Shown in pieces: positions 1 to 34,928 of a stretch of 34,928 nucleotides of DNA. Positions within the stretch are counted from its first letter, which is position 1. Every line of letters begins with the position of its first letter. A program made the translations under genes and the position numbers. The notes below the pieces were generated by a model. It did no database searches. It worked only from the letters and a program-made list of their open reading frames with translations, and was not told the origin of the DNA. This stretch comes from a virus: IMG/VR virus record IMGVR_UViG_3300046536_000329, positions 1 to 34,928 of that record; one strand, written 5' to 3'.

Positions 1-664
1 GTCCGTCGGCGTCGAGGACGACCCACGCTTCGTCGACGTAGCGCTTCCAGAACGCTTCGGTCATCGCCGTCTCGGCGCCCCAGGTGACGAGGCCGAACTT
101 CCCTGCCCCGTAGGCGCCGACGATGACGCAGTGCCCGCCCTCGACCCGGGCGCCCTTGACGACGTCCCAGGGCTCGCCCGCGTTGAACTGGTCCATAGCG
201 CTGTCGGGGAAGTTCAGGCCCACGTACACGCTGCCGAAGAGGCTGATCGCCTGCTTGACCTCGGTCAGGTTGGACACGTCGAGCGAGGCATAGGCGACGA
301 TCTTGTGGCCTTCGAGTCCGGTCTTCCGCCAGTAGGCGAGGACGTCCTGGCAGTACGCGCCGGTGTCCGAGTCCGGGTTCGACGGGGTGTAGCCGGTGAT
401 CGCCGAGTACATGCCGATCACGGACGTCTCCGCAGGCATCTGCTCGGTGCCAGACCCGTAGAAGGTGAGCTGGTTGACCATGTGGCCGACGCCGGCGCAC
501 GTGCAGTCGCCGATCGCCGCGTTGCCGTACATCGGCCACTGGATGGCATCGGCCTGCCAGTCGCGCGACGCGGGCGGTGTGTTCAGCCGCTCGCGCAGAA
601 CGGCGGAGAGGCTCAGATGCGGCCGGGCGGGCTGCGCCGGCAGCTTGCCGAGACGGAAGGTCAT
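1..664 (-). CDS. Cysteine-peptidase-like tail-associated protein (3' end cut by window)
   Basis: The reading frame is open from an ATG at 664 to the window edge, so the C-terminus is missing. An AGGAG lies 8 bases before the start. About 221 residues are visible. After an N-terminal segment rich in Pro, Arg and Leu comes GDCTCAGVGH (Cys54, Cys56), then about 120 residues later EGGHCVIVG (His178) followed by VTWG (about 193-196). A Cys early and a His followed by hydrophobic strands is the order of papain-like or C39-like peptidases and their inactive relatives. The gene is the last one visible in the tail operon, just downstream of a fibre-type gene, so a role in the tail tip, cell-wall penetration or lysis is inferred. 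I cannot tell whether it is an active enzyme. The peptidase fold is a motif-level guess; the reading frame itself is secure. Confidence 0.6.
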   Translation of the reverse strand, partial: MTFRLGKLPAQPARPHLSLSAVLRERLNTPPASRDWQADAIQWPMYGNAAIGDCTCAGVGHMVNQLTFYGSGTEQMPAETSVIGMYSAITGYTPSNPDSDTGAYCQDVLAYWRKTGLEGHKIVAYASLDVSNLTEVKQAISLFGSVYVGLNFPDSAMDQFNAGEPWDVVKGARVEGGHCVIVGAYGAGKFGLVTWGAETAMTEAFWKRYVDEAWVVLDADG

Positions 665-675
665 GAAGGGGACTC

Positions 676-1239
676 CTACGAGAGCAGCTTGACGCGCATG
701 TACGAACCGGCACCGAGCTTGGAGCCGGTGGCGTTGGAGGTGGCCTGCGCCCACTGCAGGGCGAGGGTGCCGCCGGTCGTGGTGGTGACGACGGCCTCCT
801 CGATGCCCGCGCACAGGCTGGAGGCGCTGTCGCGGGTGCCGTAGGTGCAGGCGGTGGTGAAGCCGTGGACGCCGAATCGGCCGGTGCCGCCGGACGAGGT
901 GCTGGAGAGGATGACGCCCTGGTCCGGGCCGATCGCGGACCGGTTGCCACTGGCGCCGGAGGGCACCAGCCACTGGGTCTTGAAGCGGGCCACGTCGAGG
1001 GCCGCGAAGTGGAGGTAAAACTCCACGCGGTACACCGAGTTGGCGGCGAGGGTGCACTGCAGGTCGGGGTCGCTGGCGAACGTCGTCGAGCTGGTGATCG
1101 TGGTGTCGGCGGCCTTGTACGTCTCGACGGGCAGCTGTCCGTACAGGTAGGTGAGCGGGTCGTAGACCTGCGCTTTCCACCAGGCGTCGGAGGCGGGGAA
1201 GCCCGGGGTGGCCTGGGTGAGGGTGGGTCGAGTGGTCAC
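676..1239 (-). CDS. Small tail tip/fibre protein
   Basis: This encodes 187 residues from a GTG start, with GGAGG five bases upstream. There are no catalytic motifs. The middle and C-terminal half are rich in Ser, Thr, Gly and Ala with alternating hydrophobic residues (for example NSVYRVEFYLHF and YMRVKLLS), typical of beta-rich phage tail or receptor-binding proteins. It starts 12 bases after the stop of the large minor tail protein and ends 11 bases before the next gene, so all are co-transcribed. Comparable small beta-rich proteins often follow the minor tail protein in actinobacterial siphoviruses. A host-contact or tail-tip role is inferred from position and composition only. Confidence 0.6.
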   Translation of the reverse strand: MTTRPTLTQATPGFPASDAWWKAQVYDPLTYLYGQLPVETYKAADTTITSSTTFASDPDLQCTLAANSVYRVEFYLHFAALDVARFKTQWLVPSGASGNRSAIGPDQGVILSSTSSGGTGRFGVHGFTTACTYGTRDSASSLCAGIEEAVVTTTTGGTLALQWAQATSNATGSKLGAGSYMRVKLLS

Positions 1240-1251
1240 GGAGGCCTCCGG

Positions 1252-4191
1252 TCAGAATCCGAACAAGGGGCTGGTCCCGCCGAACATCGCGGGGGTGTCG
1301 AAACAGGTGGGGTAGGTGCCGCCGGGCGGCAGGGTCACCGACCCGGGCAGCGGCGAACAGATCACGTCACCCGCGGTGTGGCTCTTGGTGGTGGGTGCGG
1401 TGAGGGTGAGCTGCACGGTGCTGTATCCGGCGACGACCGTCTGCACGGACTGCACGGTGACCGTCTCGACGTTGGCGGTGCCGTAGCCGAGGGTCATGGT
1501 GAATCCGGCGGGGATGACCGCCTGCGCGGCAATCGCGTTGTTCCCGGAGATCGGGCCGACGGTGATGGTGCTGACGCCGGCGGACGGCGACGTCGTCAGC
1601 GCGGCCCACGCGGCGGAGATGATCCAGTACCGGTACTGGGAGGCCGGGGAGATCTGCAGTCGCAGCTGCAGGACGGCGCCGGTGTCGTCGCCCGACCACT
1701 CCACCTGCTCGATGAACCCGTCCAACTGCTTGGCCGGGGCGAGGGTGGGCCGTTTCACGACCCGGACCAGGTCGGCGAATCGCAGGGTCGACGTGGCGCG
1801 TTGAGCGGTCGGGTTGTGGGCCAGGTCGACGGTGAGGCCCTGCAGGCGGGTGTGCGGGTCCTTGTAGAGGCTGAGCAGGTAGTCGGCCATGTCCTTGCCG
1901 GTCTGCGCGGCCACCGGGTTGATGGTGCGGGTCAGGGTCTGCGGGAAGTAGGCGCTCTGCGAGGCGCTGTCGGAGGACTCCTGCAGCCGGGTCTGGTCGG
2001 TGGCGTCGGCCGCGCCCTCGACCGTGACCTGGATGTCGTTGTAGAGGTGGGCCGGGTCCTGCTCGAACTTGATGTCGTCCTTGACGGGGATCTCTCCGCC
2101 CGCCGCGTTCTCCCCGAAGGTGGCGATGGGCGTGTTCTGGATCCACCGCCATAGGTGCCCGTACAGCCGGGGTGCTCCGAAGGCGCTGATCGCGAACTGG
2201 CCGTTCTCGGTGTCCGCCGCGCTCTGGATGGCGTCCAGGGCGGTGCGGCCGTTCAGGGAGATTGCACCGGTGGTGCCCTGGGTGCCGGTCGACCCGAAGA
2301 AGACGCCGCTGCCCGGGTGGAAATTCGCCAGTTGGAGCAGGCGGGTGATGCGGTCGGGGATGCTGTCACCGGACCAGCCGCGGGCGAAACCGCGGGACAG
2401 GTCGCTGGCCGCCGTGGCGCCGATGTCGGTGTTCCACTGCGCGAAGTAGCCGATGTCGCCGTTGAACGGCGCGGTGTTCTCGCCGGCGCTGGTGACGGTC
2501 GCGCCGATGACCTCCATCGTGTACGTCGACGAGGCCATGCTGGCGCCGGCGATGCTCGTCCCCAGGTGGCCGTCGATGGTGAAATTCGCGATCTTGCCGT
2601 CGGAGGACAGGGACAGGACAGCGCAGTGCCAGTTCCCGTCCGCGACGGGGACATCCGAGATGAGGATGTAGGTGCTCGACGTGTTGGCCGCGTTCTGCAG
2701 CTTGAACGTGATTCCTCCGGAGCCGAACAGCTCGACGTTGGCGACCGACTGGTTGCCGCTGCCCGCGACGTACCCGGATCCGGTGGCGCCCCACAGGGTG
2801 GCGATGGAGAACCGGCCCCCGGTCCCGGGCACGTTGGTGGTGCGGAAGCAGATGAGGCGCGTCCAGCCGCCGTTGGGGAGCATGAGGTGGTCGGTGCCGT
2901 CCCAGGGCTGCAGGTAGGTCGCCCCGGCCGCGGTGCCCAGCGATGCCGCCTGGTTGTTGGCCAGGGTCGTCACCGGGCCCGGAACACCCCACAGGGTGCC
3001 CAGGTCGGTCGTCGAGGTGATGGCCGTGCCCGTGACGATGTTCGCGCCGACGATGTCCAGGCCCCCGCTGCCGACCTGGCTGCCGGCGTAGGGCAGGAAC
3101 GCTCTGCCGCCCGGGACGTCCGGGCTGGTGCCGGGGGCGGCGAGATCGTAGGCGCACAGCAGGCTGGCCGCCTGGGTCTGGGACAGCCAGCCCGGCATGA
3201 CGTCGGAGTAGGTGAGCTGGGACAGGGGGGCGATGGCGTCGACGGCCGTGACCTCGACCAGGCCGTATTTGCCGTTCTTGTCGTAGGACTGCGGCCACCG
3301 CTCGACGAACCCCTGGAACAACTGGCACCACACACCGGCGTTCACCCAGCCGGTGGCCGCGGCTGCCTGCTCCAACTGCCAGGCGGTCACCCGCACGGTG
3401 GTCGCCGAGGTGGTCGCGGCCTGGGTGACGACGCTGATGACGGCGAATGCGGCGTTCGAGGGCGCGGTGCCGGAGGCGGTGAGCCGGACCGAGGACGTGG
3501 TGATGCCCACGGTCGAGGACACGCTGGTGCCGACCACCGTTCCGGTCAGGGAGAAGAACTGCAGCCGCAGCCGCATGGACAGGGACGTCATGCCGCCCGC
3601 GGCGAGCTGCAGGTCGACGCCGGCCGAGTACGCGGAGCCGGGCGTGACCGTGGTGCCCTCGCAGTCGAGCACGGTCCAGTCCTGCGTCGCACCCGTCAGC
3701 CCGAAGGCGGCGTTGCTCGCGGTGGCGTTGGGCAGCGCCCACGTCTGGGCGGTGGTCAGCCCGGACACGGAGGCGGGCAGGCCGGTCGCAAGGCCGAGGG
3801 TGCCGGTCGAGGCGGCCATCGACGTCAGCTCGATCGCGCTGGCGACCCAGGGGTAGAGCAGGTTGCGTGTCGGGCTGAGCTGCCCGGTGATCCGGACTCT
3901 CCGGTAGGGCAGCACGTAGGGGTAGAAGAACGAGGTCGCGTTGTCGGGGTCGAACGCGCCGTCCAGGTTGTCCAGGTTGAAATTCAGGGATCCGTTGGCG
4001 ACGGTGTCCTGCTCGTACTGCCGCCCGGCGAGCTGCGCCTTCCAGGTGCCGCGCAGCCGCTTGGACACGGTGTACCAGTGGTTGGGGGCCGTCGAGTTGC
4101 CGCCGGCGTTCCATGCGATCTGGAACAGCATGCGAGGCCAGGTGCCGATCAGGGGGCCGTCGTCGAGAGGAAATCCGGGTGGGACGGTCAC
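1252..4191 (-). CDS. Minor tail protein with LamG/concanavalin-like region
   Basis: This encodes 979 residues from a GTG start, with a purine-rich AAGGGGG upstream. The N-terminal third (WYTVSKRLRGTWKAQL, FDPDNATSFFYPYVLPYRRV) is typical of actinophage minor tail proteins just downstream of the tape measure gene. The middle (roughly residues 440-590) has a LamG/concanavalin A-like pattern: FSIATLWGA, GGITFKLQNA, DGNWHCAVLSLSSDGK, FTIDGHLGT. That fold commonly binds carbohydrate, which fits adsorption to the cell envelope. The C-terminal part is beta-rich with no recognisable enzyme motif. It is the largest structural gene after the tape measure gene and lies 17 bases from it. The tail assignment is firm; the carbohydrate-binding role is an inference. 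Confidence 0.8.
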   Translation of the reverse strand: MTVPPGFPLDDGPLIGTWPRMLFQIAWNAGGNSTAPNHWYTVSKRLRGTWKAQLAGRQYEQDTVANGSLNFNLDNLDGAFDPDNATSFFYPYVLPYRRVRITGQLSPTRNLLYPWVASAIELTSMAASTGTLGLATGLPASVSGLTTAQTWALPNATASNAAFGLTGATQDWTVLDCEGTTVTPGSAYSAGVDLQLAAGGMTSLSMRLRLQFFSLTGTVVGTSVSSTVGITTSSVRLTASGTAPSNAAFAVISVVTQAATTSATTVRVTAWQLEQAAAATGWVNAGVWCQLFQGFVERWPQSYDKNGKYGLVEVTAVDAIAPLSQLTYSDVMPGWLSQTQAASLLCAYDLAAPGTSPDVPGGRAFLPYAGSQVGSGGLDIVGANIVTGTAITSTTDLGTLWGVPGPVTTLANNQAASLGTAAGATYLQPWDGTDHLMLPNGGWTRLICFRTTNVPGTGGRFSIATLWGATGSGYVAGSGNQSVANVELFGSGGITFKLQNAANTSSTYILISDVPVADGNWHCAVLSLSSDGKIANFTIDGHLGTSIAGASMASSTYTMEVIGATVTSAGENTAPFNGDIGYFAQWNTDIGATAASDLSRGFARGWSGDSIPDRITRLLQLANFHPGSGVFFGSTGTQGTTGAISLNGRTALDAIQSAADTENGQFAISAFGAPRLYGHLWRWIQNTPIATFGENAAGGEIPVKDDIKFEQDPAHLYNDIQVTVEGAADATDQTRLQESSDSASQSAYFPQTLTRTINPVAAQTGKDMADYLLSLYKDPHTRLQGLTVDLAHNPTAQRATSTLRFADLVRVVKRPTLAPAKQLDGFIEQVEWSGDDTGAVLQLRLQISPASQYRYWIISAAWAALTTSPSAGVSTITVGPISGNNAIAAQAVIPAGFTMTLGYGTANVETVTVQSVQTVVAGYSTVQLTLTAPTTKSHTAGDVICSPLPGSVTLPPGGTYPTCFDTPAMFGGTSPLFGF

Positions 4192-4208
4192 GGCGAGGGC
4201 CCCCTTGG

Positions 4209-7200
4209 TCAGCGGTTGGTCTTGGCCGACAGGCCGTTGTTGGTGTTGCGGCGCTCGTGCTGCAGGGCACGGCGCTGCATCTTCTTGAAGAGCACGTCGC
4301 CGTCGAGGGTGACGATCGTGGTGTGCTCCAGAACGCCTCCCGCGGCCCCGGCGCCCGCGAACGCCGGCAGGCGCGCACCCGCGAGTTTCGGGACGGCCGG
4401 CACTCCGGCGGCGGATACCGCTCCGGCCATCGCGACGGCGGCGGCCTCGGCCGTCCGGCTTCCGGCGTTGATGCCGTTCGCCAGGCCCCGGGTGATGAAG
4501 TCGCCGATCTCGTGGAACACCTGCGACGGGGAGTGGATCTTAAGTTCGTGCTTGATGGCGGCCGCCATCGCCTTCGCGATCCCCTTCATCGCCTTCGCGA
4601 TGTTCTTCGCCTGCGACTTGAGGCCCTTGACCAGGCCCTTCGCGCTGTCGATGCCCGCCTTGTACATGGCGTCCGCGGTCGCCGAGCCCACCTTGCCTGC
4701 GGCGGTCGTCGCCTGACCCTGCAGCTTGTTGATCTCGGCGATCTGGCCCTTGTTGCCGCTCGCGAGCGCGGCCGCGGTGTCGCCGCCCTGGTCGACGCCG
4801 GAATCGGCGATCTGCTGCACCAGGTCGGCCCGCAGGCCCTTCTTGCGCAGCGCGATCAGATCGGCCGCGAATTTCTTGGCCTTGGCAACCTGCGCCCGCA
4901 TGTTCGCGACGACGTCCTGGCTGGTGAGCGCCACCGATCCCTCGGGCAGCGCCGTGACGACGCTGACGTTCTGCAGCACGGACGAGGCGACGTCGTCGCG
5001 GGTCTTCTTCCAGTCTTTCTGCAGGTCAGCGAGCTTCTTGTTCGCCGCCTTCAGCTTGACCGTGATCTGATCGCGCTGCTCGGCCAGCCTGACCAGATGC
5101 TGCCCGTCCTTGCGGACGAGTGCCTGCAAATGCTTGTGCCCGGCGCTCCCGAACTCCCGGTAGAGCATGGCGGCGACGCGGTTCGCAGCCGACTTCACGC
5201 GGGCGGTGGAGCCGGTCAGGCCCTGCACGAGGCCGGCGCCGATGTACGCGCCGATCTCGGCGAACTTCCGCGAGGGCGACTTGATGCCCAGGAAACTCTT
5301 GGCCGAGTCCAGGGCGCCCTTGGCGAGGTTCTTGAGCGCGCCGAACAGAGCGGACCCGGCGTGCTCGACGCCGTGGACGACGCCCATGACGATGTTCTTG
5401 CCGACCGTCAGGAACTTGCCGCCCCAGCTCTTCGCGGCGTTCCAGGCTGCGGTGAGCTTGCTGGAGATGGCGTCCTTGACCATGCCCATCGTCGAGGTGA
5501 TGGCATGCCAGGCGGACTTCACCGGGCCGGTCATCGCGGACTTGATCTGCCCCCACCAGGACGCGGCCGTGCCTGCGATGGCGCCCCAGGCGGAGCTCAG
5601 CCAGCCGGAGATCGTGCCCCAGATCGACTGCAGCCAGCCCCAGACCGCAAGGATCGGCGTCATGACCGCGGTGGCGATCACGTTCCAGACGACGACGGCC
5701 GCCGACTTGATCACGTTCCAGGCGCCCTTGAGGAACCCGGTGACGGCGTTCCACGCGGTCTTAGTGGCGCTGATGATCTGCTTGTGCCAGTGGTTCCAGA
5801 TCGCCAACAGGATCGCGATGGGCAGCGCGAAGACCACCAGCAGCAGCGGCCACCAGCGCTTGAAGAACGCCGTAATGGAGTTCCATACGGACATCGTGGT
5901 GCGCTGCAGCCACTGCCAAGCATGCACGATCGGGTCCGTGACGGTGTGCCAGGCCGAGGAGAAGAACGAGCCCACCGAACGCCAGACGGACTTCACCCAG
6001 TTCACGGTCGAGTTCCAGGCGGACACGGTGCCGTCACGCACGGAATCCCAGGCACCGGTGACCGCCTTGGCGACGTCCCCCGCGACCTGCTTGATGAACC
6101 CCCAGACGGCCTTCCAGTGCATCGCGAGCAGGACGATCGCGGCGATCAGCGCCATCACGCCGAGGACGATCCAGGTGACCGGGTTGACCGCGGCAGCCGC
6201 CGCCATCTCGTAGAGCGCGGCGGTCAGCGCGGCGATGGCGACGACCAGGACGACGCCGATGGTGATGGCGAGCGCCTTGGCGACCTGCTGGTGCTTGGTC
6301 AACCAGGTGACGCCCTTGGCGACCACCCCCATGATCTTCTGGAACGCGGGCAGCAGAAACTGACCGATCTGGATGCCCAGAGCCTGGGCGGAGGCCTTGG
6401 CCTCGGCCATCTTCTGGTTGAAGTTCTTCTGAACGTCGCTCCAGCCCTCGACGGACTTCCCGCCCTTGCGGACGTGCTCGTCGATGCCCTTCGTGTTCTT
6501 GATGAAGTCCTTCATGTGTGGGCCGGTCAGCTGGAGCGCGGCCTGCATGGACTTGGTGCCGCCGACCATGGTGGCGAGGGCGCCGACGTAGGTCTGCTGC
6601 TGCGGTGGCAGGTTCGCGAGCGCCCTCTGGAACTCGGTCGTGTTCTTGGACGCGCCCTGCAGGTGCCGAATCAGCACGGTGCCCGCGGGGCCCATCTTTT
6701 TCTGGATGGCGTCGGTGAGCATGGTCAGCGTCGAGGCGAGGCCATGCTTGCCGAGGTTCTGGCCGACCTTGACCGCGTCCAGGCCGAGGTTCTTCATCTC
6801 GGTCGCGGCCTTGTTGCTGGGATTGCTCAGCTGGCCGATGGTCTGCCGCAGGTAGGTTGCCGCCACCGCGGCCGGAGTGCCCTGAGCGGTCATGGTCGCC
6901 ATCGCGCCGAGGACCTCGTGCAGGCCGACGTGCGCGGCCGCGGCGACGGGCAGGATCGTCGACATGCTGCCCGCGAGGGCTTCGAGGTTGGTTTTGCCCT
7001 CGGCCTCGGTCGCGATCAAGCTGTTCATGACGTCGGTGACGGAGCCCGCGCCCATCTTGTAGGCGTTCATCGCGGTCGTGGCCGCGTCCGTGGTCGTATT
7101 CAAATCCGCGGCGCCGACTTTGGCGCCCATGGCGGCGACCTTGAGGACCTTGAGGGCGTTCGCGCCGTGGTACCCGGCGGACTCCGTCATGTAGAGGCCC

Positions 7201-7538
7201 TTGGTGAGCTCCTCCGTACCCTGGCCGACCTGCCCGGCCATGGCGAGCACGCCCTGACCGACCATTCCCATGTTCTTGGCGGACTCGCCCGCGCCGGTGC
7301 GCACGCGGGTCATCTGCTGCTGGAAGTCGCCGGCCATTTTCGCGGTCTTGATGGCGACACCAGCGGCCGCGATGCCGATCCCGATGACGGCGGCCTTGGC
7401 GTACATCCCTGTCCGTTTGAACGCGCCCGCTCCGGCGGCGTCGGCGCCCGCCATCTCGGCCTTGACGTCGCCGATCGCCGTTTTGACGCCCTTGGAGTGG
7501 CCGAGGAACTCGATGAAGACCGGAGGCAGAGCACCCAT
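4209..7538 (-). CDS. Phage tail tape measure protein
   Basis: This encodes 1109 residues. The ATG at 7538 was chosen because an exact AAGGAGGTG (7547-7555) sits 8 bases upstream; the frame is open further upstream but without such a site. The N-terminal third has the TP901-type tape measure pattern: AKMAGDFQQQMTRVRTGAGE, then repeated Ala/Gly-rich helices. Hydrophobic helices are near residues 420-445, 455-480 and about 570 (LLLVVFALPIAILLAIW). The middle carries many Trp-rich amphipathic segments such as WNAVTGFLKGAWNVIK. Two related segments, IKSPSRKFAEIGAYIGAGL and IHSPSQVFHEIGDFITRGL, mark an internal duplication common in these proteins. It sets tail length and may help DNA entry across the membrane. 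The longest structural gene, in the expected position after the tail chaperones. Confidence 0.95.
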   Translation of the reverse strand: MGALPPVFIEFLGHSKGVKTAIGDVKAEMAGADAAGAGAFKRTGMYAKAAVIGIGIAAAGVAIKTAKMAGDFQQQMTRVRTGAGESAKNMGMVGQGVLAMAGQVGQGTEELTKGLYMTESAGYHGANALKVLKVAAMGAKVGAADLNTTTDAATTAMNAYKMGAGSVTDVMNSLIATEAEGKTNLEALAGSMSTILPVAAAAHVGLHEVLGAMATMTAQGTPAAVAATYLRQTIGQLSNPSNKAATEMKNLGLDAVKVGQNLGKHGLASTLTMLTDAIQKKMGPAGTVLIRHLQGASKNTTEFQRALANLPPQQQTYVGALATMVGGTKSMQAALQLTGPHMKDFIKNTKGIDEHVRKGGKSVEGWSDVQKNFNQKMAEAKASAQALGIQIGQFLLPAFQKIMGVVAKGVTWLTKHQQVAKALAITIGVVLVVAIAALTAALYEMAAAAAVNPVTWIVLGVMALIAAIVLLAMHWKAVWGFIKQVAGDVAKAVTGAWDSVRDGTVSAWNSTVNWVKSVWRSVGSFFSSAWHTVTDPIVHAWQWLQRTTMSVWNSITAFFKRWWPLLLVVFALPIAILLAIWNHWHKQIISATKTAWNAVTGFLKGAWNVIKSAAVVVWNVIATAVMTPILAVWGWLQSIWGTISGWLSSAWGAIAGTAASWWGQIKSAMTGPVKSAWHAITSTMGMVKDAISSKLTAAWNAAKSWGGKFLTVGKNIVMGVVHGVEHAGSALFGALKNLAKGALDSAKSFLGIKSPSRKFAEIGAYIGAGLVQGLTGSTARVKSAANRVAAMLYREFGSAGHKHLQALVRKDGQHLVRLAEQRDQITVKLKAANKKLADLQKDWKKTRDDVASSVLQNVSVVTALPEGSVALTSQDVVANMRAQVAKAKKFAADLIALRKKGLRADLVQQIADSGVDQGGDTAAALASGNKGQIAEINKLQGQATTAAGKVGSATADAMYKAGIDSAKGLVKGLKSQAKNIAKAMKGIAKAMAAAIKHELKIHSPSQVFHEIGDFITRGLANGINAGSRTAEAAAVAMAGAVSAAGVPAVPKLAGARLPAFAGAGAAGGVLEHTTIVTLDGDVLFKKMQRRALQHERRNTNNGLSAKTNR

Positions 7539-7573
7539 GAGGGAGTCACCTCCTTCGGTTCCGTGTGGAGTTG

Positions 7574-8047
7574 TCAGCGCATCGCGCGGCCCCAGTGGAC
7601 CTGCCAGACGGCGGCCATCTTCGGTTCGGCCTTGCGCAGGCCAGGACGCACGTAGGGGTACTGGGCTTCCTGGCGCTTCTTGTAGAGGTTGCGGACGCCG
7701 CCGCCGACCCCGACGCCGCCGGCGAACCCACCGCCGGGCAGCGGCTTGGGCCTGCGGACGCCGCCGACGCCGCGGGCAAGCTTGCCGGTCAGGCGGCCGG
7801 GCCCGCCGCCCTTGGCGACAACGTGTGGGGAGAGGTTGAGCTTGACGGTGGGCCCGGTGCGGGCAGACTTCCCGCGGTGGTCCCACCGGGGACGCCCTCT
7901 CATCCTGGAGCGGATGCTCTTCTTGGCGAGCCCCTGGGTGGCCTTGAGCGCCCGGATGGTGGCCACGTCGATCTGACGGTCCATACGGACCAGCGCGGTA
8001 CGGACCTCCTTCGTACCGCGCACCACGACAGTGATCCCTTCAGGCAC
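7574..8047 (-). CDS. HK97 gp10-like / minor tail protein
   Basis: This encodes 157 residues from a GTG start, with AGGAGGAGG a few bases upstream. The start overlaps the end of the frameshifted tail chaperone frame (stop at 8040-8042), so translation is coupled. It is very basic. The N-terminus (VVRGTKEVRTALVRMDRQI, ATIRALKATQGLAKKSIRSR) resembles gp10-like neck or minor tail proteins that begin with a helix, followed by a Gly-rich loop (GPGRLTGKLARG) and a C-terminal YPYVRPGLRKAEPKM segment. Such proteins usually sit between capsid and major tail genes; here the gene lies between chaperone and tape measure, so a minor tail role is also possible. The structural assignment is likely; the exact family is uncertain. 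Confidence 0.6.
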   Translation of the reverse strand: MPEGITVVVRGTKEVRTALVRMDRQIDVATIRALKATQGLAKKSIRSRMRGRPRWDHRGKSARTGPTVKLNLSPHVVAKGGGPGRLTGKLARGVGGVRRPKPLPGGGFAGGVGVGGGVRNLYKKRQEAQYPYVRPGLRKAEPKMAAVWQVHWGRAMR

Positions 8048-8689
8048 GGTTCGCCTCCTCCTGCGCGTTGGCCTTGGCCTGCTCGACCGCGCCGTCGACC
8101 GCGAGGATCCAGTCCAGGCGCTCGGCGGGCAGGTCCATCCACGTGTCCGGCGGTCCGACCACCCGGCACAGCTGCCAGTCCCGGTACGCGTCCAGGGGCA
8201 GCAGGTGCGCCGGGTAGTCGTGTTTCCCCTCTAGCGCTACGCGGAGGCGGTAGAGGGCTCGGTAGGGCTGTCCGCCTCCGTCGACGGCGAGAAGTCCGGG
8301 CCGGACTGCAGCGCGCCCTCGGCGCAGAGTTCCTTGAGCTCGTCGTAGACGCGGCCGGGCAGGTCCTGCAGTGCGTCGAGGGTGACCTCGTCGCCATACG
8401 ACCAGCCGGCCACCCTGCTGATGATGAGCCGGTCGTTGAGCTCGTCCATCATCTGCAGGGCGTCGTCGCCCATGGCCGTGGCCATCTGCACGGCGCGGGC
8501 CTCGTCGATGTCCTGCAGGCCCTGGACGCCGCTCTTCTGGGCGTCCTTGACGACGTCGGCGAACGCCGGGTTCTGCGCCAACTTCATCTGGATGGTGCGG
8601 ACGGGCCGGCGCAGCCGCTCCGGGGTGTCGTCCATCGCGCGCAGGTCGGCCCACGCTCCGTCGGCCAGCTGGTGGCGGGTGATGCTCAT
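8040..8689 (-). CDS. Tail assembly chaperone, extended product by probable -1 frameshift
   Basis: The frame of 8237-8689 stops at a TAG (8237-8239), but the -1 frame across and beyond this point is open down to a TGA at 8040 and encodes a plausible domain (YRALYRLRVALEGKHDY, LDAYRDWQLCRVV, ERLDWILAVDG). That domain has no convincing start codon or ribosome site of its own; the only ATG begins a 32-residue tail. Siphoviruses typically make a short chaperone and a longer frameshifted form from two genes just upstream of the tape measure gene, which is this arrangement. The direction (-1) matches the known cases. No canonical slippery heptamer lies inside the overlap before the TAG, so the slip site is unknown. 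The coordinates cover the combined product. Confidence 0.55.
8237..8689 (-). CDS. Tail assembly chaperone, short form
   Basis: This encodes 150 residues, ATG at 8689 with an AAGGA about 11 bases upstream. The protein is helical and acidic (RRPVRTIQMKLAQNPAFADV, DEARAVQMATAMGDDALQMM, DLPGRVYDELKEL) and ends in a low-complexity Ser/Thr/Pro/Glu tail. Size, helical character and position directly after the major tail protein and before the tape measure gene fit the G-type chaperone that coats the tape measure protein during tail assembly. Only 18 bases separate it from the major tail gene. It is the first half of the proposed frameshift pair. Confidence 0.8.
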   Translation of the reverse strand: MSITRHQLADGAWADLRAMDDTPERLRRPVRTIQMKLAQNPAFADVVKDAQKSGVQGLQDIDEARAVQMATAMGDDALQMMDELNDRLIISRVAGWSYGDEVTLDALQDLPGRVYDELKELCAEGALQSGPDFSPSTEADSPTEPSTASA

Positions 8690-8707
8690 GAGGGTGAGTT
8701 CCTTCGC

Positions 8708-9670
8708 TTACTTGTAGGTGCTCGCGGCGATGGCGTTCTGCAGCGTCGCCTTGATGGGGCTGTAGCCGGCCGAGGCGCCGACGTCGGAGGTGTTGCTGAT
8801 CGCCTTGAAGCTGACCGGGAGCTCGATGTACTCCTTGCCGTAGGACGGGGTGCCCTCGGTGTAGGCGACCTGCGAGCAGTGCAGCGTCAGGCCGTTGGTG
8901 GTGGCCGCGGCGCCCTGGGTGTAGATGCAGTCGAATGACTGCACGGTCCCGGCCTGGAACGCGGTGCGCTGGGTGGTGTTCTCCATGACCAGCGACAGCT
9001 TGCCTTCGACGGACACGTCGCCGGTCCAGATCCGGTACGGGTTCTGGGTGCCGGCCGAGCCGCGGATCGCGGTCACGTTCCGCTTGATCGTCAGCTCGCC
9101 GTCCTGCACGAACATCGCGGCCCCGGCGATCTGGTTGGTGATGTTCCAGTTCGCGACCGGAGCCACCGACGTGAACGAAGGGGTCGGGGACGTGGTCGTC
9201 GCGAAGGGCCACGTCAGGGCCTTCGCGGACCACTCGAACAGGCCGTCCGCGTTCCACTTGAACCCGAGCTCGGAGAACTGGGCGCCGGCGTACTGCCACG
9301 TGTTGAGCGGGTCGAAAATCGTCCACGTCTGCGAGGTCGGCTGGGTGTCGCCCGTGCACAGCGTCGAGAAGACGTGCGAGAACGGGGCGGAGGCGCCGGT
9401 GGTGACCACATCGGGCAGGACGCTCGCGAGCAGCCAGCCGATGGTGTCGGCGAACACGTCGCCGCCGAGGTCGAGCTCGGCACCCTTCTGCCCCGGGTAG
9501 AGGCCGTAGACGTCCACCGGGGCACCGCGCATCCCGGTGTCCTCGATCAGGTTGACGTCGTCCTTCGGCGTGAGCGTCTTGAACGGCACCCACTTGGTGG
9601 GCGCGACGGCCGTGCCGGGCACGGTCTCCTTGCCGACGCCGAGCACTGCGAGATGGGACGGCTTAGGCAT
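8708..9670 (-). CDS. Major tail tube protein
   Basis: This encodes 320 residues from the ATG at 9670, which lies within the last codons of the preceding gene (8-base overlap). The N-terminus, LGVGKETVPGTAVAPTKWVP, is the typical opening of actinophage tail tube subunits (a conserved KETTPGTAVAPT-like stretch). The body has alternating beta strands, including ELDLGGDVFADTIGWLLASV and a C-terminal KEYIELPVSFKAISNT strand. Subunits stack into the tube through which DNA passes. Its position between the tail terminator region and the chaperone pair is canonical. Confidence 0.88.
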   Translation of the reverse strand: MPKPSHLAVLGVGKETVPGTAVAPTKWVPFKTLTPKDDVNLIEDTGMRGAPVDVYGLYPGQKGAELDLGGDVFADTIGWLLASVLPDVVTTGASAPFSHVFSTLCTGDTQPTSQTWTIFDPLNTWQYAGAQFSELGFKWNADGLFEWSAKALTWPFATTTSPTPSFTSVAPVANWNITNQIAGAAMFVQDGELTIKRNVTAIRGSAGTQNPYRIWTGDVSVEGKLSLVMENTTQRTAFQAGTVQSFDCIYTQGAAATTNGLTLHCSQVAYTEGTPSYGKEYIELPVSFKAISNTSDVGASAGYSPIKATLQNAIAASTYK

Positions 9671-9869
9671 CGCTGCCCTCCTTGGTCTGCGTGGCCTCGG
9701 CCGCCGCGGCGGGCGCCTCCGGCTCCGGTGTCGGCTCGGGGTCCGGGGGCGTCCAGTCGCCGTCACCGGGGTTGCGGTCCAGCTGGTGGCGGCTGCCGGG
9801 CTCGGGGGTGATGCCGAGCGTCGGGTAGTAGCGGCCCTCTTCGCCGGTGTAGGTGTAGCGGCGAGGCAT
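9663..9869 (-). CDS. Small unknown protein in the head-tail region
   Basis: This encodes 68 residues from an ATG with AAAGGGGG upstream. The N-terminus, MPRRYTYTGEEGRYYPTLGI, is followed by a Pro/Glu/Ala-rich acidic tail (PDPEPTPEPEAPAAAAEA). It overlaps the start of the major tail protein by 8 bases and follows the putative tail terminator gene. Small proteins beginning with RxYxYTGEEGRYYPTL-type sequence are frequent next to actinophage tail tube genes, but I know of no assigned function. Probably a virion or assembly accessory protein. Confidence 0.6.
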   Translation of the reverse strand: MPRRYTYTGEEGRYYPTLGITPEPGSRHQLDRNPGDGDWTPPDPEPTPEPEAPAAAAEATQTKEGSDA

Positions 9870-9883
9870 GATGGCGCCCCCTT

Positions 9884-10360
9884 TCACAGGGTCTTGAGGC
9901 AGTCGATGCCGATCTCGATGACGGTCTGCCGGCCGGAGGCGCCATGACTGTCCTCGGCCCAGCCGGAGGTGTGCTGCGCCATACCCGGCTTGGCGCGGTC
10001 GACGGCGCCGCCCAGGGACGGGTCGGAGCGGACGACGGCGACGACAAGGTCGGCGAGCTGACGGGCTCGGGCGAATGCCTGCGCCGGCTCGTCGCCGCCG
10101 CGGTAGACGTCCACGAGGACGGTGATCGTGTAGTCCTCGCGCAGCCAGTACGCGCCACCCGAGCCCACGACGTTCTCCGGGTTGTACTGCTGGTGCACGT
10201 CGCCGACGCAGATGATCTGGTCCGGCTGGTACGGGCCCGGCTCGTCGAGGCACACGAGGACAGCGGTTTCGGCCGCGAGCTGGGCCTGGATGCCGTCGAA
10301 GATCCAGGTCCGGGCGGCGGGGATGGACGATGCGGGGATGTCTCCGATGGGCGTGGTCAT
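9884..10360 (-). CDS. Tail terminator / tail completion protein
   Basis: This encodes 158 residues. The ATG overlaps the TGA of the upstream connector gene (ATGA at 10357-10360), indicating coupled translation. The sequence has the helix-strand-strand pattern of tail terminator proteins: an N-terminal helix (IFDGIQAQLA), central strands (YTITVLVDVYRG), a long helix (AFARARQLADLVVAVVRSDP) followed by SLGGAVDRA, and a last strand (TVIEIGIDCLKTL). Such proteins cap the tail tube and join it to the head. Position between the head-tail connector and the major tail protein agrees. The call rests on pattern and order, without a search. Confidence 0.72.
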   Translation of the reverse strand: MTTPIGDIPASSIPAARTWIFDGIQAQLAAETAVLVCLDEPGPYQPDQIICVGDVHQQYNPENVVGSGGAYWLREDYTITVLVDVYRGGDEPAQAFARARQLADLVVAVVRSDPSLGGAVDRAKPGMAQHTSGWAEDSHGASGRQTVIEIGIDCLKTL

Positions 10361-11241
10361 GCGATCCCCGGAGGTCTCTTGAAGGGCTGCCACAGCTCTA
10401 GTACGCGCGCAGGCAGGGCGAACCCGGTCGGTACACCGCTGCTGTCGCCGTCCAGGGCCGCGCCGCCGAACCGGGGCCGGCCGCCCTGCTGGGTCAGCTG
10501 GAACAGATGCCGGATGAGCTCCAGGACGCCGAGCCGGACCGTCCACGGAGTCCCGCCGTCCCGGGCGGCGGTGTAGACGACCTTGACGTTCTTGATGCCG
10601 GACGGGAAGCAGACGGCGCCGCCGGTGGCCCGGCGGGTGATCTGCCCCCGATCGAGGTCGATGGTGTACCCGTAGGCGTCCGTCGAGGTGCCGAGCGGCT
10701 GCTCGGTGAGGACCCAGGTGGACGCGGACACGTACTCGGTGACGGACTGGACGGATGCGAGCGGCAGCCAGTCCAAGGTGATGGTCGGGTTGCCGCCGTT
10801 GTGCCACTCGGTGTGCTGCTCGGGCAGGAGCGGGCCGACGACGTCCCGGGCCAGCTCACCAGCGGCCAGGATGAAGCCCTGCAGCTCGGCATCCTGACTG
10901 GTGTTGCTGGCCGGGATGTTCAGGTGGGCTTTGACCGAGGCGAGGTCGACGACCTGCTCGACACCGAGCGGCCGCACCTGGAACTGGCCTTCGCTCGCGT
11001 AGCCGACGCCGGTACCGGTCGCGGTCCAGCGGAAGAGCCAAGTTCCGGCGACGGCGACCGCGGGTACGGCGGCCGCGTACTGGCCACCGCCTGCTGAGGT
11101 CGTCGCCGGGGTCGTGATGGTCCCGGCGGGGTCGGTGACCGTCAGGACGACGGTCACCGTTCCGGTGGCGGGGGCGCCGGTGTCGTCGAGGACGGTCTCC
11201 GTCAGGCCGACGTCCTGACCGGTGAAGTACAGCAGCGGCAC
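10357..11241 (-). CDS. Head-tail connector with N-terminal Ig-like domain
   Basis: This encodes 294 residues. The GTG at 11241 was chosen because GGGAGGGG lies just upstream. Residues 1 to about 95 form an Ig/Big-like or BppU-like beta domain (TGTVTVVLTVTDPAGTIT, GTWLFRWTATGTG). From about residue 100 a gp6-like head-tail connector begins: LASVKAHLNIPASNTSQDAE, then ILAAGELARDVVGPLLPEQ, and further strands (DLDRGQITRRATGGAVCFP). The connector half forms a ring under the portal. The added beta domain is unusual for the plain gp6 family and could decorate the neck. The gene ends with an ATGA overlap onto the tail terminator. Confidence 0.78.
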   Translation of the reverse strand: MPLLYFTGQDVGLTETVLDDTGAPATGTVTVVLTVTDPAGTITTPATTSAGGGQYAAAVPAVAVAGTWLFRWTATGTGVGYASEGQFQVRPLGVEQVVDLASVKAHLNIPASNTSQDAELQGFILAAGELARDVVGPLLPEQHTEWHNGGNPTITLDWLPLASVQSVTEYVSASTWVLTEQPLGTSTDAYGYTIDLDRGQITRRATGGAVCFPSGIKNVKVVYTAARDGGTPWTVRLGVLELIRHLFQLTQQGGRPRFGGAALDGDSSGVPTGFALPARVLELWQPFKRPPGIA

Positions 11242-11257
11242 GGCGGCCCCTCCCGTC

Positions 11258-11566
11258 TCAGGTGGTCGCTGGGGGCTTCGCCGCGGTGGCGGTGCGCTTC
11301 CCGGCACGCTTCGGCGACTCGGCGGCAGGTTCGTCGCCCTTCAGAGCCGTGCGAATCTCCCGCGCGGCGACTGCGGCCTGCGCGGCGGGGACGTCCTGGC
11401 CGGCCGCGGCGAGCTTCTCCGCCCGGTCCTCCAGCTTCTCGGCCTCGGCGTCCAATTCGCCGCGGACGCGGTCGATCTGGGCCTGGACCTCGCTCTCGCG
11501 CGGCCCGTTCATGCAGCTGGCCAGCTCGTTACGGAGCCCGGCCAGTTCAGCGACGCGATCATGCAT
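11258..11566 (-). CDS. Small coiled-coil protein downstream of capsid
   Basis: This encodes 102 residues. The ATG at 11566 follows a GAGGAG ribosome site. The first 80 residues are helical with heptad-like spacing (HDRVAELAGLRNEL, EVQAQIDRVRGELDAEAEKL); the C-terminal end is basic and Ala/Lys-rich (PKRAGKRTATAAKPP). It lies directly downstream of the capsid gene, beyond a hairpin, and upstream of the connector. Proteins of this type are common at this place in actinophages and have no firm function; a capsid accessory role is a guess. Confidence 0.6.
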   Translation of the reverse strand: MHDRVAELAGLRNELASCMNGPRESEVQAQIDRVRGELDAEAEKLEDRAEKLAAAGQDVPAAQAAVAAREIRTALKGDEPAAESPKRAGKRTATAAKPPATT

Positions 11567-11592
11567 CGCGACTCTCCTCACTGGGGATGGGG

Positions 11593-11627
11593 CCCCGGGC
11601 CGCCGCACCCTCAACGACGGCCCGGGG
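11593..11627 (-). terminator. Hairpin downstream of the capsid gene
   Basis: A perfect 10-base inverted repeat (CCCCGGGCCG at 11593-11602 and its complement at 11618-11627) with a 15-base loop lies just after the capsid stop codon (11639). There is no clear T-run. It may act as a partial terminator or mRNA stabiliser that raises capsid output relative to downstream genes. Seen in sequence; role inferred. Confidence 0.5.
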
Positions 11628-11638
11628 AGCTGGCGGGA

Positions 11639-13093
11639 TCAGTAACCGGCCGCCGGGATCAGGCCGGTACCGGAGACGACCGAGATGGACTCCGGGCGCC
11701 GGTTACCCATGAAGGCGAAGTAGTTCCACACCTGGAAGCGCACCTGCAGCGTCCCGGAGAGGACCTCCTGGAGCACGCGGGTGCGCATGCTGCCCTCGAA
11801 CAGGTACAGGTCGGAGGTGCGGGCGGTGATGATGCGGGTTTCGTTGGTGCCCGCGCCGAGGTTGGAGGGGATGTTGCCGTCGGTCAGAACCGGCAGCGCC
11901 ATCACGCGGCCGGCAGGACCCTCGGACACGGCGCCGGTCTGAAGCCCCAGAACGTTGAAGCCGGTACCGCTCTCGATCTGCACCAGCGGACGGTTGGACG
12001 TGTCGAGCTGGGAGGCGATCCAGTACCACATCGACGGCGTCATGAACGTCGCCAGAGCGGGCATCTTGCGGTTCTTCTCGACCTGGGATGCGGCCTGCGC
12101 GAACGACGGCCACAGTTCCGGCAGCGTCGGGGTGGCGTCCGTGTAGGTCACCGAGTTGAGGCTGCCGACGTTCAGGATGCCGGTGGCCTGCCCGGAGGAG
12201 CCGGAGCCGTTGATGACCTGGAGGTCCAGCTTCATGTTGTAGTCGGCGATCAGGTCCGAGAAGATCACTTCGTCGAAGGCGATCGGGGACTGGTCGAGCA
12301 GTTGGAGTGCCACGTCCTGCTGACCGGCGATGGTGCGGACCGGCGCACTCACCGACGTGTCGGTCAGGTCCTGCGAGGTGACCGCTGCGGCGTCCGCGGT
12401 CTGCACGCCGACGGCAGTACCGGTGGACACCTTCGGCAGGTTGATGGAGTCGGTCCCGGACGGCAGCGTCAGGTTGCGCACCGAGTTGGCGATGGTCCGG
12501 CCGAACCGCGGCAGGTCGATGTACTCGTCGACCATCCACAGCGGCGGCACGAAGTAACCGCCCTGACCGTCGGTCCGGTTGGGGTTGGTGCGGCGCTCGA
12601 AGGCGGACTCGGCGACCCGGTCCGAGACGCCCTCCAGGCTCCGGATGCCCTTCTCGGCGGCAGCGTCACGCGCGGCCATCCGGCGGGGCAGATCGACCTC
12701 GATCTCCTGACCGTGCCGGCGCAGGCGCTCGCGGGCGGCGGCCGGACCGCCGTCCCCGTCACCGCGGTTGAGCTCCGCGCGCGCCAGGTCCAGGAAGTAG
12801 GAGTGCCGGGCCTCCCGGGCGTAGGTCTTCGGCTCGGAGACGACCTCGAGGCGGGCCACGCCGTGGCGGCGCGCGATGTCGGCGGCAGCGTCGTCGCGCT
12901 TCTGCTGCTCGTCGAGCTCGACCAGGCGCACGTCGATGTCGCGGATCTCCCGCTCGGTGTCGTCGAACGTCTTCTGCTCGTCCTCGGAGAGCTTGTCGCG
13001 CTTCTCCGTCTTGGCCGTCTCCAGCAGGGCGTCGAGCTGTGTCTTGCGCTCGGCACGCCGCTCGATCAGGCCCGGGATGAGGGGACTGGGCAT
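11639..13093 (-). CDS. Major capsid protein, HK97 fold with N-terminal delta domain
   Basis: This encodes 484 residues, ATG at 13093, with AAGGGA upstream. Residues 5 to about 65 are a charged coiled coil (ERRAERKTQLDALLETAKTE, TFDDTEREIRDIDVRLVEL) acting as built-in scaffold, typically removed by the prohead protease. From about residue 165 the HK97-type core begins (TDGQGGYFVPPLWMVDEYI, FGRTIANSVRNLTLPSGTDS), with spine-helix/P-domain-like sequence (DEVIFSDLIADYNMKLDLQV, INGSGSSGQATGILN) and C-terminal strands (TRVLQEVLSGTLQVRFQVW). No separate scaffold gene is present, consistent with the fused delta domain. Its position directly downstream of the protease is canonical. Confidence 0.95.
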   Translation of the reverse strand: MPSPLIPGLIERRAERKTQLDALLETAKTEKRDKLSEDEQKTFDDTEREIRDIDVRLVELDEQQKRDDAAADIARRHGVARLEVVSEPKTYAREARHSYFLDLARAELNRGDGDGGPAAARERLRRHGQEIEVDLPRRMAARDAAAEKGIRSLEGVSDRVAESAFERRTNPNRTDGQGGYFVPPLWMVDEYIDLPRFGRTIANSVRNLTLPSGTDSINLPKVSTGTAVGVQTADAAAVTSQDLTDTSVSAPVRTIAGQQDVALQLLDQSPIAFDEVIFSDLIADYNMKLDLQVINGSGSSGQATGILNVGSLNSVTYTDATPTLPELWPSFAQAASQVEKNRKMPALATFMTPSMWYWIASQLDTSNRPLVQIESGTGFNVLGLQTGAVSEGPAGRVMALPVLTDGNIPSNLGAGTNETRIITARTSDLYLFEGSMRTRVLQEVLSGTLQVRFQVWNYFAFMGNRRPESISVVSGTGLIPAAGY

Positions 13094-13232
13094 GGTGATT
13101 CCCTTCCGGGTGGGTGGTGTTGGCGTGCCTGCGGCTCGGGTGGTGGTCCGGGTGACCGGCCAGGTGGTGCCCCGGGTGCGGGGTCCGGCGTGGCGGTCGG
13201 CGCGGCTCCGGCGCGATGGCAGGCGGTGAAAC

Positions 13233-13934
13233 TCAGAGGGCCAGCGCGCGGGCGCGGGCCTCCAGCAGACCCAGGGACGGCCCGGAGGGCTCCTGGGGTG
13301 CGGGGGTGAACTCGGTGGCGAGGCGGTCGAACACCTCGCGCCGCTCGTCGGGGGTGAGCCGTTGCAGCTGCTCGGAGACCGCGCGGGAGTTCAGCGTGGC
13401 ACCGGCCGTGTTCGGGTTGGCCCCGTAATTGACGATCGAGACGTCGCCCTTGTTGAGGGAGACCTCCAGGATGTCCCGCTGGTCGAAATCGGGGCTCCAC
13501 TGCTGGCGGGTGATCCAGAATCCGAACGACATCTCGTCGACGTCGCCGCGGTCCATCGCCGAGCGCAGCGCCTGGACGTGCGGGGAGGCGGGGTCGAGGT
13601 CGGCCTCGGTGTGCAGGCCTGTGTCGTCCTCGGCCAGCCGCATCGTGCCGGACTTGGTCCGCGCGAGGGTGAGGCCGGCGTGGTTGACGAGGAGCGGGAC
13701 GTCCGCGTTCTCGGCGAGCGTCTTGGTGAACGCGCCCGCCCGGACGACCTCGGTGAACGGGCCGAGCCAGTCGGACATCTCGTATCCGACCTCGGTGATG
13801 CACGCGTACCCGGTGAACGTCAGGGCGTCGCCGCCGGTGCCGTTGTCCTTGGCGCGCAGCTCGACGCCCTTGAACGGCACCGCGCGGTGCTGGAGATCGG
13901 TGGGCCGCTCGGCCCGCACGGACAGGTCAGGCAT
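13233..13934 (-). CDS. Prohead maturation protease, HK97 family (S78-like)
   Basis: This encodes 233 residues, ATG at 13934 with GAGG upstream inside the end of the portal gene region; the two genes are 7 bases apart. The strand core LTFTGYACITE and SDWLGPFTEVVRAGAF match caudoviral prohead proteases. The catalytic His is in LLVNHAGLTLARTKSG (His85) and the Ser in RGDVDEMSFGFWI (Ser136), followed by LEVSLNKGDVSIVNYGANP. It cuts the capsid delta domain and itself during maturation. Portal, protease, capsid is the standard order. Confidence 0.93.
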   Translation of the reverse strand: MPDLSVRAERPTDLQHRAVPFKGVELRAKDNGTGGDALTFTGYACITEVGYEMSDWLGPFTEVVRAGAFTKTLAENADVPLLVNHAGLTLARTKSGTMRLAEDDTGLHTEADLDPASPHVQALRSAMDRGDVDEMSFGFWITRQQWSPDFDQRDILEVSLNKGDVSIVNYGANPNTAGATLNSRAVSEQLQRLTPDERREVFDRLATEFTPAPQEPSGPSLGLLEARARALAL

Positions 13935-13941
13935 CGCGGCC

Positions 13942-15180
13942 TCATTTCTTCGGCGGTGGCGCCGGGGGATCGTCCGGCGGTGGGGGCTCTTCAGGCGGGC
14001 CGTCGCCGGCGTGCGCGGAGTTCAGCGGGGCGTTGATGTCGTCGCCGCCGTCGACGGGCGGCAGGTTCTCGCGCGACCTGATCTCGTTCTGGGTGAGCAG
14101 GCCCGCGGTGCGGCCCTGCACGTAGGCCGAGTACCGGCCGGCGGTGTCGGTGCGCTCCAGGCTGGTCGTGTCCAGGCGCGCGTACTGGCCGCGCGGCAGG
14201 AGCGTCGTCCACGCGTCCTCGAACGTGCCGAGCCAGTCGTCGAGGGTCCAGATCCGGAACCCGATCGCCTGCTGCTCGATGCCGGTGCCCCAGCTGGTGG
14301 TGCGGTCGATCTGCCCGAGCATGTGGGGCGGGACCCCGAAGAGCATCGCCATGTCGAGGTTCTGGGCGGCCCGGGTGCCGAGGAACTGGGCGTCCTCCGG
14401 CGAGACGCTGATGGGCTTCCACTTGGCGCCGCCGGTCAGGACGCCGATCGCGTGCGCGTTGGGCAGCCCGGAGTGCGAGGCCTCGAACGCGTCCCGCATC
14501 TCCCTCGCGCGCGTCTTGTCGAGGTTGGCCTCCATCTCGACGACACCAGTCAGGTGCGCGCCCTGGCCGAAGAACCGGGCGCCGAACTCCTCGGCGGCCA
14601 GGCCCAGGCCGATGGACTGGCGGGCGTAGGCGATGACCGAGATCCCCTCGGCGGCGCCGGGCATGCACAGGCCGGTGATGTGGACGATGTCCTCGGGATT
14701 CTCGACGCGCTGCCGGTCGAGGTAGTAGCTGCGGCTGCCGTCGTCGTCGAGCTCGACGCGCACCCGGTCGGGGTGCAGCACCATCAGGCGGGCCGGTCGC
14801 CCCAGGTAGTCGCGGGCGAGGACGTAGGCGTAGGCGTTGCCGCGCAGCAGCACGGACACGGCCATCTGCTTCAGGCCCCCACGCCGTGAGGGGAACCGCG
14901 TGCTGGCGAGGCCGCCGAACGGGTCGCTGACGATCGTGGGGGCCGGTGCGACGGGCACGAGGACGCCGTCGCGGGCCTGCATCGACCGCAGCGGCCGCCC
15001 GGCGAGGGCACTGGAGATGATCCGTACACAGGCGTGGACAGCCAGCAGCTTCATCGCGGTCTGTTCGTTGACGGCGACGCCGGACGCCGTCGGCGTCATC
15101 AGGGAGCCGTTCGTGGGGATCGAGCTGTCGCCGAACTGCGTGACGGTGCGGCGCTCGAGGCCGCGGCGGAACAGGCTCAC
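13942..15180 (-). CDS. Portal protein, HK97 type
   Basis: This encodes 412 residues. The GTG at 15180 overlaps the TGA of the small membrane protein gene (GTGA), so translation is coupled. Diagnostic stretches are MKLLAVHACVRIISSALAGR near the N-terminus, VSVLLRGNAYAYVLARDYLG, LMVLHPDRVRVELDDDG, DIVHITGLCMPG, and in the C-terminal half FGVPPHMLGQIDRTTSWGTG and GLLTQNEIRSRENLPPVDGG. The end is Pro-rich. Twelve copies form the ring at one capsid vertex for DNA passage and terminase docking. Confidence 0.95.
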   Translation of the reverse strand: MSLFRRGLERRTVTQFGDSSIPTNGSLMTPTASGVAVNEQTAMKLLAVHACVRIISSALAGRPLRSMQARDGVLVPVAPAPTIVSDPFGGLASTRFPSRRGGLKQMAVSVLLRGNAYAYVLARDYLGRPARLMVLHPDRVRVELDDDGSRSYYLDRQRVENPEDIVHITGLCMPGAAEGISVIAYARQSIGLGLAAEEFGARFFGQGAHLTGVVEMEANLDKTRAREMRDAFEASHSGLPNAHAIGVLTGGAKWKPISVSPEDAQFLGTRAAQNLDMAMLFGVPPHMLGQIDRTTSWGTGIEQQAIGFRIWTLDDWLGTFEDAWTTLLPRGQYARLDTTSLERTDTAGRYSAYVQGRTAGLLTQNEIRSRENLPPVDGGDDINAPLNSAHAGDGPPEEPPPPDDPPAPPPKK

Positions 15181-15350
15181 TGGTCCACCGCCCATCCGAT
15201 GTACAGCAGGGCCACGCCGAGGGCGACCAGGCCGACAATGGGCAGCCACCACCAGGCGGCGCCGACCAGACAGCCGAGGCCGGCCACGTCCATCACGTCG
15301 GTGAGCGTGCGGCGCGGTCGCTGCGGGCGGGGCAGACGTGGGAGCTTCAC
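15177..15350 (-). CDS. Small membrane protein between terminase and portal
   Basis: This encodes 57 residues from a GTG start preceded by AGGAGG. The first 20 residues are basic (VKLPRLPRPQRPRRTLTD). Residues about 22-54 are hydrophobic (LGCLVGAAWWWLPIVGLVAL), enough for two short spans or one long helix. It sits 8 bases after the large terminase stop and overlaps the portal start by four bases. Small membrane proteins at this place are seen in several actinophages; function unknown. A conserved short frame with a good ribosome site and coupling on one side makes it a real gene. Confidence 0.65.
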   Translation of the reverse strand: MKLPRLPRPQRPRRTLTDVMDVAGLGCLVGAAWWWLPIVGLVALGVALLYIGWAVDQ

Positions 15351-15358
15351 AGCACCTC

Positions 15359-17017
15359 CTACAGGTCGGCCCAGCTGAAGAAGCCCGGCTCTGGCTCGGG
15401 TTCGGGCGAGGTGCAGGCGCGGTCGAGGGCGATGATCGAGGCGACGGCGAGGTCGATCTTCCGGGGGCTGCCCTTGGTCTCCTTGAAGATCATGAATCCC
15501 TTGCTCGTGTTGCGGACCACGGCGTTTCCGATGTGCCGGGCGAGCCGCGGGTCCCCGGACTGGGTGAGGTTGCCGTTCATCACGCCCTCGAAGAACCGCT
15601 GCGTCGCGGGCACCATGCGCTGCGGCGACTGCGGGAACTCGACGACCGGCAGGCCCTCCTCCTCCAGCACCTGGTAGGTGCGGGCCCACCGGGCGGGGTC
15701 ACAGACGATCTCCCGGACGCTCCAGCGGCGGCAGGCCTGCCGGATCGCGTCCTCGACCTCCAGGATCGGCACCGACCAGTCCGGCGGGGCGTCCCTGGGG
15801 CGCTCCCAGGCCTGGACGACGTCGATGTGCGGGCGTCGGAGCCCGGCGTTCTGCTCGGCGGCGAGACGGTCGCGTTCGTCCTCGTCGAGGTCGGCGTGCG
15901 CCGGGTCCGCGGGGTCGAAGTTGAGGGCCTCACCGACGCGGACGACCACCAAAGCTGTGCTGTCGTTGTTGAACGAGCCGTCGAACCCGAGGCACACCTC
16001 GGCGCCGTCCGGGATCCCGGCCTCGGCGTCCTCGCACTTCTCCCATACGCCCTCGGGCAGCCACAGCTTGGCGGCCGTGACCCAGATGTTCAGGCGCTTC
16101 GTCTTGTAGTCGGCCTCCGGCAGCTTCCGCGAGACGGCGGCCATCTTCTCCGGGTCGAGGAAGTCGCCGTAGGCCGGGTTCGCCTGCTCCCACACCGACC
16201 GGTCCAGGTAGTTGAAGCCGCGCACCCGGTCGTTGGTCTCGTAGATCCGGGCGCCGTACCGCGGGTCCTCGGTCTCGCCCTTCATGACCTTCTTGGCGTA
16301 CTGGTACTGCTGGAAACAGACCGTGTCCTCGCCGCTCGCGTCGGTCTTCTTGCCGAACGTCGAGATGCCGATGATGAGCGGCTGGGCGCGGGTGTCCGAG
16401 CCCTGGTTCATCACGTTCCACAGCTCGTCGTTGGGCTGCGCGTGCAGCTCGTCGAACAGGACGCGGCTCGGGTTGAGGCCCTCCTTGGTGAACGCCTCGG
16501 AGGACAGGGCCCGGTACACGGCGCCGGTGGCCGGGTACTCGATGGCGTCCCGGTAGACCTTCAGGAGACCGCCCTGCTTGGCGTCCAGCTCCGGCGACAT
16601 CTCGACGGCCGCCTTGACCTCGCCGAAGATGAGCTTCGCCTGGTCCTTGTCCGCGGCGCAGCTGTACACCTCGGCCCCGGGCTCGTCGAGGATCCCGTCG
16701 ATCGCCAGGCCGGCGCCGAGCAGGCTCTTGCTGTTCTTGCGGGGCACGAGCAGGAGGTAGGTCCAGTACTGGCGCTGCCTGGTGCCCGGGACCAGCCGCA
16801 GGATGTCGCAGATGACGTCGGCCTGCCATGTCCGCAGCCGCACGAGCTCCCCGCGCTGCACGCCCTTGGTCAGGCGCAGGTACGACTCGATGAGCTCGCA
16901 CGCGAAAATCCCGTCGGTGTTGTCCTCGTTCCAGCGCGAGGACTCCGGGGTCCACAGCTCGGGGCCGCGCGGCAGCGTGCGCGGAAACCGGGGCGGCGGC
17001 GCCGGCCTACGCGCCAC
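15359..17017 (-). CDS. terL: Terminase large subunit (ATPase and nuclease)
   Basis: This encodes 552 residues from a GTG at 17017, overlapping the small subunit by 11 bases, with AGGAG upstream. ATPase: TYLLLVPRKNSKSLLGAGLA holds a Walker A-type loop of the HK97/P-loop terminase style (Arg93 to Ser98), and SRVLFDELHAQ holds Walker B (Asp189, Glu190), followed by a coupling segment PLIIGISTFG. Nuclease: VCLGFDGSFNNDSTALVVV near residue 345 is the first acidic strand of the RNase H-like fold; REIVCDPARWA and a C-terminal KIDLAVASIIALDRA supply further acidic positions. It cuts and pumps DNA into the prohead. Confidence 0.95.
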   Translation of the reverse strand: MARRPAPPPRFPRTLPRGPELWTPESSRWNEDNTDGIFACELIESYLRLTKGVQRGELVRLRTWQADVICDILRLVPGTRQRQYWTYLLLVPRKNSKSLLGAGLAIDGILDEPGAEVYSCAADKDQAKLIFGEVKAAVEMSPELDAKQGGLLKVYRDAIEYPATGAVYRALSSEAFTKEGLNPSRVLFDELHAQPNDELWNVMNQGSDTRAQPLIIGISTFGKKTDASGEDTVCFQQYQYAKKVMKGETEDPRYGARIYETNDRVRGFNYLDRSVWEQANPAYGDFLDPEKMAAVSRKLPEADYKTKRLNIWVTAAKLWLPEGVWEKCEDAEAGIPDGAEVCLGFDGSFNNDSTALVVVRVGEALNFDPADPAHADLDEDERDRLAAEQNAGLRRPHIDVVQAWERPRDAPPDWSVPILEVEDAIRQACRRWSVREIVCDPARWARTYQVLEEEGLPVVEFPQSPQRMVPATQRFFEGVMNGNLTQSGDPRLARHIGNAVVRNTSKGFMIFKETKGSPRKIDLAVASIIALDRACTSPEPEPEPGFFSWADL

Positions 17018-17495
17018 CGGAGCGCTCCTGCTTGCGCGCGAGCAGCTCCTCCAGCCGGGACTTGGCCTTCACCTCGGCCACCCCCAGGCGCGTTCGGTCC
17101 GTGGGAGTCAGGCCGAGCGCGGACAGCAGCTTCGCGATCTCGGTCTCCAGCGTCGACAGCATCCCGACGAGCGGGTTGGCGTAGGCGTACCCCTTGTCGG
17201 TGTAGAGGACTGGGTCTGAGTTCTCCAGCCGGACCATGAAGTCCTGCCGTCGGTCGAACTTCTCGCACAGCATCACGAGCGTGGGCCGGTCCGACTCGGC
17301 GAGCCATTTGCACTGCTCGGTGACGACGCCCCACACCGCTCGCCCCGCCGGGCCCAGCTGATCGGGTGCGGTGTCCTCGACGGGTGGCAGCGCGACGACG
17401 TTGGAGACGTCGGGGAGTGCCCTGCCGCCGGGATTGCCGAGTCTCCGCTTACGTTCCGTGGGCGTTGGCGGTCGTCCTGCGGGCAAGATCGCCAC
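17007..17495 (-). CDS. terS: Terminase small subunit, P27 family
   Basis: This encodes 162 residues from a GTG with a G-rich stretch upstream. The opening GRPPTPTERKRRLGNPGGRA is the usual start of P27-type small terminases; LGPAGRAVWGVVTEQCKWL and ANPLVGMLSTLETEIAKLLS follow, then LGLTPTDRTRLGVAEVKAK. It recognises the packaging start on phage DNA. The 11-base overlap with the large subunit and the HNH gene just upstream fit a cos-type packaging module. Confidence 0.9.
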   Translation of the reverse strand: MAILPAGRPPTPTERKRRLGNPGGRALPDVSNVVALPPVEDTAPDQLGPAGRAVWGVVTEQCKWLAESDRPTLVMLCEKFDRRQDFMVRLENSDPVLYTDKGYAYANPLVGMLSTLETEIAKLLSALGLTPTDRTRLGVAEVKAKSRLEELLARKQERSGGA

Positions 17496-17644
17496 CCCCC
17501 TGCCGGGTCACAGACCCCCCGGGGTCAAATTTCGCGATTGCGTGTGGGGGATGGGGGGCCGGGTCCGGATAGGTGCACGCCCCACGGATCGCCCCGCCCC
17601 CCCCTCGCGCTGACCTCTGGTCAAGGCTCGGCCGGGGGTGGCCG
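17496..17644 (-). other. Gene-free gap between HNH and small terminase, candidate cos region
   Basis: This 149-base gap is the longest gene-free stretch in the packaging and structural half. It holds two dyads: GACCCC-CC-GGGGTC (17513-17526) and TGACC-TCT-GGTCA (17611-17623), plus other GGTCA copies and runs of C on the plus strand. Phages with HNH next to P27 terminase commonly package from cos, and cos usually lies beside these genes. No cleavage position can be assigned from sequence. Confidence 0.4.
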
Positions 17645-17983
17645 TCACCGGGCCTGCTTGCGGGCGTTGCAGCCACGGCACAGCACCTGGATGTTGCCCG
17701 GATCGTCGGTGCCGCCGCGCGCCTTGGGTGTGATGTGGTCGCCGGTCAGGTCACTGGATGCGTGGGCCGGCACTCCCCATCCGGGGCACCAGTCGCCGTG
17801 TGCTGCCTTGTGCTCGGCCACTGCTGCGGCTGCTGCGGTGCGCCAGGCCTGGGTGTAGCCGCGCTGGTGGGCGCTGCCTCGGGTGCGGTCTTGCTGCTGC
17901 TGCCACTGCTGTTGGTGTGCGTCACAGCGTGAGGCGTTGCGGGTGAGGACACTGCATACCAGGCAGGGGCGTTGGCGTCTCAT
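17645..17983 (-). CDS. HNH endonuclease
   Basis: This encodes 112 residues; the ATG overlaps the stop of the upstream gene (ATGA at 17980-17983). An N-terminal Cys pair (Cys7, Cys10) is followed by a Gln-rich helix, then the HNH core: WCPGWGVPAH, LTGDHITPKARGG (Asp82, His83), DDPGNIQVLCRGCNARK (Asn97, Cys102, Cys105, Asn106). The Cys residues suggest zinc binding. In HK97 an HNH protein next to the terminase stimulates cos cleavage. The position immediately upstream of the terminase pair supports the same role here. Confidence 0.9.
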   Translation of the reverse strand: MRRQRPCLVCSVLTRNASRCDAHQQQWQQQQDRTRGSAHQRGYTQAWRTAAAAAVAEHKAAHGDWCPGWGVPAHASSDLTGDHITPKARGGTDDPGNIQVLCRGCNARKQAR

Positions 17984-18243
17984 ACTCGTTGCGGCCAGGC
18001 CCAGGTGCCGGGCTCGTCGCCCTCGTGACGTGAGGTGGCCCAGTAGTTGTCAGGTCCGTCGAGCAACACCTTGAGGTTCAGCGCCTCGTCGCCGAATGCC
18101 GCGACGACAATGGCCGGGTACGTACTGCCGGACCTGGCCAGGTTGGCGGCGGTGCTGTCGTGGCTGCGCTGCTGCTGGATACGGCGGGCGTCGTCGTCGG
18201 TCAGTCGGTACATGACGATGCGCCCCATGGTGGGCAAGGGCAT
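17980..18243 (-). CDS. Unknown 87-residue protein upstream of HNH
   Basis: The ATG at 18243 follows GGGAGG at good spacing, and the stop overlaps the HNH start by four bases. The sequence has a helical middle (LTDDDARRIQQQRSHDSTAA) and a beta-rich C-terminal half (TYPAIVVAAFGDEALNLKVL, NYWATSRHEGDEPGTWAWP). No catalytic or metal motif is evident. The coupling to HNH suggests a late or packaging-stage accessory function. I do not recognise a family. Confidence 0.65.
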   Translation of the reverse strand: MPLPTMGRIVMYRLTDDDARRIQQQRSHDSTAANLARSGSTYPAIVVAAFGDEALNLKVLLDGPDNYWATSRHEGDEPGTWAWPQRV

Positions 18244-18329
18244 GGCTGCCTCCCGGCGCCGGTGGGTTGTTGCACGGCGACGGCCCGGGGATCAGGTCCG
18301 CCGGGACGCCGCCGTGACTCTGGGGCCGG

Positions 18330-18539
18330 TCAGAGCCGGTGGATCTGGAAGGCGAGGGAGATGCGCGCCAGGCGTGCCCGCTCCTGCACCGCGAGGGGGA
18401 TCGGAACGGGGGTGGGGCCGCAGCAGCCCTTCAGGCAGGTCGGCTCTCCGTCCGAGACGAGGTGGACGTGCTTGCCCTGTGCGGCGAGCAGGTGGGCGGC
18501 CTCGGCGGCGCTCCGGGGCGCCTCGACTGTGGCGGGCAT
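18330..18539 (-). CDS. Small unknown protein with Cys pair
   Basis: This encodes 69 residues. The ATG at 18539 follows GGAGG at five bases. It contains EAAHLLAAQGKHVHLVSDGE, a compact Cys motif CLKGCC, and a C-terminal helix (LAVQERARLARISLAF). It is the first gene after the hairpin at 18561-18583, so it may open the late transcript, though no promoter is obvious. No function can be assigned. Confidence 0.5.
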   Translation of the reverse strand: MPATVEAPRSAAEAAHLLAAQGKHVHLVSDGEPTCLKGCCGPTPVPIPLAVQERARLARISLAFQIHRL

Positions 18540-18560
18540 GGGCGCCTCCGGGTACGACAA

Positions 18561-18583
18561 AGGCCCCGCCAGTGGCGGGGCCT
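18561..18583 (-). terminator. Rho-independent terminator after the HTH gene
   Basis: A perfect 10-base stem (AGGCCCCGCC) with a three-base loop. On the minus strand it is followed by TTTGT once the last stem bases are counted. It lies 70 bases after the stop of the HTH gene (18653) and just before the ribosome site of the next gene, so it separates the early leftward transcripts from the packaging and structural operon. A late-gene promoter or antitermination would be needed downstream. Confidence 0.7.
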
Positions 18584-18652
18584 CGGGTGTCTGTGATGCC
18601 CGTTTGGGGGCATGACTGTACGCGGAAAGGGTGACACCTGAGTGATCGCAGG

Positions 18653-18853
18653 TCAAGCGGCCTTGTGCGCGCGGCGTTTCAGCGCGAGGGCGGTGACCTC
18701 CTCGACCGCGTACCAAGGCTGCCCGGTGCTGCCGCCGGCGTGGGAGAGCTGGCCGCGCTGGACCATCTTGCGGACGGCGGGAAGGCTGACGCCGAGGACG
18801 CGGGCGACCTGGTGGGCGGTGAGGTGGCCGGGCCGGATGATCTGCGACTCCAT
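18653..18853 (-). CDS. Helix-turn-helix DNA-binding protein (excisionase/MerR-like)
   Basis: This encodes 66 residues. The segment LTAHQVARVLGVSLPAVRKM is a typical HTH of the excisionase/MerR group, followed by a wing-like stretch with GQPWYAVEEVTALALKRR. The ATG at 18853 has a GGAGG only one base upstream, so the ribosome site is not ideal and the start is less sure. It stands alone between two hairpins, at the border between the transfer-like genes and the packaging genes. It could control late transcription or act as a recombination directionality factor; a second excisionase-like gene is at 31183-31509. Confidence 0.75.
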   Translation of the reverse strand: MESQIIRPGHLTAHQVARVLGVSLPAVRKMVQRGQLSHAGGSTGQPWYAVEEVTALALKRRAHKAA

Positions 18854-18979
18854 GCCTCCATGATGCGGCAGCGGTGTCGCTCGCGGGTGCTATCTCGGAG
18901 GCCGGTTCCGGGGCGATCCGATCCCCTCGCGGCGAGGCCCGAAACTCGAAACTTCCCAGCTCGGGGCCGATATCGGGGG

Positions 18980-18993
18980 CGAAACCGGTTTCG
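18980..18993. promoter_or_regulatory. Palindrome CGAAACCGGTTTCG, candidate operator
   Basis: A perfect 14-base palindrome in the 186-base gap between the translocase gene and the HTH gene. It shares its right half with the large inverted repeat at 18985-19029. CGAAAC/GAAACC-type words recur in this gap (for example near 18949, 18957, 19003 and 19021). This suggests binding sites for a dimeric regulator, possibly the adjacent HTH protein. Seen in sequence; the function is inferred. Confidence 0.45.
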
Positions 18994-19029
18994 GATCAAG
19001 GTGAAACCGCACCCTTGATCCGAAACCGG
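18985..19029 (-). terminator. 17-bp inverted repeat after the translocase gene
   Basis: Perfect 17-base arms at 18985-19001 and 19013-19029 enclose an 11-base loop. On the minus strand it begins 10 bases after the translocase stop (19040) and is followed by TTTCG. It is likely a terminator for the translocase operon, and its left arm also forms part of a shorter palindrome, so it may double as an operator. Confidence 0.6.
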
Positions 19030-19039
19030 GTTGAGGACC

Positions 19040-21169
19040 CTACTCGGCGTCTTCGGCGGCGGGCAGATCGGCGTACCGCAGGCCCTTCGCGCCGCCGCAG
19101 CACTCCCGGATGGTGAGCTGCCGGGTGGACACCTTGAACGGCTTCAAGGCGGCACTCAGCGCGGTGGATGCTCCAGCGGCGTCCATGTCGGTCCACGGGC
19201 GGTACAGGTCGGCCCGGTACGCGGCGAGGGCCTCGACGAGCCGGTGCGAGTGGGCCGTCTCGACTCCGTCGGGCCAGATGGCGCGCAGGTGGTCGAGGAC
19301 CGTCTCGACGTCCTGCTCCTCGACCTGGGCGCCGATGGCCTGCCCGGTGAGGGTGCCGGCGGCGGTGCGGAGCGCGAGGGCGCGCTTGCCGATGTCCTCG
19401 GCCTCGGTCTGCTTGATGAACGCGGCCCGCACGGTGATGCCCTCGCGGCCGCGGGCGAGGATGCCGGTTCCCGGCTCGTCGATGCTGATGTCCGTGGCGC
19501 GCATGCCGCGGTCGTAAGCGCCAGTGCCGAGCACGTTGTTGTTGGCGCGCCAGTCCATGACGGCCAGGCACAGGCGGGTCCCGACGCTGCTGGACACGGA
19601 GGACGGCAGGGACGGGGCGTCCGGGTTCTGGGTGAGCAGGATGAGGATGAGGCCGTAGGCGCGGCCCTTCTTGATGAGCCGGGTCGCGAGGGCGGCGGCC
19701 TCGTCCTTGTAGTCGGCGTGGGTGAACAGCTCCTGCACCTCGTCGATGACGATGACGCGGGGGCCGAGCTGCTGCTCCGGATACTTCTCTGCGAGCGCCC
19801 GGGTGACGCGGCGCCCGTCGGGGACCTCGGACGCGGGCAGGCCCTTGATGAACTTGGCGCGGCGCTGGTACTCGGCGATCCCGGAGCGCATGCCGCCGAG
19901 GGCGGCCTCCAGGTCCTCGTCCTCGTCGCCTGACACATAGCGGTGACAGACGGGCTTGACGGAGTCGAGGTCGCCGGAGCCCTTGAGTTCGTAGATCCAC
20001 AGTTCGGCGGTGGGGTCGAGGGCGACGCCGAGGACGATGGCGAGCGCGCACGACGTCTTGCCGGAGCCGGGGATGCCGCCGACGAGGAGGTTGGAGTACA
20101 TGAGGGTGATCTCGATGAGGTTGCCGCGCGGGTCGAAGCCGTAGGGCAGCGGCTCGTACACGTCGGCCTGGCCGTCCTTCATGAGCGGCCACAGCTTCCG
20201 GCCGGCCTTGGCCGGGTCGCGCTGGGCGACCCACAGCACGAGACGGCCCGGGTGGGCGGTGCGGTCGACGGACGGCCACACGGTGCTGATGGGGCGTCGC
20301 ATGGCGGCGGCGAGCGCCTCCCGCTTCTCCAGGACCTCGGCGGCCTTGATGCCCGGGGGCAGGTCGACCTCGGCGCGCCAGCCGGGCCCGTCTCGCATGA
20401 CCTCGGAGGCGAACTCCGTGCCGCGGCGGCCCTTCTTGCCCTCGATGCCGATCGCGGCGAGCGCGTCGAGGACCTCGGTGGAGTCGAGGCGGCGCAGGAT
20501 GTTGGTGGCGACGTAGCGGGTGATCAGCGGCTTGCCGTCGCGCTTCTTGCCGTTGAGGCCGATGAGAGTGGTAGCGGTGAGCGTCGCGGTGAGCGTCCAG
20601 CCGGGGGCCAGGAAGCAACCGACCAGCGTGGTGATGCCGGTGGTCGTGGCGACGGCCACGGAGGTGATGCGGCGCGGGCGGACGCGGCGGGAGTGCTCGC
20701 GGGACAGCGTGAGCCAGGCCTCGATGTCCGCGGACGCGGCGGCCTTGGCCTCGACGGGCCGGGCCTCGGTGTCGGCGACCCACTTGCCCCAGCGGAGGAC
20801 CATGCGGGCGAGGCCGCGGGGCGCGCGGGTGAGCAAGCGCAGGGCGTAGACGGGCAGACGGATGGCGTGGAAGCCGGTGACGTGGCCGTAGTAGGACGCC
20901 GTCCAGCGGGCGGCGTTGACGAACTCGGCGGCGTTGCGCAGGAAGGTCGGGATGACGGGCGGGGCCTCGGCGAGGTACGCCTGCCGTTCGGCCACCCAGG
21001 TGCCGGGCAGTGCCTGTTCGGCGGGCGGGTCGACGGGGCGGAGGACGGCGTCCTGGACGACGTCGATGACCGTCTCGGTCAGGACGTCGCGGGCGTCCTC
21101 GGTGAAGCGCTGGGTGTCCGGCGCGTCCTGCGGGGCGTCCTTGTGGAGCTGGATCACGGTGTCAGTCAT
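19040..21169 (-). CDS. FtsK/SpoIIIE-type DNA translocase (Tra-like)
   Basis: This encodes 709 residues. The ATG at 21169 has only a weak, distant AGGA. Residues 1 to about 160 are soluble with helical parts. A hydrophobic stretch near 165-205 (SVAVATTTGITTLVGCFLAP, LTATLTATTLIGL) would anchor it in the membrane. The motor domain has Walker A LLVGGIPGSGKTSCALA (about 360-375), Walker B PRVIVIDEVQELF (about 470-478), and a following YGLILILLTQNPDAPSLP typical of FtsK/SpoIIIE ATPases. No FtsK gamma domain is obvious, but the C-terminal 100 residues could bind DNA. In actinomycete plasmids and integrative conjugative elements, such single FtsK-like proteins move double-stranded DNA between hyphae. 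Here it lies at the end of an operon of small membrane proteins. It could instead aid phage DNA replication or segregation. Confidence 0.88.
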   Translation of the reverse strand: MTDTVIQLHKDAPQDAPDTQRFTEDARDVLTETVIDVVQDAVLRPVDPPAEQALPGTWVAERQAYLAEAPPVIPTFLRNAAEFVNAARWTASYYGHVTGFHAIRLPVYALRLLTRAPRGLARMVLRWGKWVADTEARPVEAKAAASADIEAWLTLSREHSRRVRPRRITSVAVATTTGITTLVGCFLAPGWTLTATLTATTLIGLNGKKRDGKPLITRYVATNILRRLDSTEVLDALAAIGIEGKKGRRGTEFASEVMRDGPGWRAEVDLPPGIKAAEVLEKREALAAAMRRPISTVWPSVDRTAHPGRLVLWVAQRDPAKAGRKLWPLMKDGQADVYEPLPYGFDPRGNLIEITLMYSNLLVGGIPGSGKTSCALAIVLGVALDPTAELWIYELKGSGDLDSVKPVCHRYVSGDEDEDLEAALGGMRSGIAEYQRRAKFIKGLPASEVPDGRRVTRALAEKYPEQQLGPRVIVIDEVQELFTHADYKDEAAALATRLIKKGRAYGLILILLTQNPDAPSLPSSVSSSVGTRLCLAVMDWRANNNVLGTGAYDRGMRATDISIDEPGTGILARGREGITVRAAFIKQTEAEDIGKRALALRTAAGTLTGQAIGAQVEEQDVETVLDHLRAIWPDGVETAHSHRLVEALAAYRADLYRPWTDMDAAGASTALSAALKPFKVSTRQLTIRECCGGAKGLRYADLPAAEDAE

Positions 21170-21206
21170 GCTGTTCGGGTCCTGCCTCTCGGTGAGGTGT
21201 GGGACG

Positions 21207-21250
21207 CCCGGGGACGGCGACTTGCTTGGCGGTGGGACGCCGTCCCCGGG
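21207..21250 (-). terminator. Hairpin upstream of the translocase gene
   Basis: 13-base perfect arms (CCCGGGGACGGCG at 21207-21219 and its complement at 21238-21250) with an 18-base loop, placed between the stop of the upstream gene (21257) and the translocase start (21169). It has no T-run. It may lower read-through into the translocase gene or protect the upstream message. Confidence 0.5.
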
Positions 21251-21256
21251 GTGGAG

Positions 21257-21592
21257 CTAGCGGTGGCGGCGGAGCTCGCGTTCGATGCGGCGGCCGGCCT
21301 GCTCGTGCTCGTGCATCTGCTGGCGGGCGGCGGCACGCTCCTTGCCGCTGCTGGTGCGCATGGTGACCTTGGCGCCCGCGGTGGCCCGGCGGGTCTCGCT
21401 GAGGCGGCGCTCCAGCTCGGCGACCTCGGCCTTCCCGCGCTCCTCGGCGCGCTCGTCGATGCGCTCGACCTCGCGCTTGAGGCGGTCGTCGATGGTGTCG
21501 GCGTTGCGGTCCCCGGCGAGGGACTGCTTGGCGGCCTTGGCGATGAGCCAGGTCTTGCGGCGCCTCTCGGCTGCGGTGTACGAGGCGGGCAT
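21257..21592 (-). CDS. Charged helical protein, unknown
   Basis: This encodes 111 residues from an ATG with GGAGG seven bases upstream. Almost all is predicted helix with dense Arg, Glu and Lys (LKREVERIDERAEERGKAEV, QQMHEHEQAGRRIEREL), suggesting a coiled coil. It lies between small proteins of the membrane-protein operon and the translocase. It could be a partner of the translocase or a nucleic-acid-binding protein; I do not recognise a family. Confidence 0.65.
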   Translation of the reverse strand: MPASYTAAERRRKTWLIAKAAKQSLAGDRNADTIDDRLKREVERIDERAEERGKAEVAELERRLSETRRATAGAKVTMRTSSGKERAAARQQMHEHEQAGRRIERELRRHR

Positions 21593-21594
21593 GG

Positions 21595-21804
21595 TCAGGC
21601 CTCCGGGGTGGTGTCGTCGGTGGGGGTGGCCTGGGCGATGAGCAGGTGGGTGCGGGCGATCGAGTCCCACAGGGTGCCGGCGGCGGCGTAGGGGGCGGCC
21701 TTGTGCGGGCCGTCGCCCCGGGCCGCGTTCTCGGCCCATCCGGCGAGCCGCTCCGCATGGGTGACTGCGGCGTCCGCCAGCTTCAGGTGTGCGTCTCGGT
21801 TCAC
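21595..21804 (-). CDS. Small helical protein, unknown
   Basis: This encodes 69 residues from a GTG with AGGAGG five bases upstream. Helical and Ala-rich (HLKLADAAVTHAERLAGW, GTLWDSIARTHLLIAQAT). The stop lies two bases before the next ATG. Similar short proteins occur in actinomycete mobile elements, but I know of no function. Confidence 0.6.
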   Translation of the reverse strand: MNRDAHLKLADAAVTHAERLAGWAENAARGDGPHKAAPYAAAGTLWDSIARTHLLIAQATPTDDTTPEA

Positions 21805-21817
21805 GGGTTCCTCCTGG

Positions 21818-22120
21818 TCAGCGGTGCTTTTGGATGTCGGTCCAGATGGAGCGGAGAACGAGGGCGAGGATCGCGACCGAGACGGCGCCGATGGCTACAG
21901 CGACGGCGAACAGGGCGGCGACCAGGCCCCCGGCGATGCCGAGCCCACCGAGGACCAGCCACTTCTTCGCGTCGAACTCGGAGCGGGCCGGCGCCGGGGC
22001 GGGCGCCTGCTGCTGCGTGGCCTGCTGCACGGCGAGGATCGCGGCGATCGTCCGCACCAGCTCGGTGTTGTCGGCGGCGGCGACGGCGTCCTGTGCCGCC
22101 TTCTCCAGCGGGTTGGTCAT
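21818..22120 (-). CDS. Small membrane protein, Spd-like position
   Basis: This encodes 100 residues. The ATG overlaps the stop of the upstream gene (ATGA at 22117-22120). The N-terminal half is soluble and has a Gln/Ala/Pro linker (QQATQQQAPAPAPA). Residues about 54-92 are hydrophobic (WLVLGGLGIAGGLVAALFAV, AIGAVSVAILALVL), probably two closely spaced spans, ending in a basic tail. In Streptomyces plasmids, clusters of small membrane proteins next to the FtsK-like gene are involved in plasmid spread; that role is inferred from context. Confidence 0.65.
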   Translation of the reverse strand: MTNPLEKAAQDAVAAADNTELVRTIAAILAVQQATQQQAPAPAPARSEFDAKKWLVLGGLGIAGGLVAALFAVAVAIGAVSVAILALVLRSIWTDIQKHR

Positions 22121-22281
22121 GTGGCCCACCTCCGCAGGGTGCGGGCGAGGGACGGCCAGGCGAGGACGCCGACCAGGACGGCGAGGACGACCGGGTGCAG
22201 GACGACCGTGGTGGCCAGGCCGAGGAGCGGCGGGTAGGCGACGAGGAGGCCGAGGAAGGCTCCGAACAGGACGCGCATCAT
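22117..22281 (-). CDS. 54-residue membrane protein
   Basis: The ATG at 22281 overlaps the TGA of the upstream gene, and its own TGA overlaps the next ATG, so it is translationally coupled on both sides. Two hydrophobic helices (VLFGAFLGLLVAYPPLLGLA and VVLHPVVLAVLVGVLAWP) are followed by a basic end (LARTLRRWAT). Gene order and topology recall Spd-type spread proteins. The double overlap makes it a convincing gene despite its size. Confidence 0.7.
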   Translation of the reverse strand: MMRVLFGAFLGLLVAYPPLLGLATTVVLHPVVLAVLVGVLAWPSLARTLRRWAT

Positions 22282-23129
22282 GCGAGCACTCCTTGCCGTT
22301 CGGGGAGGGCGTCCGGGTGGAAGAGGTTGCGTCCTCGGGCGTCCTTGCTGTGGACGGTGAGGCGTCCTACGTCGACCCAGGACCGGACGGTGGACATCGC
22401 GATGTCGTACCGCTCGGCGACCTGTGCGGACGTCATGAGGGGCGGCTCGGGCGGCGGCCCGTCGTCGGCGTCCTCGGCGTCCTGGCCCGTCCCGGGCGGG
22501 AGTTCGGGCGTCCCGCCGTCGTCCTGCTGCTCCTCTCGTTCGAGGGTGACGGTGGGCGGTCCGACGGGCTCGGGCAGTGCCTCGGGCGCGGCCTCGGGGA
22601 CGCTCGGGACGGCGGCGGACGCGGGTACGTCCTCGACGTCTGGGGTGTCCTGGTGGGCGTCCGGCGGGCTGGCCGCGAGGTGCAGGAGGTGTCCGACGAC
22701 GGCGGGTGGGACGAGGCTGGTGACGGCGATCAGGACGGGCTGGTCGGCGATGACGTGCCCGGTGGTGATGAGGTGGCTGACCACCTGGGCGGCCATGGCG
22801 AGGCCGAGGGCGAGGCAGGCGCCGATGATGGCGGACCAGCGGCCCCGGTCCCCGCTGCGGCGGGTGGAGGCGACGGCGGCGGCGATGCCCGCGTAGGCGG
22901 ACAGGACGACCGGCATGCCGTAGGTGAAGGGGTCGTTCCATCCGGCGGTCTCGGCGAGGTGGTACTCGCCGGGCGCGCACATGAGGAGGGCGACGCCGAG
23001 GACGATGGGGCGTCCGCCGGCGGTGAGGCCGCGCACCCACAGCGGAGCGGAGGAGCGGGGGCCGGCGTGCGGGGTGGCCCGCTTGAACGGGCGGGCCAGC
23101 CGGGTGACGGCGCGACGGAGGCGGCTCAC
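22278..23129 (-). CDS. Multi-span membrane protein with C-terminal HTH (DUF2637/Spd-like)
   Basis: This encodes 283 residues from a GTG overlapping the upstream stop (GTGA at 23126-23129). After a basic start, four hydrophobic stretches occur between about residues 40 and 150 (GRPIVLGVALLMCAPGEYHL, YGMPVVLSAYAGIAAAVAS, WSAIIGACLALGLAMAAQVV, VLIAVTSLVPPAVVGHLLHL). This resembles the DUF2637/Spd pattern of actinomycete plasmids. A Pro/Glu/Asp-rich linker follows, then from about 232 an HTH of the MerR/excisionase kind (MTSAQVAERYDIAMSTVRSW, VDVGRLTVHSKDARGRNLFH). A membrane anchor joined to a DNA-binding head suggests tethering of element DNA to the membrane near the translocase. The family name is tentative. 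Confidence 0.65.
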   Translation of the reverse strand: MSRLRRAVTRLARPFKRATPHAGPRSSAPLWVRGLTAGGRPIVLGVALLMCAPGEYHLAETAGWNDPFTYGMPVVLSAYAGIAAAVASTRRSGDRGRWSAIIGACLALGLAMAAQVVSHLITTGHVIADQPVLIAVTSLVPPAVVGHLLHLAASPPDAHQDTPDVEDVPASAAVPSVPEAAPEALPEPVGPPTVTLEREEQQDDGGTPELPPGTGQDAEDADDGPPPEPPLMTSAQVAERYDIAMSTVRSWVDVGRLTVHSKDARGRNLFHPDALPERQGVLA

Positions 23130-23554
23130 GAGGCCTCACCGCCATATCGCTTCGGGTTGCAGATCCTGCAGGTGTGTTCCGCGCTGCCCTCGGCGCAGTT
23201 GTCGACGCACGACCGGCACCAGCCGGTGTCTTTGTGGCGGGCGCGGCCGTTGAACCGGACGTCGGTGGGGTCGAACGAGCGGTGGCAGCGGCCGCACTTG
23301 TTCTTGGCGCGCTCGTCGGCCTTGGCCTGCTCGGCGGCCAGCTTGCTGCGGAGGTAGCCGACGTTCCAGCCGAGGTCTGCCGGGTCTTCGGCGAGGGCGC
23401 CCTTGACGGTGGCCCGTACCCACAAGGCGCGGTCGAGGATCCGCTGGTCATGGTCGAGGGCGCCGCTGGGGAGGGTGATCGCGTCGAGGACGGCGTCGAG
23501 CAGGGCTCGAAGGGCAGCGGCCTCGGTGGGCTTGTTCGTGGAAAGATCGGCCAT
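23126..23554 (-). CDS. Zinc-binding protein, first gene of the transfer-like operon
   Basis: This encodes 142 residues, ATG at 23554 with AAGGAG six bases upstream. The N-terminal 80 residues are helical. The C-terminal part has Cys pairs at 87/90 (NKCGRCHRSFDP), 113/116/120 (GWCRSCVDNC) and 129/132 (HTCRICNPKRYGG), enough for two zinc sites, with basic residues between. A nucleic-acid-binding or scaffold role is possible. It is the first gene after the promoter proposed at 23659-23688 and is coupled by GTGA overlap to the membrane-HTH gene. Confidence 0.7.
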   Translation of the reverse strand: MADLSTNKPTEAAALRALLDAVLDAITLPSGALDHDQRILDRALWVRATVKGALAEDPADLGWNVGYLRSKLAAEQAKADERAKNKCGRCHRSFDPTDVRFNGRARHKDTGWCRSCVDNCAEGSAEHTCRICNPKRYGGEAS

Positions 23555-23599
23555 AGCCGTCTCCTTGTATGTGCAGGGAGTTCGGTCAGGCCCTGCCTT

Positions 23600-23613
23600 G
23601 GTGGTGACACACC
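23600..23613. promoter_or_regulatory. Operator-like site 1, GGTGG-N5-CACC
   Basis: GGTGGTGACACACC, the first of three 14-base sites of the same form between the zinc-protein gene and the divergent small gene. It lies in the leader of the leftward transcript. Confidence 0.5.
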
Positions 23614-23644
23614 TCGGTAGGGCCGCTTAGTTTGTGCTGGTCTA

Positions 23645-23658
23645 GGTGGCTAGCCACC
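23645..23658. promoter_or_regulatory. Operator-like site 2, perfect palindrome
   Basis: GGTGGCTAGCCACC is a perfect 14-base palindrome. It lies immediately downstream of the proposed -10 element of the leftward promoter, where a bound protein would block transcription. Confidence 0.6.
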
Positions 23659-23688
23659 ACTCTATGCGCGCCCATGGACGGGTGGCAA
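23659..23688 (-). promoter_or_regulatory. Candidate leftward promoter of the transfer-like operon
   Basis: On the minus strand TTGCCA (23688-23683) and TAGAGT (23664-23659) are separated by 18 bases, a good match to the housekeeping promoter of Streptomyces. Transcription would start near 23650 and run into the zinc-protein gene at 23554. Operator-like site 3 overlaps the -35 and site 2 abuts the -10. Confidence 0.6.
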
Positions 23689-23694
23689 TACACC
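23681..23694. promoter_or_regulatory. Operator-like site 3, GGTGG-N5-CACC
   Basis: GGTGGCAATACACC overlaps the proposed -35 of the leftward promoter and lies 17 bases before the ATG of the small rightward gene, so the same protein could control both directions. Confidence 0.5.
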
Positions 23695-23710
23695 GTGCGA
23701 AGATTCGGTC

Positions 23711-23890
23711 ATGCCATCCGTTCACAAGAACCCTGCGAAGACATTCAGGCCCGACCCCGACCTGTACGAACGGGCCAAGGACGCGGTGGCCGAGGTCGGG
23801 TCGGACATGAACGGACACCTGGTCTCGTTCCTGCGCTGGCTCACGCATGAGACGGATGAGCTTCCGCAGCGCCCTCCCCGCCCGGAATAG
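23711..23890 (+). CDS. Small ribbon-helix-helix-like regulator
   Basis: This encodes 59 residues on the plus strand, the only rightward gene outside the repressor/integrase block. It begins MPSVHKNPAKTFRPDPDLYE: a short strand (KTFRPD) followed by a helix (DLYERAKDAVAEVG), a turn and a second helix (MNGHLVSFLRWLTHETDE), the order of ribbon-helix-helix dimers. The ribosome site is weak (GAAG). Three dyad sites lie just upstream, which suggests it represses its own gene and the divergent operon. Its 3' end overlaps by 50 bases, tail to tail, with the gene at 23841-24518. The fold is my reading of a short sequence. Confidence 0.7.
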   Translation: MPSVHKNPAKTFRPDPDLYERAKDAVAEVGSDMNGHLVSFLRWLTHETDELPQRPPRPE

Positions 23891-24518
23891 CCGGCTCTTC
23901 CTCGGTCGGCTGGAAGTGGTGCAGCATCAGGAAGTCGTCCGCCTCGTAGACGTACTCGCACCACGGGCACACCAGGCTCGTCTCGCCGTTCCGGTGCCGC
24001 AGGGGCGCCCCGCACACCGCGCCGTCCGCGCCGACGACGGTGACGCACTGACCGATCCGCCGGCCACGGTCGTCGCCCTCGCCGAGGATGGACAGCGCCT
24101 CGCCCTCCAGGCTGCGGACCGCCCTGGCCAGGTCCCCGGCCGACGGGTACTCGGCAGCGATCCACTCGACGTTCATCCAGAGCCATCGTGCGGCGACCAG
24201 GATGCGCCGGTCCACGCCCCGCTCGATGACGGGCTCGCCCCAGCCACGCCACGCCTGTACGTCCGAGCGCCAGCGTTCCAGGACGCTGGCCATGCCGCCG
24301 TACCAGAGGTCCAGCGCGCTCTCGTTGAGCGGCGACGAGGGCCCGGGGTGCCCCGCAGAGACGCGCTCCATCGCGCCGCGGGCCACCGGGGTGAGCGCCC
24401 CGCTCAGCCGCCCGGCCAGGGCGGGCAGGCGCTGGAGCCGCTCGACGAGGGCGAGCGTGTCGCCGGGGCACAGATGGCCGTACTCCAGCGGACGCTCGCA
24501 CAGGCCGCAGACGTTCAC
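23841..24518 (-). CDS. Zinc-ribbon protein, unknown
   Basis: This encodes 225 residues. The GTG at 24518 overlaps the TGA of the upstream gene (GTGA). An N-terminal Cys cluster (VNVCGLCERPLEYGHLCPGD) and a C-terminal one (IGQCVTVVGADGAVCGAPLR, then LVCPWCEYVYEADDF) flank a helical middle with Trp-rich parts (WLWMNVEWIAAEYPS). Two separated zinc sites are likely. Proteins of this layout are common in Streptomyces phages; I know of no function. It ends the mid-early group and runs into the 3' end of the rightward small gene. Confidence 0.7.
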   Translation of the reverse strand: MNVCGLCERPLEYGHLCPGDTLALVERLQRLPALAGRLSGALTPVARGAMERVSAGHPGPSSPLNESALDLWYGGMASVLERWRSDVQAWRGWGEPVIERGVDRRILVAARWLWMNVEWIAAEYPSAGDLARAVRSLEGEALSILGEGDDRGRRIGQCVTVVGADGAVCGAPLRHRNGETSLVCPWCEYVYEADDFLMLHHFQPTEEEPAIPGGEGAAEAHPSHA

Positions 24519-24757
24519 TTGGTGCTCTCTTCCTTCGGCTCGGCGAGTGCGGCCCGCAGTTCGACGGCGGCGCCGCCGTACGCGCGGAGGATGGCCCACC
24601 GCCGGGCGAGTCGGTTGGCCCGCTCGATGGCGGCCTCGGCCGCCAGGGCGCGCTTCTTCCACTCGTCGCCGCGCCGCCATCCTCTGGAGGCGTTGTCGTA
24701 CAGCTCGTCGAGGGCGTTGTCGTTGATGGTGCTCGCGGTGTGCCGGGGCTGGCTCAT
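24515..24757 (-). CDS. Small basic helical protein, unknown
   Basis: This encodes 80 residues. The ATG overlaps the stop of the upstream gene (ATGA) and the stop overlaps the next GTG, so it is embedded in a coupled string. Mostly helix (NDNALDELYDNASRGWRRGD, EWKKRALAAEAAIERANRLA, RRWAILRAYGGAAVELRAAL). No motif recognised. Confidence 0.6.
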   Translation of the reverse strand: MSQPRHTASTINDNALDELYDNASRGWRRGDEWKKRALAAEAAIERANRLARRWAILRAYGGAAVELRAALAEPKEESTK

Positions 24758-25125
24758 GCGGTGCTGTCCTTCCTGGTGCAGGTGGCCGGGTCGTGCTCAG
24801 CGCCGGCGGTTGCCCACCAGGTCTCGCAGCAGGCGGCGGCCATGGCCTCGGCGACGGCGACCTCGGCGCCCGGGGCCCGGCGAGGGAGGGGCGGCCGGTC
24901 CGGGCAGTCGAGGGCGGCGGTGGCGCCGCCGAAGACCTGGGCCCTCGCCATGGCGTCGGCGTGCTCGGTCTCGCGCAGCAGGCCGATGAGCGGGACGACC
25001 GAGCTGGCGGACAGGGCGGCGACGGCCCACAGCGGGCCGTACATGGCCTGTTGGACGGTGGCGTAGGCGAGGAACAGGGAGGTGGCGCCGTAGATGCTGC
25101 ACACGACGCGGGCGAATCGGGTCAT
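24754..25125 (-). CDS. Membrane protein with two spans, unknown
   Basis: This encodes 123 residues, ATG at 25125 with AGGAGG nine bases upstream. Two hydrophobic helices at about residues 8-27 (VCSIYGATSLFLAYATVQQA) and 32-51 (LWAVAALSASSVVPLIGLL), then a soluble part with several Cys (LDCPDRPP, ACCETWWATAG, ATCTRKD). It is coupled to the following gene. Perhaps an exclusion or membrane-associated replication protein; no evidence either way. Confidence 0.6.
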   Translation of the reverse strand: MTRFARVVCSIYGATSLFLAYATVQQAMYGPLWAVAALSASSVVPLIGLLRETEHADAMARAQVFGGATAALDCPDRPPLPRRAPGAEVAVAEAMAAACCETWWATAGAEHDPATCTRKDSTA

Positions 25126-25129
25126 GAGG

Positions 25130-25738
25130 TCAGGCCTCCTCGGCGGTGGTGAACGGGTTCTGCTCCGGCGGGCCGCCCGCGCGGCGCCGTGCGAGGTACG
25201 CCTTGAACTCGTCGACGGCCTGCCTGTCGCCGGGCGTGAGGAGGGCGTTCGGGTTGTTGCCGCAGCGCGGGCCGACGGGCGTCTCCTCGGCGGGCGGGGT
25301 GGCGTCAGCCTTCCGGCGGAAGCGGCCAGCGAGCAGGCGGCACAAGTCGATGCAGCGGGCCTTTGCGCTCGGGTGGAAGTCGATGCCTTCGAGTTCGGTG
25401 GCGACCTCGGCGAGGACGGTGGCGCGGCTGCTGGCCAGCTCGGCGCGGAGTCGACGGACGTCAGCGACGAGCGCCAAGGCCACCGCCGGGTTCACAGCGG
25501 CGATGAACGCGGCGTCGGCCCACACGTTGCGGGTCTCGTCCCACGGCGTTTGGCTCATGGTCGGCAGCCAGGCGCGGAGGTCGGTGTCGTTTCCTTCGCC
25601 GGACAGGACTGTGGCGGTGTACCCGTACTGGCCGAGGTGGGTGTCGTGGTCGCGCCACGGTCCGGGCGTAGCTGCGGCGGCGCGGGTCTCGATCTCGTCG
25701 AGTTGCTGCTCGGTGAGCGGGTTGGGCTGGGTCTCCAT
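25130..25738 (-). CDS. Unknown 202-residue accessory protein
   Basis: The ATG at 25738 follows GGAGG. The N-terminal half (TEQQLDEIETRAAAATPGPW, then VWADAAFIAAVNPAVALALV ahead of DVRRLRAELA) is a pattern widespread in actinophage and Streptomyces accessory genes, where an ATPGPW motif is followed by an AxFIAxxxPxxxxxLV helix; its function is not known to me. The C-terminal half has a few Cys residues and a helix (GDRQAVDEFKAYLARRRAGG). It lies after a hairpin downstream of the helicase and before a coupled set of small genes. Confidence 0.65.
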   Translation of the reverse strand: METQPNPLTEQQLDEIETRAAAATPGPWRDHDTHLGQYGYTATVLSGEGNDTDLRAWLPTMSQTPWDETRNVWADAAFIAAVNPAVALALVADVRRLRAELASSRATVLAEVATELEGIDFHPSAKARCIDLCRLLAGRFRRKADATPPAEETPVGPRCGNNPNALLTPGDRQAVDEFKAYLARRRAGGPPEQNPFTTAEEA

Positions 25739-25767
25739 GGGTTCCTCCGTGGTGTGATGGGTGGAGG

Positions 25768-25794
25768 GCCGGGCCTGGTAACGACAGGCCCGGC
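25768..25794 (-). terminator. Hairpin after the helicase gene
   Basis: GCCGGGCCTG and its complement form a perfect 10-base stem with a 7-base loop, four bases beyond the helicase stop (25798). There is no T-run; it would terminate or attenuate transcription into the accessory genes. Confidence 0.55.
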
Positions 25795-25797
25795 TCG

Positions 25798-27423
25798 TTA
25801 CGCGGCGGGGACGAGCAGGGAGTCGAGGACCGACGTCACGTGGTCGGTGTCGATCAGGTCGGCGATGTCGCCGGCGGTGGCTTGGCGGGTGACGGCGATC
25901 CCGCGGCGGCGGCACAGGCCGAGTTGCTTCGGGCTCGGCTTGCCCGAGCGCCAGCGGGCCCGGCGGTCGACGAACGCGCCCGGGCCGAGGACACGCGCCT
26001 GCTGCTCCAGCCAGGCGAGGGCCTCGCCGAGCGGGCGGGCAGTGTCCTCGCGCGGCGGCTGCACGCCAGCGTCCGACGTCCAGCGGCGCATCCGGTAGAG
26101 GCGTGAGCCCGGGTCCCGGACGAGGAACAGCGTCATCGAGTTCGAGACGCGGATGAACCACGTACCGGCGGGCGTCCGGAGCCACCTGATGGACGAGCCG
26201 CCGAACAGGTTGAACTCCTCGGCCTCGATGCGGGCTGCGATGGCGTGGCGCTTCTCGGCGGCGACGGCGTCCTCGGCGACCTCGCGCAGGCTCTTGCCGT
26301 CCTCGGCCTGGGCCAGGTCCCTCGCGGTGAGGTCGACCATGGACGCGAGCTTGTGGCGGGTCGAGGCGCCCATCACGTCGAGCAGCAGGGCGTCGCTCTT
26401 GCCGGGCGACGGGCGCAGGCCTCGGCCGACCATCTGCACGTACAGGCCAGGTGACTTGGTCGGGCGGGCGACGACGATGCACGACGTGTGCGGGGCGTCG
26501 AACCCCTCGGTGAGCACCTGGCAGTTCGTCAGCACCTGTACGTGACCCGCCTCGTAGCGGCGCAGTACGGCCCGCCGGTCCTCGCGCGGCATGTCGCCCC
26601 ACACGGGGGCCGCAGTGATCCCGGCGGCGCGCAGCGACTCGGCGGCGGCCTGCGCGGTGGCCACGGTCGGCGTGAAGACGACGCCGGGCCGGTCCGGGGC
26701 GTGCTCGACGTACGCCGCGGCGATGGCGTCCAGCGCTCCTGAGTCCTCCAGTGCCCGGCCGAGCTGCCCCTCGACGAGGTCTCCGTTCCTCGTCTTCACC
26801 TTGTCCAGGTCGAGGGTGTCGACGGTGATCCGCAGGCCGCGGACGTCGCAGAGGTAGCCGTCGCCGATCATGTCGAGGATGTCGAGGGTGAAGACGACGC
26901 TCGACCAGACCTCGGCGAGGCCGCCGTCCGTGCGGGTCATGGTCGCGGTGAAGCCTGCGACGGGAGTCCCGCGCCAGGCACCGAAGTGGGCGAGCACCTC
27001 CATGTAGGTGCGGGCCGCCGCGTGGTGGCACTCGTCGACCACGACGAGGCCGATGTCGAGGATGGCCCGGCGGCGCTTCTCTACAGCCAGGGTCTGGACG
27101 CTGGCGACGATGACGTCGGCGTCCTGGTGCTCGTCGCGTTCGGCCTTGACGATGCCGACGCGCAGGTCTGGGCGGACAGCCCGGATCTTGGCGGCGGCCT
27201 GCTCGATGAGTTCCTCGCGGTGGGCGATGACGAGGACGCGCTGACCGCGCAGCGTCACCCGCAGCCGGCTGATCAGGTTGGCGATGATCACGGTCTTGCC
27301 TGCGCCGGTCGGCAGTACGACCGCGATCCGGTTGTGCGGTCCGGCCCACCCGTCGATCAGGGCCTGGATCGCGTCGTCCTGGTACGGGCGAGGCTTGAAG
27401 GTCTCCAGTACGGCGGTGCTCAT
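25798..27423 (-). CDS. DEAD/DEAH-box (superfamily 2) helicase
   Basis: This encodes 541 residues, ATG at 27423 with GAGGTG upstream. Motifs in order: a Q-like PRPYQDDAIQALIDGW, Walker A LPTGAGKT (37-44), motif Ia VLVIAHREELIEQ, motif II VVVDECHHA (Asp130-Glu-Cys-His), motif III GFTATMTRTDGG, then in the second RecA domain QVLTEGFDAPHTSCIVVARP and motif VI QMVGRGLRPSPGK. This is the set of RadD/ResIII-like helicases. The C-terminal 150 residues may bind DNA. Its start borders the proposed origin, and the primase gene lies on the other side, so it probably opens DNA for replication; a repair or anti-host role is possible. Confidence 0.92.
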   Translation of the reverse strand: MSTAVLETFKPRPYQDDAIQALIDGWAGPHNRIAVVLPTGAGKTVIIANLISRLRVTLRGQRVLVIAHREELIEQAAAKIRAVRPDLRVGIVKAERDEHQDADVIVASVQTLAVEKRRRAILDIGLVVVDECHHAAARTYMEVLAHFGAWRGTPVAGFTATMTRTDGGLAEVWSSVVFTLDILDMIGDGYLCDVRGLRITVDTLDLDKVKTRNGDLVEGQLGRALEDSGALDAIAAAYVEHAPDRPGVVFTPTVATAQAAAESLRAAGITAAPVWGDMPREDRRAVLRRYEAGHVQVLTNCQVLTEGFDAPHTSCIVVARPTKSPGLYVQMVGRGLRPSPGKSDALLLDVMGASTRHKLASMVDLTARDLAQAEDGKSLREVAEDAVAAEKRHAIAARIEAEEFNLFGGSSIRWLRTPAGTWFIRVSNSMTLFLVRDPGSRLYRMRRWTSDAGVQPPREDTARPLGEALAWLEQQARVLGPGAFVDRRARWRSGKPSPKQLGLCRRRGIAVTRQATAGDIADLIDTDHVTSVLDSLLVPAA

Positions 27424-27426
27424 GGT

Positions 27427-27790
27427 TCACCTCGGTTCGGTTGCTGGGCTTTTGCAGGGAGTGCAGGGAGTCGGCGGGAGTCGTGCAGGGAGTCCCGCGT
27501 CAGGTAGCTGTGCCGGTGATCTGCGGTTTTGCAGGGAGGCAGGGAGTTGCAGGGAGTTAGCTATGGGCTTACGTGGTGAGAGATCCGGCGGAATCGTCGA
27601 GAGATCCACACCGCAGATGTGGTGTGCGATGCATGAGGGACGCGCGCGCTGTAAGGGGGGCGGTAGGAACTCCCCGCAACTCCCCGCCTCCCTGCGTCGG
27701 CGCAGACCAGGCCCTGTGCAGGGAGGCGGCGAGGTCCCTGCACAGGTCCCTGCCAGGTCCCTGCACTCCCTGCGTCCAGCCCGGCGGCCG
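27427..27790. other. Candidate replication origin with GCAGGGAG iteron-like repeats
   Basis: A 364-base gene-free block between primase-helicase and helicase genes. GCAGGGAG occurs as direct copies at 27454, 27463, 27485, 27531, 27539, 27549 and 27718. The opposite orientation appears on the right: CTCCCTGC at 27688 and 27766, GTCCCTGC at 27734, 27746 and 27757, and CTCCCCGC at 27670 and 27680. The middle (about 27557-27650) is less G+C-rich, has two GAGAGATCC copies (27578 and 27599) and a dyad around CCACA...TGTGG (27606-27622). Clustered short repeats beside a Prim-Pol gene are the usual look of an origin. It may also hold the helicase promoter. Confidence 0.6.
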
Positions 27791-30451
27791 TCATGACTCG
27801 TGCCGTCCTGTGCCGCGCTGCTCGTGGACCTCGACGCGCCAGACGTTCGCGCGGCGGTGCGCGTCCCAGACCTTGACCACCTTGTGCGTGCCGAAGTACC
27901 GGCCGGCACGGCTCTTCAGCCAGCCGCCCAGGACGTTCGGGGTCGGCATCTCGCCGGTCTTCGGGTGGCGCGGTACGTGGTCGGCGACCGAGCCGAGCAC
28001 GGCGCTCGTCGTCTGCGCCTGGTCGCCGAGCTTCTCCCGCCAGGACTCAAGGAACGCCGACCACTCCAGCTGCTCGTCGTCCTGGTCGATGGCCTTGTCG
28101 CGGTCGGCCATCCACCCCTCGACGCCGAGGAAGGCCAGGAGGCCGGCCACCATGGAGGCCCATTCCGAGTAGTCGCCCTTCCGGATGCGCTCGGTCGGGG
28201 CGCCAGCGGCGAGCCAGGCCCGGACCATGGTGACGAGGGCGGCCACGACCGTGGAGGCGTTGGCGCGCAGCCACGGGCGGAGGTCTCCCACGCGGAAGCC
28301 GTCGCGCTGGTCCGGGTCGGGACAGTTGGGGTCCAGGCGCACCCACATGACGCGGCGTCCGTTGTCGCCGCCGGTGCGCAGGGCGTTGCCGGTGACGATC
28401 CAGACGCGGTCGTTCGGCATGGTCACCGACGAGGTGGAGCCGAGGACGCGGTCACCCCAGTGCTCGGCGGTGAGCAGCGACGACAGGACCGGGCTCTTCA
28501 GCACGAACCCGTTGGGCAGATTGTCGAGGACGACGACCGGTTGCCCGGTCGTGTAGAGCTGGGTGGTGATGCTCTTCCGCAGCTCGGTGTCGTTCTCGGG
28601 CCAGGCGGTCTCGGAGATCCCGTACGCCGCCTTGAGGATGTCCTTCAGCAGGGACTTGCCCGAGCCCGGCGCGGTCGCCGTGAGGATCCACATGGGCGTC
28701 GGCCCATAGAAGTGCGGTCGCAGGATGGGGGTGAGCAGGGCCCCCAGGAAGTGCGCCCTGTCGGACGGCTCCTGCCAGGGGAAGTCGGCGAGCATGTCGC
28801 CGAGGAGGATCGACTTCGCGCGCTCCAGGCTCTCGCTGGTGACGTCGGGCTGAAGGCGGCGCAGCGGCACGCGCGGCTCAAGGTAGAGACCAGTCGGCCG
28901 GTCGTAGCCGGGCTCGCGCAGCAGCGTCCCGTCCGGCCGGACCACGGGCGAGGTGACGATGCCGCGCAGCCGAGGGAGCGGCCACGTGCGCCGGCCGAGG
29001 ATCGTCGAGCAGGTCTTCGGCATGAGCAGCTCGCGCTCGTGCTTCATGCCCTCGGTGAGGGGGTCGGGGCGGACCGTGTAGGTGGCGACGTGCTCGGCGA
29101 GGTAGGCCCGCAGGTTGTCGGTGCCGAGCTGCTGCATGGTCGGGTTGCCCTCGTCGTCCTTGTGGACCCACGTGGGCCCACCGGAACGGGCGTAGAGGTC
29201 CGGGAGACGGCCCTCGTTCATCAGGCCGAGGACGCCGTCGAGCGCGTCGGCCTCGTTGGTGATGTCCAGCTCGGGGGTGCTGCTGACGAGGCGCAGGCCG
29301 GGGCCGTCTCCTGCGACCTCGTCGGGCGCGTGCTCGGCGTCGAGCGCAGATGATCCGTCGCTGAAGTGCCGAGGCTGCTGCTGTGAGACGAGGTTGAGCG
29401 GGCGGGTGTCGGTGCCGAATCCGCGCCCGCGCAGCTCGGCGGCGGCGCGCTTGAAGTGCTCGGTGGTGGTGCCGCCCTGCGTCAGGTGCGCGTACGCGGC
29501 GAACTTGTCGTAGGGCGTCTCGGACTCGAACGTCGTCGAGGTGGTGAAAACGTACAACCGGTCCCGGTCTGCGGCGTGGCCGGTCGTTGCCGAGATCCCC
29601 TGGTTCTTCCCCTTGCGCCGCCAGTACGTCGTGCTGCCGCGCGTGAAGATCGGATCGAACTCGTCACCGATGATCTGCGGCCAGTCGGTGCGGGCCTCGA
29701 AGTCATCGCCGGGCCGGACAGTGCCGGCGGGAAGCTCTCGCTTCGGGCGCGGCGCTGTCTTCGCCTTTTCCTCGCGAGGCATTGCGTCGACCATCTGGCA
29801 GATGGCGTGCACCGCGTCGAGCGTGTCCGGGTCGAGGGTCGGGATGCTGCTCGGGCCGCCGGCGAGGCGGAGGTACGGGAGCCCGGATGCGTGGACCGGA
29901 CCGCCGGACGGCTCGACCAGTCCGTAGCCACCCTCGCCGCGGGTCTCGATGAGGACGCGCACGATCCGCGAATTGGGCTTCTCCGCGACGCGCTGCCGCT
30001 CCTCCGCGCTGTACTCATCCTCGCGCGCAAGGCGGCTGGCCAGCTTCTTGTTACCGGCGACGCCGTCCTCGACACGGATCCGGTAGTGCACGCCACCGGA
30101 GGGCGACTGGCTCGCCCATCCCGTGGTGATGCTCTGCCACACGTCGCCGAGGCCGGACCCTTCCATGATCTCGGTGACCTCGTCGAGAACACGGTCGCGC
30201 ACGGCGAGGCCCTCGAACTCCAGCATCTCGACGTTCCCCGAGACGCCGCCGTAGACCACGGCGATGCCCCGCGGGCGGTCGCCGCTGAACCACTGGTCGT
30301 GCTCGTCGGGAGTGCTGCGGGCGACCTTGTACGGAAGCCAGGACACGGCCGGCTTCTTGGTGCCGTCGGCCTTGATGGGCAGGACGCACAGGCCAGCGTC
30401 GTCCAACTCGCGGGCTGCCGCCCGGAGGTCCGGGGTCTGCTCGTCGGTCAA
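27791..30451 (-). CDS. Bifunctional primase-polymerase (Prim-Pol) with helicase domain
   Basis: This encodes 886 residues. The TTG at 30451 overlaps the upstream TGA (TTGA) and has GGGGAGAAG before it. Residues 8 to about 200 are an archaeo-eukaryotic primase-type Prim-Pol domain: CVLPIKADGTKKPAVSW, then VEMLEFEG (acidic residues 78 and 80), then SPSGGVHYRIR (His122). A linker with a second conserved part follows. The C-terminal half is a P-loop helicase: ILTATAPGSGKSLLKDI (about 590-605), VVVLDNLPNGF (about 640), RVWIVTGNALRTGGDNGRRV with an arginine-finger region, typical of SF3/D5-like or AAA+ replication proteins. Such fused proteins initiate replication of actinomycete phages and integrative elements. 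It is probably the element's initiator and acts at the adjacent repeats. Confidence 0.88.
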   Translation of the reverse strand: MTDEQTPDLRAAARELDDAGLCVLPIKADGTKKPAVSWLPYKVARSTPDEHDQWFSGDRPRGIAVVYGGVSGNVEMLEFEGLAVRDRVLDEVTEIMEGSGLGDVWQSITTGWASQSPSGGVHYRIRVEDGVAGNKKLASRLAREDEYSAEERQRVAEKPNSRIVRVLIETRGEGGYGLVEPSGGPVHASGLPYLRLAGGPSSIPTLDPDTLDAVHAICQMVDAMPREEKAKTAPRPKRELPAGTVRPGDDFEARTDWPQIIGDEFDPIFTRGSTTYWRRKGKNQGISATTGHAADRDRLYVFTTSTTFESETPYDKFAAYAHLTQGGTTTEHFKRAAAELRGRGFGTDTRPLNLVSQQQPRHFSDGSSALDAEHAPDEVAGDGPGLRLVSSTPELDITNEADALDGVLGLMNEGRLPDLYARSGGPTWVHKDDEGNPTMQQLGTDNLRAYLAEHVATYTVRPDPLTEGMKHERELLMPKTCSTILGRRTWPLPRLRGIVTSPVVRPDGTLLREPGYDRPTGLYLEPRVPLRRLQPDVTSESLERAKSILLGDMLADFPWQEPSDRAHFLGALLTPILRPHFYGPTPMWILTATAPGSGKSLLKDILKAAYGISETAWPENDTELRKSITTQLYTTGQPVVVLDNLPNGFVLKSPVLSSLLTAEHWGDRVLGSTSSVTMPNDRVWIVTGNALRTGGDNGRRVMWVRLDPNCPDPDQRDGFRVGDLRPWLRANASTVVAALVTMVRAWLAAGAPTERIRKGDYSEWASMVAGLLAFLGVEGWMADRDKAIDQDDEQLEWSAFLESWREKLGDQAQTTSAVLGSVADHVPRHPKTGEMPTPNVLGGWLKSRAGRYFGTHKVVKVWDAHRRANVWRVEVHEQRGTGRHES

Positions 30452-30681
30452 GGCTTCTCCCCGTAGTGGTGCCGGGCGAGGTGCTCGGTCTTGATGGCGC
30501 GGGCGAACTCCGGAACGCCGTCGCCGTAGGCCGGCCCTTCGCGGCGCTGGGGGCAGCCAGGGCGGTAGCACTCGTAGCGGGCGCGGCGGTTTTCCATGTC
30601 GACGATCAACAGGGCGTCGATCCCCTGGGGGGCGGCCGTGTGGCCCGGAACGTCCCGGGCCTGCGCGGCGGAGCCGGTCAA
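30448..30681 (-). CDS. Small zinc-finger-like protein upstream of Prim-Pol
   Basis: This encodes 77 residues. The TTG at 30681 overlaps the previous stop (TTGA), and its stop overlaps the TTG of the Prim-Pol gene the same way. It contains YECYRPGCPQRREGP (Cys38, Cys43) and EHLARHHYGEKP (His67, His71, His72), a possible C2H2 zinc site. The tight coupling to the Prim-Pol suggests a replication partner. The TTG start is inferred from the overlap; no upstream alternative was seen. Confidence 0.6.
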   Translation of the reverse strand: MTGSAAQARDVPGHTAAPQGIDALLIVDMENRRARYECYRPGCPQRREGPAYGDGVPEFARAIKTEHLARHHYGEKP

Positions 30682-31163
30682 CGCGTCACCTCGTCAGAGG
30701 TGCGGGCGTGCCAGGCATCGACGCTCTCGACGTAGCCAGCCGTGACGGACGCCTGGAAGCCAGCCGCGATCCGCTTCTCCTCCGCACGTCGCTCGACCTC
30801 TTCGCGCAGCTGGAGGAGGGAGACGGAAGGGTGCTGACCGCCGGGGATGATCGCCATGGCGTCGCCCTCGGCGGTCCAGATGACGAAGACCCGGGGCGGC
30901 TGCTCCTCGTCCGTGGCGCGCGAGATGTGCAGCCGGATCTTCTGGAGCGCGGCGTACTGCCGCAGGGACTCGCCAGCAAGGAACCGCTGGACGAATTCGA
31001 AGGTGGCAGCAGGCGCCCCGGTGATCCTGATCAGGTCGCCGATGGCGTCGAGGCATTCGGCGACGTCCTGCTCGGCGAGCAGCTTGCTCGCCTCGATGGC
31101 GGCCAGGGCGCGGGCGACCTCGGGCGTGGTAAACGGCTTGGCAGCCGTGGGAAGCTCGGCCAT
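30678..31163 (-). CDS. Unknown 161-residue early protein
   Basis: The ATG at 31163 has GAGGGG upstream. Helical N-terminal half (FTTPEVARALAAIEASKLLA, VAECLDAIGDLIRITGAP) and a beta-like centre (PPRVFVIWTAEGDAMAIIPG) followed by a helix (SLLQLREEVERRAEEKRIA). There is no recognised motif. It lies between the HTH protein and the replication genes in the early operon. Confidence 0.6.
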   Translation of the reverse strand: MAELPTAAKPFTTPEVARALAAIEASKLLAEQDVAECLDAIGDLIRITGAPAATFEFVQRFLAGESLRQYAALQKIRLHISRATDEEQPPRVFVIWTAEGDAMAIIPGGQHPSVSLLQLREEVERRAEEKRIAAGFQASVTAGYVESVDAWHARTSDEVTR

Positions 31164-31182
31164 GAGCGGACCCCTCTGTTCT

Positions 31183-31509
31183 CTACTTGCTGGCGCTTGT
31201 GGGTGCGGGTGCGGACTGCTCAGACGGCGCTCCCGGCTGGACCCCGGGGGCGCCTTCGTCTTCCTTGGCCGCTGATGCCGACTGGACCTCGGCGTCAGCG
31301 GACTCGGTCAGGCCGAGGAAGTGGACGAGGTCGCTGCGGCGGACGCGGAGCGCGCGGCCGAAGGGGATGACCTCGATGGGGAACTCGGCGTCCCGGATGA
31401 GCTGGTAGCCGAGGGTGGGCCCGATGTTCAGCGCGGCGAACGCCTGCCGTACGGAGGGCATCGCGGGCAGGGCGTAGACCTGCTCGGGGGAGTAGGCGGC
31501 GGTCGTCAT
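31183..31509 (-). CDS. Excisionase-like HTH protein
   Basis: This encodes 108 residues. The ATG overlaps the TGA of the upstream regulator (ATGA). SVRQAFAALNIGPTLGYQLI is a winged-HTH recognition pattern of the excisionase/MerR type, and the wing IPFGRALRVRRSDLVHFLGL follows. The last 40 residues are low complexity (Ala, Glu, Pro, Ser). Position in the early operon, opposite to the integrase, suggests a recombination directionality factor, but a regulator is equally possible. Confidence 0.75.
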   Translation of the reverse strand: MTTAAYSPEQVYALPAMPSVRQAFAALNIGPTLGYQLIRDAEFPIEVIPFGRALRVRRSDLVHFLGLTESADAEVQSASAAKEDEGAPGVQPGAPSEQSAPAPTSASK

Positions 31510-31793
31510 GCCGTGGCCCGGGTCTGTGCGGGGATGAACGTCCGGCCGGCCCGCTCCATCTCGACCCACAGGACCAGGAGTTCGACGCCGATGGCGTCGG
31601 CGATCGCCTGTGCCTTGGGCTCGGGAACGACGCGCTGCGTCCCGGACATCAAGGCGCCGATGGTGCCGTGTGCGACGCCCGCCTTGGCGGCCAGCTCGCG
31701 GCTCGCGATGGGCTCACCGGTCTTGATGCGCTCCATGAACGTCTTGAGCCGCTCGCTGCTGAAGATCGCGTACATCGTGGGTTCTTCGCTCAC
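31506..31793 (-). CDS. Small XRE-type regulator (Cro-like position)
   Basis: This encodes 95 residues with the GTG at 31793, chosen because GGAG lies five bases upstream and because a longer start at 31847 would put the palindrome at 31813-31832 inside the gene. The XRE HTH is ERIKTGEPIASRELAAKAGV with recognition helix AHGTIGALMSGTQRVVPEP, followed by AQAIADAIGVELLVLWVEM. It is first in the leftward early operon and divergent from the larger XRE repressor, the arrangement of a Cro-like partner. The ATG at 31772 is an alternative start. Confidence 0.78.
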   Translation of the reverse strand: MSEEPTMYAIFSSERLKTFMERIKTGEPIASRELAAKAGVAHGTIGALMSGTQRVVPEPKAQAIADAIGVELLVLWVEMERAGRTFIPAQTRATA

Positions 31794-31812
31794 GTTCACT
31801 CCACGGGAGACT

Positions 31813-31832
31813 TCGTTCAGTTTTCTGAACGA
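31813..31832. promoter_or_regulatory. Operator palindrome TCGTTCAG-TTTT-CTGAACGA
   Basis: Perfect eight-base arms and a four-base spacer, 20 bases before the chosen start of the leftward regulator. It is the strongest of several CTGAAC-type sites between the divergent regulators, so it is probably a repressor operator. Confidence 0.7.
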
Positions 31833-31944
31833 CGTGAGTGTGAGCATTCCATTGCCTGAACGGTTTGTCCAGATCCCTGAAGGTGCGGCGCGGAATCGTA
31901 ATCAGCCAATGACCAGCGGCCGTATGGCGCCTTCGTGCAGATTG

Positions 31945-31957
31945 CTGAACACTTCAG
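31945..31957. promoter_or_regulatory. Second operator-like dyad CTGAA-CAC-TTCAG
   Basis: A perfect five-base inverted repeat around three bases, made of the same CTGAA half-site as the palindrome at 31813-31832. Single half-sites are at 31856, 31877, 32020 and 32101 (the last inside the repressor gene). Confidence 0.55.
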
Positions 31958-32060
31958 TCAGCGCTCGTGATGAACGGCATCGGTGACCTGCTCGTACGTC
32001 TCTGTGAACCGTGCAAGCCCTGAACGACGCACCCCCACCTCAGTGCACAGGAGTGGCAGG

Positions 32061-32495
32061 ATGACCCCCATGGCAGACCGGGACGATACGACCCAGACCC
32101 CTGAACGGCGGACCGCTCTTGCGGATCTGATCCGGCGGCGTCGCAGCGAGCTGAATCTCGGACTGGACGCGTTCGCGGCGAGGGCTGTGGATCCCGTGAC
32201 GGGAACCGTCGTGAAGCGTGGGTGGATCTTCCGGCTGGAGACGGGGGAGCCGGTCAAGTCGCCTGAGTACGAGGACCTTTGCGCCCTCGCCGCTGCGGCC
32301 GAGCTGCCGGTCGAGGCGCTCCAGGATGCGGCGGGGAGCCAGTTTCACGGCAGGGATCCCCTGCGCTCCGGGGTCGGGTCGGCGGTGAGTGTCGCCTACG
32401 TGCGCAAGCTCGACAGGCTCCCGGAGGAGCAGCGCGCTCGGCTTCTGGCCTTCATCGACAGCATCGTTCCGCCGGAAGAAGATCAGACCGACTGA
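32061..32495 (+). CDS. XRE-type repressor, likely immunity repressor
   Basis: This encodes 144 residues. The ATG at 32061 follows AGGAG at seven bases; a second ATG at 32070 is possible. The HTH is ALADLIRRRRSELNLGLDAF with WIFRLETGEPVKSPEYEDLC, continuing LAAAAELPVEALQDAAG. The remainder includes SAVSVAYVRKLDRLPEEQRA, a helical end. It is divergent from the small XRE regulator and upstream of the integrase, as in many temperate actinophages. It lacks a LexA-type protease domain, so SOS cleavage is unlikely. Maintaining lysogeny is inferred from position. Confidence 0.78.
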   Translation: MTPMADRDDTTQTPERRTALADLIRRRRSELNLGLDAFAARAVDPVTGTVVKRGWIFRLETGEPVKSPEYEDLCALAAAAELPVEALQDAAGSQFHGRDPLRSGVGSAVSVAYVRKLDRLPEEQRARLLAFIDSIVPPEEDQTD

Positions 32496-32651
32496 ATCGG
32501 GCATTCCCGTTCGAATCACTATGAGTAATGAACGCGAGCAGGGAGTATCCATTTGGGGCCGGTGGTGCGATCATGTCCGCACCACTTCTGCTGAAGGGGT
32601 GCAGGTCGAGAGCGAAAGTCGAACACGTTTGCGATAGATGGGGGAGGTTGT

Positions 32652-32876
32652 ATGACGTCACCCAGGGCGCGAGCCTGGTACGTCTTCAGCGACGCCCTAC
32701 CGGACGGAGAGATCTTGATGCCGATCATGACGCCTCACGGCACGGCCGTGGCGGTAAGACGCGGACAGATGACAGACGAGCTGATGGCCGAACTCAACGC
32801 GTCCGCGCGGCACCTCATTGACATCGGACTCTGGCAGCCTGGGGAAGAGGGCGAGGAACCGCCGCGAGAGGAGTAA
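32652..32876 (+). CDS. Unknown small protein upstream of the integrase
   Basis: This encodes 74 residues from an ATG with a strong GGGGGAGG. The sequence (PRARAWYVFSDALPDGEIL, GTAVAVRRGQMTDELMAELN) ends in an acidic tail (GEEGEEPPREE). The stop lies four bases before the integrase ATG, so both are on one message. Small proteins of this sort occur beside integrases in Streptomyces mobile elements; function unknown. Confidence 0.65.
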   Translation: MTSPRARAWYVFSDALPDGEILMPIMTPHGTAVAVRRGQMTDELMAELNASARHLIDIGLWQPGEEGEEPPREE

Positions 32877-32880
32877 CTAC

Positions 32881-34539
32881 ATGCCGTCTGCGCGCAGGGC
32901 CGGGAGCATCTACAAGCGGTGCGAGTGCCGCGGGGCAGACGGAAAGCTGCTGAGCAAGTCCTGTCCACAGCTCAGCAAGAAGAGTCACGGTTCCCTTTCT
33001 CTGCGCCAGGAGTTGCCGCCAGACGCAGACGGAAAACGCAGGACGTTCCGGCGTACCGGATACGGCAGCACGAAGGACGCCTCGGCCGACCTCTCCCGGC
33101 TACAGGCGATCCTCGATCTCCCAGGCGACGACGCTGAAGAGCACCGCCGCGTAGGCGATCTCCTCGCAGACGTCATGAGCCGCCGCGCCCCGATCCCCGG
33201 TGCGGCCGAGGTGCAGCGTCGGCTCGGCGTCGGCATTCCCCTCGACGGGAAGATGACGGTGGCCGAGTGGCTCGACCGCTGGATGTCGAACAAGAAGACG
33301 CGCCCCACCACGAACAACGGCTATCAGAGCCACATCCGTGTGCACCTCAAGCCAGGCATCGGGCACTACCGCCTCGACCGCCTGACGGTCGGCCACGTGC
33401 AGGACATGTTCAACGGCATCGACGACCGCAACGACGTCGTCCGTGCGGAGAACGCAGAACGCCACGAGCAGGTCGCCCGCTGCAAGCGCGAGAAGCCCGG
33501 AGCGCCGAAGGCCTCGGAACGCGAGCAACTCGCCCGCGAGCGCGAGAAGCTGGCCGCCATGCCCCCGTTCCGGCGCATCACGGGACCAGCCACCAAGCAG
33601 GCCATCAGGCGCACGCTGCGGACCGCGCTCAACAAGGCGATCGGTGAGCAGCTGCTCACGTTCAATCCCGCGTCGCACGTCGAACTTGCGCCGGCCGCGC
33701 GCCCCAAGGGTCTGCTGTGGACGGACGAGCGGGTGGCCCGCTGGCGCGAGACGGGGGAGAAGCCGAGCCCGGTCATGGTGTGGACACCGGCCCAGCTCGG
33801 CGAGTTCCTCGACGCGGCCGAGGGTGACCGGCTCTATGCGTTCTTCCACCTGATCGCCCATCACGGCTTGCGCCGGGGCGAGGGAGTGGGCCAGAGCTGG
33901 CAGCATTTCAGCGCCGCCTCGCGCACGATCGAGGTGGCTACCGAGATCGTGGTCGACGGCTGGACGCCGATCGAGACGGTGCCCAAGACCGACGGTTCGG
34001 CGGCCTCGGTCAAGCTCGACATTGGTACGGTCCAGGTCCTCGAGGAACACCGCGCGCGCCAGCTGCTTGAGCGAGACGCCTGGAACGCACGGGCCGCCGA
34101 GCAGCGGGCAGCGGGCAAGGCAGCCGCGAACTGGGCCGACACAGGGAAGATGTTCACCGACCTCGACGGTTCCTGGCTGCACCCCGACACCGTCAGCACG
34201 GCCTTCCGCCGGCTCGCCGACGGGGCCGGGCTTCCGCCGATCAACCTCCGGGACCTCCGGCATGGTGCCGCCGCGCTCGTGAAGGCCGGCGGGGGCGAAC
34301 TGCACGACGCCAAGGTGAAACTGCGGCACTCGACGATCGTGCTGACCTCAGACACCTACATGGCGCTCTTCGAGGAGTACGAGGACGAGCTGACGGAGAA
34401 GGCAGCAGCGGCTGTGCCGCGGGCCCGGCGCGGACAGAGCGAGGCCCCGCCCCCGGTCGCTGTACCGGAGGCGGGGCCTGCCGCGTCGCAGCCAGCGAGC
34501 GCGGATGTGGATGGCGACCACGGTACGCGCGAGAACTGA
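32881..34539 (+). CDS. int: Tyrosine recombinase (site-specific integrase)
   Basis: This encodes 552 residues, ATG at 32881 with GAGAGGAG overlapping the end of the preceding gene. An N-terminal arm-binding-type region (AGSIYKRCECRGADG, RRTFRRTGYGSTKDA) is followed by a core-binding domain (MTVAEWLDRWMSNKKTRPTT, YRLDRLTVGHVQDMFNGI) interrupted by an unusually long charged helix (ARCKREKPGAPKASEREQLA, REREKLAAMPPFRR). Catalytic domain: Arg in LIAHHGLRRGEG (about 330), Lys in PKTDGSAASVKL (about 370), NLRDLRHGAAAL with Arg in place of the usual first His (about 455), His in KLRHSTIVLTSDTY and the nucleophile Tyr about residue 492. It joins the att core in the tRNA-Lys remnant 240 bases downstream. 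Confidence 0.96.
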   Translation: MPSARRAGSIYKRCECRGADGKLLSKSCPQLSKKSHGSLSLRQELPPDADGKRRTFRRTGYGSTKDASADLSRLQAILDLPGDDAEEHRRVGDLLADVMSRRAPIPGAAEVQRRLGVGIPLDGKMTVAEWLDRWMSNKKTRPTTNNGYQSHIRVHLKPGIGHYRLDRLTVGHVQDMFNGIDDRNDVVRAENAERHEQVARCKREKPGAPKASEREQLAREREKLAAMPPFRRITGPATKQAIRRTLRTALNKAIGEQLLTFNPASHVELAPAARPKGLLWTDERVARWRETGEKPSPVMVWTPAQLGEFLDAAEGDRLYAFFHLIAHHGLRRGEGVGQSWQHFSAASRTIEVATEIVVDGWTPIETVPKTDGSAASVKLDIGTVQVLEEHRARQLLERDAWNARAAEQRAAGKAAANWADTGKMFTDLDGSWLHPDTVSTAFRRLADGAGLPPINLRDLRHGAAALVKAGGGELHDAKVKLRHSTIVLTSDTYMALFEEYEDELTEKAAAAVPRARRGQSEAPPPVAVPEAGPAASQPASADVDGDHGTREN

Positions 34540-34577
34540 CAACGGACAGGCTGCGGCATAGAATTGGCGAACAGGCA

Positions 34578-34609
34578 AAGGGCCTCTGACCTGCGGGTCG
34601 GAGGCCCTT
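34578..34609 (+). terminator. Terminator after the integrase
   Basis: 14-base arms (34578-34591 and 34596-34609, one G-T wobble) with a four-base loop TGCG. It lies 39 bases after the integrase stop. The flanks AAGGG and CCCTT could make it work in both directions. Confidence 0.75.
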
Positions 34610-34611
34610 AC

Positions 34612-34631
34612 TGCTGGCCCCGTGCTGGCCC
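34612..34631 (+). repeat. Left pair of TGCTGGCCC repeats (candidate integrase arm sites)
   Basis: TGCTGGCCC at 34612-34620 and 34623-34631, 11 bases apart, followed by GAAGGC. The same pair, with the same spacing and order, lies on the other side of the att core at 34896-34915. Paired copies at both sides fit arm-type sites of an attP. Confidence 0.65.
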
Positions 34632-34650
34632 GAAGGCCACGCAACGACGC

Positions 34651-34670
34651 GATACGAGACGATACGAGAC
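34651..34670 (+). repeat. Tandem GATACGAGAC repeats
   Basis: Two adjacent exact copies of GATACGAGAC. A related GACACGAGAC is at 34755-34764, and an inverted near-copy (GTCCCGTGTC) at 34882-34891. These are candidates for a second class of recombinase or accessory protein sites around the core. Confidence 0.5.
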
Positions 34671-34781
34671 GACGTGAAGCGCTGGCGATGAACGGACGCT
34701 AAACGCCTCTGACCAGCATAGGACGGCATCGCGCGGCGCACGGCGATGTGACGCGACACGAGACGCGATGGGCGGGCCGCA

Positions 34782-34827
34782 GACTTTTAATCCATTGGTT
34801 GTGGGTTCGAGTCCCACAGGGTCTACC
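34782..34827 (+). other. attP: att core: 3' part of a tRNA-Lys(UUU) gene
   Basis: The anticodon loop CTTTTAA (34784-34790, anticodon TTT at 34786-34788), the 3' anticodon stem TCCAT, a T-arm GTGGG-TTCGAGT-CCCAC, acceptor strand AGGGTCT, discriminator A and CC are visible. Upstream the expected 5' stem ATGGA is absent (only the last two bases pair), and there is no D-arm or 5' acceptor strand, so this is not a complete tRNA gene. Such a 3' remnant is the usual crossover region of tRNA-targeting integrases, which restore the tRNA on integration. Confidence 0.85.
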
Positions 34828-34830
34828 GAA

Positions 34831-34866
34831 GGGCCCCCAGCTCAGAGCGATCTGAGCTGGGGGCCC
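34831..34866 (+). terminator. Strong terminator after the tRNA remnant
   Basis: A perfect 16-base stem (GGGCCCCCAGCTCAGA and its complement) with loop GCGA, followed by GTTCGTTTTCG. It probably came with the tRNA 3' flank or functions as a boundary between int and the genes on the other side. Confidence 0.75.
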
Positions 34867-34895
34867 GTTCGTTTTCGTAGCGTCCCGTGTCGTCC

Positions 34896-34915
34896 TGCTG
34901 GCCCGCTGCTGGCCC
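34896..34915 (+). repeat. Right pair of TGCTGGCCC repeats (candidate integrase arm sites)
   Basis: TGCTGGCCC at 34896-34904 and 34907-34915, again 11 bases apart and followed by GAAAGGC, mirroring the left pair (34612-34631) in the same orientation. Confidence 0.65.
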
Positions 34916-34928
34916 GAAAGGCTGGCGG

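Follow-up and report, generated by a model that had tools for sequence, protein, structure and literature searches.

The 34,928-base virus record analyzed here, which we refer to in its full length as the window (G+C about 70%), is by its gene content that of a temperate siphovirus whose left end is cut. We consider it probable, at roughly two chances in three, that this phage carries a complete actinobacterial TraB-type transfer cassette that moves circular dsDNA between compartments or hyphae without a virion. Actinobacterial conjugative elements push dsDNA from cell to cell by means of a DNA pump, a membrane partner, and a recognition site. The gene content of the window suggests that this Streptomyces-type prophage has conjugation, besides virus particles, as a means of spreading, the likely role of the cassette being to move prophage dsDNA across hyphal membranes. 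The homologies, the gene order, the position of the translocase in the tree, and the linkage and co-exchange of translocase and repeat array described below are direct observations.

Organization of the Virus Record

The plus strand carries only the integrase and an HTH repressor, and all other genes lie on the minus strand in one long series (Table 1). This series starts with HTH proteins, the Prim-Pol/helicase, an iteron-like gap, a DEAD helicase, small proteins, and a four-helix membrane protein, continues with further small proteins, the FtsK-like translocase, a MerR-like protein, HNH, TerS, TerL, and portal, and ends with the protease, capsid, adaptor, tail, and tape measure genes. The transfer cassette is located between the replication genes and the terminase genes, within this long early-late operon. 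The placement of the module in a siphovirus genome, as proposed in a preliminary description of this DNA, is borne out by PHROGs matches for TerS, TerL, portal, protease, capsid, adaptor, tail, and tape measure; of the features that define a temperate siphovirus, TerL, portal, protease, capsid, tape measure, repressor, and integrase are all present by PHROGs or profile matches. We take the record to be cut at its left end because a coding frame continues beyond the left edge and the window shows no lysis gene. Plus-strand ORFs in the structural region were rejected as shadow ORFs, as they are without family matches and the real genes lie on the minus strand. The stretch from the array to TerS (17645–18853) encodes the MerR-like protein, a phrog_19300 protein, and HNH; the MerR gene is the one next to the array in many relatives as well, and the cassette has its 3′ border there.

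AICEs are called by the occurrence of Int, Rep (RepSA, RepAM, or Prim-Pol), and Tra within 30–60 kb, with int at one end (PMC3218068). The window has Int, Prim-Pol, and FtsK, with the integrase gene at one end, but departs from the AICE definition in possessing virion genes, namely, a full head and tail gene set. Since prophages with Int, Prim-Pol, and FtsK would also be called as AICEs by the published computational definition (PMC3218068), censuses may mix AICEs and prophages. A domain search found no GntR/KorSA-type tra regulator among the window proteins scanned.

Table 1. Features of the Window, with Coordinates, Strand, and the Evidence for Each Assignment
Feature	Position	Strand	Evidence
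Tail genes overall	1252-9766	-	PHROGs
Tail protein	1252-4191	-	PHROGs
Tape measure	4209-7886	-	PHROGs
Tail protein	8708-9766	-	PHROGs
Packaging and head genes overall	11639-17495	-	PHROGs
Capsid	11639-13093	-	PHROGs
Protease	13233-13934	-	PHROGs
Portal	13942-15252	-	PHROGs
TerL	15359-17017	-	PHROGs
TerS	17007-17495	-	PHROGs
MerR/Xis-like HTH protein, first gene 3′ of array	18653-18853	-	phrog_2474
clt-like recognition array (candidate), directly 3′ of translocase	18939-19039	-	GTTTCG clustering; conservation; pSVH1-like position
GTTTCG copies	19021-19026(-), 18988-18993(+), 18980-18985(-), 18947-18952(-), 18940-18945(-)
TraB/FtsK-type dsDNA translocase, 709 aa	19040-21169	-	Pfam PF01580 FtsK_SpoIIIE above cut-off; tree; AF2/PDB
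Coiled protein, 111 aa, just 5′ of translocase	21257-21592	-	cluster of about 29 members adjoining FtsK
Small conserved protein, 69 aa	21595-21804	-	conservation
Small membrane protein, 100 aa, one TM segment	21818-22120	-	37-member cluster
Spd-like DUF2637-related membrane protein, 4 TM helices and C-terminal MerR-type HTH	22278-23129	-	hhalign, AF2
Cys-rich protein, 142 aa, translationally coupled to Spd-like gene	23126-23554	-	45-member cluster adjoining Spd-like gene
Conserved early protein	23841-24518	-	phrog_1467; 36-member cluster
Small membrane protein, 123 aa, one TM segment	24754-25125	-	TM prediction
DEAD/DEAH-type DNA helicase	25798-27423	-	phrog_16, E 9e-93
Iteron array, probable replication origin	27424-27790	-	GCAGGGA in both orientations, 12 copies
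Prim-Pol and AAA helicase replication protein	27791-30571	-	PF09250, E 6e-7; phrog_19930 full length, E 2e-297
HTH repressor	31983-32495	+	profile matches
Tyrosine integrase	32818-34539	+	profile matches

The Translocase and Its Relatives

The reading of the translocase as an FtsK/SpoIIIE ATPase with a membrane segment, made from the open reading frame, holds: the protein scores above the Pfam cut-off, carries two hydrophobic N-terminal helices at about residues 165–205 (prediction only), and has a predicted fold that matches FtsK and pCW3 TcpA (Z about 17, AF2 model vs PDB), with the AF2 model of the whole translocase being weak (pLDDT 60). The Walker A (GGIPGSGKT) and Walker B (RVIVIDE) motifs are intact, and are conserved in the alignment of relatives. 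The C-terminal domain (about residues 615–709) is predicted to adopt a wHTH-like fold (AF2, pLDDT about 80–88) and matches the C-termini of AICE TraB proteins (E 3.5e-28), with no match to pSVH1 TraB detectable by sequence.

Comparison of the translocase with 50,697 phage records gave a match to a single phage, represented by two records, with 27% identity across 45% of the translocase, and no plaque-forming phage with this TraB is present in that collection; the close relatives come only from prophages and metagenomes, with no isolated plaque-forming phages among them. Among plasmids, 60 records matched, including an AICE-like circle (41% identical over 87%) and pSVH1 TraB (31%, E 7e-26), a transfer protein studied by experiment. 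Scans of genomes and viral contigs provided 46 viral contigs and 21 bacterial loci as close relatives, mostly from Streptomyces, with some from Actinomadura. A translocase relative at E < 1e-30 occurs in 71 of 199 Streptomyces genomes, in most cases at 31–44% identity; where flanking DNA was included, the loci mostly have the standard AICE make-up of regulator, DUF2637, TraB, Prim-Pol, Rep, Xis, and integrase, and the common-family portal gene is absent from most of the genomes checked for it.

In a tree of 61 proteins, obtained by a quick method and with its deepest branches unsure, the window translocase falls in a phage group whose neighbors are an AICE copy (L062, 72% identical) and an element with TerS (L065); this phage group is nested in AICE TraB proteins of other families. 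The well-supported branches require at least eight changes between phage and other contexts, and the phage status of several rows was verified by tape-measure, tail, terminase, or portal matches. Thus, the outcome that the preliminary description had named as adverse to its proposal, clustering of the translocase only with phage-specific FtsK homologues, is not what the tree gives, as the protein nests in AICE TraB and phage and AICE contexts alternate. Phage L187 lies in a different AICE group, and two Pseudonocardia plasmids with phage genes (L003, L005) as well as the loci L049 and L050 also fall outside the group of the window; because of these separate placements, TraB was likely captured by phages several separate times. 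Support is thus good for the broader proposal that a siphovirus here contains a module for replication and transfer of the ICE or plasmid type, and a clt-like site was found in addition. The functional proposals of that description, spread without virions and maintenance as a plasmid, are more tentative.

FtsK is the most conserved gene among the relatives (mostly 76–95% identity), with portal, protease, and capsid mostly 23–50% identical or unrelated and the terminases in different families. For example, the TerL and portal of L016 belong to phrog_19179 and phrog_104. Among Streptomyces phage copies, the translocase has dN/dS values of 0.14–0.38, which are upper values, as high G+C depresses dS.

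A clt-like Repeat Array Directly 3′ of the Translocase

The preliminary description had missed the array at the 3′ end of the translocase gene. Its repeat is of the type GGTTTCG/CGAAACC, with a core of CGAAACCGGTTTCG and then CCCCCGATATC, and half of the GTTTCG copies of the window (5 of 10) are packed into about 90 bp 3′ of the translocase stop (P 5e-11, for a motif that was picked after the fact and then tested in other loci). GTTTCG is clustered 3′ of tra in 63 of 66 relatives; in a 64th, L054 (12112–12704), a gene is inserted between TraB and the array, with the array core preserved some 580 bp downstream. When 2.9 million viral contigs were scanned for the core CGAAACCGGTTTCGNCCCYGATATC, 38 stretches were recovered, 37 of which lie 49–60 bp after the stop of this translocase gene; for the 38th, the available DNA begins at the motif, on a contig known to carry the translocase gene.

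The window array is singled out by the hexamer count and by cross-locus conservation. By a blind statistic, which takes the commonest exact octamer within 250 bp, it does not stand out (rank p 0.13), because the array copies vary at their edges. As a control, a blind octamer count 3′ of pSVH1 traB returns GACCCGGA, in five copies at +15 to +106, four of them direct and one inverted, all within 115 bp of the traB stop; this octamer we take to be the published TRS of pSVH1. The clt locus holds 8-bp TRS repeats (PMC4170104), and that of pWTY27 comprises the last 16 bp of traA and 159 bp 3′ of it, with four 7-bp repeats (PMC3583192). Other AICE groups have different octamers at the same place, such as CCGCTAGC, CTAGAGGC, or ACCGGTAG. 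Judged by clustered 7–9 bp repeats as the sequence criterion, the window array qualifies as a clt-like candidate site. Two other assignments were rejected: a phage operator or stoperator, as GTTTCG is absent from the repressor region, and a simple T-tailed terminator, as no such site was found there. A stable hairpin is present in the array and might also act in termination, but its first arm is missing from several AICE and Actinomadura members that still have the CGAAACCGGTTTCG core or halves of it.

The best evidence that the array may be the translocase's own site comes from a natural replacement in two related phages, L049 and L050. Both share the MerR gene with the window (about 68% identical), and the capsid of L050 is 75% identical to that of the window, but their TraB proteins are only 29–30% identical to the window translocase. 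Directly after TraB, six AGGGAGG copies (P 1e-10 or less) replace GTTTCG, and are followed by the same MerR start region. By this comparison, translocase and array are exchanged together at these loci, and, because an unrelated TraB and an unrelated array sit between the same neighbors, the two behave as one exchangeable unit.

Membrane Partner and Small Cassette Proteins

The protein at 22278–23129 had been described as a multi-span DUF2637/Spd-like protein. Its membrane character stands, with four helices, as does the relationship to DUF2637 by profile comparison, in which its family aligns with a DUF2637 set, composed of the proteins adjoining TraB in AICEs and phage-plasmids, at an hhalign probability of 98.8 (E 7.7e-17, 118 columns). 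Taken alone, however, the window protein is below the threshold for Pfam DUF2637 (PF10935), to which it gives no match; homologues at the same position in L065, L067, L002, L003, and L005 pass this cut-off. The HTH of the window protein is predicted confidently by AlphaFold. A Spd-like protein lies upstream of FtsK in 48 of the 54 relatives with enough flank, and a Spd-like or another multi-TM protein in all 54. The two further small membrane proteins that had been noted in this region were also recovered, with one segment each (Table 1).

Spd-like proteins also occur in isolated Streptomyces phages (including L210 and L211), namely, mu1/6 (gp30, L004 17695–18474), Ponzi, and Success, in which no FtsK relative was detected. 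Because it is found there without FtsK, the role of the Spd-like protein need not always be conjugative.

Replication Module

The Prim-Pol/helicase and its adjacent repeat array, both pointed out previously, were recovered by profile matches and by motif counts, respectively. GCAGGGA occurs 20 times in the window, 12 of them in the 367-bp gap at 27424–27790 and 8 in the rest. Arrays of other octamers occupy the same spot in L016, L026, L028, L041, and L027, and the same octamer is found in L042. Differing octamer arrays at the same spot in relatives are as expected of a replication origin, and the iteron array is probably the origin of this phage. Iteron arrays between Prim-Pol and helicase are also a possible incompatibility determinant.

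Proposed Role of the Cassette and Alternative Explanations

From the gene content and order, we infer the following course of events. Upon induction, the prophage would be excised by its own tyrosine integrase, and Prim-Pol and helicase would replicate it, starting at the iteron origin. On the clt array, TraB would then bind and assemble as a hexamer, and it would drive the circular dsDNA, without prior processing, across hyphal membranes and into either the adjoining compartment or a recipient hypha in contact with the donor, with septal or hyphal-tip membranes as the presumed site of passage, and with the DUF2637-related and small membrane proteins assisting the passage of DNA. The transferred DNA would integrate in the recipient compartment without any virion being involved. 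As for plasmids, the cassette may serve transfer between mycelia, spread within one, or both.

The alternative that deserves most weight, although we consider it unlikely, is that the cassette serves spread within one mycelium only, TraB and the Spd-like proteins distributing replicated genomes through the septa of the same mycelium such that more compartments make virions, without transfer between mycelia. Plasmid Spd proteins do have a part in intramycelial spread (PMC4170104), a single long operon contains the cassette with replication genes on one side of it and packaging genes on the other, and mu1/6, Ponzi, and Success have the Spd-like gene alone; however, the same type of TraB and array is found in virion-less AICEs (L062, L194–L198), whose known role is transfer between mycelia. 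Far less probable is a motor for packaging or replication that helps the terminase, resolves concatemers, or segregates phage DNA. Such a role would predict that the translocase changes together with the terminase, which is not seen, as it is 80–95% identical across phages with different terminase and portal families; it is, moreover, common to AICEs without packaging genes and has membrane helices, and these points have to be set against its location just upstream of the terminase genes and its weak PHROGs matches to terminase and DnaB ATPases.

The nearest PHROGs family of the translocase, phrog_1358, is filed under moron and host takeover, and a TraB captured from an AICE could in principle be kept for toxicity or for blocking competitors rather than for transfer. 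We regard this as slightly more improbable again, given that 63 of 66 relatives keep the array at a constant distance, that it is exchanged along with TraB, and that the Spd-like partner is kept. Least probable of all is that the record is not a working phage and represents either an AICE whose phage genes were inherited or are decaying, or a chimera made up of contigs: while no lysis genes are seen and the left end is cut, the head and tail genes are long and intact, and dozens of contigs and isolate genomes independently show the same arrangement, among them a closed S. scabiei chromosome and L013, which has a TerL 97% identical to that of the window. Conjugal movement of prophage dsDNA is therefore the reading that we prefer, at the probability given at the outset.

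Comparison with Known Systems

Prim-Pol-type AICEs (L062; circular 18-kb plasmid, Streptomyces sp. NBC_00562) share with the window the order Spd/DUF2637, TraB, and 3′ repeat array, as well as Prim-Pol and a tyrosine integrase, with TraB 40–72% identical and, in L062, the same repeat type. What sets the window apart from these AICEs is its complete complement of head, tail, and terminase genes, a phage repressor instead of a GntR regulator, and a long early-late operon. The Pseudonocardia circular plasmids pPaSha2 (L003) and NZ_CP053567 (L005), which by their gene content are likely phage-plasmids, combine genes for capsid, portal, or terminase with DUF2637 and FtsK, and NZ_CP053567 has in addition a Prim-Pol and its own 3′ repeat array; they differ from the window in that their TraB proteins are only 33–40% identical, apparently a separate capture, and in being held as circular replicons. 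Gilgamesh gp10 is likewise a phage-encoded FtsK motor, but is 27% identical over 45% and branches elsewhere in the tree. Also different is pZL12, a 90-kb plasmid, in that it is not an integrating phage.

As described where it is cited (PMC3583192), pZL12 (J Bacteriol 2010) is a Streptomyces plasmid-phage with a lytic phage cycle and conjugal transfer, and by this description it is a precedent for a dual phage/conjugal element. The TraB/clt/SpdB2 system of pSVH1 resembles the window in its membrane-anchored FtsK motor, the integral membrane Spd partner upstream (PMC4170104), and 8-bp repeats directly 3′ of traB (four direct and one inverted); it differs in that its TraB is only 31% identical in the motor, its repeat is another, and SpdB2 is not detectably related to DUF2637. 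FtsK-like proteins are also known from isolated actinophages, such as Omega of cluster J (PMC3706429); the cluster J FtsK is a phage-encoded motor like that of the window, but without a membrane domain, and resembles host FtsK (PMC3706429).

Broader Implications

Already known, then, are AICEs, actinophage FtsK genes (PMC3706429), and, from its citation in PMC3583192, a plasmid-phage with conjugal transfer (pZL12). What is new here is the repeat array directly 3′ of the translocase stop, at the position of the pSVH1 clt repeats. In the full-text literature searched (subscription papers fell outside it), prophages with an AICE-type TraB, Spd, and clt cassette, or the wide distribution and exchange of such a cassette, are undescribed.

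If the proposed role is correct, prophages could spread without killing their host or finding a receptor, by way of hyphal contacts and septa, which would be helpful in mycelial bacteria, where virions reach only exposed hyphae. It would also account for the translocase being conserved better than any other gene among phages that are otherwise unrelated, and the distinction between temperate phages and conjugative elements would become less sharp. An octamer array 3′ of tra could provide a simple signature for predicting clt sites and for sorting AICEs from phages. More tentatively, at odds we put somewhat short of even, many mosaic actinobacterial prophages may be dual-mode elements that either make virions or undergo TraB-driven conjugation of circular dsDNA, with TraB and clt traded among phages, AICEs, and small TerS-bearing elements.

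An element of the last kind, of roughly 15 kb, is found in S. albus (L065, 5836–20903, identical to viral contig L039) and in L201. It has the same Spd–TraB pair, together with a TerS-like gene (PF05119, just below cut-off), a primase, XRE, and an integrase, and neither a portal (PF04860) nor a tape measure (PF10145) is found anywhere in the S. albus genome of L065. From its gene content, it looks like a satellite or a TerS-carrying AICE, and thus a third context for the cassette.

Follow-up and report, generated by a model that had tools for sequence, protein, structure and literature searches.

A putative replication origin with facing iterons in a Streptomyces-type phage, and its counterparts in related actinophages

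What purpose is served by a short gene-free block that lies between two helicase genes of a phage and is filled with repeats facing one another? The block occurs in a 34,928-bp viral contig, referred to here in its entirety as the window, which encodes a tape measure protein, a major head protein, a large terminase, an FtsK-like protein, a DEAD-box helicase, a Prim-Pol/helicase and a tyrosine integrase. Relatives of the window occur in Streptomyces genomes, and it represents a tailed and probably temperate Streptomyces-type phage or prophage. A preliminary description had proposed that the block is an origin flanked by the genes of two replication enzymes; both gene assignments are confirmed by profile matches, and the proposed function gains support from the position of the block, the conservation of its words, a layout shared with related phages, and two annotated phage origins. 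We consider it very probable that the block is the DNA-replication origin of this phage. The reading that fits best is an origin of the SaPI/PICI kind, at which the winged helix of the initiator would read facing iterons that would load two helicase rings.

The iteron array and the candidate initiator

The array (Table 1) stands out strongly from the rest of the window. On its two strands together, 27431-27790 carries 12 copies of GCAGGGA, whereas 2,000 dinucleotide shuffles gave 0.16 on average and never more than 3, and an unbiased scan returns this array as the best opposed array of the whole window. The broader word GC[AG]GGGA is present 14 times in the orientation order ++++++---+----, and only 14 of 3,432 possible arrangements are as well sorted (P = 0.004). 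In each half, of approximately 105 bp, three words form an inner group beside the core and three or four more form an outer one; taken as inverted copies, the two halves match at 73% over 105 bases. Word spacing inside the groups is mostly 8-12 bases, or about one helical turn, and the array begins 18 bases past the stop codon of the Prim-Pol/helicase gene. The core is less G+C-rich than the window (62% versus 70%), as the preliminary description had noted, without being AT-rich, and its GCGCGCGCG tract and TGCATCGC element are invariant across 7 relatives.

Table 1. Coordinates of the block, its repeats and the neighboring genes in the window
Feature	Position	Strand	Details
Intergenic block, putative replication origin	27431..27790	.	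360 bp, between the Prim-Pol/helicase and DEAD-box helicase genes
Outer left iterons	27454..27492	+	GCAGGGAG at 27454, 27463, 27485; degenerate GCGGGAG at 27474
Inner left iterons	27531..27556	+	GCAGGGAG at 27531, 27539, 27549
Core, putative melting site	27559..27667	.	109 bp, 62% G+C, GCGCGCGCG tract and TGCATCGC element
Inner right iterons	27671..27695	-	TCCCCGC at 27671, 27681; TCCCTGC at 27689
Single opposite-orientation iteron inside right half	27718..27725	+	
Outer right iterons	27735..27773	-	TCCCTGC at 27735, 27747, 27758, 27767
Prim-Pol/helicase gene, putative initiator	27791..30571	-	926 aa; PF09250, phrog_19930
C-terminal winged-helix coding part, putative iteron reader	27827..28102	-	residues 824-915; coordinates from residue numbers
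Wing residues 893-915	27827-27895	-	coordinates from residue numbers
DEAD-box (ResIII/Helicase_C) helicase gene, downstream of block	25798..27423	-	
HTH regulator gene	31983-32495		weak match

Several details of the preliminary description can now be refined. Its six exact GCAGGGAG copies on the left and five TCCCTGC copies on the right are present, far above shuffled expectation, to which we add the two right-hand units that read TCCCCGC (27671 and 27681); the strict left/right division of orientations that it described holds for most words but fails for the copy at 27718, which is reversed within the right half. The two GAGAGATCC copies that it placed in the center do exist, but are not retained in relatives. 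Outside the array it listed lone GCAGGGAG copies at 23573 and 32538, to which a third at 25815 must be added, and it regarded such copies as chance occurrences or secondary sites. The former explanation appears to be the right one, since GCAGGGA occurs 8 times outside the block and approximately 8 copies are expected in the whole window. Cumulative G+C skew climbs across the entire window with no turn at the block, and speaks neither for nor against an origin. A DNA similarity search of the block against phage records gave no match.

The candidate initiator is recognizable through its Prim-Pol domain, which matches PF09250 with 30.6 bits (gathering score 22.8). No match to the window protein was found in NCBIfam, including the P4-family primase C-terminal domain TIGR01613 (a model that the relatives L121 and L018 match above its curated cut-off), or in a sequence search of the PDB. 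The full-length structural model is poor (mean pLDDT 41.6), with residues 831-919 as its usable part, for which structural matches are weak (best Z 5.5). The C-terminus is predicted to form a winged helix (helices 824-848, 855-861 and 878-888; strands 896-903 and 908-915), and the weak structural matches of the helicase part include the SCCmec Cch helicase (Z 4.2) and PriRep1 (Z 3.6).

Judged from sequence, the initiator of the window phage would most likely read the iterons with its C-terminal domain. In the mechanism that we propose, the Prim-Pol/helicase, whose gene lies immediately upstream and runs in the same direction, would use its C-terminal winged helix to bind words of 7-9 bp spaced about one helical turn apart, and the facing arrays would position the initiators in two groups that meet head to head. 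The two groups could then assemble into two helicase rings, as the available passages of PMC7581432 describe for SaPI Rep; the rings would melt the core and depart in opposite directions, giving two-way forks, while the Prim-Pol domain would prime synthesis and the DEAD-box helicase may contribute a role of its own.

The same layout with other words in relatives

Loci with Prim-Pol/helicase relatives were collected from Streptomyces genomes and viral contigs; one of them, L008, belongs to a prophage of Streptomyces tendae JCM 4610. All 18 loci of the window's own group (the window included) have a short gene-free gap past the Prim-Pol/helicase gene that contains facing words, and in 17 of the 18 these words form the top-ranked opposed array. 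Six of these loci use TGCAGGGA as their iteron word and 12 use TGCGGGG. Across the four TGCAGGGA relatives, invariant columns number 96 of 98 within the words and 166 of 259 elsewhere (Fisher P = 3e-13). In one locus of the collection, the match to the window helicase is broken, within the origin-adjacent helicase gene, by an in-frame stretch of approximately 960 bases, possibly an intein (L015:13909-14867).

Over all related phages, the words found 3' of the primase-helicase gene include TGCGGGG, GTGACAC, ATGACCG, AGTACAG, GGCACAG, AGTGCCC and more. Arthrobacter phage RootBeer, whose Prim-Pol domain is related (43.7% over residues 60-394), has GTGACAC words facing each other around a palindromic core 3' of its Prim-Pol gene, and among its relatives in viral contigs the words are ATGACCG, GTGACCG or ATGAC[AG]C; AGTGCCC is the word of L071, and the LindNT-type mycobacteriophages use at least seven words. 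To assess the layout irrespective of the word, we applied a word-blind rank test, in which a locus passes if its top-ranked opposed array begins at most 600 bases 3' of the gene. The test was passed by 60 of 95 loci, many of them close relatives and thus not 95 independent cases, against about 6 expected: 17/18 for the Streptomyces group, 9/15 for the RootBeer group, 2/8 for distant contigs, 1/9 for a group at 47% identity, 5/11 for named phages and 26/34 for the LindNT type. One of the 60, phage BIP-1, may have passed by chance, with a weak 2+2 word 471 bases off.

The remaining 35 loci, among them L066-L070, L074, Shambre1, Vitas, AbbeyMikolon, phiAsp2 and Javan92, failed the test; some of them have visible arrays that rank lower (e.g., L039, L072, L093 and L121), and others have no array at that position. 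In L066-L070 and L074 another gene directly follows the primase-helicase gene, and no opposed array was found 3' of the gene in these six or in L075 (all of the same broad primase-helicase family, 47-49% to the L040 protein); their origin must have another location or another form. Two phages examined separately, BFK20 (which has Prim-Pol and helicase) and EmiRose, likewise have no array 3' of the gene, and in Mischief19 only the second-ranked word lies at that spot.

Two features of the cores and modules were seen in subsets of loci. The cores of L018 (7880-7925), L033, L039, L040, L045, L071 and L072 contain an alternating purine-pyrimidine tract of 15-25 nt, for example TACGTGCGCGCACGCGTA, of a kind found in less than 1% of locus windows. 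We left this feature out of the explanation: the tract of the window itself is 10 nt long, a length reached in 5.8% of windows, compared with 0.3-0.7% for the 15-25 nt tracts of the RootBeer and L071/L072 types. In L039, L040, L043 and L045 the whole origin module is present in two tandem copies past the primase-helicase gene, and both copies have facing words and a core of the form CTACGCG...CGCGTAG.

Covariation of wing residues with the iteron word

Close relatives among the LindNT (mycobacteriophage)-type loci differ in word, which makes it possible to ask which residues of the primase-helicase change along with it. We used 34 such loci (L093-L125 plus Nergal; L126, with an in-frame stop, was dropped), whose six word classes imply 16 changes on a tree built from residues 1-780, where 5 is the least possible. 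Among 341 variable columns (33 rows), the five that best track the word are 847 (score 0.62), 845 (0.57), 851 (0.42), 848 (0.38) and 844 (0.31), followed by a sixth at 0.29, the mean being 0.08. Residue 847 agrees with the first base of the word in 34 of 34 loci (N with A in 22, H with G in 8, R with T in 2 and Q with T in 2), and the third base tracks residues 845, 848 and 851, with the exception of the strict TCT class (L112 and L118), which departs from the rule that pairs T at the third base with S848. In independent-pairs sign tests all pairs agree (5/5 once and 4/4 three times), and with only 4 or 5 pairs on well-supported branches none of the tests reaches P = 0.05. Wing and origin are neighbors and could be exchanged together; nevertheless, closeness to the origin alone is an insufficient explanation, because columns in the tail between wing and origin track the word less well (best column 868, at 0.23 versus 0.62). 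In an AlphaFold2 model of the LindNT-type C-terminal part (mean pLDDT 84), the tracking residues lie on a beta hairpin, the wing, whose strands at model positions 424-427 and 430-434 correspond to residues 843-846 and 849-853.

Pairings of wing and word are also apparent in the other types. RootBeer-type wings reading PRG.GG or PRASGG go with GTGAC (7/7), PRSPKAK with ATGACCG (2/2), PRARTAK with GTGACCG (2/2) and PRT.T.R with ATGAC[AG]C (2/2). In the window's own group, RRAN or RRCN accompanies TGCAGGGA in 6 of 6 loci and KQ accompanies TGCGGGG in 12 of 12, a word change that is a single event and confounded with descent; in the TGCAGGGA phages, RRAN sits close to the hairpin turn of the predicted wing. 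The helicase profile of the window protein gave no significant alignment with that of the mycobacteriophage type (hhalign probability 1.5%), and since kinship of the helicase parts is thus unsupported, the wing rule applies to the window partly by analogy. On balance, we favor the view that actinophage primase-helicases carry a recognition code in which a few wing residues set iteron bases, including, in the mycobacteriophage types, N or H at 847 setting A or G at the first base and residues 845, 848 and 851 going with the third. Repeated joint switching of wing and word would then yield mutually blind replication systems in phages of one host, a process perhaps driven by satellites or superinfecting relatives, which would titrate the initiator.

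Repeat arrays also serve as partition, packaging or integration sites. For the block such a role seems hardly credible: the terminase gene lies approximately 10 kb off and the integrase gene approximately 5 kb off, a PHROGs scan of the 18 larger window proteins turned up no partition gene, and both the position and the word of the array follow the primase-helicase gene.

Known origins and other readings of the block

Initiator helicases that read short words and assemble into two rings include SV40 large T, papillomavirus E1 and the alpha protein of phage P4. The first two read their origins with an N-terminal domain according to the available passages of PMC7581432, unlike the C-terminal reading proposed here. 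For SaPI Rep, in contrast, reading of the origin is attributed to the C-terminal domain, and binding is reported to involve two hexamers (available passages of PMC6092414 and PMC7581432). The pri-rep-ori arrangement of SaPIs and PICIs resembles the window in that the origin lies directly 3' of the initiator gene and two sets of iterons flank a core, an organization that PMC6092414, in the passages available, says is shared by no other known bacterial replicon; the phages described here share it. Among known structures, 7ola, the primase-helicase of SaPI5, is a match for the LindNT-type model (Z 24.4, rmsd 7.8, 381 residues). The window differs from SaPIs and PICIs in being a whole tailed phage (with terminase, major head protein and tape measure genes) and not a satellite, in having its Prim-Pol fused to the helicase, in a core that is G+C-rich where an AT-rich one would be expected, and in an ATPase part without established kinship to SaPI5 Rep.

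Two annotated phage origins show the same arrangement. In the record of Lactobacillus phage A2, the rep_origin begins where the primase gene ends, and ACGGGA is present in it as 4 forward and 4 reverse copies around a core that is AT-rich; no array at that locus ranks higher. In Streptococcus phage Sfi21, the annotated 302-bp origin contains TAGTTAC as 2+2 copies, the best 7-letter array in 40 kb. Both annotations reportedly go back to experimental papers. As in the window, these origins lie directly 3' of the primase gene with facing words around a core (AT-rich in A2 and Sfi21), whereas the hosts are of low G+C content, the words are different, and the Sfi21 primase is split over two genes. 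This coincidence of layout with annotated origins also bears on the possibility that the block is instead an operator array, bound by a repressor or used to autoregulate the downstream helicase gene. The block does lie between two co-directional genes, where a bound protein could stop transcription of the helicase gene, and a putative HTH regulator is encoded nearer the window's end (Table 1). Yet the switching of words is tracked by the primase-helicase itself, and a scan for sigma-70-like promoters, the only type that it covers, found none; we therefore regard an operator in place of an origin as very unlikely, although autoregulation could accompany origin function.

A parallel in protein architecture is offered by pRN1 (ORF904) and phage BIP-1, which, like the window, combine Prim-Pol, helicase and winged helix with an origin 3' of the gene (available passages of PMC4234260); the Prim-Pol part of the window weakly matches ORF904 (Z 3.8). 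There, however, a stem-loop is held responsible: the proposed pRN1 origin is a 100-nt stem-loop 3' of orf904, and a stem-loop origin is likewise proposed 3' of the BIP-1 replication protein (same passages), where we found no convincing opposed words (L128). The long inverted arms of the block might correspondingly act as a DNA or RNA hairpin, either as a pRN1-type origin or as an mRNA element between the genes, and the RNA form of the block has a predicted folding energy of -199.6 kcal/mol (z -10.7 versus shuffles). Pairing between the arms is nevertheless concentrated in the words (46 of 48 columns), the spacers pairing in 32 of 54 columns, which is not above a shuffled control (30 of 200 as high). 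Across six loci spacer pairing is clear only in L007 (1/200) and marginal in L011 (9/200), no Rfam family matches, a stem needs no multiple tandem copies of one word, and the tracking of the word by wing residues also argues against a hairpin, so that we give this reading very little credence.

The iteron-based origin that we prefer is of a type already known, and what appears to be new is its spread in actinophages together with the wing-to-word covariation. In the open-access literature of PMC we found no description of these actinophage origins or of a wing-to-iteron code, and the available passages of a paper on the cluster K phages (PMC3203893) describe no origin. The arrays offer a concrete candidate origin for a large and little-studied set of actinophages, and would extend to phages a layout called unique to PICIs in the passages of PMC6092414 cited above. 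The covariation may represent a natural code of origin recognition that exchanging one residue at a time could test. It hints at a way in which co-infecting phages keep their replication separate, and it could be the basis for sets of plasmid replicons, compatible with one another, in Streptomyces and mycobacteria.

Two further features of the window lie away from the block. A second opposed cluster, of AGGACG/CGTCCT (6+5, sorted by orientation, at 22163-22525), was rejected as a candidate: it falls within coding sequence rich in GAGGAC-type codons and probably reflects codon usage of acidic stretches. Between the terminase and replication genes, at 19040-21169, this tailed phage also encodes an FtsK/SpoIIIE-like protein (phrog_1358).
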